A stretch of DNA of 38,449 nucleotides, from positions 1 to 38,449 of the forward strand of contig QYQM01000155.1 of NCBI GenBank assembly GCA_007280905.1. The letters are read 5' to 3'. The notes beneath the pieces were generated by a model. It was given only the letters and a program-made list of their open reading frames with translations. It had not been told where the DNA came from and ran no database searches. Both the position numbers and the translations under genes were made by a program. Shown here one piece after another: positions 1 through 38,449 of this stretch. Positions within the stretch are counted from its first letter, which is position 1; each line of letters opens with the position of its first letter. The stretch comes from Porphyromonadaceae bacterium (lineage in GTDB: Bacteria; Bacteroidota; Bacteroidia; Bacteroidales; UBA12481).

Positions 1-23
1 ATACTGGAAAAAACCTGACTGAT

Positions 24-1424
24 ATGATCAAAAAAGAGGGATATGCTACCTGGCTTTTTGTTGTGTTCCCTGCAATCACAATGATGCTCGGATGGGGGCT
101 GAGGGGACATATTGGTGGTGGCCCTTTTGGTGCTATGATTCCCGGTGCACTGGTTGCATTAAGCATATCTATGTTATTGAAACTTCCTGCCGGAATGGCT
201 TCCGTATTTGTTGTCTTTGGTGCCGTGGGCATTGGGCTGGGAGGTGAAATGACGTATGGGCAAACCCTTGGTTTTTTGAAAAGCCCGGATACCATGTGGT
301 GGGGAACGCTCGGAACAACTGTGAAAGGTTCGGTTTGGGGTTTGCTTGGAGGAATTGTTATAGGAATTGGGCTGATTTATAATCGTTTGTCTAAAAGGAC
401 AATCATTACAGCTTTTTTATTGCTGCTCGCCGGAATGTTGATCGGCTTTAAACTCATCAACCAGCCAATGGTTGTCTATTTCTCCGATCCCGCCAATCCG
501 CGTTCGGAATCCTGGGGCGCTCTTCTGGTCGGGGCAATCGCTCTTTTAATATTTCTCAAAAACAAAATCGCGACTGACGGTTTTACAATCATTTCCCGCT
601 TTGCTTTTTGGGGATTGCTGGGCGGCGGATTAGGTTTCGGGCTTGGCGGCTTTTGGATGGTGCTGGGTTTCCATCTGCCTAATGAGGTTATTTTTCACAG
701 CTGGTGGAAGGCAATGGAATTTACTTTCGGTTTGCTGCTTGGAGGGGCCCTGGGGTACGCTGCATGGCTTAACAGGAAGGAAATTTTGCGGGACAAGGAA
801 AAGCTTGCTGATGAACCGATTTCAACCTCCAAAACAATCTTACAGGAATTTACGGTTACATTGATTGTAGGACTGTTGATTTATTGGGTTTTCTCTTCCT
901 GGTTAGATCCGGTCGTAGAGGCAGGCAAGGGTACTAAGGGATTCTCTATGATAGGATCAAGAGATATTGCCATTCTCCTTTCCAATTTCGCTTTTTTTGG
1001 ACTGATCATGATCCTTGCGGTGATGCGTTTCCCGACAGTGGCCTGGCAAATAGCGATTACCATAACTTTCTGTCATACGACTATCGACCTGATGAGCGGT
1101 TTGTATCCGGATACTGCATCCAGCTCTCCTGTTGCCACCCGGATTACATTGATTTTCCTTATGACAATAGCTGTTGCTGTCTTGACCGCCTATTTTCAAC
1201 GGCGAAAGAATATATTGCATACCCTGTTTCTGCTACTGGTTTGGTCCACCGTCACTATTTCTTTTTTAAGGCTGTTTATTAATCCCGAAAGTTTAAATAT
1301 TTCAGGTTTATCGTTTTGTAAAATTGTTTGCGGAAAATTTATTGTGGATATTATTTTTCTGGTTTCTGCTCTGATTGTTTCATTTATTTCATTTCAGAAA
1401 ATCCGGCAACCTCAAAAATCATAG
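24..1424 (+). CDS. Multi-pass inner-membrane protein of unknown function
   Basis: This is a 466-residue, strongly hydrophobic protein with roughly ten or more predicted membrane segments and many Gly-rich turns. An N-terminal signature, W-G-L-R-G-H-I-G-G-G-P-F-G near residues 25-37, precedes the first loops. No enzymatic motif or transporter-family signature is recognisable to me. It lies 20 bases (50 bases to the preferred start) before a GH3 glycosidase gene, so a role in sugar uptake or signalling is possible, but this rests on context only. The reading frame is also open upstream of the ATG to the window edge, so a longer N-terminus cannot be excluded. The hydrophobic start of the protein favours the ATG used here. 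Confidence 0.8.
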   Translation: MIKKEGYATWLFVVFPAITMMLGWGLRGHIGGGPFGAMIPGALVALSISMLLKLPAGMASVFVVFGAVGIGLGGEMTYGQTLGFLKSPDTMWWGTLGTTVKGSVWGLLGGIVIGIGLIYNRLSKRTIITAFLLLLAGMLIGFKLINQPMVVYFSDPANPRSESWGALLVGAIALLIFLKNKIATDGFTIISRFAFWGLLGGGLGFGLGGFWMVLGFHLPNEVIFHSWWKAMEFTFGLLLGGALGYAAWLNRKEILRDKEKLADEPISTSKTILQEFTVTLIVGLLIYWVFSSWLDPVVEAGKGTKGFSMIGSRDIAILLSNFAFFGLIMILAVMRFPTVAWQIAITITFCHTTIDLMSGLYPDTASSSPVATRITLIFLMTIAVAVLTAYFQRRKNILHTLFLLLVWSTVTISFLRLFINPESLNISGLSFCKIVCGKFIVDIIFLVSALIVSFISFQKIRQPQKS

Positions 1425-1474
1425 GTCATTATAAAATATAGAAAATGGAAGTACTGATAAGCAAATTAAAAAAT

Positions 1475-3859
1475 ATGAAAAAAATTGTACGATTACTATT
1501 ACTCATAACGATTTCACAACTGTTTCTGCAAGGCTGCAGCAGTAAAAAATCTCAATTGGGAGTCTTTCCACAGTTAGGAAAGGATAAGGTAGAGGATGTA
1601 ATAGCTGCAATGACACCAGAGGAAAAAATAGCACTAACGGTAGGAGTAGGGGATGGAAAAACGCCTCCTCCAGGAGTGCCGGCTTATAACCCGAAATCGT
1701 GCATCAGCATTGAAGATCATACATCTTCCAATAGTGCGCCACTCTTTACTCCTATTGTAGATGGTTGCGTTTGGGGTATACCCCGGTTGGGAATTAAATC
1801 TACCGTGATGGGAGGTGTTGCCATTGCCTGCACCAACCCCAATGATTCAGAACAAGAGATTCGATATACTGCTTTTCCCAGCGAAACATCTCTGGCTGCT
1901 ACTTGGAACACAGAGTTGATAGAAAAAGTGGGTGCGGCTATAGGTAACGAGGTGATAGAGTCGAATGTTGATATTATACTGGAACCGGGCTTGAATATAC
2001 ATCGCAATCCTATGTGTGGTCGTAACTTTGAGTACTTTTCGGAAGATCCATTGCTGTCTGGAAAAATTACAGCAGCTTATGTTCGGGGAGTGCAATCGCA
2101 AGGTGTCGGTACTGCCATCAAGCATTTTGCGGCAAACAATCAGGAAACCAATAGAAGAAGCTATGATGCGCTTATCAGTCAGCGGGCTTTGCGTGAAGTT
2201 TACCTGCGCGGATTTGAAATTGCTGTGAAAGAGGGTAATCCATGGTCAATCATGACCTCCTATAATAAATTTAATGGATACTATACCTCCGAAAACCCCG
2301 AACTGCTCAAAACCGTTGTTCGTGAGGAGTGGGGTTTCGATGGGCTGTTCATGACCGACTGGGACGGCCTGGGCAGTGCAGCGGCAAAGATAAGAGGTGG
2401 CACCAACCTCCTTATGAGTGGCAGTAAGGCCGAGGTTGAGGAACTTATGGCGGCCTTGAAAAACAAAACGCTTGATGAAAAAGAGATAAATAGGAGCCTG
2501 GAGTATGTTTTAAATTTTAAAATAAAAACTCCCCGGTTTAAGGGCTACAAACCATCATTAAATTTTGACAAGGTTGCGCATGAAACGCTGGCAAGAGAGT
2601 CTGCCGGTGAAGCTATAGTGCTGCTCAAGAATAACAACGCCACATTGCCATTCAACGATGATGTCAAAACAATTGCACTTTATAGTAAGGGCTCATACTA
2701 TTTTGTGGCCAGCGGAACGGGCAGCGGAGAGTCGAAGCCAAAGCTCTCTGTAACGGTTAACCAGGGGATAAAAAATGCGGGATTCCAGGTAGTAAAGTAC
2801 CTCGATGATACCTATACAAATTTTGTTGATACCATTCTGGCTAATAATAGCACCGTTGATGATTACTTTAAAAGGCGAATAGTTCCCTTCCATTCAGAAC
2901 TTAACCTGTCCAAAGCAACCATTGCACAGCAGGTATCAGGCTCTGACATTGCGGTTATTACGATTGCACGAACGGGAGGAGAAGGACACGATAATGGTTA
3001 TATTCCCCTGGACAAAGTGGAGCGGAATTTAGTGCGTGATGTGTGCGATGAATACCATGCTCATGGAAAGAAGGTGGTGGTAGTTCTTAATGTCGGAGGT
3101 GCCTTTGAAACAGCTAGCTGGAGAGACCTCCCCGATGCTATCCTTCTGGCCTGGCAAACAGGACAACAGGGTGGTAATGCTGTTGCAGATGTGTTAAAAG
3201 GAGATGTAAACCCCTCCGCGAAATTGCCTACATCATTCCCGATGAAATATGAAGATGTACCTTCTGCTCCAAATTTTATTGGAGAACCCGAATCTGAAAA
3301 AGTTAATATTAATCCTGTGCTATACAATGAGGGGATTTACGTGGGCTATCGCTACTACGACTCTTTTAATGTGCCTACTGCCTACGAATTTGGTTATGGT
3401 CTTTCGTATACAACCTTTGAGTACTCGAATCTAAAGTTGAGCAGCACAACCTTTGCCGATAAGATTAATGTAACCGTAACCGTAAAAAATACCGGAAAGC
3501 TGCCAGGCAAAGAGGTGGTTCAACTGTACCTTTCAGCCCCCGATGCAGAGATTGAGAAACCAATCCAGGAGCTAAAAGGATTTACCAAAACTCAGCTGCT
3601 GCTGCCAGGAGAGAGCCAGCTGCTATCATTTGAATTAGATGCCCGTTCACTGGCTTCCTTCTGGAGCGGTATGAGTGCATGGGTGGCAGATAAGGGTGAC
3701 TACCAGGTGCGTATCGGGTCTTCCTCAAAGGATATTCGCCTGCAAGTCTCGTTTACTTTACCAAAAGTGATGGTGGTGGAGAAGGTACATGACGTGATGT
3801 ATCCATACTCTTTACTGAATTTTGTGCTAGACGAATTGACTGTTAACAATAATAAATAA
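1475..3859 (+). CDS. GH3 family beta-glycosidase, lipoprotein
   Basis: This is a secreted exo-acting beta-glycosidase of family GH3, probably beta-glucosidase or beta-xylosidase like. From the preferred ATG the protein has 794 residues. A basic and hydrophobic leader ends in a lipobox L-Q-G-C with Cys21, predicting a lipid-anchored periplasmic or surface enzyme. An in-frame ATG 30 bases upstream would put ten extra residues before the leader, so I prefer 1475. The K-H-F-A-A-N-N segment and the nucleophile motif M-T-D-W with Asp295 mark the TIM-barrel domain. The second domain carries the expected G-G-E-G-H-D acid/base loop with Glu503, and a C-terminal fibronectin-III-like domain covers about the last 100 residues. 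Substrate cannot be deduced. It is 36 bases upstream of a second, fused GH3 gene. Confidence 0.93.
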   Translation: MKKIVRLLLLITISQLFLQGCSSKKSQLGVFPQLGKDKVEDVIAAMTPEEKIALTVGVGDGKTPPPGVPAYNPKSCISIEDHTSSNSAPLFTPIVDGCVWGIPRLGIKSTVMGGVAIACTNPNDSEQEIRYTAFPSETSLAATWNTELIEKVGAAIGNEVIESNVDIILEPGLNIHRNPMCGRNFEYFSEDPLLSGKITAAYVRGVQSQGVGTAIKHFAANNQETNRRSYDALISQRALREVYLRGFEIAVKEGNPWSIMTSYNKFNGYYTSENPELLKTVVREEWGFDGLFMTDWDGLGSAAAKIRGGTNLLMSGSKAEVEELMAALKNKTLDEKEINRSLEYVLNFKIKTPRFKGYKPSLNFDKVAHETLARESAGEAIVLLKNNNATLPFNDDVKTIALYSKGSYYFVASGTGSGESKPKLSVTVNQGIKNAGFQVVKYLDDTYTNFVDTILANNSTVDDYFKRRIVPFHSELNLSKATIAQQVSGSDIAVITIARTGGEGHDNGYIPLDKVERNLVRDVCDEYHAHGKKVVVVLNVGGAFETASWRDLPDAILLAWQTGQQGGNAVADVLKGDVNPSAKLPTSFPMKYEDVPSAPNFIGEPESEKVNINPVLYNEGIYVGYRYYDSFNVPTAYEFGYGLSYTTFEYSNLKLSSTTFADKINVTVTVKNTGKLPGKEVVQLYLSAPDAEIEKPIQELKGFTKTQLLLPGESQLLSFELDARSLASFWSGMSAWVADKGDYQVRIGSSSKDIRLQVSFTLPKVMVVEKVHDVMYPYSLLNFVLDELTVNNNK

Positions 3860-3895
3860 GGCTGAATTTGAAAACCGATTAGACCCAGACTCAAA

Positions 3896-6800
3896 ATGAA
3901 AAAGATAAAATTCCATTGTGTTTTCCTTTTACTGCTTATTTGGTTCTGCGGTACTTTGGAAACCACTGCGCAAAATTATCTACCTCCCAATGGCGGAGGT
4001 TTCCCTGATCCTCAATTGAGCCAGAAAGATAATGATTACCTGAACCGGCAGGCAAAGGTATTTCTGGATACAGTACAGTCAATCCTTTCAGATTATCCGC
4101 CGATATTACCCGAGGGCAGAGAAAGAGGATTTGCCAAATTACTCATAGATGCTGTTTTTCACGAGCGTTATGCAGCTTTTAGAAAGCCTGCTCAGGCATT
4201 CTTTCATGCACAGACCAATCAACTGATTAAAGAGTTGGAAGAGATTAAGGTAGAGAATGGAGCAAAGATTTGGAAGGTATACAACATGGGATTTATTGTA
4301 CGTACAAAATCAGTCACACTTGCTTTTGATATTGTCAGGGGCGCAACTTCCGGATCAGCTGACTTTACATTATCAACCGACGAAATGGATCGTATTGTCA
4401 AACAATGTGATGTCTTGTTTATTAGTCATAAACATGCGGATCATGCAGACAAAGAGGTTGCCGAAGATTTTATCAGGCTGGGCCGACCGGTTGTGGCTCC
4501 TGAACAGGTTTGGAAAGATGATCCTGTCTTTTCACTGATCACCCATCTGGATCGGACCCCGGAGAAAGTTCAAAAACTCAAACTATCTGACAATTTCGTT
4601 CTGGATGTTATCATTTATCCCGGTCATCAATTGCGTTCAGCAGATAATAATGTTGCGTTGGTTAATACTCCGGAAGGAATAACAGTTGCCCATTTGGGCG
4701 ATCAGATTAATGAAGGTGATTTCATGATCGACTATGACTGGATCGATAAAATTGCTCAAAATCATCATGTTGATATTTTAATGCCTAATGCCTGGACGAT
4801 GGATATTTCCAGGATTGTCAGAGGTTTTAATCCGGAATTGGTAGTGCCGGGACATGAACTGGAACTGGGTCATACGGTTTGGGACAGACTGCCCTATTGG
4901 GGCGATGATGAATATCTGGAACTTAATTATTCAGAATTAAAAGCCTCCGGATATCCCGTTCTTGTGATGGTTTGGGGAGAATCGTATCAATATGATCCAA
5001 AACCTATTTATCTTGATTATAATCAATCCTTTAAAGTGCGTGTAGATGATTTGCTTTCCAGAATGACTCTGCAAGAGAAATTATCCCAGATGATGACCCG
5101 TACCCCAACTGAGCTAATGCGCTTCGGAATCCCCGGATATCAATGGGGCGGCGAGGCAGGCCATTGTGTCATTGCCCGTTCAGGTGATGTGGCCACCATA
5201 TTTCCCCAGGCCATTGCTCAAGCTGCCACATGGAATAAAAGGACCGTTTACGAAGTCGCTAATGCAATGTCAGATGAATCGAGGGCAAGGGTTCATGCGG
5301 GAATACCGAAAACCGGCCTTACTTTCTGGGCTCCCGTAGTGGAAATGGCCCGCGATCCGCGATGGGGAAGGACGGAGGAATGTTATGGGGAAGACCCGTA
5401 TTTAACGTCTCAGTTGAGTCTTGCTTTTGTAAAGGGCCTTCAGGGAGATCATCCCAAATATTTGAAAACCATAGCAGCACCAAAGCATTTTGCAGCGAAT
5501 AATGAGGAGTGGTGCCGCCATAACGGTTCTTCCGAAATTGATGAACAGCTATTGCACGAGTATTACCTTCGTCCTTATCAGGTCCTTGTTGAAGAGGGAA
5601 AAGTGGAGCAGATAATGGCTGCTTATAACAGGCTGAATGGCGTTCCTTGTGCTGGTAATAAACTTCTCTTGACTGATATTCTGCGTAATGATTGGGGCTT
5701 CGACGGAACTGTTGTTTCCGATTGCAATGGAATTAAAGATTTATATGAAGGACACAAATATGTCGCCAATGTTGAGGAAGCGATTGCGCTGGCATTAAAC
5801 TCAGGGCTTGATCTGGAGTGCGGTGATTGTTTTAAAGCATCTCTGGCCGAGGCTGTTAAAAAAGGTCTGGTTTCTGCAGCTACGATTGATACAGCCGTAC
5901 ACCGGATTCTTCTCTCCCGTTTTCGTTTAGGATTATACGATCCGCCTGAAATGGTGCCATACACAAAGATTCCTCATACCGTTGTAGATGGCCCTGAAAA
6001 TCGTGCCCTTGCCAGGAAAGCCGCCCGTGAGGCTATCGTGTTGTTAAAAAATGAGAACCATCTTTTGCCATTAAATATAAAGGAGGTCAAATCAGTTGCT
6101 GTTATTGGCCCCAATGCAGCTGTTTGCCAAATGGGCGGATACACAGGAGCGTATTCCAAAGCAGTTTCGCCCATTGAAGGAATTATAAACAGGCTCGACA
6201 ACGCTAAAGTCCATTACGTTAAAGGCACAGATATAAAAATTTCACTACCGGTTATACCAAACGAGTACCTGGTTCCGCCCGATGCCAAACCGGGAGAACA
6301 CGGTTTGCGGGGAGAATATTTCAACAATACGGATTGTTCAGGTGATCCTGTTTTGGTACGAATTGATCCGGTAATTGATTTTAATTTTGGCAGAGGTGCT
6401 CCTGATCCTGCAATCCCGATTGATTACTATTCTGTGAGGTGGACAGGCCGGTTTATTGCTCCGGCTTCAGGCACCTATTTTATTGGAGGTGATTTTGACG
6501 ATGCTATTCGCCTTTATCTTGATGGCAAAAAGATTATTGACAAAACAAACAACAGAAACCGGTCATCTGATGCAGTGAAAATTGAATTGGAGGCTGGAAA
6601 ACAGTATGACTTGAGAATTGAATATACCGAACAATGGTATAATGCCGCAGTCAAACTTTGGGGTGCACCTCAGAATCCTGATAAATTCAAAGAGGCAGTG
6701 GATGCTGCCCGAAATGCTGAGGTGGCAATTGTGGTTTTAGGTACAGATGAAAGCGTGGAAAAAGAAGGTGTTGACCGTTCAGACCTGGATTTGCCCGGTG

Positions 6801-7525
6801 ACCAGGAAGAATTGGTTAAGGCGGTGTACCAGGCCAATCCAAAAACCATTGTGGTATTGCAGAATGGAAGTGCCTTGTCCATTAACTGGCTGAAGGAGAA
6901 TGTTCCCGCGATTCTTGAAACCTGGTACAACGGTGAAGAAGCAGGAAATGCACTTGCCGACGTAATTTTCGGAGATTATAATCCCGGCGGAAGGTTGCCC
7001 TTGACGTTTTATAAATCGGCAGAACAATTTCCTTCGATCAGCGATTATGATATCAGGAAGGGACGGACTTACCTGTACCCAAATAACGGAAATGATAAAT
7101 CATCAATTAGTGAACCATTATATTCTTTCGGTTATGGGCTGAGCTACACTCAATTTAACTATGGACCCTTGCAGGTCATATCCAAAAAGATTGATGCGGC
7201 AGGAAGTGTAATAGTGAAAATTTCGATGAAAAATATTGGTGACCGCTTTGGAGACGAAGTGGTACAACTTTATGCAAGAGATGAAAAATCAAGTGTTCGC
7301 CGGCCTGATAAACAACTGGTTGGCTTTGAAAGGATTTCGCTTCAACCCAATGAGATTAAAACGGTTGAGTTTGTTTTTCCTGCAAAAGATTTGGCTTATT
7401 GGGATGTAAACAAAAAATCTTTTATCGTCGAACCGGGAGTATTTACGATTATGGCCGGTAGCTCCTCTGCAGATATAAGATCAACCGGGAAGTTTAGAAT
7501 TAAGACTATCAGCATGTTACCATAA
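3896..7525 (+). CDS. Metallo-beta-lactamase-fold / GH3 / PA14 fusion protein
   Basis: This is a 1209-residue protein with an N-terminal Sec signal ending near T-T-A-Q (about residue 26), so it is exported. Residues about 85-350 form a metallo-beta-lactamase-fold hydrolase: the H-K-H-A-D-H motif supplies His178, His180, Asp182 and His183, followed by A-H-L-G-D and V-P-G-H-E metal-ligand motifs. From about residue 380 a complete GH3 begins (D-D-L-L-S-R-M-T-L-Q-E-K), with nucleophile V-V-S-D at Asp609. A PA14 domain is inserted at about 800-925. The acid/base loop E-K-E-G-V-D-R (Glu957) follows, and an Fn3-like domain closes the protein. All catalytic residues of both enzymes appear intact. The MBL partner resembles UlaG-type lactonases in motif style, but its substrate is unknown. 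The fused architecture is unusual to me. Confidence 0.9.
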   Translation: MKKIKFHCVFLLLLIWFCGTLETTAQNYLPPNGGGFPDPQLSQKDNDYLNRQAKVFLDTVQSILSDYPPILPEGRERGFAKLLIDAVFHERYAAFRKPAQAFFHAQTNQLIKELEEIKVENGAKIWKVYNMGFIVRTKSVTLAFDIVRGATSGSADFTLSTDEMDRIVKQCDVLFISHKHADHADKEVAEDFIRLGRPVVAPEQVWKDDPVFSLITHLDRTPEKVQKLKLSDNFVLDVIIYPGHQLRSADNNVALVNTPEGITVAHLGDQINEGDFMIDYDWIDKIAQNHHVDILMPNAWTMDISRIVRGFNPELVVPGHELELGHTVWDRLPYWGDDEYLELNYSELKASGYPVLVMVWGESYQYDPKPIYLDYNQSFKVRVDDLLSRMTLQEKLSQMMTRTPTELMRFGIPGYQWGGEAGHCVIARSGDVATIFPQAIAQAATWNKRTVYEVANAMSDESRARVHAGIPKTGLTFWAPVVEMARDPRWGRTEECYGEDPYLTSQLSLAFVKGLQGDHPKYLKTIAAPKHFAANNEEWCRHNGSSEIDEQLLHEYYLRPYQVLVEEGKVEQIMAAYNRLNGVPCAGNKLLLTDILRNDWGFDGTVVSDCNGIKDLYEGHKYVANVEEAIALALNSGLDLECGDCFKASLAEAVKKGLVSAATIDTAVHRILLSRFRLGLYDPPEMVPYTKIPHTVVDGPENRALARKAAREAIVLLKNENHLLPLNIKEVKSVAVIGPNAAVCQMGGYTGAYSKAVSPIEGIINRLDNAKVHYVKGTDIKISLPVIPNEYLVPPDAKPGEHGLRGEYFNNTDCSGDPVLVRIDPVIDFNFGRGAPDPAIPIDYYSVRWTGRFIAPASGTYFIGGDFDDAIRLYLDGKKIIDKTNNRNRSSDAVKIELEAGKQYDLRIEYTEQWYNAAVKLWGAPQNPDKFKEAVDAARNAEVAIVVLGTDESVEKEGVDRSDLDLPGDQEELVKAVYQANPKTIVVLQNGSALSINWLKENVPAILETWYNGEEAGNALADVIFGDYNPGGRLPLTFYKSAEQFPSISDYDIRKGRTYLYPNNGNDKSSISEPLYSFGYGLSYTQFNYGPLQVISKKIDAAGSVIVKISMKNIGDRFGDEVVQLYARDEKSSVRRPDKQLVGFERISLQPNEIKTVEFVFPAKDLAYWDVNKKSFIVEPGVFTIMAGSSSADIRSTGKFRIKTISMLP

Positions 7526-7558
7526 AACCTCAACCATAATAATCTGGTAAACAAATAG

Positions 7559-10525
7559 ATGAGAGTAAGAAAATTTTCATCCTTCTTTTTTCTCTGTGGT
7601 TCTCTGTGGTCCTCCTTGGTCCTCTGTGTAATTTATTCACTTACACAGAGTTGCACAGAGGACCACAGAGAGCCACAGAGAAAGATTGATTACACCCACC
7701 TCGTTGATCCTTTCATCGGTACAGCCGGCGAGGGCAATACCTGGCCCGGTGCTTCGGTGCCTTTTGGTGCAGTCCAGCTGAGTCCGGATACCAACCTGGA
7801 AGGACATGCTATATACGGTGGGTATTATTATCCCGATTCCACTATTATCGGGTTTTCTCATACCCATTTAAGCGGTGTAGGTGAACCCGAATACCGCGAC
7901 CTGCTGTTTATGCCAACAACAGGCAAAGTCAAACTTAACCCAGGCATTGCAGAAGCCAAAGGTTCTGGCTTTCGATCCGCTTTCGATCATTCAGATGAAG
8001 CCGTATCTCCCGGTTATTACAGGGTTTTGCTGCGCGATTACGATGTGACCGCAGAATTGACTGCAACGCTAAGATGTGGCTTTCATAAATATACATTTCC
8101 AAAAACTGACAGTGCGCATATTGTAATTGATTTGGCTCATCCGGGAGGGGCCGAGGACCTTTATATCAAGAGGATCAGCGATTCTGAAATTGAAGGATTA
8201 CGCCGCTCTCACGGGTGGGCATGGGATCAATATGTTTATTTTGTTGCCAAATTTTCAAAACCATTTTCATCAATAGATATTGCGGTTAATGATTTAACAT
8301 TGGCAGGTTCATCCGAGGCCCGGGGTAAAAATGTTAAAGCCGTCATCAATTTTCAAACTAAAAAAGGAGAAGCCGTTCTGGTGAAAGTGGGAACATCGGC
8401 AGTGAGTGTTGATGGAGCCAGAAAAAACCTCGCTGAAGAAATCCAGGACTGGAATTTTAACCAGGTGGTAAGTGATGCCAAAAATTCCTGGAACAAGGAA
8501 TTGGCTAAAATTGAAGTTGAAGGAGGTACGCCGGAACAACAGAAAGTTTTTTACACCTCAATGTACCATGCGCTTTTAAGTCCGAATGTTTTTATGGACG
8601 TCGACGGCAAGTACCGTGGTGTGGATCATAAGGTACATGAGGGAAAGGACTTTACAAACTATACTGTATTTTCACTATGGGATACCTTCCGCGCGTTGCA
8701 CCCGATTTTCACTATTATCAACCAAAACAGAACCAACGATTTTATCAAATCCCTGCTCCGGATGTATGACGATGGCGGACGTCTCCCCATGTGGCCTCTT
8801 GCCGGAAATTATACCGACGATATGCTTGGATATCATGCCGTTCCGGTAATTGTTGATGCCTATATGAAAGGGATCAGGGATTATGACGTTCAAAAAGCTT
8901 TTAAAGCCGTGCGCCATAGTGCGGAACTTGATAAGCTGGGATTAAAATACTATAAAAAACTCGGGTACCTCCCTTTTGACCGACAGGGGGAGTCGGTTTC
9001 CAAAACCCTTGAGTATTGCTACGACGACTGGTGCATATCGCAGGTGGCCAAAGAAATGGGTTCAAAAGATGATTATTTGTACTATCATCTGCGGGCACAC
9101 TTTTATGAAAATGTAATTGACACTTCCACCGGATTCATGCGTGGACGCGCATTCGACAGAAGCTGGTTAGAGCCCTTTGATCCCATGATCAATTCAGCCT
9201 ACTCCGAGGGTAATGCGTGGCAATATATGTTTGTACCGCATGATGTAAATGGGTTGATCACGAAAATGGGTGGTGACCAGAAGTTTTCGCAATGGCTGGA
9301 TACCCTTTTCTCAATGAAATCCAAAGAAAAAGGGATGATCGGGCAATATGCTCATGGCAATGAACCGAGCCACCATCTGGCTTACCTCTATAATTATAGC
9401 GGACAAGCCTGGAAAACACAATACCTTGTTCATAAAATTTTGACTCAACTATATTCCGCAACTCCGGACGGACTTGCCGGCAATGAAGATTGCGGACAAA
9501 TGTCGGCCTGGTACATACTTAGCGCCATGGGTTTTTATTCAGTGACTCCCGGACAGAATATATATATTATCGGAAGTCCGCTTTTTGAAAGAGCCACAAT
9601 CAACCTTGAAAATGGCAAGACGTTCGTCATTCGCGCAAATAATATTTCTGATCAGAATATTTATATCCAATCATCCAAACTCAATGGACTCCCCTATACA
9701 AAATCATATATCAGCCATGATGATATTATGAATGGCAGAGAGCTGGTTCTCGAAATGGGGCCAAATCCAAGTAAGGCGTGGGGAACGGAGAAAAATGACC
9801 GGCCGTTTTCAGAGAATGGCACTGAGGTGGTTCAACCTCCCTTTATCAAATCGGGAGATTTACTATTCATTAATTCCTCTGTGGTCACTTTGGGATGCGA
9901 CACTGAGAATTCCATAATCCGGTATACTCTTGACGGATCGGAACCGAGTGAACAATCCGTTACTTATACCAAACCATTTGAACTTAAGGAATCTACCGTT
10001 CTGAAAATGCAATCATACCACAAAGAAATGAATCCCGGGATGGCGGTTACTTATGAATTTGAAAAAGCTGAGCTAAAGGAACCTGCATCGATTACTGAAA
10101 TTATGCCGGGATTGCATTATGATTATTATGAGCGGTTTTTTGTTTCGGCTGAAGACCTCGACCTGGTTGATCCGGTTTCTTCAGGCACTATAACTGATTT
10201 CAATATCAGTGAGTTGAAAAGAGAGAACTATTTTGGATTCAGGTATGCTGGATACATAAGGGTTTCCACGGATGGAATATATACCTTTTTCCTGAAATCG
10301 AATGACGGTAGCAGGTTATATCTTGATGGTGAGGAACTTATTGAAAACGATGGCAACCATGGAGCTATCGAGGAACCAGGCAGTATCGGGTTAAAAAAAG
10401 GCCTGCACAAAATAGAAGTTAAATATTTTCAATGTGGAGGCGGAAAAACATTAAAAGTGTGTTGGGCGGGACCCGGATTTGAAAGGCATGAAGTTCGGGC
10501 ACAAGAGCTGTTTATTGATAACTGA
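7559..10525 (+). CDS. GH92 family alpha-mannosidase with CHB_HEX_C and PA14 domains
   Basis: This is an exported, calcium-dependent exo-alpha-mannosidase of family GH92, the type used on yeast mannan or N-glycans. The 988-residue protein opens with a hydrophobic leader and a possible lipobox L-T-Q-S-C. Mature GH92 sequence then starts at D-P-F-I-G-T-A-G-E-G-N-T-W-P-G-A. The F-S-L-W-D-T-F-R motif and the G-N-E-D-C-G-Q-M-S-A-W-Y motif (Glu643, Asp644) are family hallmarks. After about residue 740 come a chitobiase/hexosaminidase C-terminal-like domain and a terminal PA14 module, both probably carbohydrate-binding. The leader codons lie inside a 43-base-arm inverted repeat, so the export signal may have been created or replaced by that repeat. 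Linkage specificity is not readable. Confidence 0.93.
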   Translation: MRVRKFSSFFFLCGSLWSSLVLCVIYSLTQSCTEDHREPQRKIDYTHLVDPFIGTAGEGNTWPGASVPFGAVQLSPDTNLEGHAIYGGYYYPDSTIIGFSHTHLSGVGEPEYRDLLFMPTTGKVKLNPGIAEAKGSGFRSAFDHSDEAVSPGYYRVLLRDYDVTAELTATLRCGFHKYTFPKTDSAHIVIDLAHPGGAEDLYIKRISDSEIEGLRRSHGWAWDQYVYFVAKFSKPFSSIDIAVNDLTLAGSSEARGKNVKAVINFQTKKGEAVLVKVGTSAVSVDGARKNLAEEIQDWNFNQVVSDAKNSWNKELAKIEVEGGTPEQQKVFYTSMYHALLSPNVFMDVDGKYRGVDHKVHEGKDFTNYTVFSLWDTFRALHPIFTIINQNRTNDFIKSLLRMYDDGGRLPMWPLAGNYTDDMLGYHAVPVIVDAYMKGIRDYDVQKAFKAVRHSAELDKLGLKYYKKLGYLPFDRQGESVSKTLEYCYDDWCISQVAKEMGSKDDYLYYHLRAHFYENVIDTSTGFMRGRAFDRSWLEPFDPMINSAYSEGNAWQYMFVPHDVNGLITKMGGDQKFSQWLDTLFSMKSKEKGMIGQYAHGNEPSHHLAYLYNYSGQAWKTQYLVHKILTQLYSATPDGLAGNEDCGQMSAWYILSAMGFYSVTPGQNIYIIGSPLFERATINLENGKTFVIRANNISDQNIYIQSSKLNGLPYTKSYISHDDIMNGRELVLEMGPNPSKAWGTEKNDRPFSENGTEVVQPPFIKSGDLLFINSSVVTLGCDTENSIIRYTLDGSEPSEQSVTYTKPFELKESTVLKMQSYHKEMNPGMAVTYEFEKAELKEPASITEIMPGLHYDYYERFFVSAEDLDLVDPVSSGTITDFNISELKRENYFGFRYAGYIRVSTDGIYTFFLKSNDGSRLYLDGEELIENDGNHGAIEEPGSIGLKKGLHKIEVKYFQCGGGKTLKVCWAGPGFERHEVRAQELFIDN
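7589..7683. repeat. Long imperfect palindrome inside the GH92 start region
   Basis: Arms 7589-7631 and 7641-7683 are reverse complements at 37 of 43 positions, around a 9-base loop. Each arm is built from short CTCTGTGG/CTCTGTGT-like units, so the element resembles a dispersed REP-like repeat. It is translated in the GH92 gene and encodes most of the signal peptide and the lipobox cysteine. Confidence 0.85.
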
Positions 10526-10568
10526 GTGCCTGTAGTGACCATAGCGGCTACTTGGTTTCGTTCAACTT

Positions 10569-10680
10569 GTTTTATACCCAATTGACGCCCTACTGATTTT
10601 TTCCCCTTTCATTGTTGCTTACCTGCTGATCATTTTGTTACCTTCGTGTGCGTCAACTTTGTATAAAACACTAATACGTT
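10569..10680. repeat. Inverted repeat, possible attC-like cassette boundary
   Basis: Two 20-base arms, 10569-10588 and 10650-10669, match at 15 of 20 positions as inverted repeats: the outer nine bases GTTTTATAC/GTATAAAAC and the inner GACGC/GCGTC ends are paired. ACGTTA follows at the right side (10676 onward), as it does next to the structured site at 34311-34442. The rest of the 218-base gap between the GH92 gene and the NmrA remnant shows no ORF. A TTG-N21-TACCTTCG promoter-like string lies within it, but it is weak. Confidence 0.4.
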
Positions 10681-10715
10681 ATGCTTCAGGCAAAAAAACA
10701 TAAACCCAAATAATT

Positions 10716-11373
10716 ATGGACATGAATAACAAAATAATTATTTATGGAGGATTTAAAAATACTTGAATTCGGAGAAATAAAACTGGAAATCGAATTAAAA
10801 ATATCTAAATCAGATTTTAACTGGACAATATTGGGAAATGCTCCTGCATTTGAGATTTTCTTTGCATTTGTTAAAAACGGGAAGATGGCTGTACCAGGTG
10901 GCGGATTAAAGGCAATCCCAAGTATTTCATCAGAAGATGTAGGAGAAATAACAGCACAAACTGTATTGCGTGAAGATTTAAACGGACAGCGAATAAAATT
11001 AACCGGACCTGAAGCTTTTACATTTCCTCAAGTGGCAAAATTATTTTCAGAATTATCAGGACAAAAAGTAAAACATATCAAAATACCACTTTTTGTTTTT
11101 AACATATTATCGCTAATCATTTTACCTTTTAATCCGTTTGTAAGATTCTTTTATAAAAGTCTAAAAATGTTGAATAACTTTCCTGCTGATATGGCAGAGA
11201 AAGTACCAGAAGACCATAAATTATTAAGAAAATTATTTGATTATGAACCTGTAAGTTTGGAGATGGAAATTAGACAAAGAATTAAAGAAAATAAATTTAA
11301 AGACACCGATAAAAAGCACGAACGCATAAAAGGCGTTAGTGGTAAGGCTATGACGACACAACCGACAGACTAG
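10716..11373 (+). pseudogene. NmrA-type NAD(P)-binding protein, internally deleted
   Basis: The frame beginning at 10716 reads M-D-M-N-N-K-I-I-I-Y-G-G, the first strand and glycine loop of a Rossmann fold, then stops after four further codons. The frame from 10744 carries the C-terminal half of an atypical short-chain dehydrogenase of the NmrA type: F-N-W-T-I-L-G-N-A-P, P-S-I-S-S-E-D-V-G-E-I, and L-T-G-P-E-A-F-T-F-P-Q-V near the middle. About 90-100 residues that normally separate these parts are missing and the frame is shifted. The 209-residue ORF therefore lacks its cofactor site and is unlikely to be a working enzyme, although it could still be translated. It lies directly before the mercury-type operon and after an attC-like repeat. 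Confidence 0.75.
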
Positions 11374-11383
11374 AAAGTCGGTT
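11360..11383 (+). terminator. Possible terminator hairpin after the NmrA remnant
   Basis: A 7-base stem AACCGAC/GTCGGTT with a 10-base loop is followed by AATTTT. The hairpin overlaps the stop codon of the NmrA remnant. The T tract is short, so termination efficiency is uncertain. Confidence 0.4.
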
Positions 11384-11408
11384 AATTTTGGACTTTTGTA
11401 TTTTAGCA

Positions 11409-11439
11409 TTTGCTTAAATAAACAAATTGGCTATCTTTG
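11409..11439 (+). promoter_or_regulatory. Bacteroidota-type promoter for the mercury-type operon
   Basis: TTTG at 11409-11412 and TATCTTTG at 11432-11439 are separated by 19 bases, matching the TTTG/TAnnTTTG consensus of the Bacteroidota primary sigma factor. The first ATG (11445) lies only five bases after the -7 box. Transcription would therefore begin at or beside the start codon, giving a leaderless mRNA. This also excludes the upstream TTG at 11427 as a start. Confidence 0.7.
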
Positions 11440-11444
11440 TGCCC

Positions 11445-11819
11445 ATGGACAACAACTCTTGCATAAGACAACAGGCGGACATTAAACAAATAAACCGTTG
11501 TAAAGACAGAGTTTCAGAACTCAACGGCTCATTTGACTATTTATCAAACGGACTTGAATTGGCAGGTAATAACGTAAGACTGAAAATTCTCTTTATGCTT
11601 TACGAAGAGAAACGACTTTGTGTTTGCGACCTAAGCGACATTCTTGGAATGACAATTTCGGCAGTTTCACAGCATTTACGAAAACTCAAAGACCGTAAAC
11701 TCATTCAGACAGATCGAGAAGCACAGACCATTTTTTACTCATTGACAAAGGAGTATGAAATAATGCTAAAACCGTTTTTCAAAATACTTGACGAAAACAA
11801 AATCTTGGAAACAATATGA
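11445..11819 (+). CDS. ArsR/SmtB-family metal-sensing repressor (mercury-type operon)
   Basis: This is a 124-residue winged-helix repressor. The metal-binding motif L-C-V-C-D-L matches the alpha-3 CxC site of ArsR-type sensors, and the recognition helix I-S-A-V-S-Q-H-L-R-K-L follows. Two further cysteines near the N-terminus (N-S-C and R-C-K) could complete a thiol site. It overlaps the next gene, a MerTP transporter, by four bases, so it is likely an Hg(II)- or thiophilic-metal-responsive autorepressor of this three-gene operon. I chose the ATG at 11445 because the promoter -7 box covers the upstream TTG start. Metal specificity cannot be proven from sequence. Confidence 0.88.
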   Translation: MDNNSCIRQQADIKQINRCKDRVSELNGSFDYLSNGLELAGNNVRLKILFMLYEEKRLCVCDLSDILGMTISAVSQHLRKLKDRKLIQTDREAQTIFYSLTKEYEIMLKPFFKILDENKILETI

Positions 11820-12418
11820 AAACAGATAACAAATTAATCGGTGCAGGACTTTTGACAGCAATTGCCGCCTCATTGTGTTGCATAACGCCAGTTTTAGCTC
11901 TCATAGCGGGGACAACAAGCGGACTTGCTTCAACTTTTTCTTGGCTTGAACCTTTCCGACCGTATTTTATCGGTTTGACAATTTTGGTGCTTGGCTTCGC
12001 TTGGTATCAAAAACTAAAACCTAAAAAACAAATTGACTGCAACTGCGAGACAGACGAAAAACCAAAATTTATTCAGACAAAAATGTTTTTAGGAATTGTA
12101 ACTGCGTTTGCAATTATTATGCTTGCATTTCCTTACTATTCAAATATTTTCTACCCAAAAACAGAGAAGCAAATAATTGTAGTTGACAAATCCAACATTC
12201 AGAAGGTTGAGTTTACAATAAGCGGAATGACTTGTAACAGTTGTGCTGAACACGTTAATCACAAAGTGAATAAACTGACAGGAATTATATATTCAAATGC
12301 TTCCTACGACCAAGGAAACGCAATTATTGAGTTTGACAATTCCAAAACTAACATTACCGAAATAGAAAAAGCAATTAACTCAACAGGATATTCAGTAACC
12401 GACAAACAAGAGAAATAA
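11816..12418 (+). CDS. merTP: MerTP-type mercuric ion transport fusion protein
   Basis: This 200-residue protein joins a MerT-like membrane part to a MerP-like metal-binding domain. The first membrane helix carries the S-L-C-C-I-T-P cysteine pair used by MerT to take up Hg(II). A second helix and a cytoplasmic C-N-C pair (about residues 73-75) follow, then a third helix. The C-terminal heavy-metal-associated domain shows G-M-T-C-N-S-C. This arrangement is known in Bacteroidota mercury operons, where the fused MerP domain hands Hg(II) to the carrier. Its ATG overlaps the stop of the ArsR-family gene, so the two are co-translated. There is no merA reductase in the window, so imported mercury would need an enzyme encoded elsewhere, or the locus is incomplete. 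Confidence 0.85.
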   Translation: MKTDNKLIGAGLLTAIAASLCCITPVLALIAGTTSGLASTFSWLEPFRPYFIGLTILVLGFAWYQKLKPKKQIDCNCETDEKPKFIQTKMFLGIVTAFAIIMLAFPYYSNIFYPKTEKQIIVVDKSNIQKVEFTISGMTCNSCAEHVNHKVNKLTGIIYSNASYDQGNAIIEFDNSKTNITEIEKAINSTGYSVTDKQEK

Positions 12419-12419
12419 A

Positions 12420-12626
12420 ATGGAAATCATAACAAAATCAGTTATTACCTGCCCAAACTGCGGGCACAAAAAAGAAGAAGTAATGCCGACAGACGCTTGC
12501 CAATATTTTTACGAATGTGAAAACTGCAAGACTGTTCTGAAACCACAACAAGGCGACTGCTGTGTTTATTGCAGTTATGGTTCGGTAAAATGTCCTTCTA
12601 TTCAAGAGAAAAAGAGTTGTTGTTAA
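12420..12626 (+). CDS. GDCCVxC-domain small cysteine-rich protein
   Basis: A 68-residue cytosolic protein contains C-P-N-C, C-E-N-C, the family signature G-D-C-C-V-Y-C, and a terminal S-C-C. GDCCVxC proteins, some of them selenoproteins in other organisms, are commonly annotated beside mercury transport genes. Here all signature positions are cysteine codons and no in-frame TGA is used. It starts one base after the merTP stop, so it belongs to the same operon. A role as a thiol metallochaperone or mercury-binding factor is inferred from cysteine content and neighbours. The family's biochemical function is unknown to me. Confidence 0.8.
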   Translation: MEIITKSVITCPNCGHKKEEVMPTDACQYFYECENCKTVLKPQQGDCCVYCSYGSVKCPSIQEKKSCC

Positions 12627-12641
12627 CCGACAGAAAAAAAA

Positions 12642-13264
12642 GCCCAGCCGCCAATAAGTGAGGCTTCGTGTGGCGTAGCCTAACATGAAGCCGTGTTGCA
12701 CGAAATCCGGTTGTGCAGTCTCTGAAACGGTAAAAATCTATGGGGATTCAATAATTCCAGGCTATTCTGGAAGAGGGTAAGGCGATAATTTTCGACGGTG
12801 TTTGAGAACCGACAAATAGGAAAGAAGGATTTTAACAAGGCCATGGTAGCCTGATAATCATGATATTCGTAAAGCGCATATAATAGTTTATCCTGTCCTT
12901 CTCAGAACCTTCCCACAGCAGGGGCAGCTGTCCGGGCTGTAATTGAGATGCACCCACAAATTTGTTTCCAGTTTTTCTTTTCTAATACTTTCGGAACAGA
13001 GAGTCCAAATGCCTGTTGGAGCTCACGGAGCTCGGGTCGTTTTGCAGTGGGTAGTAGTCCATAATGCCGGATCCGGACAAATCCTTTTGGAAGAATATGT
13101 TGGCAGAACTGCCGAAGGAACTCCGCCCCACCGAGCGTCATTTCTTTTTGCCGGTCATCGCGGTAGTCACGATAACGGAAGCGAACGCCAGACTCGTCGA
13201 TAGTCAATAGCCGGTGGTTGCTGATAGCTACTTTGTGCGTGTAACGACCCAGATATTCCAACTG
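12642..13264 (-). mobile_element. IS91-family remnant, copy 1 (C-terminal transposase part only)
   Basis: This stretch matches the second copy at 17761-18345 almost base for base in two blocks: 12642-12773 with 17761-17913, and from about 12910 to 13263 with 17994-18345. In between, about 135 bases are unrelated. Copy 1 lacks the short GC-rich hairpin of copy 2 near its left end and has lost the entire N-terminal two thirds of the transposase. It directly follows the mercury-type operon and precedes the arsenic-like island. Confidence 0.8.
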
Positions 13265-13354
13265 ATGGGCAATTTGGGATTTGCTAGCACACATGTTGCA
13301 CATTTGTCTGTCCCCAGCCCATAAGCCAACACAAGAAGGCAGCCAAAAGAGCAA
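12902..13354 (-). pseudogene. IS91-family transposase fragment, C-terminal
   Basis: The minus frame encodes about 110 residues of the conserved C-terminal region of an IS91-type transposase: E-Y-L-G-R-Y-T-H-K-V-A-I-S-N-H-R, the R-F-R-Y-R-D-Y region, and I-R-H-Y-G-L. It matches the second copy in the window closely. The HUH histidines, the catalytic tyrosine context and the N-terminal zinc region are absent. The first 30 or so residues of this frame, upstream of E-Y-L-G, are unrelated sequence. It cannot be functional. Confidence 0.8.
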
Positions 13355-13430
13355 AATTTACTACCCTACTTAAATTTGAAAGTCTTGAGGAACACCATCT
13401 TAAAGTGTTAATAAAAAAATCTTTAAAAAA

Positions 13431-13460
13431 TTTGTACTTTAATTATTTTATATATCTTTG
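13431..13460 (+). promoter_or_regulatory. Promoter of the arsenic-like island
   Basis: TTTG at 13431-13434 and TATCTTTG at 13453-13460 are spaced by 18 bases, a strong Bacteroidota promoter. The imperfect palindrome 13460-13483 (GCAT...ATGC), which contains ATAAACAT, overlaps the likely transcription start and the ATG at 13480, a typical place for an ArsR operator. A second palindrome with the same ATAAACAT core occurs at 13829-13844. Confidence 0.65.
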
Positions 13461-13479
13461 CATCGATAAACATGTAGAT

Positions 13480-13806
13480 ATGCTTAAACACATTAAAAAT
13501 ATAAAACCAAGAAAAAAGGACGTATACTTATGTGAGGAGTGTTTGGAACTCTTCCGTGCTTTCGCAGATAAAACCCGTCAGGAAATTATTATGGTTTTTG
13601 CTACTAATAAGGAAATATGTGTTAATGATATTGCAAAAAACTTCACCTTGTCTCGTCCGACAATTTCCCATCATTTAAATTTAATGAAGCGAGCAAAAGT
13701 ACTTAACACTCGCAAAGATGGAAAGGAAGTATATTATTCTATTAATAAATCCTACATTAAAGGATTATTGACATCAATATTAGACAATATTGATAGTTGT
13801 TGTTAA
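13480..13806 (+). CDS. arsR: ArsR-family repressor with C-terminal Cys-Cys
   Basis: This is a 108-residue winged-helix regulator. The helix-turn-helix reads L-S-R-P-T-I-S-H-H-L-N-L-M-K. Cysteines lie at L-C-E-E-C near the N-terminus, at E-I-C-V-N-D (where classic ArsR has C-V-C), and as a C-C pair at the very end. The metal site is therefore not the canonical CxC. It may use the N-terminal CxxC with the C-terminal pair, as several variant arsenic sensors do. I prefer the ATG at 13480, because the upstream codons of the longer frame overlap the promoter. It is the first gene of the island and the presumed autoregulator. Confidence 0.85.
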   Translation: MLKHIKNIKPRKKDVYLCEECLELFRAFADKTRQEIIMVFATNKEICVNDIAKNFTLSRPTISHHLNLMKRAKVLNTRKDGKEVYYSINKSYIKGLLTSILDNIDSCC

Positions 13807-13828
13807 AAAAATTTAAAACTAGATGTCG

Positions 13829-13844
13829 AAATGTATAAACATTT
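13829..13844. promoter_or_regulatory. Candidate second ArsR operator palindrome
   Basis: AAATGT-ATAA-ACATTT is a palindrome with perfect 6-base arms. It lies between the arsR stop and the next gene and shares ATAAACAT with the palindrome over the arsR start. The shared core suggests a second binding site for the same repressor. This is inference only. Confidence 0.4.
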
Positions 13845-13911
13845 AAACTCTTAAACATATCAAATTATAAAGGAGATAGTATTACAATCTAAAAAAACCG
13901 CTTGTGGTTGT

Positions 13912-14310
13912 ATGTTACCAGTTAGTAATGGTGATTTAAAAACCAATGTTAACGAAACAGAATTAATTCAAAATGATAAAGAAAACTCAAAGGACATGTT
14001 AAATGTAATTATAATAAGTGCAGCCTGCTGTGTTCCCGGCATGGCTGCTTTTGACGAACAGGCACGAAAAGTCATAGATAAGGCAATTTCTGAAACAGGT
14101 ATAATTGCAAAAATCACAATGGTGCCTGCAACCTCCGCTATGTTCGGAGGTGCTTACCGCAAAATCATGAATGATATGATACAAATGAATAACAAAGGTA
14201 AAATCGTTGCCCCTGCTATTCTTATTAACAAAGAGGTTGTCTCTTATGGCGTACCAAATCTCGAAGACATGAAAACAGCATTAAAAAAATTTGCAGAAAA
14301 TAAAATTTAA
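13912..14310 (+). CDS. Small double-cysteine protein before ArsA, ArsD-like or thioredoxin-fold
   Basis: A 132-residue protein whose core (from about residue 30) reads N-V-I-I-I-S-A-A-C-C-V-P-G-M. Cys39 and Cys40 lie at the end of a beta strand, followed by a helix and a P-A-I-L-I-N-K-E-V strand-turn typical of thioredoxin-like folds. ArsD metallochaperones also present a vicinal cysteine pair and a similar fold and sit beside ArsA, so an ArsD-like role is plausible, but the sequence is not a clear ArsD. A strong AAAGGAG at 13869-13875 lies 36 bases before the ATG with no in-frame start at normal spacing. The intervening codons are open and read K-K-T-A-C-G-C-M, so the true N-terminus may differ. 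It ends 14 bases before arsA. Confidence 0.7.
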   Translation: MLPVSNGDLKTNVNETELIQNDKENSKDMLNVIIISAACCVPGMAAFDEQARKVIDKAISETGIIAKITMVPATSAMFGGAYRKIMNDMIQMNNKGKIVAPAILINKEVVSYGVPNLEDMKTALKKFAENKI

Positions 14311-14324
14311 ACAGAGAAATAATT

Positions 14325-15242
14325 ATGAATAAAGAATTAAGTAAAATTATGTTACCCGAAGAATCAACAAAATATTTATTCTTTGGCGGTAAAGGTGGAG
14401 TTGGTAAAACAACGATGGCAACAGCAACAGCTATATGGTTTGCCGACCACAATTATAAAACAACAATTGTCTCGACAGACCCTACTGTAAGTTTATCGGC
14501 AGTCTTTAATCAGCAAATTGGTGGAGACAGAGAAGTGCCTATTAACCATGTTCCGAATTTATGCGGATTGAATATTAATCCTGTTGATGCAAAAGGCGTC
14601 TTTCAAAAACGACTTAACAATATGATGTCGCAAATCAGCGGTACATTTGGTAATGACGTTGTAAGTACTCCCTGCATGGAAGAAATGGCAACATTTGACC
14701 AGTTTGTTTCATTTCTTGAAAATCCCGATTGCGATGTAATTGTATTTGATACTGCACCAACGGGAAAATCATTAAGAGAATTAGCCATGCCTTTTGATTG
14801 GGCTTCTTTCATGCAAAAACAAATACAAGAAGGGCAAAAATTGGCAGAACTATTACCTTCCGATGCTAATTATTTTGAGGATTTAGAACGAGATAAAAAA
14901 CGTTACGATTATGCAATGTCAGTTTTATGTAATAGTACTTCAACAGTTTTTTCTCTCGTGCTTTTACCTGAACGGTTGCCCATTGCAGAAACACAGAGTG
15001 CAATTGCAGGCTTAAAAAATCTTGGTATTCCGGTACAATCTTTAATCATTAACCAGTGTATTTTATCCGAAGTAATAGAAGGGAACCGCTTTTTAATAGC
15101 AAGAGCAAATTTACAAAAACGCTACCTTGCGGATATTGATACACGTTTCCCTGAGTTCATTAAAGTTCGGCTACCTTTATTAGATAGCGATGCTTCTGAT
15201 TTGTCCTCGTTGCGTCAAATAGGCAAGATAATCTATGGATAA
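14325..15242 (+). CDS. arsA: ArsA-family ATPase, single-domain
   Basis: A 305-residue deviant-Walker ATPase has a P-loop F-G-G-K-G-G-V-G-K-T-T (Lys28), a switch I motif V-S-T-D-P (Asp52), and F-D-T-A-P-T-G at 141-147. It has one nucleotide-binding half, unlike the duplicated E. coli ArsA. S-T-P-C-M-E-E-M-A-T-F-D-Q-F places Cys117 where E. coli ArsA has its metal-binding Cys113. The second ligand (E. coli Cys172) has no obvious counterpart. In known systems ArsA energises the ArsB or Acr3 efflux permease, yet no permease is encoded nearby. The Get3 tail-anchored targeting branch is the main alternative family member, but the ArsR and double-Cys neighbours favour a metalloid role. Confidence 0.85.
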   Translation: MNKELSKIMLPEESTKYLFFGGKGGVGKTTMATATAIWFADHNYKTTIVSTDPTVSLSAVFNQQIGGDREVPINHVPNLCGLNINPVDAKGVFQKRLNNMMSQISGTFGNDVVSTPCMEEMATFDQFVSFLENPDCDVIVFDTAPTGKSLRELAMPFDWASFMQKQIQEGQKLAELLPSDANYFEDLERDKKRYDYAMSVLCNSTSTVFSLVLLPERLPIAETQSAIAGLKNLGIPVQSLIINQCILSEVIEGNRFLIARANLQKRYLADIDTRFPEFIKVRLPLLDSDASDLSSLRQIGKIIYG

Positions 15243-15259
15243 TAATATTAAAATTTAAA

Positions 15260-15937
15260 ATGTATATGAAAAATCAACAATCTCAAAACGGAATAATAGA
15301 GGCTCCTTTGAAAGTCAGCAGAATTAGGACAATCTATAACATAGCAAGCAATTACTATTTTTTGGCTACTCTGATTGAAAAGAAACCTTTAATGAGAGGC
15401 ATTGAATTAGCAGAAATCAAACAAAATGATAAAGTCTTAGAAGTTGCTGTTGGTCTTGGGTTCAACTTTTTAGAATTTCTGAAAAGAGTAAACAGCGAAA
15501 ACATTGTTCATGGAATTGACCTTTCACCAAAAATGTTAGATAAAACAAAGAAACTGATAACTAAAAAAGGGTTCTCAAATTTCAAATTGAGTGAATCTGA
15601 TGCCCGTCAATTACCATTTCCAAATGATACTTTTGATATTTTGTTCAATAGCTATATGTTAGACCTTACACCGCTTAATGACTTTCCTGTTGTACTAAAT
15701 GAATTTTATCGTGTTCTTAAAAAAGGCGGGCGATTGATAACTGTTAATTTCAGCAAAAAAGATTGTTCACCAGTTTTTTCTGAGAAACTTTATAAATTAA
15801 CTCCTTCTTTATGGCATGGTTGCCGTCCGGTATTAATGGAATCTTTTATAAAACAAGCTGGTTTCAAAAATATTCAAAGAGAATTTCATAATGGTATTTT
15901 TACTTTACCCTCTGAAATTGTAATAAGTGTAAAATAA
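15260..15937 (+). CDS. Class I SAM-dependent methyltransferase (UbiE-like)
   Basis: This is a 225-residue Rossmann-fold methyltransferase. Motif I is V-L-E-V-A-V-G-L-G-F-N, in which the usual second glycine position is altered. H-G-I-D-L-S supplies the acidic residue that binds the SAM ribose, A-R-Q-L-P-F-P-N-D-T-F-D is the typical UbiE-style post-II segment, and R-V-L-K-K-G-G-R follows. The substrate is not readable: it lacks the cysteine set of characterised ArsM arsenite methyltransferases. It begins 17 bases after arsA and is followed 33 bases later by the ferredoxin/flavodoxin gene, so all are likely co-transcribed. The context suggests modification of a metalloid, a thiol or a carrier related to detoxification. 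Confidence 0.85.
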   Translation: MYMKNQQSQNGIIEAPLKVSRIRTIYNIASNYYFLATLIEKKPLMRGIELAEIKQNDKVLEVAVGLGFNFLEFLKRVNSENIVHGIDLSPKMLDKTKKLITKKGFSNFKLSESDARQLPFPNDTFDILFNSYMLDLTPLNDFPVVLNEFYRVLKKGGRLITVNFSKKDCSPVFSEKLYKLTPSLWHGCRPVLMESFIKQAGFKNIQREFHNGIFTLPSEIVISVK

Positions 15938-15970
15938 TAATATTTGTATTATAAAAATGAGCTTCTACAA

Positions 15971-16768
15971 ATGAGAGGTATTATTTGTTACTATTCAAAC
16001 TCTGGCAACACAAAATTAGCCTGTCAGTATATCGTAAAAAATATCAATAATATTGATTTCGTTTTTTTAAATATTGCTAAAGACAGTATTCCTGATTTAG
16101 ATATTTATAATATTGTTGGATTTGCTGCCTTCACAGATTTTTTTGGTCCATCAAAATTTGTTCAAACCTTTATAGAAAAATTACCCAGACAGAATAATAA
16201 ACCGGCGTTTGTGTTTAACACTTACGGTTTCATTAGTGGCAAAACACTCAAGATTCTCGATAAATGGGTTACTACAAGAGGCTTTAAAGTAATTGCAGGA
16301 TATTCTCTTCATACCCCGGAAAGTTATCCGCCGATGATTGCTAATGGTAGAGGTAATGAGCAAGCTCCCGGCGAAAAGGAAATGAATAAATTTAACTGTT
16401 TCATTTCTGAATTGAACCGACTTCTTTATACACTTGGTGAAGGTAAAGAAATCAAAAAAAATAAGATAAAGATTGGTTTATTTGAGATTTTATTACCCAT
16501 GTATTCTCGTACTAAAGCACGAAAAAATATGGGTGAAAAATATATTGATGAGGCACTTTGCACGGAATGCGGTACTTGTGAAAAGATATGTCCGTATGAA
16601 GCAATTAAACTTAGTCCGAAGCCTATTATTGATATGAATAAATGTTATGGATGCTGGGCTTGTTATAATCATTGTCCCGATAAGGCTATTTACACAAAAA
16701 AGTATCGGGGAATTGGTCACTATCCAAAACCTAATAGCCAATTGATGAAAAAATTGAAAGTCAAATGA
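15971..16768 (+). CDS. EFR1-family flavodoxin-ferredoxin fusion
   Basis: A 265-residue cytosolic electron carrier. The N-terminal domain is a flavodoxin with an FMN phosphate loop, Y-S-N-S-G-N-T-K. The C-terminal 70 residues contain two [4Fe-4S] motifs, C-T-E-C-G-T-C-E-K-I-C-P and C-Y-G-C-W-A-C-Y-N-H-C-P. EFR1 proteins with this order are widespread in anaerobes but mostly uncharacterised. I prefer the ATG at 15971 over an in-frame TTG 27 bases upstream, because the flavodoxin beta strand begins right after it. Set between two methyltransferase genes and after arsA, it would supply low-potential electrons to a redox step of this pathway, for example reduction of a metalloid before methylation. 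That role is inference. Confidence 0.85.
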   Translation: MRGIICYYSNSGNTKLACQYIVKNINNIDFVFLNIAKDSIPDLDIYNIVGFAAFTDFFGPSKFVQTFIEKLPRQNNKPAFVFNTYGFISGKTLKILDKWVTTRGFKVIAGYSLHTPESYPPMIANGRGNEQAPGEKEMNKFNCFISELNRLLYTLGEGKEIKKNKIKIGLFEILLPMYSRTKARKNMGEKYIDEALCTECGTCEKICPYEAIKLSPKPIIDMNKCYGCWACYNHCPDKAIYTKKYRGIGHYPKPNSQLMKKLKVK

Positions 16769-16840
16769 AAGAATAGATTTGTTTAATTACAGGTGCAACT
16801 TTTAGTGTAGGTAAAGAAATTGCAGTTGTTCCTATAAAAT
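16765..16840 (+). pseudogene. Short-chain dehydrogenase N-terminal remnant
   Basis: Reading from the ATG at 16765, which overlaps the end of the preceding gene, gives M-K-E-stop-I-C-L-I-T-G-A-T-F-S-V-G-K-E-I-A. The string I-T-G-A-T-x-x-x-G-K-E-I-A is the nucleotide-binding start of short-chain dehydrogenases, interrupted by one TAG. About 20 more codons without further resemblance lead into the methyltransferase start. It looks like a gene stump left by a deletion. Confidence 0.5.
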
Positions 16841-16893
16841 TGTGTTCAATAGTTGAAAAAAGTAAATATTTAATAATTAAAAGGAGAAAAAAC

Positions 16894-17703
16894 ATGTATA
16901 AATTAAAAACAAAGATGATACCTTCCGGTGAGGATATTATTGAAATGAGCGGAGTAGAAACATTACATCCTGGTGGATTTGATTTAAGTAAACGCATTGG
17001 TGAATTAGTGAATTTTAATCCTTCTGTGCATGTACTTGATGTCTCTTCAGGAAAAGGCACATTTGCATGTTATTATGCACAAGAATTTGGGTGCAAAGTA
17101 ACTGGAATTGATATTAACAAAAAATTTGTTGAGATTAGTATTGAAAAAGCAAAAAAAAGAGATTTGTCAAACCTTGTGGATTTTAAGATTGGAGATTCAA
17201 CGAAGCTACCTTTCCCTGATAATTCTTTTGATGTTGTGGTTAATGAATGTGCTGTAGGTCTTACAGTTATTAATAATCCACAGGGAGTTATAAACGAAAT
17301 GTTTAGAGTAACAAAACCGAATGGAACTATTGTAATCCATGAAAGCATATGGTTAAAAGACTTGACGCAAAGCGTAAAAGATGAATTAGCAATGAAAGTA
17401 GGAACAACACCTTACACCGTAGAAGAATGGAGTGACCTGCTAATAAAAGCTGGAGCTAAAATAAAAACTGTAGAAGATTGGTCTGGCATTGAAAATATTC
17501 AGAAAATAAGACCAAATCATAAATGGAATAAAAAAAGGCCACATGACTTTTTAACCCTTCCTGAAAAACTAACTTTAATTCCTAAAATTATTTTCAAATA
17601 TGGTATTGGCGCACTAAATGAAATCAATAAATTTCAAAAAGAAGGTTTAAAATATTTCAACGAGGGATACTATGGATATGTCTTAATGATTGGGAGTAAA
17701 TGA
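16894..17703 (+). CDS. Second class I SAM-dependent methyltransferase
   Basis: A 269-residue methyltransferase. An N-terminal H-P-G-G-F-D-L-S segment precedes motif I V-L-D-V-S-S-G-K-G-T-F and the acidic strand end V-T-G-I-D-I-N. L-P-F-P-D-N-S-F-D-V-V-V-N-E-C-A-V-G-L follows, then a P-N-G-T motif. The start is set by AAGGAG at 16881-16886, seven bases before the ATG at 16894, although the frame is open further upstream into a dehydrogenase stump. Single cysteines occur, but not the three-cysteine arrangement of known ArsM proteins. It closes the arsenic-like operon, about 60 bases before the second IS91 remnant. The substrate is unknown; a metalloid or small thiol is the leading guess. Confidence 0.83.
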   Translation: MYKLKTKMIPSGEDIIEMSGVETLHPGGFDLSKRIGELVNFNPSVHVLDVSSGKGTFACYYAQEFGCKVTGIDINKKFVEISIEKAKKRDLSNLVDFKIGDSTKLPFPDNSFDVVVNECAVGLTVINNPQGVINEMFRVTKPNGTIVIHESIWLKDLTQSVKDELAMKVGTTPYTVEEWSDLLIKAGAKIKTVEDWSGIENIQKIRPNHKWNKKRPHDFLTLPEKLTLIPKIIFKYGIGALNEINKFQKEGLKYFNEGYYGYVLMIGSK

Positions 17704-17926
17704 AAGATTAATATGACAAATAAACTGAAATGCAGGTATGATAAACGATTGATGATAATCGCCCAGTTGCTAATAAGTAAGGCTTCGTGTGGCGCAGCCT
17801 AACATGAAACCGTGTTGCACAGCCTGCCCCGCTGGAAGCGGGGAAATCCGGTTGTGCAGTCTCTGAAACGCTAAAAATCTAAGGGGATTCAATAATTCCA
17901 GGCTATTCTGGAAACGATTACGGATT

Positions 17927-18877
17927 TCATTGGGGATAAACTGTAAGGTGGTGACCGGCCAGCCAAATACATTCCAATTGTAACCATTTTGCCTTTCCCA
18001 CAGCAGGGGCAGCTGTCCGGGTTGTAATTGAGATGCACCCACAGATTTGTTTCCAGTTTTTCTTATCTATTACTTTCGGAACAGAGAGTCCAAATGCCTG
18101 TTGGAGCTCACGGAGCTCGGGTCGTTTTGCAGTGGATAGTAGTCCATAATGCCGGATCCGGACAAATCCTTTTGGAAGAATATGTTGGCAGAACTGCCGA
18201 AGGAACTCAGCCCCACCGAGCGTCATTTCTTTTTGCCGGTCATCGCGGTAGTCACGATAACGGAAGCGAACGCCCGACTCGTCGGTATTAAGCAGCCGGT
18301 GGTTGCTGATCGCTACTTTGTGCGTGTAACAACCCAGATATTCCATTTGCTCAGGACCAGCATAGGGTTCTTTGGCATAAACAACCCAGCCTGTCTGGTA
18401 TAGCTCCCGGATGAAGGTTTTCTCCTGGGGAATTTGTTTGACTAAACCAGCCATGAACTTACCCCGGAACACAACCGAAAGGTTCTTGACATTGAACAGG
18501 AACATTGTCCCGCTTGCTGATGTAATGAACAGGCGGTTGAGTTTGTCGGGAACTGTAAAGACCACATGAAAATACGGTACCGGCAATAAATCCAGTTTCC
18601 GATTTTCGATCCAGGCTTCCCGATGGGTATTCTGGCATTTAGGGCAATGACGGTTACGGCAACTATTATAGCTTATACGAATGTACCCGCACACATCGCA
18701 TTGATCAATATGTCCGCCCAAAGATGAAATACGGCAATGCTGTATGGCGCGCAATGTCCGCTGTACATACGCATTGGGCGAATAGTTTTCTATAAATGTG
18801 TCCCCGAACCGTCCGATTACCTGTGCCAGTTCATAAGAAGTATTTCCGCAGACCATACACGGCAAACTTGAAATCAC
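17927..18877 (-). pseudogene. IS91-family transposase lacking the HUH motif
   Basis: The frame contains the N-terminal zinc-binding region C-D-V-C-G...C-R-N-R-H-C-P-K-C-Q, then P-V-P-Y-F-H-V-V-F-T-V-P-D-K-L-N-R-L-F. After a short bridge (I-T-S-A-S-G-T-M) it continues as F-L-F-N-V-K-N-L-S-V-V-F-R-G-K-F and the C-terminal domain. In intact relatives these parts are separated by some 60-80 residues that include the H-P-H-x-H catalytic histidines. They are gone here, in frame, so the protein would be 316 residues and catalytically dead. The first dozen residues are out-of-frame recombinase sequence, and the real N-terminus is near Y-E-L-A-Q-V-I-G-R-F. Confidence 0.8.
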
Positions 18878-19127
18878 TCAGCGAAGGTGTTTTACTTTGC
18901 CGGGCCAAACCGGCGAGATACTTATTGAGTTCCTTTTCGCTGATGTGCTGTGGCAGCTTGCCAAACTGAAGACTCAACTGGGCCAATTTCCGGGCATAAT
19001 TGGACAATGTACTTGAGGATTGAACGGATAACCGCACCTTGTCGTCCAGTTCCTGATAGAGGTTCCGGAAGCCTCTTACCTGATGACATGCTTGTTCCAC
19101 AATGGTGAACTTCCTTTTACGATGCAA
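18831..19127 (-). pseudogene. Tyrosine recombinase N-terminal (SAM-like) domain fragment
   Basis: The 98-residue frame matches the core-binding (SAM-like) N-terminal domain of phage-integrase recombinases: Y-A-R-K-L-A-Q-L-S-L-Q-F, I-S-E-K-E-L-N-K-Y-L, and S-L-S-D-F-K-F-A-V-Y-G-L-R. It stops where the catalytic domain should begin. The next bases switch to the transposase in another frame, so a deletion has joined the two genes. Recombinase genes of this type accompany IS91-like transposases in several Bacteroidota. No catalytic residue remains. Confidence 0.7.
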
Positions 19128-19130
19128 ACA

Positions 19131-19560
19131 CGAAAAAAGCTATCACACCCCTCAAAAGGGGCTGGGATTTAGTGCAACAGCACCTACCCACAAGTAGGGT
19201 TCCCCGTCCCGCCAGGAAAGTTACTATATTTGACATGGCAACCACGCGGAAGTTCGGAGGTCCTTTTCCCTCCCTGGCTGGCTTCCAGGATCGCAACAAA
19301 TACCTCAGCATCACAGAGGTCACCGGTGAACACATTCAGATACTGCAGCTTTTCTCCGGCAAAGTCCACGTACATTTTTTTCCCGGCCTTATACTCAATA
19401 TACAAGGAGAATCCTCGCGAAAAAAGCTATCTTGCAGACAAAGTGAGTTTTTTTTATAGACAAACAGTTCCATTAATGAGCGTTTTAAAAGATAGCAGAA
19501 CCAGGTGGTCAACAACAACTTCAGCGGAGGGTGGTCAACGTAAGCGGTTTTTACAATGTA
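19131..19560 (-). mobile_element. IS21-family remnant
   Basis: On the minus strand, 19405-19280 encodes I-E-Y-K-A-G-K-K-M-Y-V-D-F-A-G-E-K-L then A-E-V-F-V-A-I-L-E-A-S-Q, the catalytic-core start of IstA, with the first DDE aspartate in D-F-A-G. After A-S-Q it jumps to unrelated, probably terminal, sequence, so most of istA and all of istB are missing. GGTGGTCAAC occurs twice, at about 19503 and 19527, as expected for repeated transposase-binding sites at an IS21 end. A 14-base direct repeat (CGAAAAAAGCTATC at 19131-19144 and 19418-19431) flanks the istA piece. The remaining bases up to 19629 contain no gene. Confidence 0.65.
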
Positions 19561-19586
19561 CACCGATACAATCTTAAAAAGTTCAA

Positions 19587-19594
19587 TATTTTTG
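19587..19594 (+). promoter_or_regulatory. Possible -7 promoter box for the sigma/anti-sigma genes
   Basis: TATTTTTG fits TAnnTTTG and lies 35 bases before the sigma factor ATG. No clear TTTG is present at the expected spacing upstream, so the call is weak. Confidence 0.35.
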
Positions 19595-19629
19595 CTCATG
19601 CGTATTAACATTATGTACAAGGGATTACC

Positions 19630-20193
19630 ATGAATTATACCGAAGACCTGTTTCTTTTGCAAAAGCTGAAAGAGGGAGATATTCATGCCCTTGAGGTTAT
19701 TTTTAAAATGCATTACAGCAATCTGAACAGGTACTTGCTATTTTTATTTAAAAATGAGTTGCTGGTCGAACATATAGCACAGGATATTTTCGTATACCTG
19801 TGGGAAAGCAGGGAAACCCTTGAGATCAAAACATCGCTGGAGTCGTACCTTTATGCGGCAGGGCGATATAAAGCACTGAACCAAATCCGTAATAATCAAT
19901 TGCATGAGACTATCAAGCAAAAGATGACTGCTTCCATGCAGGATTCGCAATCGATCGACACAGAATTTGAGATGCGTGAACTTGAGGGCATAATCAATGA
20001 AGCGATCAGTTCGCTACCTCCACGCTGCCAGCAAATTTTCAGGCTTAGCAGGGATGAGGAAATGACTTACCAGGATATCGCTAAGTTTCTGAATATTTCA
20101 ATTAACACCGTGGAAGGTCAAATGTCCATCGCACTGAAAAGACTACGCTCAGCGCTGAAACCTTACTATTTCAAACTTTTTTTTGCTGCATAA
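19630..20193 (+). CDS. ECF-type RNA polymerase sigma-70 factor
   Basis: This 187-residue alternative sigma factor of the Bacteroidota FecI-like group has a region 2 segment (L-V-E-H-I-A-Q-D-I-F-V-Y-L-W, residues about 43-56) and a region 4 helix-turn-helix (M-T-Y-Q-D-I-A-K-F-L-N-I-S-I-N-T-V-E, about 146-163), joined by a short linker. It has no region 1 or 3. The downstream FecR gene starts 64 bases after its stop, and the next gene is a SusC with an STN signalling domain. Substrate binding at the outer membrane should therefore release this factor to transcribe the locus. Confidence 0.92.
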   Translation: MNYTEDLFLLQKLKEGDIHALEVIFKMHYSNLNRYLLFLFKNELLVEHIAQDIFVYLWESRETLEIKTSLESYLYAAGRYKALNQIRNNQLHETIKQKMTASMQDSQSIDTEFEMRELEGIINEAISSLPPRCQQIFRLSRDEEMTYQDIAKFLNISINTVEGQMSIALKRLRSALKPYYFKLFFAA

Positions 20194-20257
20194 CTTTTTT
20201 TTCATTCTTCTTGGTGGTAAAAGGCAATTTACGGGCCTTTTACTAAAAAGAACAACA

Positions 20258-21364
20258 ATGAAATTTAACATACCCTGGCCACTTTTTCGAAAGCTTCTAC
20301 GCAATGGCCTCTCTCCCAACGAGAAACGGGAATTGGAATACTGGCGGGATTCATCCGTACTGAATCAGAACATCTACGATGAAATAATGGATGATGAGCT
20401 GGTCAAAATTGCCATTCTTAATAATAAATGGGAAAACAATTCCATGGAATGGAGTAAGATACTCTCTAGGATACATCAACCCGCAAAACGCTTTTCATTT
20501 TCGCGCCAGCGTTTCATCTTCCTGTCATCGGCAGCGTCAATCCTTTTCTTTTTTTCGATCATCTCCTCCCTATATTTTTACAGCCGTCAGAACAGCTTGA
20601 AAAATGAACAACCCGAAGGCTATACCTACATTTATTCGCCCCGAGGGCAACGTACTCGCGTTGTGCTACCTGACCAGACGAAGGTTTGGCTCAATTCGGA
20701 ATCATCCCTCAAGTATTCCACACAATTTAATAGCAAGGTACGCGAAGTGATCGCGCAGGGCGAAGCATTTTTCGAGGTTCAGCATAATCCCGAAAAGCCT
20801 TTTTTAGTGCTTGCCAATGAAATTAAGGTAAAGGTTTACGGCACATCATTCAATATCAAGGCTTTTCCCAACGAAAACACCATCGAAACCACCCTGATTG
20901 AAGGTAAATTGAGCATTACCTCGAGGGTGCAAAAAGGGAAAGAACCGCAGGAGATATTTCTAAAACCTAACGAAAAGTGCATTATCATACGCGATGCTAA
21001 GAATGTTGAAGTCACAACCAGTGACCAATCCTTACCGGAGCAAAAGCCAGATATGAAACACTTTCAAAGCACCCAGGTTAAAGATTTCGTTGTGCAGAAA
21101 AATATCAATACGGAAGAGGAAAAACTTTGGAAAGATGGGAAACTGGTGTTCCGCGACCGTCCTTTTGGGGAACTTGCTGTTGACCTCGAGCGATGGTTCG
21201 ATGTAAAAATCCATTTTCAGGACGAAAGGACTAAGAATTACAAATTTACCGGTGTTTTCGAAAAGGAAACGATTAACCAGGCCATGGAAGCCTTAAAGTT
21301 ATCATCACAGAAATCTTATAATTACGAAATTTCATTTCGCGATATTTACCTGAAATCCAAATAA
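20258..21364 (+). CDS. FecR-family anti-sigma factor
   Basis: A 368-residue, single-pass inner-membrane protein. The N-terminal cytoplasmic part (about 80 residues) would bind the sigma factor. One membrane helix lies near residues 87-108, and the periplasmic FecR domain begins at Y-S-P-R-G-Q-R-T and runs through G-E-A-F-F-E-V-Q-H. A C-terminal DUF4974-type domain (F-R-D-R-P-F-G-E-L-A...Y-K-F-T-G-V-F) is where the STN domain of the partner receptor usually docks. The ATG at 20258 is preferred, because the upstream frame overlaps the sigma gene and encodes an implausible N-terminus. Co-transcription with the sigma factor is likely. Confidence 0.92.
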   Translation: MKFNIPWPLFRKLLRNGLSPNEKRELEYWRDSSVLNQNIYDEIMDDELVKIAILNNKWENNSMEWSKILSRIHQPAKRFSFSRQRFIFLSSAASILFFFSIISSLYFYSRQNSLKNEQPEGYTYIYSPRGQRTRVVLPDQTKVWLNSESSLKYSTQFNSKVREVIAQGEAFFEVQHNPEKPFLVLANEIKVKVYGTSFNIKAFPNENTIETTLIEGKLSITSRVQKGKEPQEIFLKPNEKCIIIRDAKNVEVTTSDQSLPEQKPDMKHFQSTQVKDFVVQKNINTEEEKLWKDGKLVFRDRPFGELAVDLERWFDVKIHFQDERTKNYKFTGVFEKETINQAMEALKLSSQKSYNYEISFRDIYLKSK

Positions 21365-21430
21365 CTAGATTAATAACTCAATAAACATGAAAAGGCATGA
21401 AAAATATACCACCTGACTGAAAGCTAAAAA

Positions 21431-21457
21431 GAGGACCTGGCAGAGCGCCAGATCCTC
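21431..21457 (+). other. Stable hairpin upstream of susC
   Basis: GAGGA-C-CTGGC (21431-21441) pairs with GCCAG-A-TCCTC (21447-21457), giving 10 of 11 pairs around a 5-base loop. No T tract follows, so it is not a standard terminator. It stands in the 184-base gap between the anti-sigma gene and susC, in the likely susC leader. Confidence 0.55.
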
Positions 21458-21548
21458 CTGGTTCCGGAATTTGCCCGAAAACTTACTGCGAATAAGTAAA
21501 ATCGGGAAACACTGGTCTACCCCCCTTGCTTGCGGCAAGGAAGATAAA

Positions 21549-24500
21549 ATGAATAGAAAAAATAATCAATTCAAAAGTATGGAAAAAAAAATACTTACTG
21601 GCTACGCCCGGCACATTTCCGGTCGTTTCAAAATGCTGAAAATTATGAAAGTCGCACTGCTGTTATTGATTCTCGGAATTACTAATGTTCATGCATCTGT
21701 GTTTTCGCAGACGGTGAACATTGATCTTTCTTTGAGTAATGTTTCCCTAAGGGAGGCATTTACGCGAATTGAGGAAAAGACGGAATACAAGTTTCTGTAC
21801 CGTTCGGACCTGATCGACATTAACAAGGTGACGAATATGGAGGTAAAAGGAAATACTACACTTCCCAAACTGATGACCGACCTTCTTGATAATTCGAAAA
21901 TAAGTTACAATGTGGTGAATAATAACCTGATCATTCTGTTACCCAAACAACCTCAGACACTTACTGGTTTTGTGACCGATGCAAAGACGGATGAACCTAT
22001 ACCGGGAGTCAACATCCTGATTGAAGGTACAACTATGGGCACTATCACTTCTTTGGATGGTAATTACATTATTGAAATCCCGGAAGGTAAAAACATTCTG
22101 GTCTTTTCTTATATGGGTTATGAAACACAGAAAGTTACGGTAGGGGGCCAAACCAGGATGGACGTAAAACTCGTTCCGGCTGTCAGCAACCTGAACGAAG
22201 TGGTAGTCGTAGGTTACGGCACACAGCGCAAGAAAGACCTGACTGGCTCTGTTTCAGTAGTTTCTACCAAGGGGATCAATTCATTGCCTGTTCCAAGTCT
22301 CAGCGATGCCATTCAAGGCCGTGCGGCTGGAGTGCAGGTTATTTCGTCGGGAACCCCGGGCAATGATGCCACTTTCCGCATCCGCGGTGTTGGGACCATC
22401 AATAATAACGACCCGCTCCTGGTTATCGACGGTGTACCTGTTTCGAGTGGCCTCAACCAGTTGAACATGGACGATGTTGAATCGATACAGGTTCTCAAGG
22501 ATGCTTCAGCCACAGCAATCTACGGATCAAGGGGTGCCAACGGTGTAGTGATTGTGACCACCAAACGTGGCAAGGGTGATCAGTCGCACTTGACTTTCAA
22601 TTACTATTCCGGCTTGCAAAAAGCTACTAATATGATCAAAATGCTCGATGCCAGCCAATTTGCCGGGCTGCATAACGAGATCATGGAAAATGCAGGCCTT
22701 GCTAAAAATCCAGCCTTTTCCAATCCTGTATCGCTAGGCGCTGGTACCGACTGGCTTGGTGAATTGTTTAACGTAGCTCCGATGCAAAATTATTCTCTTT
22801 CATATTCGGGTAACAGTGAAAAGACCAATTATTATGTTTCAGGCAACTACCTGAACCAGGAAGGTATCGTTCTGAATACCGGGTACAAACGGTACACCAT
22901 GCAATTCAACAGCGATACAAAGATTTTCGACAAGCTGAAATTTGGGAATAGCCTCACACTGAATAACAACATCAGGACGAGTGGAAACTATAACATACGC
23001 AACACTATGGTGGCTTTGCCCACACAGCCCATTCTTCAATCCGATGGTAATTATTCGGGGCCGATAGAGCAGCCCATGTGGGACGGCGACCTGGTAAATC
23101 CGATAGGCCTTGCCAAAACTGTTGACAATTCAACTTTAGGTTATAATCTGATAGGCTCAATTTATGGTGAACTCGAAGTTCTTAAAAATCTAAAGATCAA
23201 ATCCACGTTCGGTCTCCAGGCAAATTTTTGGAACTCCCGCACCTGGTTACCCAATTACAAGTGGAATTCGAGCATCAACGATAATTCATACCTGTACGAA
23301 CGGTACAATAAAAGCTACACCTGGGTATGGGACAATACAGCCACCTACGAAAAAGTAATCGATAAACACAACTTCACGTTGATGACCGGGATGAGTTCGC
23401 AGGAAAACCAATACAAATACCTTAGCGGTTCAATACAGTCATTTGCCAGTAACCTAACACAGCAAATGGACAACGGCACCAAACAGCCTACATTGGGAGG
23501 AAGCAGCAGTTCGTGGTCACTGGTTTCATACATGGGAAGGGCTAATTATTCTTATAACGGGCGATACCTGCTAACAGCCACACTACGTCGGGACGGTTCC
23601 TCGCGCTTTGGTGAAGGCAATAAGTGGGGATTGTTTCCTTCTGCAAGCCTTGCCTGGCGTATATCGGAAGAGGATTTCATGAAGCCCCTTACCTTTATCA
23701 ACAGTATGAAGATCCGCGCCGGCTATGGTGTTACCGGTAACCAGGAGATAGGTAACTATTCATTTGCTTCAGCCTTGCAAACCATCAGGTACAATTTTAA
23801 CAATACCATTGTGAATGCTGTGGTTCCCCTTATGATGCCCAATCCGAATGTACGCTGGGAAGAACAGAAGCAGGCAAACATTGGATTGGATGCTTCCTTG
23901 TTTCATCAGCGCATTGACATCACCATCGACGGGTACATTAAAAACACCGACGAAATGCTGGTTCCAATGGCTGTACCAGTATCAACAGGTTATTCCGACA
24001 TCGTAGTTCCCTACATTAATGCAGGGAAAATGGAAAACAAGGGAATAGAATTTGCTATCGAATCACGAAATCTTACAGGAGAATTCGGATGGAATACATC
24101 ATTCAATTTTTCCTATAATCAGAATACCGTGAAAAGCCTCAATGATACGATCCCTATGTCAAGCGGTAGTATAGGGTTCAATTATAATCTGGCGCTCATA
24201 CAGGCAGGGCATCCCGTCAACGTGTTTTACGGATTTGTAACCGATGGCATTTTTCAGACACAGAAAGAAGTTGATAACCACGCTGTTCAGGTTCCGGGGA
24301 ACGATCCATATAATCGTACTTCACCCGGCGACATTAGGTTCAGGGATTTGAACAATGATGGCGTGATCAATGACCTCGACCGTGTTTTCACCGGCAATCC
24401 CAATCCGAAATTCATATTTGCCCTCAACAATTCATTTACATACAAAGGCTTTGATCTCAATGTATTCCTTGTTGGTGTTGCCGGGAATAAAATCCTCAAT

Positions 24501-24884
24501 GCCAATCGCATTTATTCTGAAGCCATGTCGATTGCCCAAAACCAGACTACCGAAACTCTTAACCGGTGGACTGGTGAAGGTACGAGCAATACAATGCCCC
24601 GGGCAATTTTCAATGATCCAAACAAGAACACGCGCCCTTCCGACCGATATGTGGAAGACGGTTCATACCTGCGGGTAAAAAACATCACCTTAGGTTATAC
24701 TTTACCTGCTGCCTTGACTAAAAGAGTCCACATGGCTTCGTTAAGGGTATATACTTCCGTAATTAACCTCTATACTTTATCGAAATACTCTGGTTTTGAT
24801 CCCGAAGTCGGCACCAGTGGCATCGACAACAATGTTTACCCGGTTACCTCCACTTTTAGCTTTGGAGTGAACATTGGTTTCTAA
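21549..24884 (+). CDS. susC: SusC/RagA-type TonB-dependent receptor with STN domain
   Basis: This outer-membrane glycan importer has 1111 residues from the preferred ATG; another ATG lies 30 bases further in. It carries a long basic leader and a hydrophobic helix, then an STN domain (V-S-L-R-E-A-F-T-R-I-E-E-K-T-E-Y-K-F), a carboxypeptidase-like CarboxypepD_reg domain (L-T-G-F-V-T-D-A-K-T-D-E-P-I-P-G-V-N), and the SusC signature N-E-V-V-V-V-G-Y-G-T-Q. The plug and a 22-strand barrel follow, ending in G-F. The STN domain implies signalling to the adjacent FecR/ECF pair. SusD follows directly and would form the lid. The ligand is an oligosaccharide, probably alpha-1,6-glucan given the GH66 gene downstream. 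Confidence 0.95.
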   Translation: MNRKNNQFKSMEKKILTGYARHISGRFKMLKIMKVALLLLILGITNVHASVFSQTVNIDLSLSNVSLREAFTRIEEKTEYKFLYRSDLIDINKVTNMEVKGNTTLPKLMTDLLDNSKISYNVVNNNLIILLPKQPQTLTGFVTDAKTDEPIPGVNILIEGTTMGTITSLDGNYIIEIPEGKNILVFSYMGYETQKVTVGGQTRMDVKLVPAVSNLNEVVVVGYGTQRKKDLTGSVSVVSTKGINSLPVPSLSDAIQGRAAGVQVISSGTPGNDATFRIRGVGTINNNDPLLVIDGVPVSSGLNQLNMDDVESIQVLKDASATAIYGSRGANGVVIVTTKRGKGDQSHLTFNYYSGLQKATNMIKMLDASQFAGLHNEIMENAGLAKNPAFSNPVSLGAGTDWLGELFNVAPMQNYSLSYSGNSEKTNYYVSGNYLNQEGIVLNTGYKRYTMQFNSDTKIFDKLKFGNSLTLNNNIRTSGNYNIRNTMVALPTQPILQSDGNYSGPIEQPMWDGDLVNPIGLAKTVDNSTLGYNLIGSIYGELEVLKNLKIKSTFGLQANFWNSRTWLPNYKWNSSINDNSYLYERYNKSYTWVWDNTATYEKVIDKHNFTLMTGMSSQENQYKYLSGSIQSFASNLTQQMDNGTKQPTLGGSSSSWSLVSYMGRANYSYNGRYLLTATLRRDGSSRFGEGNKWGLFPSASLAWRISEEDFMKPLTFINSMKIRAGYGVTGNQEIGNYSFASALQTIRYNFNNTIVNAVVPLMMPNPNVRWEEQKQANIGLDASLFHQRIDITIDGYIKNTDEMLVPMAVPVSTGYSDIVVPYINAGKMENKGIEFAIESRNLTGEFGWNTSFNFSYNQNTVKSLNDTIPMSSGSIGFNYNLALIQAGHPVNVFYGFVTDGIFQTQKEVDNHAVQVPGNDPYNRTSPGDIRFRDLNNDGVINDLDRVFTGNPNPKFIFALNNSFTYKGFDLNVFLVGVAGNKILNANRIYSEAMSIAQNQTTETLNRWTGEGTSNTMPRAIFNDPNKNTRPSDRYVEDGSYLRVKNITLGYTLPAALTKRVHMASLRVYTSVINLYTLSKYSGFDPEVGTSGIDNNVYPVTSTFSFGVNIGF

Positions 24885-24905
24885 TCCTTTAAAATCTATA
24901 CACTT

Positions 24906-26381
24906 ATGAAATTCAAAACATATTTAGCAATAATCCTGATGACCGCTATCGTTTTGTCGTGCGGCAAGGATTTTCTCGAAAAATCTCCTGAATACTCGGT
25001 GAACACCGCGAACTTCTTTCAAACGGAAGAAGATGCAATCGCGGCCATTAACGGGGCTTATCAGCCATTGCAATGGCCTAAACTTTTTAATATGCGCATG
25101 TGGACAACCGACATTATGGCAGGAAACAGCCTTGTTGGTGCAGGTGGAGGTTCTGACGGGCAGGAAACACAGGATGAAGCCAATTTCGTTACAGCGACTG
25201 ACAACCAGGGTGTTCTCGATCTTTGGCGCGGTCCATGGCCGGGCATTCTCCGTTGCAATATCATACTTGAGAAAGTTCCAGGAATGGCCATCAGCGAAGC
25301 AGTTAAGAACAGGGTCCTGGGCGAAGCTTATTTTCTCAGGGCTCATTACTACTTTATTCTGGTTCGCTTCTTCGGTGATGTTCCGCTCGTACTCAAACCC
25401 CTAAACCCGGGTGATGACCTGCGTCCCATGCGCACTCCACAGTCACAGGTTTATGATCAGATCATTGCAGACTTCACCCAGGCCATCAGTTTGCTGCCGA
25501 CTCGCGAAAGCTTCAGTGGTTCTGATCTGGGCCGTGCTTCAAAAGGAGCAGCAGAGGGAATGCTCGCTAAAGTACAACTTACCCTAGGCAACTGGCAGCA
25601 AGCGGTAAACCATTGTGAGGCGGTGAAAACTCTTGGATATGCCCTTAATTCTAATTATGCAAGCAATTTTGACCCTTCAAACAAAAATTCAGAAGAATCA
25701 TTGTTTGAAATACAATACGTGAGCAATGCCGGTCAGGGTTTCTGGTCGAATGAAAACCAGGCTTCGTGGCTGAGTACTTTTACGGGGCCCCGGGGGGCTG
25801 ACATGGTTGCCGGAGGCTGGGGATGGAACCAACCTACGCAGGAGTTTATCAATTCCTATGAATCAGGTGATTTGAGAAAAGATGTTACCGTTTTATACGA
25901 AGGATGTCCTCAGTTTGATGGCAAGGATTATATAAAGTCATATTCCATTACAAACTTTAACCTGCGCAAATTCCTTGTATCTAAATCGGTTTCCGCATCC
26001 TACGACAACAGCCCTATGAATTTCCCTGTGCTGCGTTATGCTGATGTATTGCTGATGAAAGCAGAAGCACTGAATGAACTTGGCAGGACATCGGAAGCCG
26101 AAGTCACGCTAAACGAAGTACGCACCAGGGCCGGATTACCCGAAGTTTCGGGCTTATCGAAAGATGCTTTCCTCGAAAAAGTGCTGCATGAAAGACGAAT
26201 GGAACTGGCTTTCGAAGGACAGTGGTGGTTCGACCTCATTCGAGTGAAAAACGGCCAGTATGGAATCGATTTCCTGAATTCGATCGGAAAATCGAATATA
26301 AGCCAGAAATTTCTGCTTTTCCCGATACCGCAAAAAGAACGTGACTCCAATCCTAATCTTACCCAAAATCCGGGGTATTGA
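24906..26381 (+). CDS. susD: SusD/RagB-family glycan-binding lipoprotein
   Basis: A 491-residue surface lipoprotein with a signal peptide ending in L-S-C-G, followed by the K-D-F-L-E-K-S-P start typical of SusD homologues. N-terminal TPR-like segments (A-Y-F-L-R-A-H-Y-Y-F) precede the C-terminal L-R-Y-A-D-V-L-L-M-K-A-E-A and E-R-R-M-E-L-A-F-E-G...F-D-L-I-R motifs, which define the RagB/SusD family. It starts 21 bases after susC, in the usual order, and should close over SusC as a substrate-binding lid. Ligand-contact residues cannot be assigned from sequence alone. Confidence 0.95.
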   Translation: MKFKTYLAIILMTAIVLSCGKDFLEKSPEYSVNTANFFQTEEDAIAAINGAYQPLQWPKLFNMRMWTTDIMAGNSLVGAGGGSDGQETQDEANFVTATDNQGVLDLWRGPWPGILRCNIILEKVPGMAISEAVKNRVLGEAYFLRAHYYFILVRFFGDVPLVLKPLNPGDDLRPMRTPQSQVYDQIIADFTQAISLLPTRESFSGSDLGRASKGAAEGMLAKVQLTLGNWQQAVNHCEAVKTLGYALNSNYASNFDPSNKNSEESLFEIQYVSNAGQGFWSNENQASWLSTFTGPRGADMVAGGWGWNQPTQEFINSYESGDLRKDVTVLYEGCPQFDGKDYIKSYSITNFNLRKFLVSKSVSASYDNSPMNFPVLRYADVLLMKAEALNELGRTSEAEVTLNEVRTRAGLPEVSGLSKDAFLEKVLHERRMELAFEGQWWFDLIRVKNGQYGIDFLNSIGKSNISQKFLLFPIPQKERDSNPNLTQNPGY

Positions 26382-26430
26382 TCATATGGACAGGTTTAAC
26401 CTAAATTTCACAAGAAAAATATCGAACGAG

Positions 26431-27840
26431 ATGAAAACATACAGTATTTTCCCAATTATGCTCGCGGGAATGATGATCTTCCTTCTGTCGTGCCAGAAAG
26501 AGGAGGACAACAATATAAAACTGGCAGGTGATTTGTCGCTTTCGGCATCATCTGACGATATCGTGCTGATTCAGAAAAATGATAAAAACAACGCTGTCAC
26601 CCTAAGTTGGACTACCGGAACAAATAACGGGACTGGCGCTTCCATTTCCTATATTCTGCAGGCTGACAAGGGAGGAAATAATTTTGCCAATGCCCATGTT
26701 TTCAATATGGGTAAAGCCGTTTACGCTAAAGCATTTACCGTTGCCGATCTGAACAAGAGCCTGCTCGAGGATTACGAATTTGTTGCCGGTACGGCTTCGA
26801 ACCTCCAAACGCGTGTGATAGCCACTATTCATTCATCCCCTGTAGCATACGATACTTCGCAGGTGATAACCATCAAGGTAATACCTTACGAGCCAGTTAA
26901 CACTACCTTGTACCTGATTGGTGATGCCTCGCCAAACAAGTGGGACGCAAACAAAGCAATTGCCCTGACACCCGACATCGACAATCCGACCATTTTTGTT
27001 TTCAGAGGTGGATTAGGAACAGGTAGTTATAATTTCATTACTACATTGGGGCAGTTCCTGCCATCCTACAACCGCGGTGCAGACGACAATCACATTGTTT
27101 ATCGTACCAGCAATGACCAACCCGATGATAAATTTACCGTCACAGAGGCCGGGATATACAAGATCACAGTAAGTTTGCTCGATCTAACCATTTCTGCAGT
27201 CAAACTCGACCAGCCTCCTTACGATCATATTTATATGGTAGGCGATGCAACTCCTAATGGCTGGGATATTGCCACTGCTACTGAACTCGCCCAGGATCGG
27301 GATAATCCTTACGTCTTCACCTACATGGGAGTGATGAAAGCCGGCGATTTCAAATTCCCTGTTAACCGGAACACCGACTGGGGCCAGGATATGTACATGA
27401 AACTGAGCGATTCCACTATGTATCTGCACCGTGGAGGAGAATCTGATGATAATAAATGGACAATCGCGAAAAAGGGTCATTACATCATCAAACTTAACCT
27501 TCTCGACAACACGCTATCCATGACCAGAACTAAGCTTTTCATGGTTGGAAGCGCCACTCCGATAGGTTGGAGTATCGACCAGGCCATTGAACTGCCCGAA
27601 GATGGTACCGATGGATGCATCTTTACTTACACAGGCCCCATGATATCAGGCGAATTCAAATTCCCGGTGAACCGCAATACCGACTGGGGACAGGATATGT
27701 ACATGCGGGTGGACGATTCCAATATGTACAGGCACGTAGGCGGAGCCTCTGATGATAATAAATGGAATATCTCTTCTGGTGGTAATTATGCGATCGTGGC
27801 TAACATTGAGACTTTGACTATTAGTATAGTGAAACAATAA
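26431..27840 (+). CDS. SusE/SusF-like surface lipoprotein with three tandem modules
   Basis: A 469-residue lipoprotein with lipobox L-L-S-C near residue 21. A SusE-type Ig-like domain (S-A-S-S-D-D-I-V-L-I-Q-K) is followed by three tandem modules of about 100 residues starting near 160, 267 and 369. Each opens with (Y/F)-x-(I/V)-G-x-A-(T/S)-P-x-x-W and binds sugars in SusE/SusF homologues. The last two modules are very similar to each other, down to F-K-F-P-V-N-R-N-T-D-W-G-Q-D-M-Y-M, pointing to a recent duplication. The first is more divergent. I prefer the ATG at 26431, which begins a proper signal peptide. Earlier ATGs overlap or abut susD. Confidence 0.87.
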   Translation: MKTYSIFPIMLAGMMIFLLSCQKEEDNNIKLAGDLSLSASSDDIVLIQKNDKNNAVTLSWTTGTNNGTGASISYILQADKGGNNFANAHVFNMGKAVYAKAFTVADLNKSLLEDYEFVAGTASNLQTRVIATIHSSPVAYDTSQVITIKVIPYEPVNTTLYLIGDASPNKWDANKAIALTPDIDNPTIFVFRGGLGTGSYNFITTLGQFLPSYNRGADDNHIVYRTSNDQPDDKFTVTEAGIYKITVSLLDLTISAVKLDQPPYDHIYMVGDATPNGWDIATATELAQDRDNPYVFTYMGVMKAGDFKFPVNRNTDWGQDMYMKLSDSTMYLHRGGESDDNKWTIAKKGHYIIKLNLLDNTLSMTRTKLFMVGSATPIGWSIDQAIELPEDGTDGCIFTYTGPMISGEFKFPVNRNTDWGQDMYMRVDDSNMYRHVGGASDDNKWNISSGGNYAIVANIETLTISIVKQ

Positions 27841-27861
27841 TGATGTTTATTTGGTTGAAAG

Positions 27862-27891
27862 GGCTGTTACCTATTCCGGCAGCCTTTTTTT
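27862..27891 (+). terminator. Rho-independent terminator after the SusCDE genes
   Basis: GGCTG (27862-27866) pairs with CAGCC (27880-27884), with an inner CC/GG pair possible, and is followed by seven T residues. It lies 21 bases after the SusE stop and ends the transport operon before the GH66 gene. Confidence 0.75.
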
Positions 27892-27929
27892 CTTTCAGTC
27901 CTTAACAACAGTTCTGAATGCTCTAATAC

Positions 27930-29687
27930 ATGAAAATAATTCTAACGATTTTTTTCTATCTCTGCTTTGTAACGATGCTCCAGTGGTGCAATAAAAATGA
28001 TTCAGATACGCCATCAGTTTCAACCATTACGTCAGTGAAGATCATTACCGATAAGGCCTGTTACAGCCCCGGTGGGCACGTTACTTTCACCATTGATAAC
28101 GCCATTCAGGAAACTGTAAAGGTACGGTATCGGCACCTGACTGAAGTGGTTGGTGAAACTGAATTGACTGGAACAACCTGGAGTTGGACCGCACCGTCGG
28201 CTGATTTCACCGGCTATCTGGTCGATATTTACAAAATGAATGATGATGGAACGGAGCATCTGTATGGAAGTATTGCTGTAGATGTTTCATCGGATTGGGT
28301 GCGCTTTCCGCGATATGGGTTTCTTTCAAAATACCCGCAACTCACCGAGGCATCTATCAAATATGTGATCAGCGACCTGGCGAGGTATCATATCAATGGC
28401 CTTCAGTTCTACGACTGGCATTATGCACACCATAAGCCCCTATCCGGTACGCCAACAAATCCGGACCAGGTGTGGAAAGATATTGCCAACCGCGACACTT
28501 ATTTCAGCACTGTGAAATCGTATATCGACATGGCTCATTCGTATAATATGAAGGCTATGTTTTACAACCTTGCTTATGGCGCGCTGAGCAATGCCGAATC
28601 CGACGGCGTTTCTGATCAATGGTACATGTATACCGATGCTTCACACACGAATAAAGACCGTCTTGATTTACCTGCTCCCATGTTCAAAAGTAAAATCTGG
28701 CTGCTCGACCCATCGAATACCGGCTGGCAGCAATATATTGCTTCTCAGAATCGCGACGTTTATCAGGTCTTGAATTTCGACGGCTACCATATCGACCAGA
28801 TGGGCAACCTGAACCATACGCTTTACAGTTATTCAGGCCAGGTTATTGACCTGCAGGCATCTTTCGGCAGTTTTATCAGGACCGTGAAATCCGATCAGCC
28901 AGGCAAAAAGTTGGTAATGAATGCTGTAAATCAATATGGGCAGCAATATATTGCCCAATCTCCGGTCGATTTCCTGTATTCAGAGGTTTGGGGGCCAAAT
29001 GACGGCTACAAAGACCTGGCGGTGGTCATTAACGATAACAATACGATTAGCGAAAATACTAAAAACACTGTGCTGGCAGCTTATATGAATTATGACCTCG
29101 CCAATTCGACAGGATTTTTCAATACACCCGGTGTTTTACTGACCAATGCCGTAATTTTTTCGTTTGGCGGTTCGCACCTGGAACTTGGCGAACATATGCT
29201 TTGCAAAGAGTATTTCCCGAATAGTAATCTGCAAATGCGAGGTGACCTCAGGGATGCTATGATCAGTTATTATGATTTCCTGGTAGCCTATGAAAACCTG
29301 TTGCGCGATGGAGGTACAATCAACTCCCCCGATTTGAGCTGCTATTCGATTCAGATGCCAATTAATAACTGGCCACCACAAAGCGGCAAAGTGTCAGTTA
29401 CAGGGCGCGACATGGATAAAATGCAGGTAATCCACCTTATTAATTTCTCAAGCGCCACATCCCTGTTTTGGCGCGATAACTCCGGAACTCAGGCCGTTCC
29501 CGGCACATTTAGAAAGGTAAAAATGATTTTCAAAACTGATAAGACCGTGAAAAAGGTTTGGGTGGCATCACCTGATCTCAATTCCGGCACACCCGAAGAA
29601 CTGGATATTTCATCAGGAGCAGGATCAGTTTCTTTCACTCTGCCTGAGTTGAAGTACTGGGATATGATTGTGGTTGAATATCAATGA
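27930..29687 (+). CDS. GH66 family dextranase-like endo-alpha-1,6-glucanase
   Basis: A 585-residue lipoprotein with a lipobox-like L-Q-W-C (Cys20). An N-terminal Ig-like domain of about 110 residues leads into a TIM barrel beginning R-Y-G-F-L-S-K-Y-P. The catalytic residues expected for GH66 are visible: Asp in F-D-G-Y-H-I-D-Q-M-G (Asp284 or Asp289) as nucleophile, and Glu352 in Y-S-E-V-W-G as acid/base. GH66 enzymes cut dextran, and some form cyclic isomaltooligosaccharides. Placed just after SusCDE, it is the best clue to the substrate of this locus. A cyclising versus hydrolytic mode cannot be read; no inserted CBM35 is evident, which favours plain hydrolysis. Confidence 0.88.
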   Translation: MKIILTIFFYLCFVTMLQWCNKNDSDTPSVSTITSVKIITDKACYSPGGHVTFTIDNAIQETVKVRYRHLTEVVGETELTGTTWSWTAPSADFTGYLVDIYKMNDDGTEHLYGSIAVDVSSDWVRFPRYGFLSKYPQLTEASIKYVISDLARYHINGLQFYDWHYAHHKPLSGTPTNPDQVWKDIANRDTYFSTVKSYIDMAHSYNMKAMFYNLAYGALSNAESDGVSDQWYMYTDASHTNKDRLDLPAPMFKSKIWLLDPSNTGWQQYIASQNRDVYQVLNFDGYHIDQMGNLNHTLYSYSGQVIDLQASFGSFIRTVKSDQPGKKLVMNAVNQYGQQYIAQSPVDFLYSEVWGPNDGYKDLAVVINDNNTISENTKNTVLAAYMNYDLANSTGFFNTPGVLLTNAVIFSFGGSHLELGEHMLCKEYFPNSNLQMRGDLRDAMISYYDFLVAYENLLRDGGTINSPDLSCYSIQMPINNWPPQSGKVSVTGRDMDKMQVIHLINFSSATSLFWRDNSGTQAVPGTFRKVKMIFKTDKTVKKVWVASPDLNSGTPEELDISSGAGSVSFTLPELKYWDMIVVEYQ

Positions 29688-29789
29688 TGTGACTTCCCCT
29701 TTAATTAATAAGTAAAAAACAGACTGCAATTCTATTTCATCCGGTTCAGCAAGTATTTCAGAAGAAGAATCCTTCGAAAACCTTTAACC

Positions 29790-31131
29790 ATGCGACGATT
29801 CAACATACTATTGATATGCCAGTTTATTGCCCTGGCAGCGGTTATTGCCCAGCCAACAGGCATAACCAGTCTGACCGCAGGTGAATGTCTGTCATATACG
29901 GCATCCGAGAACCAGGTTGTTTTTCATTGCAGTAATAAAGTGAACATCCTGTTGAAAGAATGCAGCCAGGGAATTATCAAATTATGGTATGAGCAGGGCG
30001 ATTTCGTACGCAATAATGAGTCATTTGCTGTGATCAACGAGGAAATTGAGAAAACCGGTAAACTGAATATTTCTGAGCTTCCACAGAGTTATGAGATATA
30101 CACTGGTGAACTGATTATAAGGATAAATAAAAACCCGTTTCAGATCAGGTTTTATGACAAATATCAGAAATTACTTCTCGAAGATTATACTGACAAAGGT
30201 TATGTGAAAGATTCCGTGAGGCAGGCCTCATACAAAACCCTGCTATGGCGTATATGAAGACCCTTTGTATAAAAGCATCCCATTCTTTATGAGTAATTAC
30301 GGCTACGGGATTTTCTTTGATAACACTTTTAAATCTACATTTAAATTAGGAAGTGAATCCAAGGATTTTTACTCGTTCGAAGCACCCGGAGGTGAAATGG
30401 AGTACTATTTCATCTTTGGACCTTCGTACAAACAAATTATTGAACGGTATGCCTGTTTAACAGGAAAACCCATTATGCCCCCCGCATGGGCGCTTGGATT
30501 TTCGCAATGCCGTGGGCTTTATACCAACGAAAAGTTAGTCCGCGAAGTGGCTTCAGAATTCCGGAAGCGGCAAATTCCTTGTGATATCATCTACCAGGAT
30601 ATTGGCTGGACTCAAAACCTGCAGGATTTTGAATGGAGAACGGATCGTTATGATAATCCTGAAAAGATGCTTGCTGATCTGGCCAGTGAGGGTTTCAAGG
30701 TAATTGTATCGCAGGATCCGGTTATTTCACAGAAGAATAAAAAGCAATGGAGGGAAGCAGATTCGCTTGGGTATTTTATAACAGATGTACGCACAGGTAA
30801 AACGTACGATATGCCCTTGCCATGGGGAGGAAATTGTGGCGTGGTCGACTTTACCAAACCCGGGGCAGCCGACTGGTGGGGCATGTATCAGCAGAAACCA
30901 ATTGATGACGGAGTTCGGGGATTTTGGACAGATATGGGTGAACCGGCATGGAGCAATGAAGAAAACACTGAACGTTTGTTTATGAAGCATCAGTTGGGAA
31001 TGCACAACGAAATTCATAATGTGTACGGCCTCACCTGGGATAAAGCAGTAACCCAACAGTTTGAAAAACGCAATCCCTATACCCGTATTTTCCAGATGAC
31101 CCGCACCGGTTATGCCGGAATGGGTATTTAA
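29790..31131 (+). pseudogene. GH31 family alpha-glucosidase, internally deleted and truncated
   Basis: Residues of the first frame (29790-30257) form a signal peptide and the N-terminal beta-sandwich of a GH31 enzyme. Near 30240 the sequence jumps: the codons from about 30243 read Y-G-V-Y-E-D-P-L-Y-K-S-I-P-F-F in the frame of the second segment. The conserved G-x-G-E-K-T-G...W-N-T-D block that should precede this is missing, and the frame is shifted. The second part (to 31131) keeps the catalytic barrel start and the nucleophile motif F-W-T-D-M-G-E-P (Asp at 30931). It stops right after R-T-G-Y-A-G-M, losing the acid/base region and the C-terminal domains. The gene is inactive. Its original role was probably cleavage of isomaltooligosaccharides. 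Confidence 0.88.
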
Positions 31132-31194
31132 TAAGAGTATTCACTGGCAACAATGAATGCTATACACAAAAAGTGATAATTAACTGATAATCTA

Positions 31195-33885
31195 ATGCGG
31201 ATGAAACCCAAAAATCTATTTCTAACAGCGATAGCCTGTGGTCTGCAAACGATTGCAACGGCGCAAACCAATGAGAATCTGATTTACAAGTCTGATGCGT
31301 ACTGCATTTTCACAAACCGGGTGGAGCAAGCCGATTTCAAGGCGATAGTGCTATCGCCGACCAAAATGACCTCCAACTACAGAAGCCCGGATGCTCATAA
31401 GTTTAGTCCCATTGTCCGTTTCAAATTCAGCATCAATAGCCGCGACAATGAAATGCATTCGGGTATGGATCATTTTGTTAATTTACAGCCTGTTAACGGA
31501 ATAGTTGACAAACACATTATTAAATTTGGTACACAGTACATTGATACTGCGAATATTCCAATAAAACAGCTTCCTGTTGATACTAAATGGACAGTAAAAC
31601 TCGACCTGCGCGATGTGCAAAAAGCATTCAAAGAAAAAGGTTTTTACACACTTTTTAATGGAAACAAAATTTATCAAGCAGATTTTAAAGGTGTATACAT
31701 TGCAGGTGGTGCAGAGCCTTTATCGTGGGATTTCGAAAACCTGCACAATGCACCATCTTACGAACTGACCGATAACGACCGCGATGGGATATTTGAAGTA
31801 ACGCTTGTGATGAATCCTCACAAAGAAGAAGCTTCTATTGCCACATGGAAACTAAGCTCTGATATTTCGGCCTTCCCTGGTTTTCATTCGGACCAGGCAC
31901 TTTCCGAGGCACTTTACAACCTTTCACTCGAGGAAATGCTGAAAGACATTCGTCCCGATGGCGCTTATATGGCCGGTGAAAAATGGGAAGGGGTGTGGAC
32001 ACGTGATATAAGTTATGCCATACATCTGACTTTAGCTGCCATTCAACCGGAAGTGGCCAAAAAAAGCCTCATGTATAAGGTAAAGAACAAACGAATTATT
32101 CAGGATACCGGTTCGGGTGGATCGTGGCCCGTTTCGACCGACCGCACCGTGTGGGCAATCGCCGCATGGGATATATATAAGGTTACCGGCGACAACGAAT
32201 GGCTCAGGCAAAGTTTTGAAATAATCCGAAACACCTGGACTGACGACATAAAAACTGCATACAATGCCGAAACCGGGTTGTATTACGGGGAATCTTCATT
32301 CCTCGACTGGCGCGAGCAAACCTATCCAAAATGGATGGAGCCCATCGATATTTACAAATCGCAGAATTTAGGAACCAATGCCATTCATTATGAGGTTGCT
32401 AATATTTTGGCACAAATGGCCGGAGTTTTAGGAAAACCTTCAAACGAATTTCTGCAGGTAGCTGCAAACGTGAATGCCGGAATGGATAAATGGCTCTGGT
32501 TACCCGATAAAGGCTATTACGGCCAATATAACTATGGTGGAAACTTCAAGATAACTTCACCGCGCAGCGAAGCACTGGGCGAGGCACTTACTGTACTTTT
32601 TGGGATCGCCGGCCCGAAAAGGCAGAAAAGCATCGTAAGCTCAACCCCGGTGACAGCATTCGGAATTCCTTGCATTTTTCCGCAAATCCAACAGATACAG
32701 CCTTATCACAATGATGCAATATGGCCTTTTGTACAAGCTTACTGGGCGCTTGCCTCGGCCAAAACCGGTAACGAAGAAGCCGTGTTGCAGAGCATCGCAG
32801 CCATTTATAGGCAAGCAGCATTGTTCCTTACTAATAAGGAAAACTTTGTTGCAAGCACCGGCGATTACAAAGGGACAGCCATAAATTCGAACCGCCAGTT
32901 GTGGAGTGTTGCGGCAAACCTGGCCTTGGTTTACAGACTATTTTTTGGAATGGATTTTCAGCCCGAAGGCCTTTATTTTCATCCGTTTATTCCTGAAACA
33001 TTTAAAGGAGAAAAAGAACTCTCAAGTTTCAGATACCGCGATGCAATCCTTGATATTAAAATTTCCGGTTCAGGAAATCATCTTCAATCGTTTAAAATTG
33101 ACGGCAAAACTGTTGCTAAGACATTCATTCCGGCAAACCTGAAGGGAAAACATACCATTGTGATGGTTCTCGACGGAAAATCATTGGCCAAACAACCGAT
33201 TAATATGCAAAATGTCGACTATTCCCTTCCTACTCCTGTTTATAACGTTATTGCAGATAAGTTGCACTTCCCAACAACCGATGTGATTCAGAAATATATC
33301 GTTTACCGTAATGGCAGAAAGTTCATTGAGGCTTCTGGAAACCAGGTATCCCTGCCAGTTGATGATTATTATGCCGAGTATATGGTGACAGCCGTTGACA
33401 AATCTGGGTACGAAACATTTTCACCTAAACCATTGAAAAGGATCTCTGATAAAAATGAATGGCAGTTTGAAGCTGAACAGTTTGCCGATGTCTCATCATT
33501 GGCTTATAAAGGCTTTTCCGGAAGTGGATTTGTGGAATTGACCATTGAAAAGAATACTTCGTTCCCAATTACCCTGCAGGTTGAATCTGAAGGCGATTAC
33601 CTCATTTCATTCCGGTACTCAAATGGATCAGGCCCAGTTAACACCGATAACAAATGCGCAATACGCTCCTTATTTTGCAATGGGGCTGAAATCGGCGCGA
33701 TAGTGATGCCACAACGCGGAAAGGACGAATGGTCGAATTGGGGAGACAGCAATGCTTTACGTGTACATTTACCTGCCGGCAGCCAGCATCTTTCTCTGGA
33801 TCTGGTGCTTCCTCAGAATCAAAATATGAATGGTGAGGTTAACTCAGTTATGATTGATGCGATCTTGATGATAAAATCTCAGTAG
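31195..33885 (+). CDS. Six-hairpin (alpha/alpha)6 glycosidase with C-terminal carbohydrate-binding-like domain
   Basis: An 896-residue secreted protein with a signal peptide ending near T-A-Q. After an N-terminal beta domain of about 215 residues, an (alpha/alpha)6 barrel contains E-K-W-E-G-V-W-T-R-D-I-S-Y-A, W-P-V-S-T-D-R-T-V-W-A, E-S-S-F-L-D-W-R-E-Q, and the Q-P-Y-H-N-D-A-I-W-P-F-V-Q-A-Y segment. These resemble glycogen-debranching and glucoamylase-like clan members, with several candidate acidic residues (for example in T-R-D, F-L-D-W-R-E and H-N-D). I cannot assign a CAZy family. The last 130 residues form a CBM6/35-like beta domain (F-E-A-E-Q-F-A-D...D-A-I-L-M). It may act on oligosaccharides left by the GH66 enzyme. 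Confidence 0.75.
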   Translation: MRMKPKNLFLTAIACGLQTIATAQTNENLIYKSDAYCIFTNRVEQADFKAIVLSPTKMTSNYRSPDAHKFSPIVRFKFSINSRDNEMHSGMDHFVNLQPVNGIVDKHIIKFGTQYIDTANIPIKQLPVDTKWTVKLDLRDVQKAFKEKGFYTLFNGNKIYQADFKGVYIAGGAEPLSWDFENLHNAPSYELTDNDRDGIFEVTLVMNPHKEEASIATWKLSSDISAFPGFHSDQALSEALYNLSLEEMLKDIRPDGAYMAGEKWEGVWTRDISYAIHLTLAAIQPEVAKKSLMYKVKNKRIIQDTGSGGSWPVSTDRTVWAIAAWDIYKVTGDNEWLRQSFEIIRNTWTDDIKTAYNAETGLYYGESSFLDWREQTYPKWMEPIDIYKSQNLGTNAIHYEVANILAQMAGVLGKPSNEFLQVAANVNAGMDKWLWLPDKGYYGQYNYGGNFKITSPRSEALGEALTVLFGIAGPKRQKSIVSSTPVTAFGIPCIFPQIQQIQPYHNDAIWPFVQAYWALASAKTGNEEAVLQSIAAIYRQAALFLTNKENFVASTGDYKGTAINSNRQLWSVAANLALVYRLFFGMDFQPEGLYFHPFIPETFKGEKELSSFRYRDAILDIKISGSGNHLQSFKIDGKTVAKTFIPANLKGKHTIVMVLDGKSLAKQPINMQNVDYSLPTPVYNVIADKLHFPTTDVIQKYIVYRNGRKFIEASGNQVSLPVDDYYAEYMVTAVDKSGYETFSPKPLKRISDKNEWQFEAEQFADVSSLAYKGFSGSGFVELTIEKNTSFPITLQVESEGDYLISFRYSNGSGPVNTDNKCAIRSLFCNGAEIGAIVMPQRGKDEWSNWGDSNALRVHLPAGSQHLSLDLVLPQNQNMNGEVNSVMIDAILMIKSQ

Positions 33886-33943
33886 GGTGAAATCTCATTT
33901 GCTTTCAAAACATAAGGTAATAATCAAATAGAAAACATAAATA

Positions 33944-34313
33944 ATGGAAATAAGAAAATTCAAGATTCATCTGTGCGTAGTTTTCTCCATGTTTAGTCTA
34001 TGGGGAAGAAGTCAAAATAATCCTTTTGCAGCACCACTCTACTGGAGTTCATACTCCGGGTCATTCTCCAGGAGGCATATGTTATTATACAGAAAATATT
34101 TTATTTTCCGGTGATGTATTATTCTATAGAACAGTCGGACGAACCGATACCCAGAATGGTTCAAAAGAAGCCCAAATAAAATCAGTTAGAAAATTATACG
34201 AAATATTCCCGGATTCAACTATAGTATATCCAGGACATGGACAATTCACAGATATTGGTTCAGAAAAAAAAGAGAATAGAAAAATTACATTAGATATAGA
34301 GAGTATGAAATAA
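33944..34313 (+). pseudogene. MBL-fold hydrolase remnant with fused leader fragment
   Basis: From 33944 one frame gives a signal-peptide-like start, M-E-I-R-K-F-K-I-H-L-C-V-V-F-S, ending near S-Q-N-N. The frame from 34026 encodes the C-terminal half of a glyoxalase-II-like MBL hydrolase: V-H-T-P-G-H-S-P-G-G, L-F-S-G-D-V-L-F, and V-Y-P-G-H-G with its histidines. The N-terminal HxHxDH half is missing and the two pieces are in different frames. The enzyme cannot bind both metals. It is a deletion product at the edge of the cassette-like region. Confidence 0.75.
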
Positions 34314-34442
34314 CGCGGTATATTGCGGCATAAAACATTGGGGGTTAAATGGTTTGGCAAGATTACGGCTTCCATTAAATTTCGTATTGGTTGATAGGTA
34401 CGCAACTCCGAAATCCCCAACGTTTCATACCGCTGAACGTTA
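34311..34442. repeat. Structured attC-like palindromic site
   Basis: Three nested inverted repeats: TAACG-CGGTAT (34311-34321) with ATACCG...CGTTA (34427-34442, 5-base bulge), an 11-base arm 34333-34343 with 34415-34425 (10 of 11 pairs), and AATGG/CCATT at the centre. Overall size (132 bases), a bulged outer arm and terminal CGTTA/TAACG boxes resemble integron attC sites, although the box does not fit GTTRRRY exactly. It stands directly before a lone DUF5694 gene. Confidence 0.55.
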
Positions 34443-34509
34443 GCACACATTTTGTAACTTTTCGGAAAGTAAAACGTCTTACATCAACAATAAATTAACT
34501 AAAATAAAC

Positions 34510-35352
34510 ATGAGAACATTTATCATTTTTTTTTGCGGTCTTTTTATAACTAATAGTTTATTCGGACAAGTCAGTAAAACACCTCCTCAAACGAAAATAA
34601 TGACACTAGGTGTTTTTCATTTTGATTATCCTAATCTTGATGCTGTTAAAACTGAAAAAAATGACCAGATTTCGGTACTTGAAGAACCTTATCAATCAGA
34701 AATTATTGCTATTTCCAAAGCTATTGAAGAATATAATCCTACCATTATTGCTGTCGAACGGACTCCCGACAATCAACATAAAATGGACTCACTGTTCTTA
34801 TTATATAAATCTGATAAATGGATTTTGAAAAAAAACGAACAATATCAACTAGGTTTTCGGATAGGAAAGAATTTAAACTTACCTAAAGTTTATTGTGTTG
34901 ACAATCCAGGAAGACATTATGATAATATTGAGTCGATATTTAAAGACAGTATACGATTATCTAAATTTGAATATTATTACCTCAACTCACGGGATTCGAT
35001 TTACAAACTGCCTATTCCCAAAAGAAAAGTTTCAAGTATAATTGATGCCTTGTATGAAGGAAACAATCCTGACTTCATCAGAGAGCGATTAGCAACATAT
35101 TTACTAAATCCATTTAAATATGAAGAGAAGCCTGGTGATTTTACAGGTGTTGACTTTGAAACCGGCAGGTGGTTCAACAGAAACCTGAGAATATTTCGAA
35201 ACATTCAAAGAATACATCATAGTACTGAAGACAGAATTTTATTGATAATTGGAAGTGAGCACCTAAATCTGTTAAATCTATTTTTTGACATATCAAGAGA
35301 ATTTGAATTTGTTTCACCTTTGCCGTATTTAGAAAATGCTAAGAACAAGTAA
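34510..35352 (+). CDS. DUF5694 domain-containing exported protein
   Basis: A 280-residue protein with an N-terminal signal peptide (cleavage near L-F-G-Q). The conserved parts are L-G-V-F-H-F-D at about residue 35, T-I-I-A-V-E-R near 80, and I-G-S-E-H-L near the C-terminus. This pattern of conserved His and Glu in short strands recalls TraB/TIKI-like putative proteases, but no function is established. The gene is AT-rich, stands alone, and is bordered by an attC-like site and by the octamer TAGCACAC (34441) in inverted orientation at 35358. This suggests it is carried as a mobile cassette. Confidence 0.8.
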   Translation: MRTFIIFFCGLFITNSLFGQVSKTPPQTKIMTLGVFHFDYPNLDAVKTEKNDQISVLEEPYQSEIIAISKAIEEYNPTIIAVERTPDNQHKMDSLFLLYKSDKWILKKNEQYQLGFRIGKNLNLPKVYCVDNPGRHYDNIESIFKDSIRLSKFEYYYLNSRDSIYKLPIPKRKVSSIIDALYEGNNPDFIRERLATYLLNPFKYEEKPGDFTGVDFETGRWFNRNLRIFRNIQRIHHSTEDRILLIIGSEHLNLLNLFFDISREFEFVSPLPYLENAKNK

Positions 35353-35389
35353 AAAACGTGTGCTAATAAGTAACTTAAATCATGTAAAA

Positions 35390-35416
35390 TAAATGACAAA
35401 TCAAAACTGTCATTTA
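35390..35416. terminator. AT-rich hairpin downstream of the DUF5694 gene
   Basis: TAAATGACA (35390-35398) pairs perfectly with TGTCATTTA (35408-35416) around a 9-base loop. No T tract follows on the plus strand, so it may terminate weakly or simply be a palindrome. Confidence 0.35.
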
Positions 35417-35424
35417 AAAACAGC

Positions 35425-35967
35425 GTGAGTTATTATGACAGAACTATTGAAATTCCAAGTTACAAATTTTCGTGCGTTCAATTATCTTCATTCAGCGAAA
35501 CAACCTATAATCACACAACCATTGGTGCATTTGTTCAAAACACTTGGAATGCAACTGAAAAATTTATTCTTGAAACGGGTTTGCGTGGTGACTATCAAAA
35601 CGAATACGGCTTTTTTGCATTACCAAGAATTTCAGCAATGTATAAAATTCATCCAAAGCTCACTATGCGACTTGGCGGGGGTTTAGGCTACAAGACACCA
35701 AATGTTTTTACAGAAGATGCAGAACGAATACAATTTAGAAATGTATTACCTATTGATGTTTCAAAAACAAAAGCCACACCCATTTGCAAGTCGCACATGT
35801 CAACGCTCAAACCAAAAGAATGCTCAAGACTCTTCAAGTGTAAAACACTACAGGATAGTTACGACTTGATAAATACTTACCTGGATTTTTTAATTCAAGT
35901 TATTAATAATCATCACTCTGATGAAGTGTTCTCTTATGCTGGAGCTGCCTTCGAACAACCAGACTAG
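35425..35967 (+). pseudogene. TonB-dependent receptor fragment fused to unrelated tail
   Basis: Codons 1-120 (up to about 35785) encode barrel strands of a TonB-dependent receptor: T-T-I-G-A-F-V-Q-N-T-W-N, F-I-L-E-T-G-L-R-G-D-Y, F-A-L-P-R-I-S-A-M-Y, then L-G-Y-K-T-P-N-V-F. The plug, most strands and the C-terminal end are missing. From about T-P-I-C the frame runs into about 60 residues of unrelated sequence, which I do not recognise, before the stop. There is no signal peptide and only a GTG at the front. From 35968 to 36132 nothing further is seen. Confidence 0.75.
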
Positions 35968-36132
35968 CCTGACGGTCGACCTACCTTAATCGGATCAACA
36001 AAACCATTGGGTTGAAATAATTAAGTCATTTTGACTATCTTAGGTAAATTATTAACTAATTTTCCCTGCAATAATTATACTCTAAAAATCAGAACTTTAG
36101 GCATTTTAGACTCTTTCTCAAACTATATTCGA

Positions 36133-37341
36133 ATGAAACACCACTACAAACCGTTGCTGCTGTTAGCCCTGATGTTTTTCATGGTTGGATCTCTTTTTTG
36201 CATGAACGACATCCTGCTGCCCTCGTTAATTACCCATTTCAAGCTGAATTATTCTCAGGCAACAATGATTCAGTTTACCTTTTATCTAACATACATCCTG
36301 TTCCCTATTCCAATTGCCTGGATGATTCACCGGTTTGGCTACAAAATCAGTCTGTTGGTGGCAGTCCTTACCTGTTCTCTCGGTGCAGCCTTCTTTTGGC
36401 CTGCAAAAATATTTGACTCCTATCCTCTGATTTTGATGGCCATTTTTATTATTTCAACCGGATTAACCATCATCAATGTAGCAGCTAATCCATTAGCCTC
36501 TATGTTAGGCGATCCCGAAGGGGCTCATCAACGGATTAATTTTGTCCAGGTTTTTTCAAGGATAGGATATGCTGTTACGCCGGCAGTTGCTACAACATTG
36601 ATATACAATCAGATCGGAGAAATCAGGTTCCACTTGCCATACCTTCTTCTGGCTGCAATCCTATTAGTAATAGCTCTTTTAATGGGTGTTTCCCATCTCC
36701 CTTCCATGAAGCCGGAAAATGAGGCTCGCTTTACCCTCAACGGAATCATTCGGGTGGGATATTCGCACAAACATCTCTTCTTCGGACTCTTCGCCATGTT
36801 TTTCTACATGGGTGCTGAGGCTTCCACCTGCGGGTTTTTTATTCCCTATCTCAAGTCGGTGCTGAATTATACAAATGACAAAGCAGCCGGATTTCTCACT
36901 CTCTACTATATATTTACGGCAGTCATGGGTGTCATAGGTGTGGTGATGCTGAAATATGTCAAAGCACACAAACTCCTGGGCTTTTTCGGGACAGGAATGG
37001 TTTTTCTTTTTTTCCTGATCATCGCTTTTAACAGTGGATTCAACCAATACCTGCTGGCCGGATTAGGTCTTTTCCTCTCGATCATGTTCCCAACCATATT
37101 CAGTCTGGCCATAGAGGATATTGGTTCCTTTACCGGAAAAGGATCGGCTTTGTTGAATTTCGCTATCGTTGGTGGTTCTGTATTCCCTCCGATACAGGGA
37201 GTTATTGCGGACCATCTCGGTGTTCAGGTATCCTATGTGATTCCAATGATATGCGTTATAATGGTAACGATCTATGCCTTCTTCTTTACCCGGATACCTT
37301 TGATGAAAAGAAACGCACTAACTTCGAACCAGGACAATTAG
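36133..37341 (+). CDS. FucP-type MFS sugar transporter
   Basis: A 402-residue, 12-helix permease of the major facilitator superfamily, in the fucose/glucose-galactose:H+ symporter group (FucP/GluP-like). Early hallmarks are F-F-M-V-G-S-L-F-C-M-N-D and the first half of the permease with I-N-V-A-A-N-P-L. The N-terminal half of the longer open frame (from 36031) is not membrane-like, so the ATG at 36133 is chosen. It precedes a phosphohexomutase by 41 bases, consistent with uptake of a monosaccharide that is then channelled through hexose phosphates. The substrate cannot be fixed by sequence. Confidence 0.87.
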   Translation: MKHHYKPLLLLALMFFMVGSLFCMNDILLPSLITHFKLNYSQATMIQFTFYLTYILFPIPIAWMIHRFGYKISLLVAVLTCSLGAAFFWPAKIFDSYPLILMAIFIISTGLTIINVAANPLASMLGDPEGAHQRINFVQVFSRIGYAVTPAVATTLIYNQIGEIRFHLPYLLLAAILLVIALLMGVSHLPSMKPENEARFTLNGIIRVGYSHKHLFFGLFAMFFYMGAEASTCGFFIPYLKSVLNYTNDKAAGFLTLYYIFTAVMGVIGVVMLKYVKAHKLLGFFGTGMVFLFFLIIAFNSGFNQYLLAGLGLFLSIMFPTIFSLAIEDIGSFTGKGSALLNFAIVGGSVFPPIQGVIADHLGVQVSYVIPMICVIMVTIYAFFFTRIPLMKRNALTSNQDN

Positions 37342-37382
37342 GCGCAGCAGAAAACACTTATCACACTTAGAGTTGTACCGCC

Positions 37383-38449
37383 ATGACGCAGGGAAAAGAT
37401 CCGATAAAAGTATATGATGCCCGGTGGGAGGTCAGTGAATTTAACGATCAGGAAGTACGGCGTCTTTTCGAAGCATCTTTGGGATATGCCAGAATCATCG
37501 GAGTGGACACTTTGGTCATGACAAGGGATGCCCGCCTGGGTTGCGCCCGGGTGATGGAGATTGGAATTAAAGTTGCAGTTGATGCCGGTTTTCGGGTCTT
37601 AGCCTGCTTTGATCCGATAAGTACTCCTCTCAGTTATTTTGCCACTATGCAGGCTACCGTCAGGTTTCCCCAAACCATGGGACTGACAATCACCGCTTCT
37701 CACAACCCCAAACAATATGTGGGGATTAAATATACCGTCCCAACCGTGGAAGCTATCGGATACGATTGCGGTCCATTGGGTGGATTGAAAAAGCTAAAAG
37801 AACTTTATCATCAACAGGATTTTGAATTGAAAAAGTTACCCGGAGGATCACTATCAATTTTGCAAAATCCTGCTGATGAATACATCAATTACACCTTTCA
37901 ACTGGCCGGTTTGGAAAAAGGAGGACTTCAGGGACTAACAGTTATCCTGGATACCTTCAATGGCTCAGCAGGTCCCGAGCTATACCGGGCTTTGGCAAGA
38001 GCCGGTGTAGAAGTTACACCGATACGACTGGTACCCAACGGGGAATTTCCAACCGGGTCACCCAATCCTACCAGTCAGAACAAGATGAATCCTGCTATGG
38101 AATTGGCAAAGCAGCTCAAAGCAAATCTAATAATCGGCATTGACGGAGATGGCGATCGTATTGTATTCGGTGATCAGAAAGGGGTTTTCAGCGCAGGTTT
38201 CGTGATGGTTCCCATCTTAATATCAATACTTTCCAAAGAGAAAAGTTCGACCAACCGGAGAGTTCTTTATGATCCCAAGGTGAATCCCATGGCGCTTCTC
38301 AAATGGGCAGAGTTGAATACCGAACCTGTTTTGTTTCGTAATGGCCATTCGCAAATCAAAGCCTTTATGAAAGAGACCGGAGCCATTGCAGGAGCAGAAG
38401 AGTCGGGTCATTTTTATCACAGGCTGCCGCTGGGTACGATGGATGTATC
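37383..38449 (+). CDS. Phosphohexomutase (phosphomannomutase/phosphoglucomutase), 3' end outside window
   Basis: The first 355 codons of an alpha-D-phosphohexomutase, which interconverts hexose 1- and 6-phosphates in the cytosol. The phosphoserine loop is T-A-S-H-N-P (Ser106). The magnesium loop G-I-D-G-D-G-D-R supplies Asp254, Asp256 and Asp258, and the sugar-binding loop G-A-E-E-S-G-H (Glu339-His343) is present. Family members have about 450-580 residues, so a phosphate-binding domain should follow beyond the window. The start ATG at 37383 follows the MFS gene by 41 bases. Glucose versus mannose specificity is not readable. Confidence 0.9.
   Translation, partial: MTQGKDPIKVYDARWEVSEFNDQEVRRLFEASLGYARIIGVDTLVMTRDARLGCARVMEIGIKVAVDAGFRVLACFDPISTPLSYFATMQATVRFPQTMGLTITASHNPKQYVGIKYTVPTVEAIGYDCGPLGGLKKLKELYHQQDFELKKLPGGSLSILQNPADEYINYTFQLAGLEKGGLQGLTVILDTFNGSAGPELYRALARAGVEVTPIRLVPNGEFPTGSPNPTSQNKMNPAMELAKQLKANLIIGIDGDGDRIVFGDQKGVFSAGFVMVPILISILSKEKSSTNRRVLYDPKVNPMALLKWAELNTEPVLFRNGHSQIKAFMKETGAIAGAEESGHFYHRLPLGTMDV

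Follow-up and report, generated by a model that had tools for sequence, protein, structure and literature searches.

A metallo-beta-lactamase-fold domain and a GH3 glycoside hydrolase in one predicted exported protein of a Porphyromonadaceae bacterium

Multi-enzyme proteins of Bacteroidota polysaccharide loci are well known, and what is new in the protein described here is the pair of domains within one chain, in a single lineage. The beta-lactamase domain of RmNag3-type GH3 proteins belongs to the serine beta-lactamase superfamily, which is unrelated to the metallo-beta-lactamase (MBL) superfamily, and UlaG, an MBL-fold enzyme, is cytosolic. Going by titles and abstract openings, the known multi-catalytic enzymes include a CE15-GH8 protein (PMC8417218) and fused acetyl-feruloyl esterases (PMC7110780). 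RmNag3 of Rhodothermus marinus combines a signal peptide, a GH3 enzyme and a "beta-lactamase" domain (PMC6987092), and UlaG is a Mn-dependent lactonase with a side phosphodiesterase activity, whose hexamer is built through N- and C-terminal oligomerisation parts (PMC3219644).

We analysed a window of 38,449 nucleotides, positions 1-38,449 of contig QYQM01000155.1 (assembly GCA_007280905.1), in which one open reading frame joins an MBL-fold domain to a GH3 enzyme. Like the multi-catalytic enzymes above, this protein would place two catalytic domains of one glycan pathway in one exported chain; unlike them, it pairs an MBL with a glycoside hydrolase, a combination absent from the titles and abstract openings found. 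It also differs from RmNag3, in which the extra domain is C-terminal and sits on an N-acetyl-glucosaminidase GH3 of a different lineage (PMC6987092). The GH3 half shares its domain order, its catalytic residues and a PA14 domain inside the GH3 C-terminal domain with GH3 beta-xylosidases and beta-glucosidases (NF041776; Kluyveromyces beta-glucosidase I, 3abz), whereas it differs from those PA14/Fn3-like GH3s in having an MBL domain added at the N-terminus and no signal peptide of its own. The features are as follows.

24-1424, plus strand: first open reading frame of the gene run, membrane-protein-like, 466 aa, without a Pfam hit at E 0.1
1445-3859, plus strand: GH3a, upstream in the run (Pfam); 79.6% identical to positions 1129-3516 of a Bacteroidota MAG contig, JAUXUF010000179.1 (L017)
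3896-7525, plus strand: MBL-GH3 fusion gene, a single ATG-to-stop frame of 1209 aa (open reading frame list and Pfam)
3896-3970, plus strand: predicted signal peptide, residues 1-25, Sec type, no lipobox by eye (hydropathy; cleavage site inferred)
3971-4999, plus strand: MBL-fold domain, residues 26-368 (alignment, Pfam, predicted model, Foldseek)
4427-4444, plus strand: HxHxDH metal-binding motif, residues 178-183, invariant in 12 of 12 aligned rows
4997-5002, plus strand: join of P368, the last conserved MBL residue, to K369, the mature GH3 start
5078-5911, plus strand: GH3 N-terminal catalytic domain, with D609 at 5720-5722 (Pfam, residue check, comparison with 7zb3)
6035-7147, plus strand: GH3 C-terminal domain, with E957 at 6764-6766 (Pfam, residue check, comparison with 7zb3)
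6293-6634, plus strand: PA14 domain, inserted in the GH3 C-terminal domain (Pfam)
7256-7468, plus strand: Fn3-like domain (Pfam)
7559-10525, plus strand: GH92 (alpha-mannosidase-type) with PA14, downstream in the run (Pfam)

The 466-aa frame, GH3a, the fusion and GH92 form a tight run on one strand. In the hydropathy profile of the fused protein, residues 8-19 were the sole strong N-terminal hydrophobic stretch (mean 2.77) and no such stretch was present at the MBL/GH3 join, in agreement with a sequence-only reading of this DNA, which had proposed a single signal peptide for both enzymes. The MBL signal peptide most likely exports both enzymes as a single chain, with the periplasm as the probable destination. 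An exported GH3 translated on its own from an internal start was also considered and rejected: the first methionine after the join is residue 390, just ahead of the GH3 Pfam match, and no hydrophobic stretch follows nearby, so that a separately exported GH3 is not expected.

Both GH3 domains scored over the Pfam cut-offs in the fused protein (Glyco_hydro_3, residues 395-672, E 8e-52; Glyco_hydro_3_C, residues 714-1084, E 3.9e-64), and they were accompanied by an Fn3-like match (residues 1121-1191, E 1.4e-26) and a PA14 match (residues 800-913, E 2.5e-25). The latter lies within Glyco_hydro_3_C; the GH3 is complete, as had been read from the letters, but the PA14 module named there is an insertion and not a separate end module. 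In the closest PDB entry, the solved structure of the beta-xylosidase 7zb3, D609 of the N-terminal domain is matched by an Asp and E957 of the C-terminal domain by a Glu, and through these counterparts we take D609 and E957 to be the GH3 catalytic pair of nucleophile and acid/base. This GH3, which we call GH3b, is complete except that its own signal peptide is gone in the fusion. The closest NCBIfam model, Xyl3A, gave 705 bits against a cut-off of 1250, and GH3b stayed under every NCBIfam equivalog cut-off; our best guess is a beta-xylosidase- or beta-glucosidase-like specificity.

The MBL domain carries H178, H180, D182, H183, H244, D269 and H320 (motif H178-K-H180-A-D182-H183), the seven ligands of the metallo-beta-lactamase superfamily. 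Together with D609 and E957, which stand at the residue numbers given earlier, these bear out the claim that both enzymes keep their visible catalytic residues. Across 357 aligned columns, 12 MBL members shared 37 invariant residues, all seven ligands included. Where the other 11 rows all agree (37 columns of alignment A1), the window domain departed at 0 columns, joint lowest with locus L019; in an alignment of eight rows (A2) it departed at 1 of 86 such columns, the lowest value, and so it shows no sign of decay. The known profiles recognised it weakly: Lactamase_B_3 matched residues 161-275 of the whole protein with E 4e-4 and 20.8 bits, below its cut-off of 24 bits, and barely passed it (24.2 bits) when the MBL domain was scanned alone. 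Lactamase_B_3 and Lactamase_B_2 each gave weak matches to 11 of the 12 members (Pfam, E up to 0.1), and no NCBIfam model matched the window domain at E up to 0.1. PRK11709, the L-ascorbate-6-phosphate lactonase model of the UlaG family, likewise had no match to the window domain at E 0.1 and was weak in 6 of the 12 rows (best E 0.009).

In a predicted model built from the eight-row alignment (pLDDT 77.3, pTM 0.84), the domain adopts the MBL fold with N-terminal helices. The top Foldseek match was UlaG (2wyl, E 6.5e-11, 17% identity). UlaG reached a VIA Z of 19.5-20.0 against the model, and a Vibrio cholerae MBL protein, Igni18, UlaG, NAPE-PLD and CPSF-73-type nucleases were tied at a Z of about 19 to 20; because UlaG, NAPE-PLD and CPSF-73 are tied, the fold alone picks no function. 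Sequence searches of the PDB with the MBL domain alone returned chance matches only, and a profile search was weak (3kl7, E 0.002; UlaG 2wyl, E 0.083). Like UlaG (2wyl, 2wym; Vibrio cholerae 3bv6), the domain has the HxHxDH motif plus H, D and H ligands and, in the model, extra N-terminal helices. Unlike UlaG, it appears to be exported, and it is just 16-17% identical to 2wyl and 2wym; no ula genes were seen among the neighbours scanned (GH, Sus and other). The MBL domain is a member of a rare family of exported proteins for which UlaG is the closest solved fold. The earlier suggestion of a lactonase is in keeping with a lactonase as the nearest predicted structural relative, but is weakened by the low identity. 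A full-length model made for contacts between the domains had a mean pLDDT of 47.6 and a pTM of 0.37, too low for contacts to be read from it.

To see how rare this protein is, homologues were counted in several genome samples, which overlap and all of which, except the family of G716, take in the window's own genome. At the level of the order, 7 of 393 genomes carried the MBL; the figures were 4 of 395 for the phylum, 2 of 395 for the class and 1 of 16 for the family of G716. Within the window's own family it was present in 2 of 12, the window genome and G299. A first search of the order matched 13 of 295 genomes, of which six remained once five matches to the GH3 end only (G143, G229, G211, G064, G223) and the weak matches G262 (E 8e-5) and G047 (E 3e-4) were removed. 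One scan of genome contigs gave seven loci, and a plasmid search gave no match. The 16 distinct MBL loci (G000, which is the window, G067, G105, G162, G260, G272, G299, G421, G636, G716 and L015-L020; L021, judged by length and match to be the same contig as G260, was counted once with it) comprise one fused frame, that of the window, one broken frame (G067) and 14 standalone frames of 330-422 aa, with L021 ending at its contig edge. A common MBL-GH3 family was rejected as an explanation, as no second fused member turned up among the 16 loci. Judged by title or abstract opening, the papers found by searches for MBL with GH3, fused or in polysaccharide loci, likewise described no MBL-GH3 protein. 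The architecture is thus not that of a common family, in keeping with the sequence-only reading, which did not recognise it.

The genes around the standalone MBLs, scanned as 20 chosen open reading frames, differ between loci. At L049, SusC/SusD-like frames, assigned by reading, lie near the MBL and a metallophosphatase precedes it; at L050, GH38 and GH92 are near, the GH92 two genes off; GH31 and a Gfo/Idh/MocA oxidoreductase are neighbours of the MBL of L018; and a BT_1020-like protein (L020), a sugar-isomerase-like TIM barrel (L047) and a sulfatase following the MBL (L048) were seen elsewhere. Among the chosen frames near the MBLs of L016 and L051, no recognised glycan genes were found. Taken together, the neighbours speak for a probable glycan-linked role of the MBL.

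The origin of the fusion is best seen in L017, where the MBL and GH3b are adjacent separate genes in the same order as in the window (67% and 77% identical to the window halves, respectively) and GH3b has its own hydrophobic N-terminal stretch. Measured from the last conserved MBL residue to the first residue of mature GH3, the window is 249 bp shorter than L017, where this extra DNA comprises the MBL tail and stop, a spacer and the GH3 signal peptide. The join of the window, a YDPKPIYLDYNQ-like stretch, brings the conserved YxP end of the standalone MBLs exactly up to the beginning of mature GH3. At L015 the gene order is GH3a-MBL-DUF5009-GH3b. The proposal that MBL and GH3 are a new pairing therefore fails at the level of genes, as they are already neighbours in L017 and stand with one gene between them in L015. 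GH3b of the window, of L017 and of G302, a genome of the same genus, formed one group in the tree (100/99). An alignment that included the partial L015 GH3 (A3) was set aside, as that row looked misplaced (43% identity instead of 67%). In G302, GH3b keeps a signal peptide and comes straight after GH3a, and that genome gave no match to the MBL, which shows that GH3b can do without the MBL. G302 also has a fusion of its own: GH3 and GH92 lie in one frame of 1818 aa (L053, 1220-6673) that lacks the stop of GH3 and the signal peptide of GH92, and the window GH92 is 76.8% identical to the GH92 half. The same operon thus carries, within one genus, two different fusions at neighbouring joints, each without the stop and the next signal peptide.

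We propose that the ancestor had neighbouring genes for two exported enzymes, a UlaG-like MBL hydrolase and a GH3 exo-glycosidase, and that a deletion of about 250 bp, a figure measured against L017 as a relative and not against the ancestor, took away the end of the MBL gene with its stop, along with the spacer and the stretch for the GH3 signal peptide. Both halves would from then on be exported as one chain by the signal peptide of the MBL, most likely to the periplasm. There, the MBL may strip a substituent (a lactone, ester or phosphodiester) from the same oligosaccharide from which GH3 would remove the terminal beta-linked sugar, and the fusion would fix the MBL:GH3 ratio and hold the two close. 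We infer that both domains are active on a shared substrate; the likely role is to export two steps of periplasmic glycan degradation together. As a whole, a genuine, lineage-specific fusion by deletion with both domains working on one glycan pathway is the best explanation, and we regard it as reasonably probable. More tentatively, the MBL may represent an unrecognised exported family that removes glycan decorations in Bacteroidota polysaccharide loci, with the GH3 fusion naming its partner.

It is quite improbable that the cell has two separate genes and that the assembler skipped the spacer and signal peptide, an error near position 5000 that the sequence-only reading had raised as a way for the fusion to fail. 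The source assembly has 185 contigs, the adjacent pair is unfused in the one relative that has it (L017) and, among the 16 loci, fused homologues besides the window number zero, all of which would fit such a slip. However, a skip would need to preserve the frame and strike both domain edges, GC by codon position is alike in the two halves (0.553/0.328/0.366 for MBL, 0.544/0.395/0.390 for GH3), and the genome is rated 99.27% complete and 0.56% contaminated; the window contains no N letters. As the reading frame runs on through the join, and the join lies at the edge of each domain, we consider a deletion that fused the genes far more probable than a mistake in assembly. The two fusions of the operon could in principle reflect selection or a deletion-prone stretch, or both could be assembly faults.

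If the fusion is real, it might still be neutral, with the MBL a passenger without a role in the GH3 pathway. The presence of GH3b without any MBL match in G302 fits this, as does the broken and shortened GH31 of the window, which indicates that deletions occur here, and the other, unlike fusion of G302 may point to a deletion-prone operon; yet the MBL has lost none of its ligands and matches all 37 columns on which the other 11 rows agree, and its gene lies next to GH3b in L017 and close to it in L015, and we consider a passenger rather unlikely. A sharper form of the shared-pathway proposal is that the MBL is a phosphodiesterase or sulfatase-like enzyme that takes charged groups off a mannose-containing glycan, of which GH92 and GH3 trim the rest. 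The GH92 after the window fusion and that two genes from the MBL in L050 point this way, together with the metallophosphatase before the MBL in L049, the sulfatase after it in L048 and the side phosphodiesterase activity given for UlaG (PMC3219644), whereas the neighbours are not constant across loci and the sequence likeness to UlaG is just 16-17%; this specific form seems unlikely. The fusion itself looks real and is uncommon, but is a modest variation on the usual fusions of sugar-degrading enzymes.

Should the fusion be real and functional, it would link an uncharacterised family of exported MBLs with GH3 in one pathway, and the MBL substrate could be searched for among decorated GH3 substrates or GH3 products. 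The MBL-GH3 protein of the window and the GH3-GH92 protein of G302 would then form a small natural series from the same operon, showing how multi-enzyme proteins of polysaccharide loci arise when a stop and the signal peptide after it are lost.

Elsewhere in the window, the GH3/GH92 run is separated from the next polysaccharide locus by a metal-resistance-like stretch (11427-18877) with two ArsR-type regulators, a MerT/HMA protein, an ArsA-type ATPase and two methyltransferases, closed by an IS91-type transposase. The second locus (19630-33885) encodes an ECF sigma factor, FecR, SusC, SusD, SusE/F, GH66, a broken GH31 and a rhamnosidase-like protein. Its GH31 is in pieces, at 29790-30257 and then at 30265-31131, the latter reaching no further than position 223 of the 328 in the profile; the gene after it starts at 31195. 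Downstream of this locus lies a DUF5694 protein (34510-35352).

Follow-up and report, generated by a model that had tools for sequence, protein, structure and literature searches.

The GH92 gene of this window appears to have drawn its N-terminal leader from a dispersed palindromic repeat. The window, by which we mean the whole 38,449-nucleotide stretch of Porphyromonadaceae DNA that was analyzed, carries at the 5' end of this gene a palindrome that is read in frame and encodes residues 11-42 of the protein, including the hydrophobic core and a lipobox cysteine, Cys32. That the leader originated in the repeat is well supported. The best explanation as a whole, to which we assign a probability of about 0.6 on the sequence comparisons described here, is that the repeat-derived leader exports and lipidates the GH92 enzyme. 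A small non-autonomous (MITE-like) palindromic repeat of 10-bp CTCTGTGG units, lying at a GH3/GH92 boundary, would have become the 5' coding end of GH92. Its left arm would have provided the hydrophobic core and its right arm the lipobox cysteine and a charged linker, with the n-region contributed by a non-repeat ATG and the stretch MRVRKFSSFF. GH92 would then most likely be exported by the Sec system and lipidated on Cys32, and we infer both that the leader functions and that it is cleaved by signal peptidase II. The nearest relative would export the same GH92 domain as the back half of a single GH3-GH92 protein. Genes are seldom observed in the course of acquiring a signal peptide; in this instance the donor sequence can be recognized, and the locus is arranged differently in the nearest relative.

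The inverted repeat was found exactly where the original prediction had placed it. Its two arms, 43 nt each and 86% complementary, flank a 9-nt spacer and form a 95-bp element built of CTCTGTGG-like units (see the table). The predicted in-frame read-through, giving a hydrophobic leader and L-T-Q-S-C (coded at 7640-7654, with TGC as the cysteine codon), is borne out by a reading frame that stays open across the repeat, as is the start codon 30 nt upstream of it. The N-terminus of GH92 accordingly consists of MRVRKFSSFF, the repeat-encoded segment FLCGSLWSSLVLCVIYSLTQSCTEDHREPQRK, and then IDYTHLVDPFIGTAG. An in-frame TAG immediately precedes the ATG, and ahead of the GH92 catalytic domain the one other possible start codon is a TTG within the element itself. 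No in-frame start lies between the element and the catalytic domain. A search of the genome for the n-region stretch returned chance matches only, and a scan of the region for consensus promoters and terminators gave nothing above chance.

Features of the GH3/GH92 boundary in the window
Feature	Position	Strand	Basis or remark
GH92 alpha-mannosidase-family gene (GH92N + GH92 + CHB_HEX_C_1 + PA14), putative lipoprotein, 988 aa	7559..10525	+	
Start codon and positively charged n-region MRVRKFSSFF, outside the repeat	7559..7588	+	No second copy in the genome
Palindromic element of CTCTGTGG decamers, coding in frame for GH92 residues 11-42	7589..7683	+	Repeat search, genome copies, fold
Left arm, encoding the hydrophobic core FLCGSLWSSLVLCVI	7589..7631	+	
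In-frame TTG inside the element, a start here would yield a leader lacking the n-region	7616..7618	+	Read from the sequence
Right arm, encoding LTQSC (Cys codon 7652-7654) and the hydrophilic linker TEDHREPQR	7641..7683	+	
Stretch without a counterpart in the fused gene of G005: GH3 stop, spacer, ATG, palindrome; 165 nt	7523..7687	+	Alignment
Upstream gene: MBL-like domain + GH3 + PA14 + Fn3-like; the G005 relative is joined to GH92	3896..7525	+	

The identity of the enzyme is secure, with scores of 268 bits to PF17678, 617 bits to PF07971, and 630 bits to the solved GH92 structure 6f91. The end of the repeat coincides with the beginning of the enzyme, since the Pfam GH92N domain starts at residue 48 and most solved GH92 chains align from residues 41-46. 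The motifs of the family are intact when aligned to solved enzymes. The frame is without stops, and comparison with the nearest relative, genome G005, indicates purifying constraint (NG86 dN 0.15, dS 1.64), although these rates also average over the time before the element arrived and are therefore no proof that the present gene functions.

By sequence rule, the leader has the parts expected of a lipoprotein, namely an n-region with Lys/Arg, an uncharged h-region, and a lipobox cysteine between positions 15 and 35, although its lipobox is atypical at -3 and -2. Cys32 satisfies a PROSITE-style lipoprotein rule, applied by our own script, as do 7 of the 391 ATG-started stretches in the window. 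The canonical lipobox is [LVI][ASTVI][GAS]C, against which the T-Q-S-C found here counts as a weakness. Also counted against a functional leader are its long h-region, of about 22 residues, and its hydrophobicity: the best 12-residue Kyte-Doolittle mean is 1.92, below all 11 leaders of sibling GH92 proteins (2.4-3.7). The value is near that of the E. coli MalE leader at 1.99, with PhoA at 2.24. In Bacteroidetes, the lipoprotein export signal consists of K-(D/E)2 or Q-A-(D/E)2, or a polar residue and an acidic run, directly after the cysteine (PMC5080379). The window's GH92 has C-T-E-D-H from Cys32, polar at +2 and acidic at +3 and +4 with neither K nor Q-A, and so resembles this signal loosely. 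Because no downstream start has a signal peptide of its own, a possibility that was looked for, the leader derived from the repeat is the sole candidate for a signal that exports this GH92 and anchors it in the membrane. What was first proposed, that a repeat supplies the export signal, stands insofar as the repeat is a dispersed element that encodes the only available leader. That the putative leader works in export is plausible but not strong, and we favor it modestly.

The coding properties of the decamer palindrome could help to account for such a leader. All frames of the repeat share one word, since a 10-bp unit amounts to three codons plus one base; each frame cycles through S-L-W-F-S-V-V-L-C-G, and the complement gives H-R-E-P-Q-R-T-T-E-S. 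Element copies are intrinsically signal-like. Over both orientations and all frames, the mean hydropathy of palindromic copies is +1.16 in the first half and -1.81 in the second. When seven other copies were joined to the window's n-region in every orientation and phase, the frame was open in 21 of the 42 placements. An open hydrophobic leader resulted in 11 of the 42, as against 45 of 3000 dinucleotide shuffles (1.5%) and 86 of 3000 random chunks of the window (2.9%). The lipobox rule was passed by none of the 42 placements. The word LTQSC recurs in readings of the copies on contigs C39 and C32, and HREPQR also recurs in the translations of other copies. A speculative and on the whole doubtful extension is that the CTCTGTGG palindrome acts as a signal-peptide cassette tolerant of both frame and orientation, whose dispersal could equip a domain with an export signal at a single stroke; in this case, one half of a secreted GH3-GH92 fusion would have become a lipoprotein in its own right. 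Such a cassette would tolerate frame because the three frames of a 10-bp unit cycle one hydrophobic word, and orientation because a palindrome reads hydrophobic first and charged second either way round. The unit length and the palindrome together predict that such a repeat should yield hydrophobic leaders at about ten times the rate of random DNA.

The most serious alternative, a minority reading that nonetheless deserves weight, is that the overlap is accidental. The element would have landed at the 5' end of the gene and destroyed its proper export, the frame being open by chance and GH92 being poorly exported or in decay. The weak hydrophobicity of the leader relative to its siblings fits this account, as does the openness of about half of the placements of other copies. 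The surroundings of the element in other genomes fit it too. Among 87 distinct elements from many genomes, almost all those elsewhere are intergenic, and the window holds the only case, with proteins recognized by eye, in which an element is the sole leader of a recognized protein. The other apparent N-terminal overlaps in this set either have a better start and their own leader just downstream (for example L171 and L193) or look spurious. A leader-peptide search of 393 genomes of the order likewise revealed no other long gene that starts in such an element. Against an accident stand the full-length frame, the intact GH92 motifs, and the presence here of a lipobox that none of the placements of other copies produces.

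The palindrome could also act mainly as RNA. Its fold is predicted at -65 kcal/mol (z = -12.5, with 0 of 200 shuffles as stable), and a very stable stem of 25 bp plus 10 bp between two co-directional genes would suit an RNase III site or a brake on elongation or translation in a GH3-GH92 transcript, with leader coding secondary. We consider this improbable: the element matches no Rfam family, relatives give no sign that the site is conserved, and the hairpin, which begins at +31, lies within the reading frame rather than 5' of the start, leaving the start codon outside in a weak A+U-rich stem. Control of GH92 translation by the hairpin, as first suggested, is no more than a possibility, and so stable a structure in the 5' coding region could hamper translation, which counts against a functional leader. 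A misjoining of two contigs through repeated sequence is very improbable even in a draft genome of 185 contigs with a repeated element, since the copies are at most 88% alike, which makes the element unique at read scale, and GH3 and GH92 are also neighbors, indeed fused, in G005.

The repeat is clearly a dispersed one, as the proposed genome search for further copies bears out. About ten copies are present in the 4.39-Mb draft genome, on contigs C40, C60, C39, C43, C166, C32 (two), C50, C139, and C23. They share a layout of several CTCTGTGG-type units, a short loop, and then the complement. Among 60 relatives searched, matches at E <= 1e-6 occur in five genomes, the window's own included; a single copy is present in G005, which belongs to the same genus, and the sets in G017 and G021 are more distant. 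Arrays of related decamers occur in planctomycetes, Bacteroidetes, Beggiatoa-like bacteria, and other groups. Candidatus Parabeggiatoa genomes very frequently contain arrays of the exact CTCTGTGG decamer, which are also present across several phyla and in one archaeal record (L131-L210). At 95 bp, within a range of about 70-200 bp, the element has the size and shape of a MITE, being palindromic, dispersed, and without a coding gene of its own. Movement is indicated by a G005 junction that lacks the element and by its absence from the C50 site in G004 and G006, although these element-free sites are not clean insertions, as the flanking sequence differs as well. No obvious target-site duplication was seen by eye in the copies viewed, and no partner transposase was identified. 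A REP sequence is a unit of 20-40 nt with a GTAG/CGTC tag, usually in high copy, and its RAYT is a Y1 transposase flanked by palindromes. The description of the element as REP-like holds in the sense of a repeat dispersed in about ten copies; membership of REP/RAYT systems in the strict sense is not supported, both for the 95-nt decamer palindrome in low number and because the three Y1_Tnp loci of the genome have no such palindrome within the 1.5-kb flanks examined. Literature searched by the DNA words of the repeat yielded no description of the element, though one may exist.

Comparison with relatives adds a feature that the original prediction overlooked: at the element lies a gene boundary that the nearest relative does not have. 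The closest GH92 orthologue, on contig C610 of G005, is 77% identical in amino acids, and the alignment starts at residue 44, directly after the element. In G005, GH92 lies in frame with the upstream GH3 in a single ORF of 1807 aa, and the junction, which reads KFIVQAKAVPPNDYTRLVDPF with the linker ...KAVPPNDYTRLVDPF, contains no palindrome, stop, start codon, or signal peptide. The window's junction instead runs from KFRIKTISMLP and a stop through a spacer, the ATG, and the repeat leader to DYTHLVDPF. Other GH92 homologues are mostly free-standing and have unrelated leaders, so that across orthologues the leader is unrelated or absent, and none has the same leader without a palindrome. Free-standing GH3 homologues of about 880 aa also exist. 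On the question of fusion versus split, further GH3-GH92 pairs were sought in the order and class, and GH3 C-termini were compared. The GH3 tail and the G005 linker end at a common point, which weakly favors the split of a fusion, whereas the unrepeated n-region could be the remnant of an ordinary older signal peptide, which would favor ancestrally separate genes. The N-terminal metallo-beta-lactamase-like domain of the upstream GH3 (a weak Pfam match, window 3896-5000) is absent from the G005 fusion protein, so the domains at this locus have been rearranged more than once. Fusions of GH92 occur at other loci too: in G018 (L020, contig C28), about 300 residues belonging to another domain precede GH92, and a paralogue in the window's own genome (L070, contig C14) lies in a 2004-aa frame with a second GH92.

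A signal peptide supplied by a mobile palindrome is already known. The Yersinia RU-2 (YPAL) repeat forms the signal peptide of YPO1552, whose signal sequence is unrelated to those of its homologues in other genera (Delihas 2007, PMC2759123; reviewed in PMC2229807). That repeat is unrelated to ours, and its partner is a 144-aa putative exported protein rather than a large enzyme. What is new here is the element family, the supply of a lipobox as well, the frame- and orientation-tolerant coding logic with a hydrophobic word common to all frames, and the connection with a fused GH3-GH92 gene in the nearest relative. Rickettsia palindromic elements, of about 100-150 bp, are similarly palindromic and read in frame inside conserved protein genes (Ogata et al. 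2000, per PMC2229807), but are described as tolerated inserts within proteins, whereas the window's element is an N-terminal leader. REP/REPIN sequences with RAYT (Y1) transposases are likewise dispersed palindromes and mostly extragenic (PMC3733652, PMC2817692); the window's element is longer, decamer-built, and low in copy, with no link found to a Y1 transposase. The GH92 alpha-mannosidase-family lipoproteins of related genomes have the same domain content and a lipoprotein-type leader, and differ in that the leader here is repeat-derived and the nearest relative is fused with GH3.

That repeats can form real gene ends is a warning to annotators, and elements at two other loci of the same genome also do so. 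On C50 (L015, around 1465-1548), the preceding gene takes its final codons and its stop from the element and ends in SYLRGPL; in G004 and G006 this gene keeps an ordinary C-terminus, SEKLKIPI or SEKLEIPI. On C23 (L017, around 1513-1596), the charged arm of the element comes first, and a flavoprotein-like gene ends in a C-terminal tail, NHTENHRDTTESHRE, that the element encodes; alignments to relatives extend no further than residue 508 of 517, and the tails differ.

Follow-up and report, generated by a model that had tools for sequence, protein, structure and literature searches.

A six-gene operon in a 38,449-nt stretch of a Porphyromonadaceae contig (hereafter the window) encodes an ArsR-type regulator, a double-cysteine protein (CC), a single-half ArsA ATPase, a methyltransferase (MT1), an EFR1 redox protein and a second methyltransferase (MT2), in that order. 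Its CC-ArsA core is common to Bacteroidota, methane-cycling archaea and Chloroflexi, sometimes with MT2 linked as well. The ArsA belongs to a single-domain clade that keeps a metalloid cysteine, nearly always occurs with the double-cysteine partner and was never seen next to a known arsenic pump gene. A metal(loid) link of the operon is likely. Judged from sequence, its probable role is to deal with a toxic metalloid without having an arsenic pump of its own, and methylation of the metalloid itself is plausible. We tentatively read the operon as a mobile, permease-independent metal(loid) capture-and-methylation module. Textbooks present ArsA as the motor that drives arsenite pumping; this clade raises the testable question of what ArsA does when it drives no pump, and could reveal an unrecognised metalloid methylation route in methane-cycling and anaerobic habitats.

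An intact operon in a mobile setting

The operon spans positions 13480-17703, 3′ of a predicted promoter of the Bacteroidota type (Table 1). As originally predicted, the six genes form a real operon: all are intact, on the plus strand and separated by short intergenic gaps. The proposed start at a GTG codon (13405) did not hold, an ATG at 13480 being the better start for the ArsR gene; those of EFR1 and MT2 are better placed at about 15971 and at 16894, respectively. The promoter consensus, TTTG-N17-22-TAnnTTTG, has only one other match on the plus strand of the window, and 0.07 matches are expected by chance per 4.5-kb segment.

Table 1. Features of the operon and its surroundings, with positions counted from the first nucleotide of the window.
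Feature	Position	Strand	Evidence
mer operon: ArsR-type regulator, MerTP fusion, GDCCVxC protein	11427..12626	+	Profile matches (NF033556 307 bits, NF041374 109 bits)
Left IS91-family (Y2 transposase) fragment	12642..13354	-	Repeats common to right copy
Bacteroidota-type promoter-like sequence	13431..13460	+	Motif match, TTTG-N18-TATCTTTG
ArsR/SmtB-family regulator	13480..13806	+	NF033788 79 bits (cut-off 55)
CC, thioredoxin-fold, candidate ArsA metallochaperone	13912..14310	+	Vicinal Cys-Cys, position beside ArsA
Single-half ArsA ATPase, 305 aa	14325..15242	+	PF02374 217 bits (cut-off 24.3), TIGR00345 205 bits (cut-off 135)
MT1, UbiE-like SAM methyltransferase	15260..15937	+	PF01209 75.7 bits
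EFR1, flavodoxin and two [4Fe-4S] redox protein	~15971..16768	+	NF038196 123 bits (cut-off 75)
MT2, SAM methyltransferase with invariant NECAVGLT cysteine	16894..17703	+	Homology to CC-ArsA-linked genes
Right IS91-family Y2 transposase copy	17761..18877	-	PF04986 121.6 bits, PF14319 108.9 bits

Two IS91-family copies in the same orientation flank the operon, sharing direct repeats of 60, 71 and 300 nt with 90-97% identity, and a mer operon adjoins. A search of 295 genomes of the order recovered no ArsA ortholog of more than 37% identity, which argues for horizontal acquisition. Scanning viral contigs with two ArsAs yielded no relatives. When plasmids were searched by tblastn, CC gave no match and the best-ranked matches of ArsA were pump ATPases at 33-38% identity.

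The original prediction also held that a permease is absent. None was found at the locus; elsewhere in the host genome, however, a separate ars operon, unlinked to the cassette (contig C19), contains genes for Acr3 (460 bits, cut-off 283), a true ArsM (333 bits, cut-off 263) and an ArsC-type reductase. The claim is therefore valid locally only, and because of this unlinked Acr3 the ArsA could still energise efflux in trans.

A cysteine-bearing ArsA clade and its double-cysteine partner

The single-half assignment of ArsA was borne out by its length and profile scores; against TIGR04291, the canonical arsenical pump-driving ATPase, it reached 170.9 bits (cut-off 650) and lacks the two-half architecture. 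Its Cys117, whose conservation had been predicted, corresponds in alignment to Cys113 as well as Cys422 of the E. coli protein, so a homodimer would provide the pair, and the position of Cys172 is occupied by a non-Cys residue. An equivalent of Cys117 is present in all cassette-clade ArsAs (50/50) and all ArsD-linked ArsA domains (87/87), and is replaced by Gly in five archaeal Get3-like proteins. In single-domain ArsAs the metal cysteines were reported not to be conserved, with unclear roles (PMC2963123), a picture with which the invariant Cys117 of the cassette clade contrasts. The cassette ArsAs are monophyletic in our tree (support 1.0), nested with ArsD-linked ArsAs and apart from all permease-linked ones. 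A point against the module reading is that, in the subclade of the window, Lys takes the place of the ArsA ligand His148.

CC keeps two features of the ArsD metallochaperone, namely a vicinal cysteine pair (Cys12-Cys13) where strand 1 ends, and a gene beside ArsA. The pair is invariant among CC homologs (53/53). Unlike ArsD of efflux operons, however, none of the 53 homologs has the third cysteine (Cys18), and CC has no Pfam ArsD match. Alignment of CC with ArsD by hhalign gave Prob 95 and E 3e-8, but MTH895-type thioredoxins, included as a control, scored equally, which weakens the case for ArsD membership; an unrelated alignment produced no comparable score. A fold search with the predicted model (pLDDT 83) returned thioredoxins and ArsDs intermixed, none with E <1e-3.

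Distribution of the CC-ArsA pair

Following the suggestion that the gene order be sought in other genomes, we found 53 cassette loci in four groups from two domains (Bacteroidota, Chloroflexi, Methanoperedens and Methanomassiliicoccales). At 52 of them the genes for CC and ArsA are direct neighbours in the same orientation. Acr3, ArsB or ArsP is near the pair at none (0/53), whereas one of these genes lies within 6 kb at 43 of 59 classical ArsD-ArsA loci. Constant linkage to Acr3/ArsB elsewhere, which the original prediction had named as fatal to it, was therefore not what we observed, and we rejected a truncated Acr3 operon because the permease is absent from every related locus.

The operon resembles ArsD-ArsA-ArsB/Acr3 operons in its ArsA fold, Cys113/422-type cysteine, ArsR control and small vicinal-cysteine thioredoxin-fold protein beside ArsA, but differs in its single-half ArsA, methyltransferases and EFR1, and in that the permease is unlinked throughout the 53 loci. 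Alkaliphilus metalliredigens likewise has single-domain ArsA in an arsenic-type operon; there, however, two such ArsAs occur with a linked Acr3 (PMC2963123), as against one ArsA, CC and no Acr3 in the window.

Regulators adjoining the pair come from unrelated families and all carry cysteines. The ArsR of the window has LCEEC, EIC and a C-terminal SCC, and no type-I CVC motif was found in its sequence. Chloroflexi loci have a MarR regulator with two invariant Cys and a terminal CC, and Methanoperedens loci an HTH_10 regulator with five invariant Cys (13/13). Redox flavoproteins also adjoin the pair in several lineages, including EFR1 in the window, an FMN-reductase-like gene near the pair at several Methanoperedens loci and a flavin reductase at locus L126. 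Chloroflexi loci additionally carry CrtC-type lipocalin, AveC-like and PIG-L-like genes.

Methyltransferases and the redox protein

Methyltransferases are linked to CC-ArsA in three phyla. The majority of cassette loci, those of Methanomassiliicoccales, lack a linked methyltransferase, which counts against the module reading. MT2 is 44-49% identical to the gene 3′ of CC-ArsA at loci L037, L038, L039, L050 and L040, and 44% identical to that at L125. Orthologs lie directly 3′ of CC-ArsA in all 4 Methanoperedens-order genomes that have MT2, at two Chloroflexi loci and in the window. Locus L040 (Chloroflexi) reads CC-ArsA-MT1-MT2, the order of the window, and MT1 shares about 31% identity with the MT1-like genes of L040 and L042. 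No paper joining ArsA, methyltransferase, arsenic and Methanoperedens was found in a literature search.

Against PRK11873 (ArsM), MT2 and MT1 scored 75.9 and 65.3 bits, both far below the cut-off of 263. The best NCBIfam match of MT2 is the DVU_1556 family methyltransferase (NF045667), also below its cut-off (95.8 bits against 155). That neither enzyme has recognisable ArsM cysteines proved slightly too strong a statement: Cys119 of MT2, invariant in its homologs, falls at the 'SNC(V)' cysteine of ArsM in the alignment; the remainder of the ArsM cysteine set is absent. MT2 shares the class I SAM fold with ArsM, but its C-terminal region is different. A precedent for arsenite methylation with one active-site Cys is TtArsM (PMC8649762). 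The fold search with MT2 did not favour ArsM, returning methyltransferases of small molecules (TleD, RebM and phosphoethanolamine MT among others).

The EFR1 assignment was upheld by its profile score, and Fer4 stretches are present. EFR1 was not found beside CC-ArsA at the related loci searched, which counts against the module reading, and the literature searched contained no paper under the family name.

Possible mechanism and alternative explanations

In the mechanism that we propose, a metal(loid) with affinity for thiols, As(III) or Sb(III) being the likeliest candidates, would release ArsR and so permit transcription of the operon. The double cysteine of CC would capture the metal(loid) and deliver it to a homodimer of the single-half ArsA, whose two Cys117 residues would rebuild the site that Cys113 and Cys422 form in the E. 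coli enzyme. With energy from ATP hydrolysis, ArsA would then pass its cargo on for processing in the cytosol and not to Acr3/ArsB. The processors in the window would be MT1 and MT2, and EFR1 may act as a low-potential electron donor that holds the substrate reduced between methylations. By this route the operon might methylate arsenic reductively. The broader form of this proposal is possible but somewhat doubtful, namely that archaea and bacteria have exchanged a branch of the ArsA system that needs no permease. There, CC and the ArsA homodimer would pass a trivalent metalloid directly, in an ATP-dependent manner, to methyltransferases with dedicated flavodoxin/ferredoxin reductants. If the handover is true, ArsA would be a substrate-channelling ATPase and not a pump motor.

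The module reading draws on the adjacency of CC and ArsA, the lack of linked Acr3, ArsB or ArsP, the invariant Cys117 and CC motif, the cysteine-bearing regulators, the recurrent MT2, the redox flavoproteins, the setting of mer operon and IS91 copies, and the TtArsM precedent. It is weakened by the sub-cut-off ArsM scores of MT1 and MT2, the fold of MT2, and the true ArsM and Acr3 of the host. The originally predicted non-efflux ArsA coupled to methylation stands in part: a distinct cysteine-bearing clade, never permease-linked and associated with methyltransferases in three phyla, speaks for it, while the unlinked Acr3 and canonical ArsM and the FtsX/MacB ABC and RND-TolC neighbours described below speak against it.

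Canonical efflux in trans, in which CC and ArsA energise the Acr3 of contig C19 and MT1, EFR1 and MT2 are accessory, is rather unlikely. The host has Acr3, ArsC-type reductase and ArsM, PF01758 matches exceed the cut-off in 16/18 cassette genomes (PF02040 in 9), and single-domain ArsAs working with Acr3 have been described (PMC2963123). Acr3-type genes are common anyway, however, and their co-occurrence is therefore weak evidence; moreover, linkage is nil where classical ArsD-ArsA is usually linked, and the cassette clade is distinct from every permease-linked ArsA. It is also unlikely that CC-ArsA serves as carrier of an intermediate, whether thiol-bound or hydrophobic, for methyltransferases that modify an organic compound and not a metal. 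Such small-molecule metabolism would suit the resemblance of the MT2 model to natural-product and lipid-headgroup methyltransferases and the lipocalin, AveC-like and PIG-L-like genes of Chloroflexi, but sits poorly with the invariant metalloid cysteine of ArsA, the CC motif, ArsR and the cysteine-bearing regulators, and the adjoining mer operon.

We consider it quite unlikely that CC-ArsA serves FtsX/MacB-type ABC or RND exporters of a metal(loid), either as such or in organic form, with the methyltransferases making the exported species. An FtsX/MacB-type ABC set is often found 3′ of CC-ArsA in Methanoperedens, which counts against the module reading; FtsX-type permeases occur at 10 loci there, on the same strand in 17/17 cases and with ABC ATPases alongside. 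An AcrB-family RND-TolC set follows CC at the Bacteroidota locus L035. However, an exporter is unlinked in the window and within the cassette of the MT2-bearing Chloroflexi loci, the ABC genes are more distant or not seen at MT2-bearing Methanoperedens loci, and the gene neighbourhoods of MAGs give weak guidance. Protein targeting of the Get3 type is highly improbable. Get3/TRC40 is, like the ArsA of the window, a single-domain deviant-Walker ATPase, and its top PDB matches include archaeal Get3-type structures. Nevertheless, Cys117 is missing from the Get3-like outgroup, the ArsA of the window has no CxxC, including at the site aligned with the Get3 zinc motif (CDFC in 3ug6), and the constant CC partner, ArsR control and nesting with ArsD-linked ArsAs also speak against this reading. 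We therefore rejected a Get3 identity on the basis of the cysteine pattern and the tree.

The operon and its surroundings

Gene calling and profile searches returned six intact plus-strand genes with no pump gene beside ArsA, as the original prediction had described them. They encode an ArsR regulator, a double-cysteine protein (CC), a single-half ArsA, a SAM methyltransferase (MT1), a flavodoxin/two [4Fe-4S] protein (EFR1) and a second SAM methyltransferase (MT2), and gaps from CC through EFR1 are 14–33 bases. The Bacteroidota-type promoter motif has two plus-strand matches in the window, one tabulated below and the other preceding the mer operon, at 11409. The operon is A+T-rich (32% GC vs 43–44% in the chromosome flanks) and is bracketed by two IS91-family copies in the same orientation, sharing 90–97% identity over three blocks, whose one-ended transposition could mobilise it. 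No merA was seen adjoining the neighbouring mer operon. This ArsA is the only one of its kind in the window's own genome, and a search of 295 genomes from the same order yielded no ortholog above 37% identity. Taken together, these features make an acquired, mobile, metal-resistance-like island the most likely reading of the operon. The CC frame is open for 19 codons upstream of its ATG (13855-13912), with ACGC just before the ATG and AAGGAG ahead, but it lacks a standard start codon there; the actual start could differ or have been mutated.

Features of the operon, its flanks and the unlinked ars operon of the same genome
Feature	Location	Strand	Remark
mer operon	window 11427-12626		ArsR-type regulator, MerTP fusion, GDCCVxC protein; directly left of operon
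IS91-family, left copy	window 12642-13354		Y2 transposase, fragment
Promoter TTTG-N18-TATCTTTG	window 13431-13460	+	Bacteroidota-type, motif match
ArsR	window 13480-13806	+
CC	window 13912-14310	+	132 aa
ArsA	window 14325-15242	+	single-half
MT1	window 15260-15937	+
EFR1	window about 15971-16768	+
MT2	window 16894-17703	+
IS91-family, right copy	window 17761-18877		Y2 transposase
Conventional ars operon	L117 (contig C19) 6275-12346		window's own genome

Distribution of the CC-ArsA pair

A profile-guided scan for ArsA relatives covered 84,980 species genomes. Among the matches listed, identity was 71–78% to ArsAs of Methanoperedens-type archaea and Chloroflexi, and 49–52% to those of Methanomassiliicoccales and a handful of further archaeal MAGs. 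Further loci came from CC-profile searches of whole genomes, with matches in the Methanoperedens order (12/186 genomes), Methanomassiliicoccales (29/147), Chloroflexi (3/301) and single Bacteroidota genomes. CC and ArsA are neighbours on one strand in 52 of 53 loci, the sole exception (L145) carrying CC without ArsA. The 50 full-length ArsAs of these cassettes form one clade (support 1.0), and that of the window falls within a 12-member Methanoperedens and Chloroflexi subclade (support 0.999), apart from the Bacteroidota copy L035. This grouping indicates that the pair has probably moved between domains or phyla. In another Bacteroidota genome (L036, 97-1544) ArsA is truncated close to the end of a contig, and upstream of CC is a gene for a cysteine-rich protein with a DGC domain.

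Absence of a linked permease

No BLAST match to Acr3, ArsB or ArsP was found in any of the 53 cassette loci (flanks of up to some 10 kb, less where a contig ended), although these loci are non-independent and a divergent ArsB could escape the E. coli query. By comparison, 43 of 59 classical ArsD-ArsA loci among the matches listed in the same scan carry one of the three within 6 kb. The constant permease linkage that would have told against the original prediction was thus not found, and the predicted absence of a pump gene next to ArsA holds for a whole clade. The claim does not extend to the genome, where a conventional ars operon on contig C19 encodes Acr3 (TIGR00832, 460 bits vs cut-off 283), an ArsC-type reductase homolog, a rhodanese-like protein, a true ArsM (PRK11873, 333 bits vs cut-off 263), a permease related to SaoE/SO_0444, a CcdA-like and a thioredoxin-like protein. 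CC-ArsA could act on this unlinked Acr3 in trans. Of 18 cassette genomes, 16 carry matches above cut-off to PF01758 and 9 to PF02040, but such genes are common and so do not decide the matter.

Other partners are also suggested by the neighbourhoods. FtsX-type permeases accompanied by ABC ATPases are frequent downstream in Methanoperedens loci (10 loci, same strand in 17/17); in L044, L124 and L149 the genes beyond the cassette encode a secreted protein, then one or two FtsX/MacB-type permeases with an ABC ATPase, and in L035 CC is followed by TolC, a membrane-fusion protein and an AcrB-family pump. The pair may accordingly serve a different kind of efflux. It may also serve small-molecule metabolism, as Chloroflexi loci L041-L043 carry CrtC-type lipocalin and PIG-L-like genes after the cassette, with AveC-like and MT1-like genes in addition in L042, extensions which look biosynthetic. 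Since partner genes differ among loci, the core is CC-ArsA, and processing or export partners vary. The original interpretation is partly supported: permease-free metal(loid) capture is likely, whilst methylation of the metalloid by the module's methyltransferases, the proposed activity, is no more than plausible.

Metal(loid) signature of ArsA and CC

ArsA Cys117, predicted to be a retained metal cysteine, corresponds in the alignment to Cys113 as well as to Cys422 of E. coli ArsA. The position is Cys in all 50 cassette ArsAs and in 87/87 ArsD-linked ArsA domains, and Gly in five archaeal Get3-like proteins without ArsD. Such cysteines are described as not conserved in single-domain ArsAs (Castillo and Saier, PMC2963123), a statement to which this invariant clade is therefore an exception. 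In an ArsA homodimer, two Cys117 would remake the Cys113/Cys422 pair. The window's ArsA lacks Cys172, and 12 sequences, its own among them, have Lys where E. coli ArsA has His148. Moreover, regulators adjoining the pair come from three families unrelated to one another, each cysteine-bearing: ArsR (in the window), MarR (Chloroflexi; two invariant cysteines, terminal CC in 4/5) and HTH_10 (Methanoperedens; five invariant cysteines, 13/13). On this evidence, a thiophilic metal(loid) role for the module is quite probable.

The vicinal Cys-Cys of CC is kept in 53/53 homologs, across which the third ArsD cysteine is absent. The CC profile matches ArsD (Prob 95, E 3e-8), and the Cys-Cys motifs of the two align; MTH895-type CxxC thioredoxins, used as a control, score equally, and an unrelated profile gave no score. 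The fold of the model (pLDDT 83) likewise matches thioredoxins and ArsDs alike. CC is therefore a thioredoxin-superfamily protein, resembling ArsD in cysteine position and gene context, and a candidate rather than a demonstrated ArsD.

Methyltransferases and redox partners

The CC-ArsA pair has an MT2 ortholog (44–49% identity) directly downstream in four Methanoperedens-type genomes and at two Chloroflexi loci of one genome. No other genome among the 186 of the Methanoperedens order has MT2, which in those four always lies on the cassette contig and adjoins the pair. The window's gene order recurs in part, L040 (CC-ArsA-MT1-MT2) matching it without EFR1. Both methyltransferases score far under ArsM cut-offs, and the nearest structures to MT2 are small-molecule methyltransferases. 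The original statement that ArsM cysteines are unrecognisable needs amending for MT2 Cys119, which is invariant among homologs and sits at the aligned position of the ArsM SNC(V) cysteine; the remaining ArsM cysteines are indeed absent from MT2. A single ArsM-like cysteine is compatible with activity, because arsenite methylation by TtArsM proceeds with one cysteine in the active site (PMC8649762). EFR1 was not found beside related cassettes. Other flavoproteins were: Methanoperedens loci carry an FMN-reductase-like gene close to the pair, and L126 a flavin reductase. Lastly, a conventional operon elsewhere (L056, 6711-10906; Acr3-ArsD-ArsM-ArsA) has a true ArsM between ArsD and ArsA, which independently connects methylation with ArsA.
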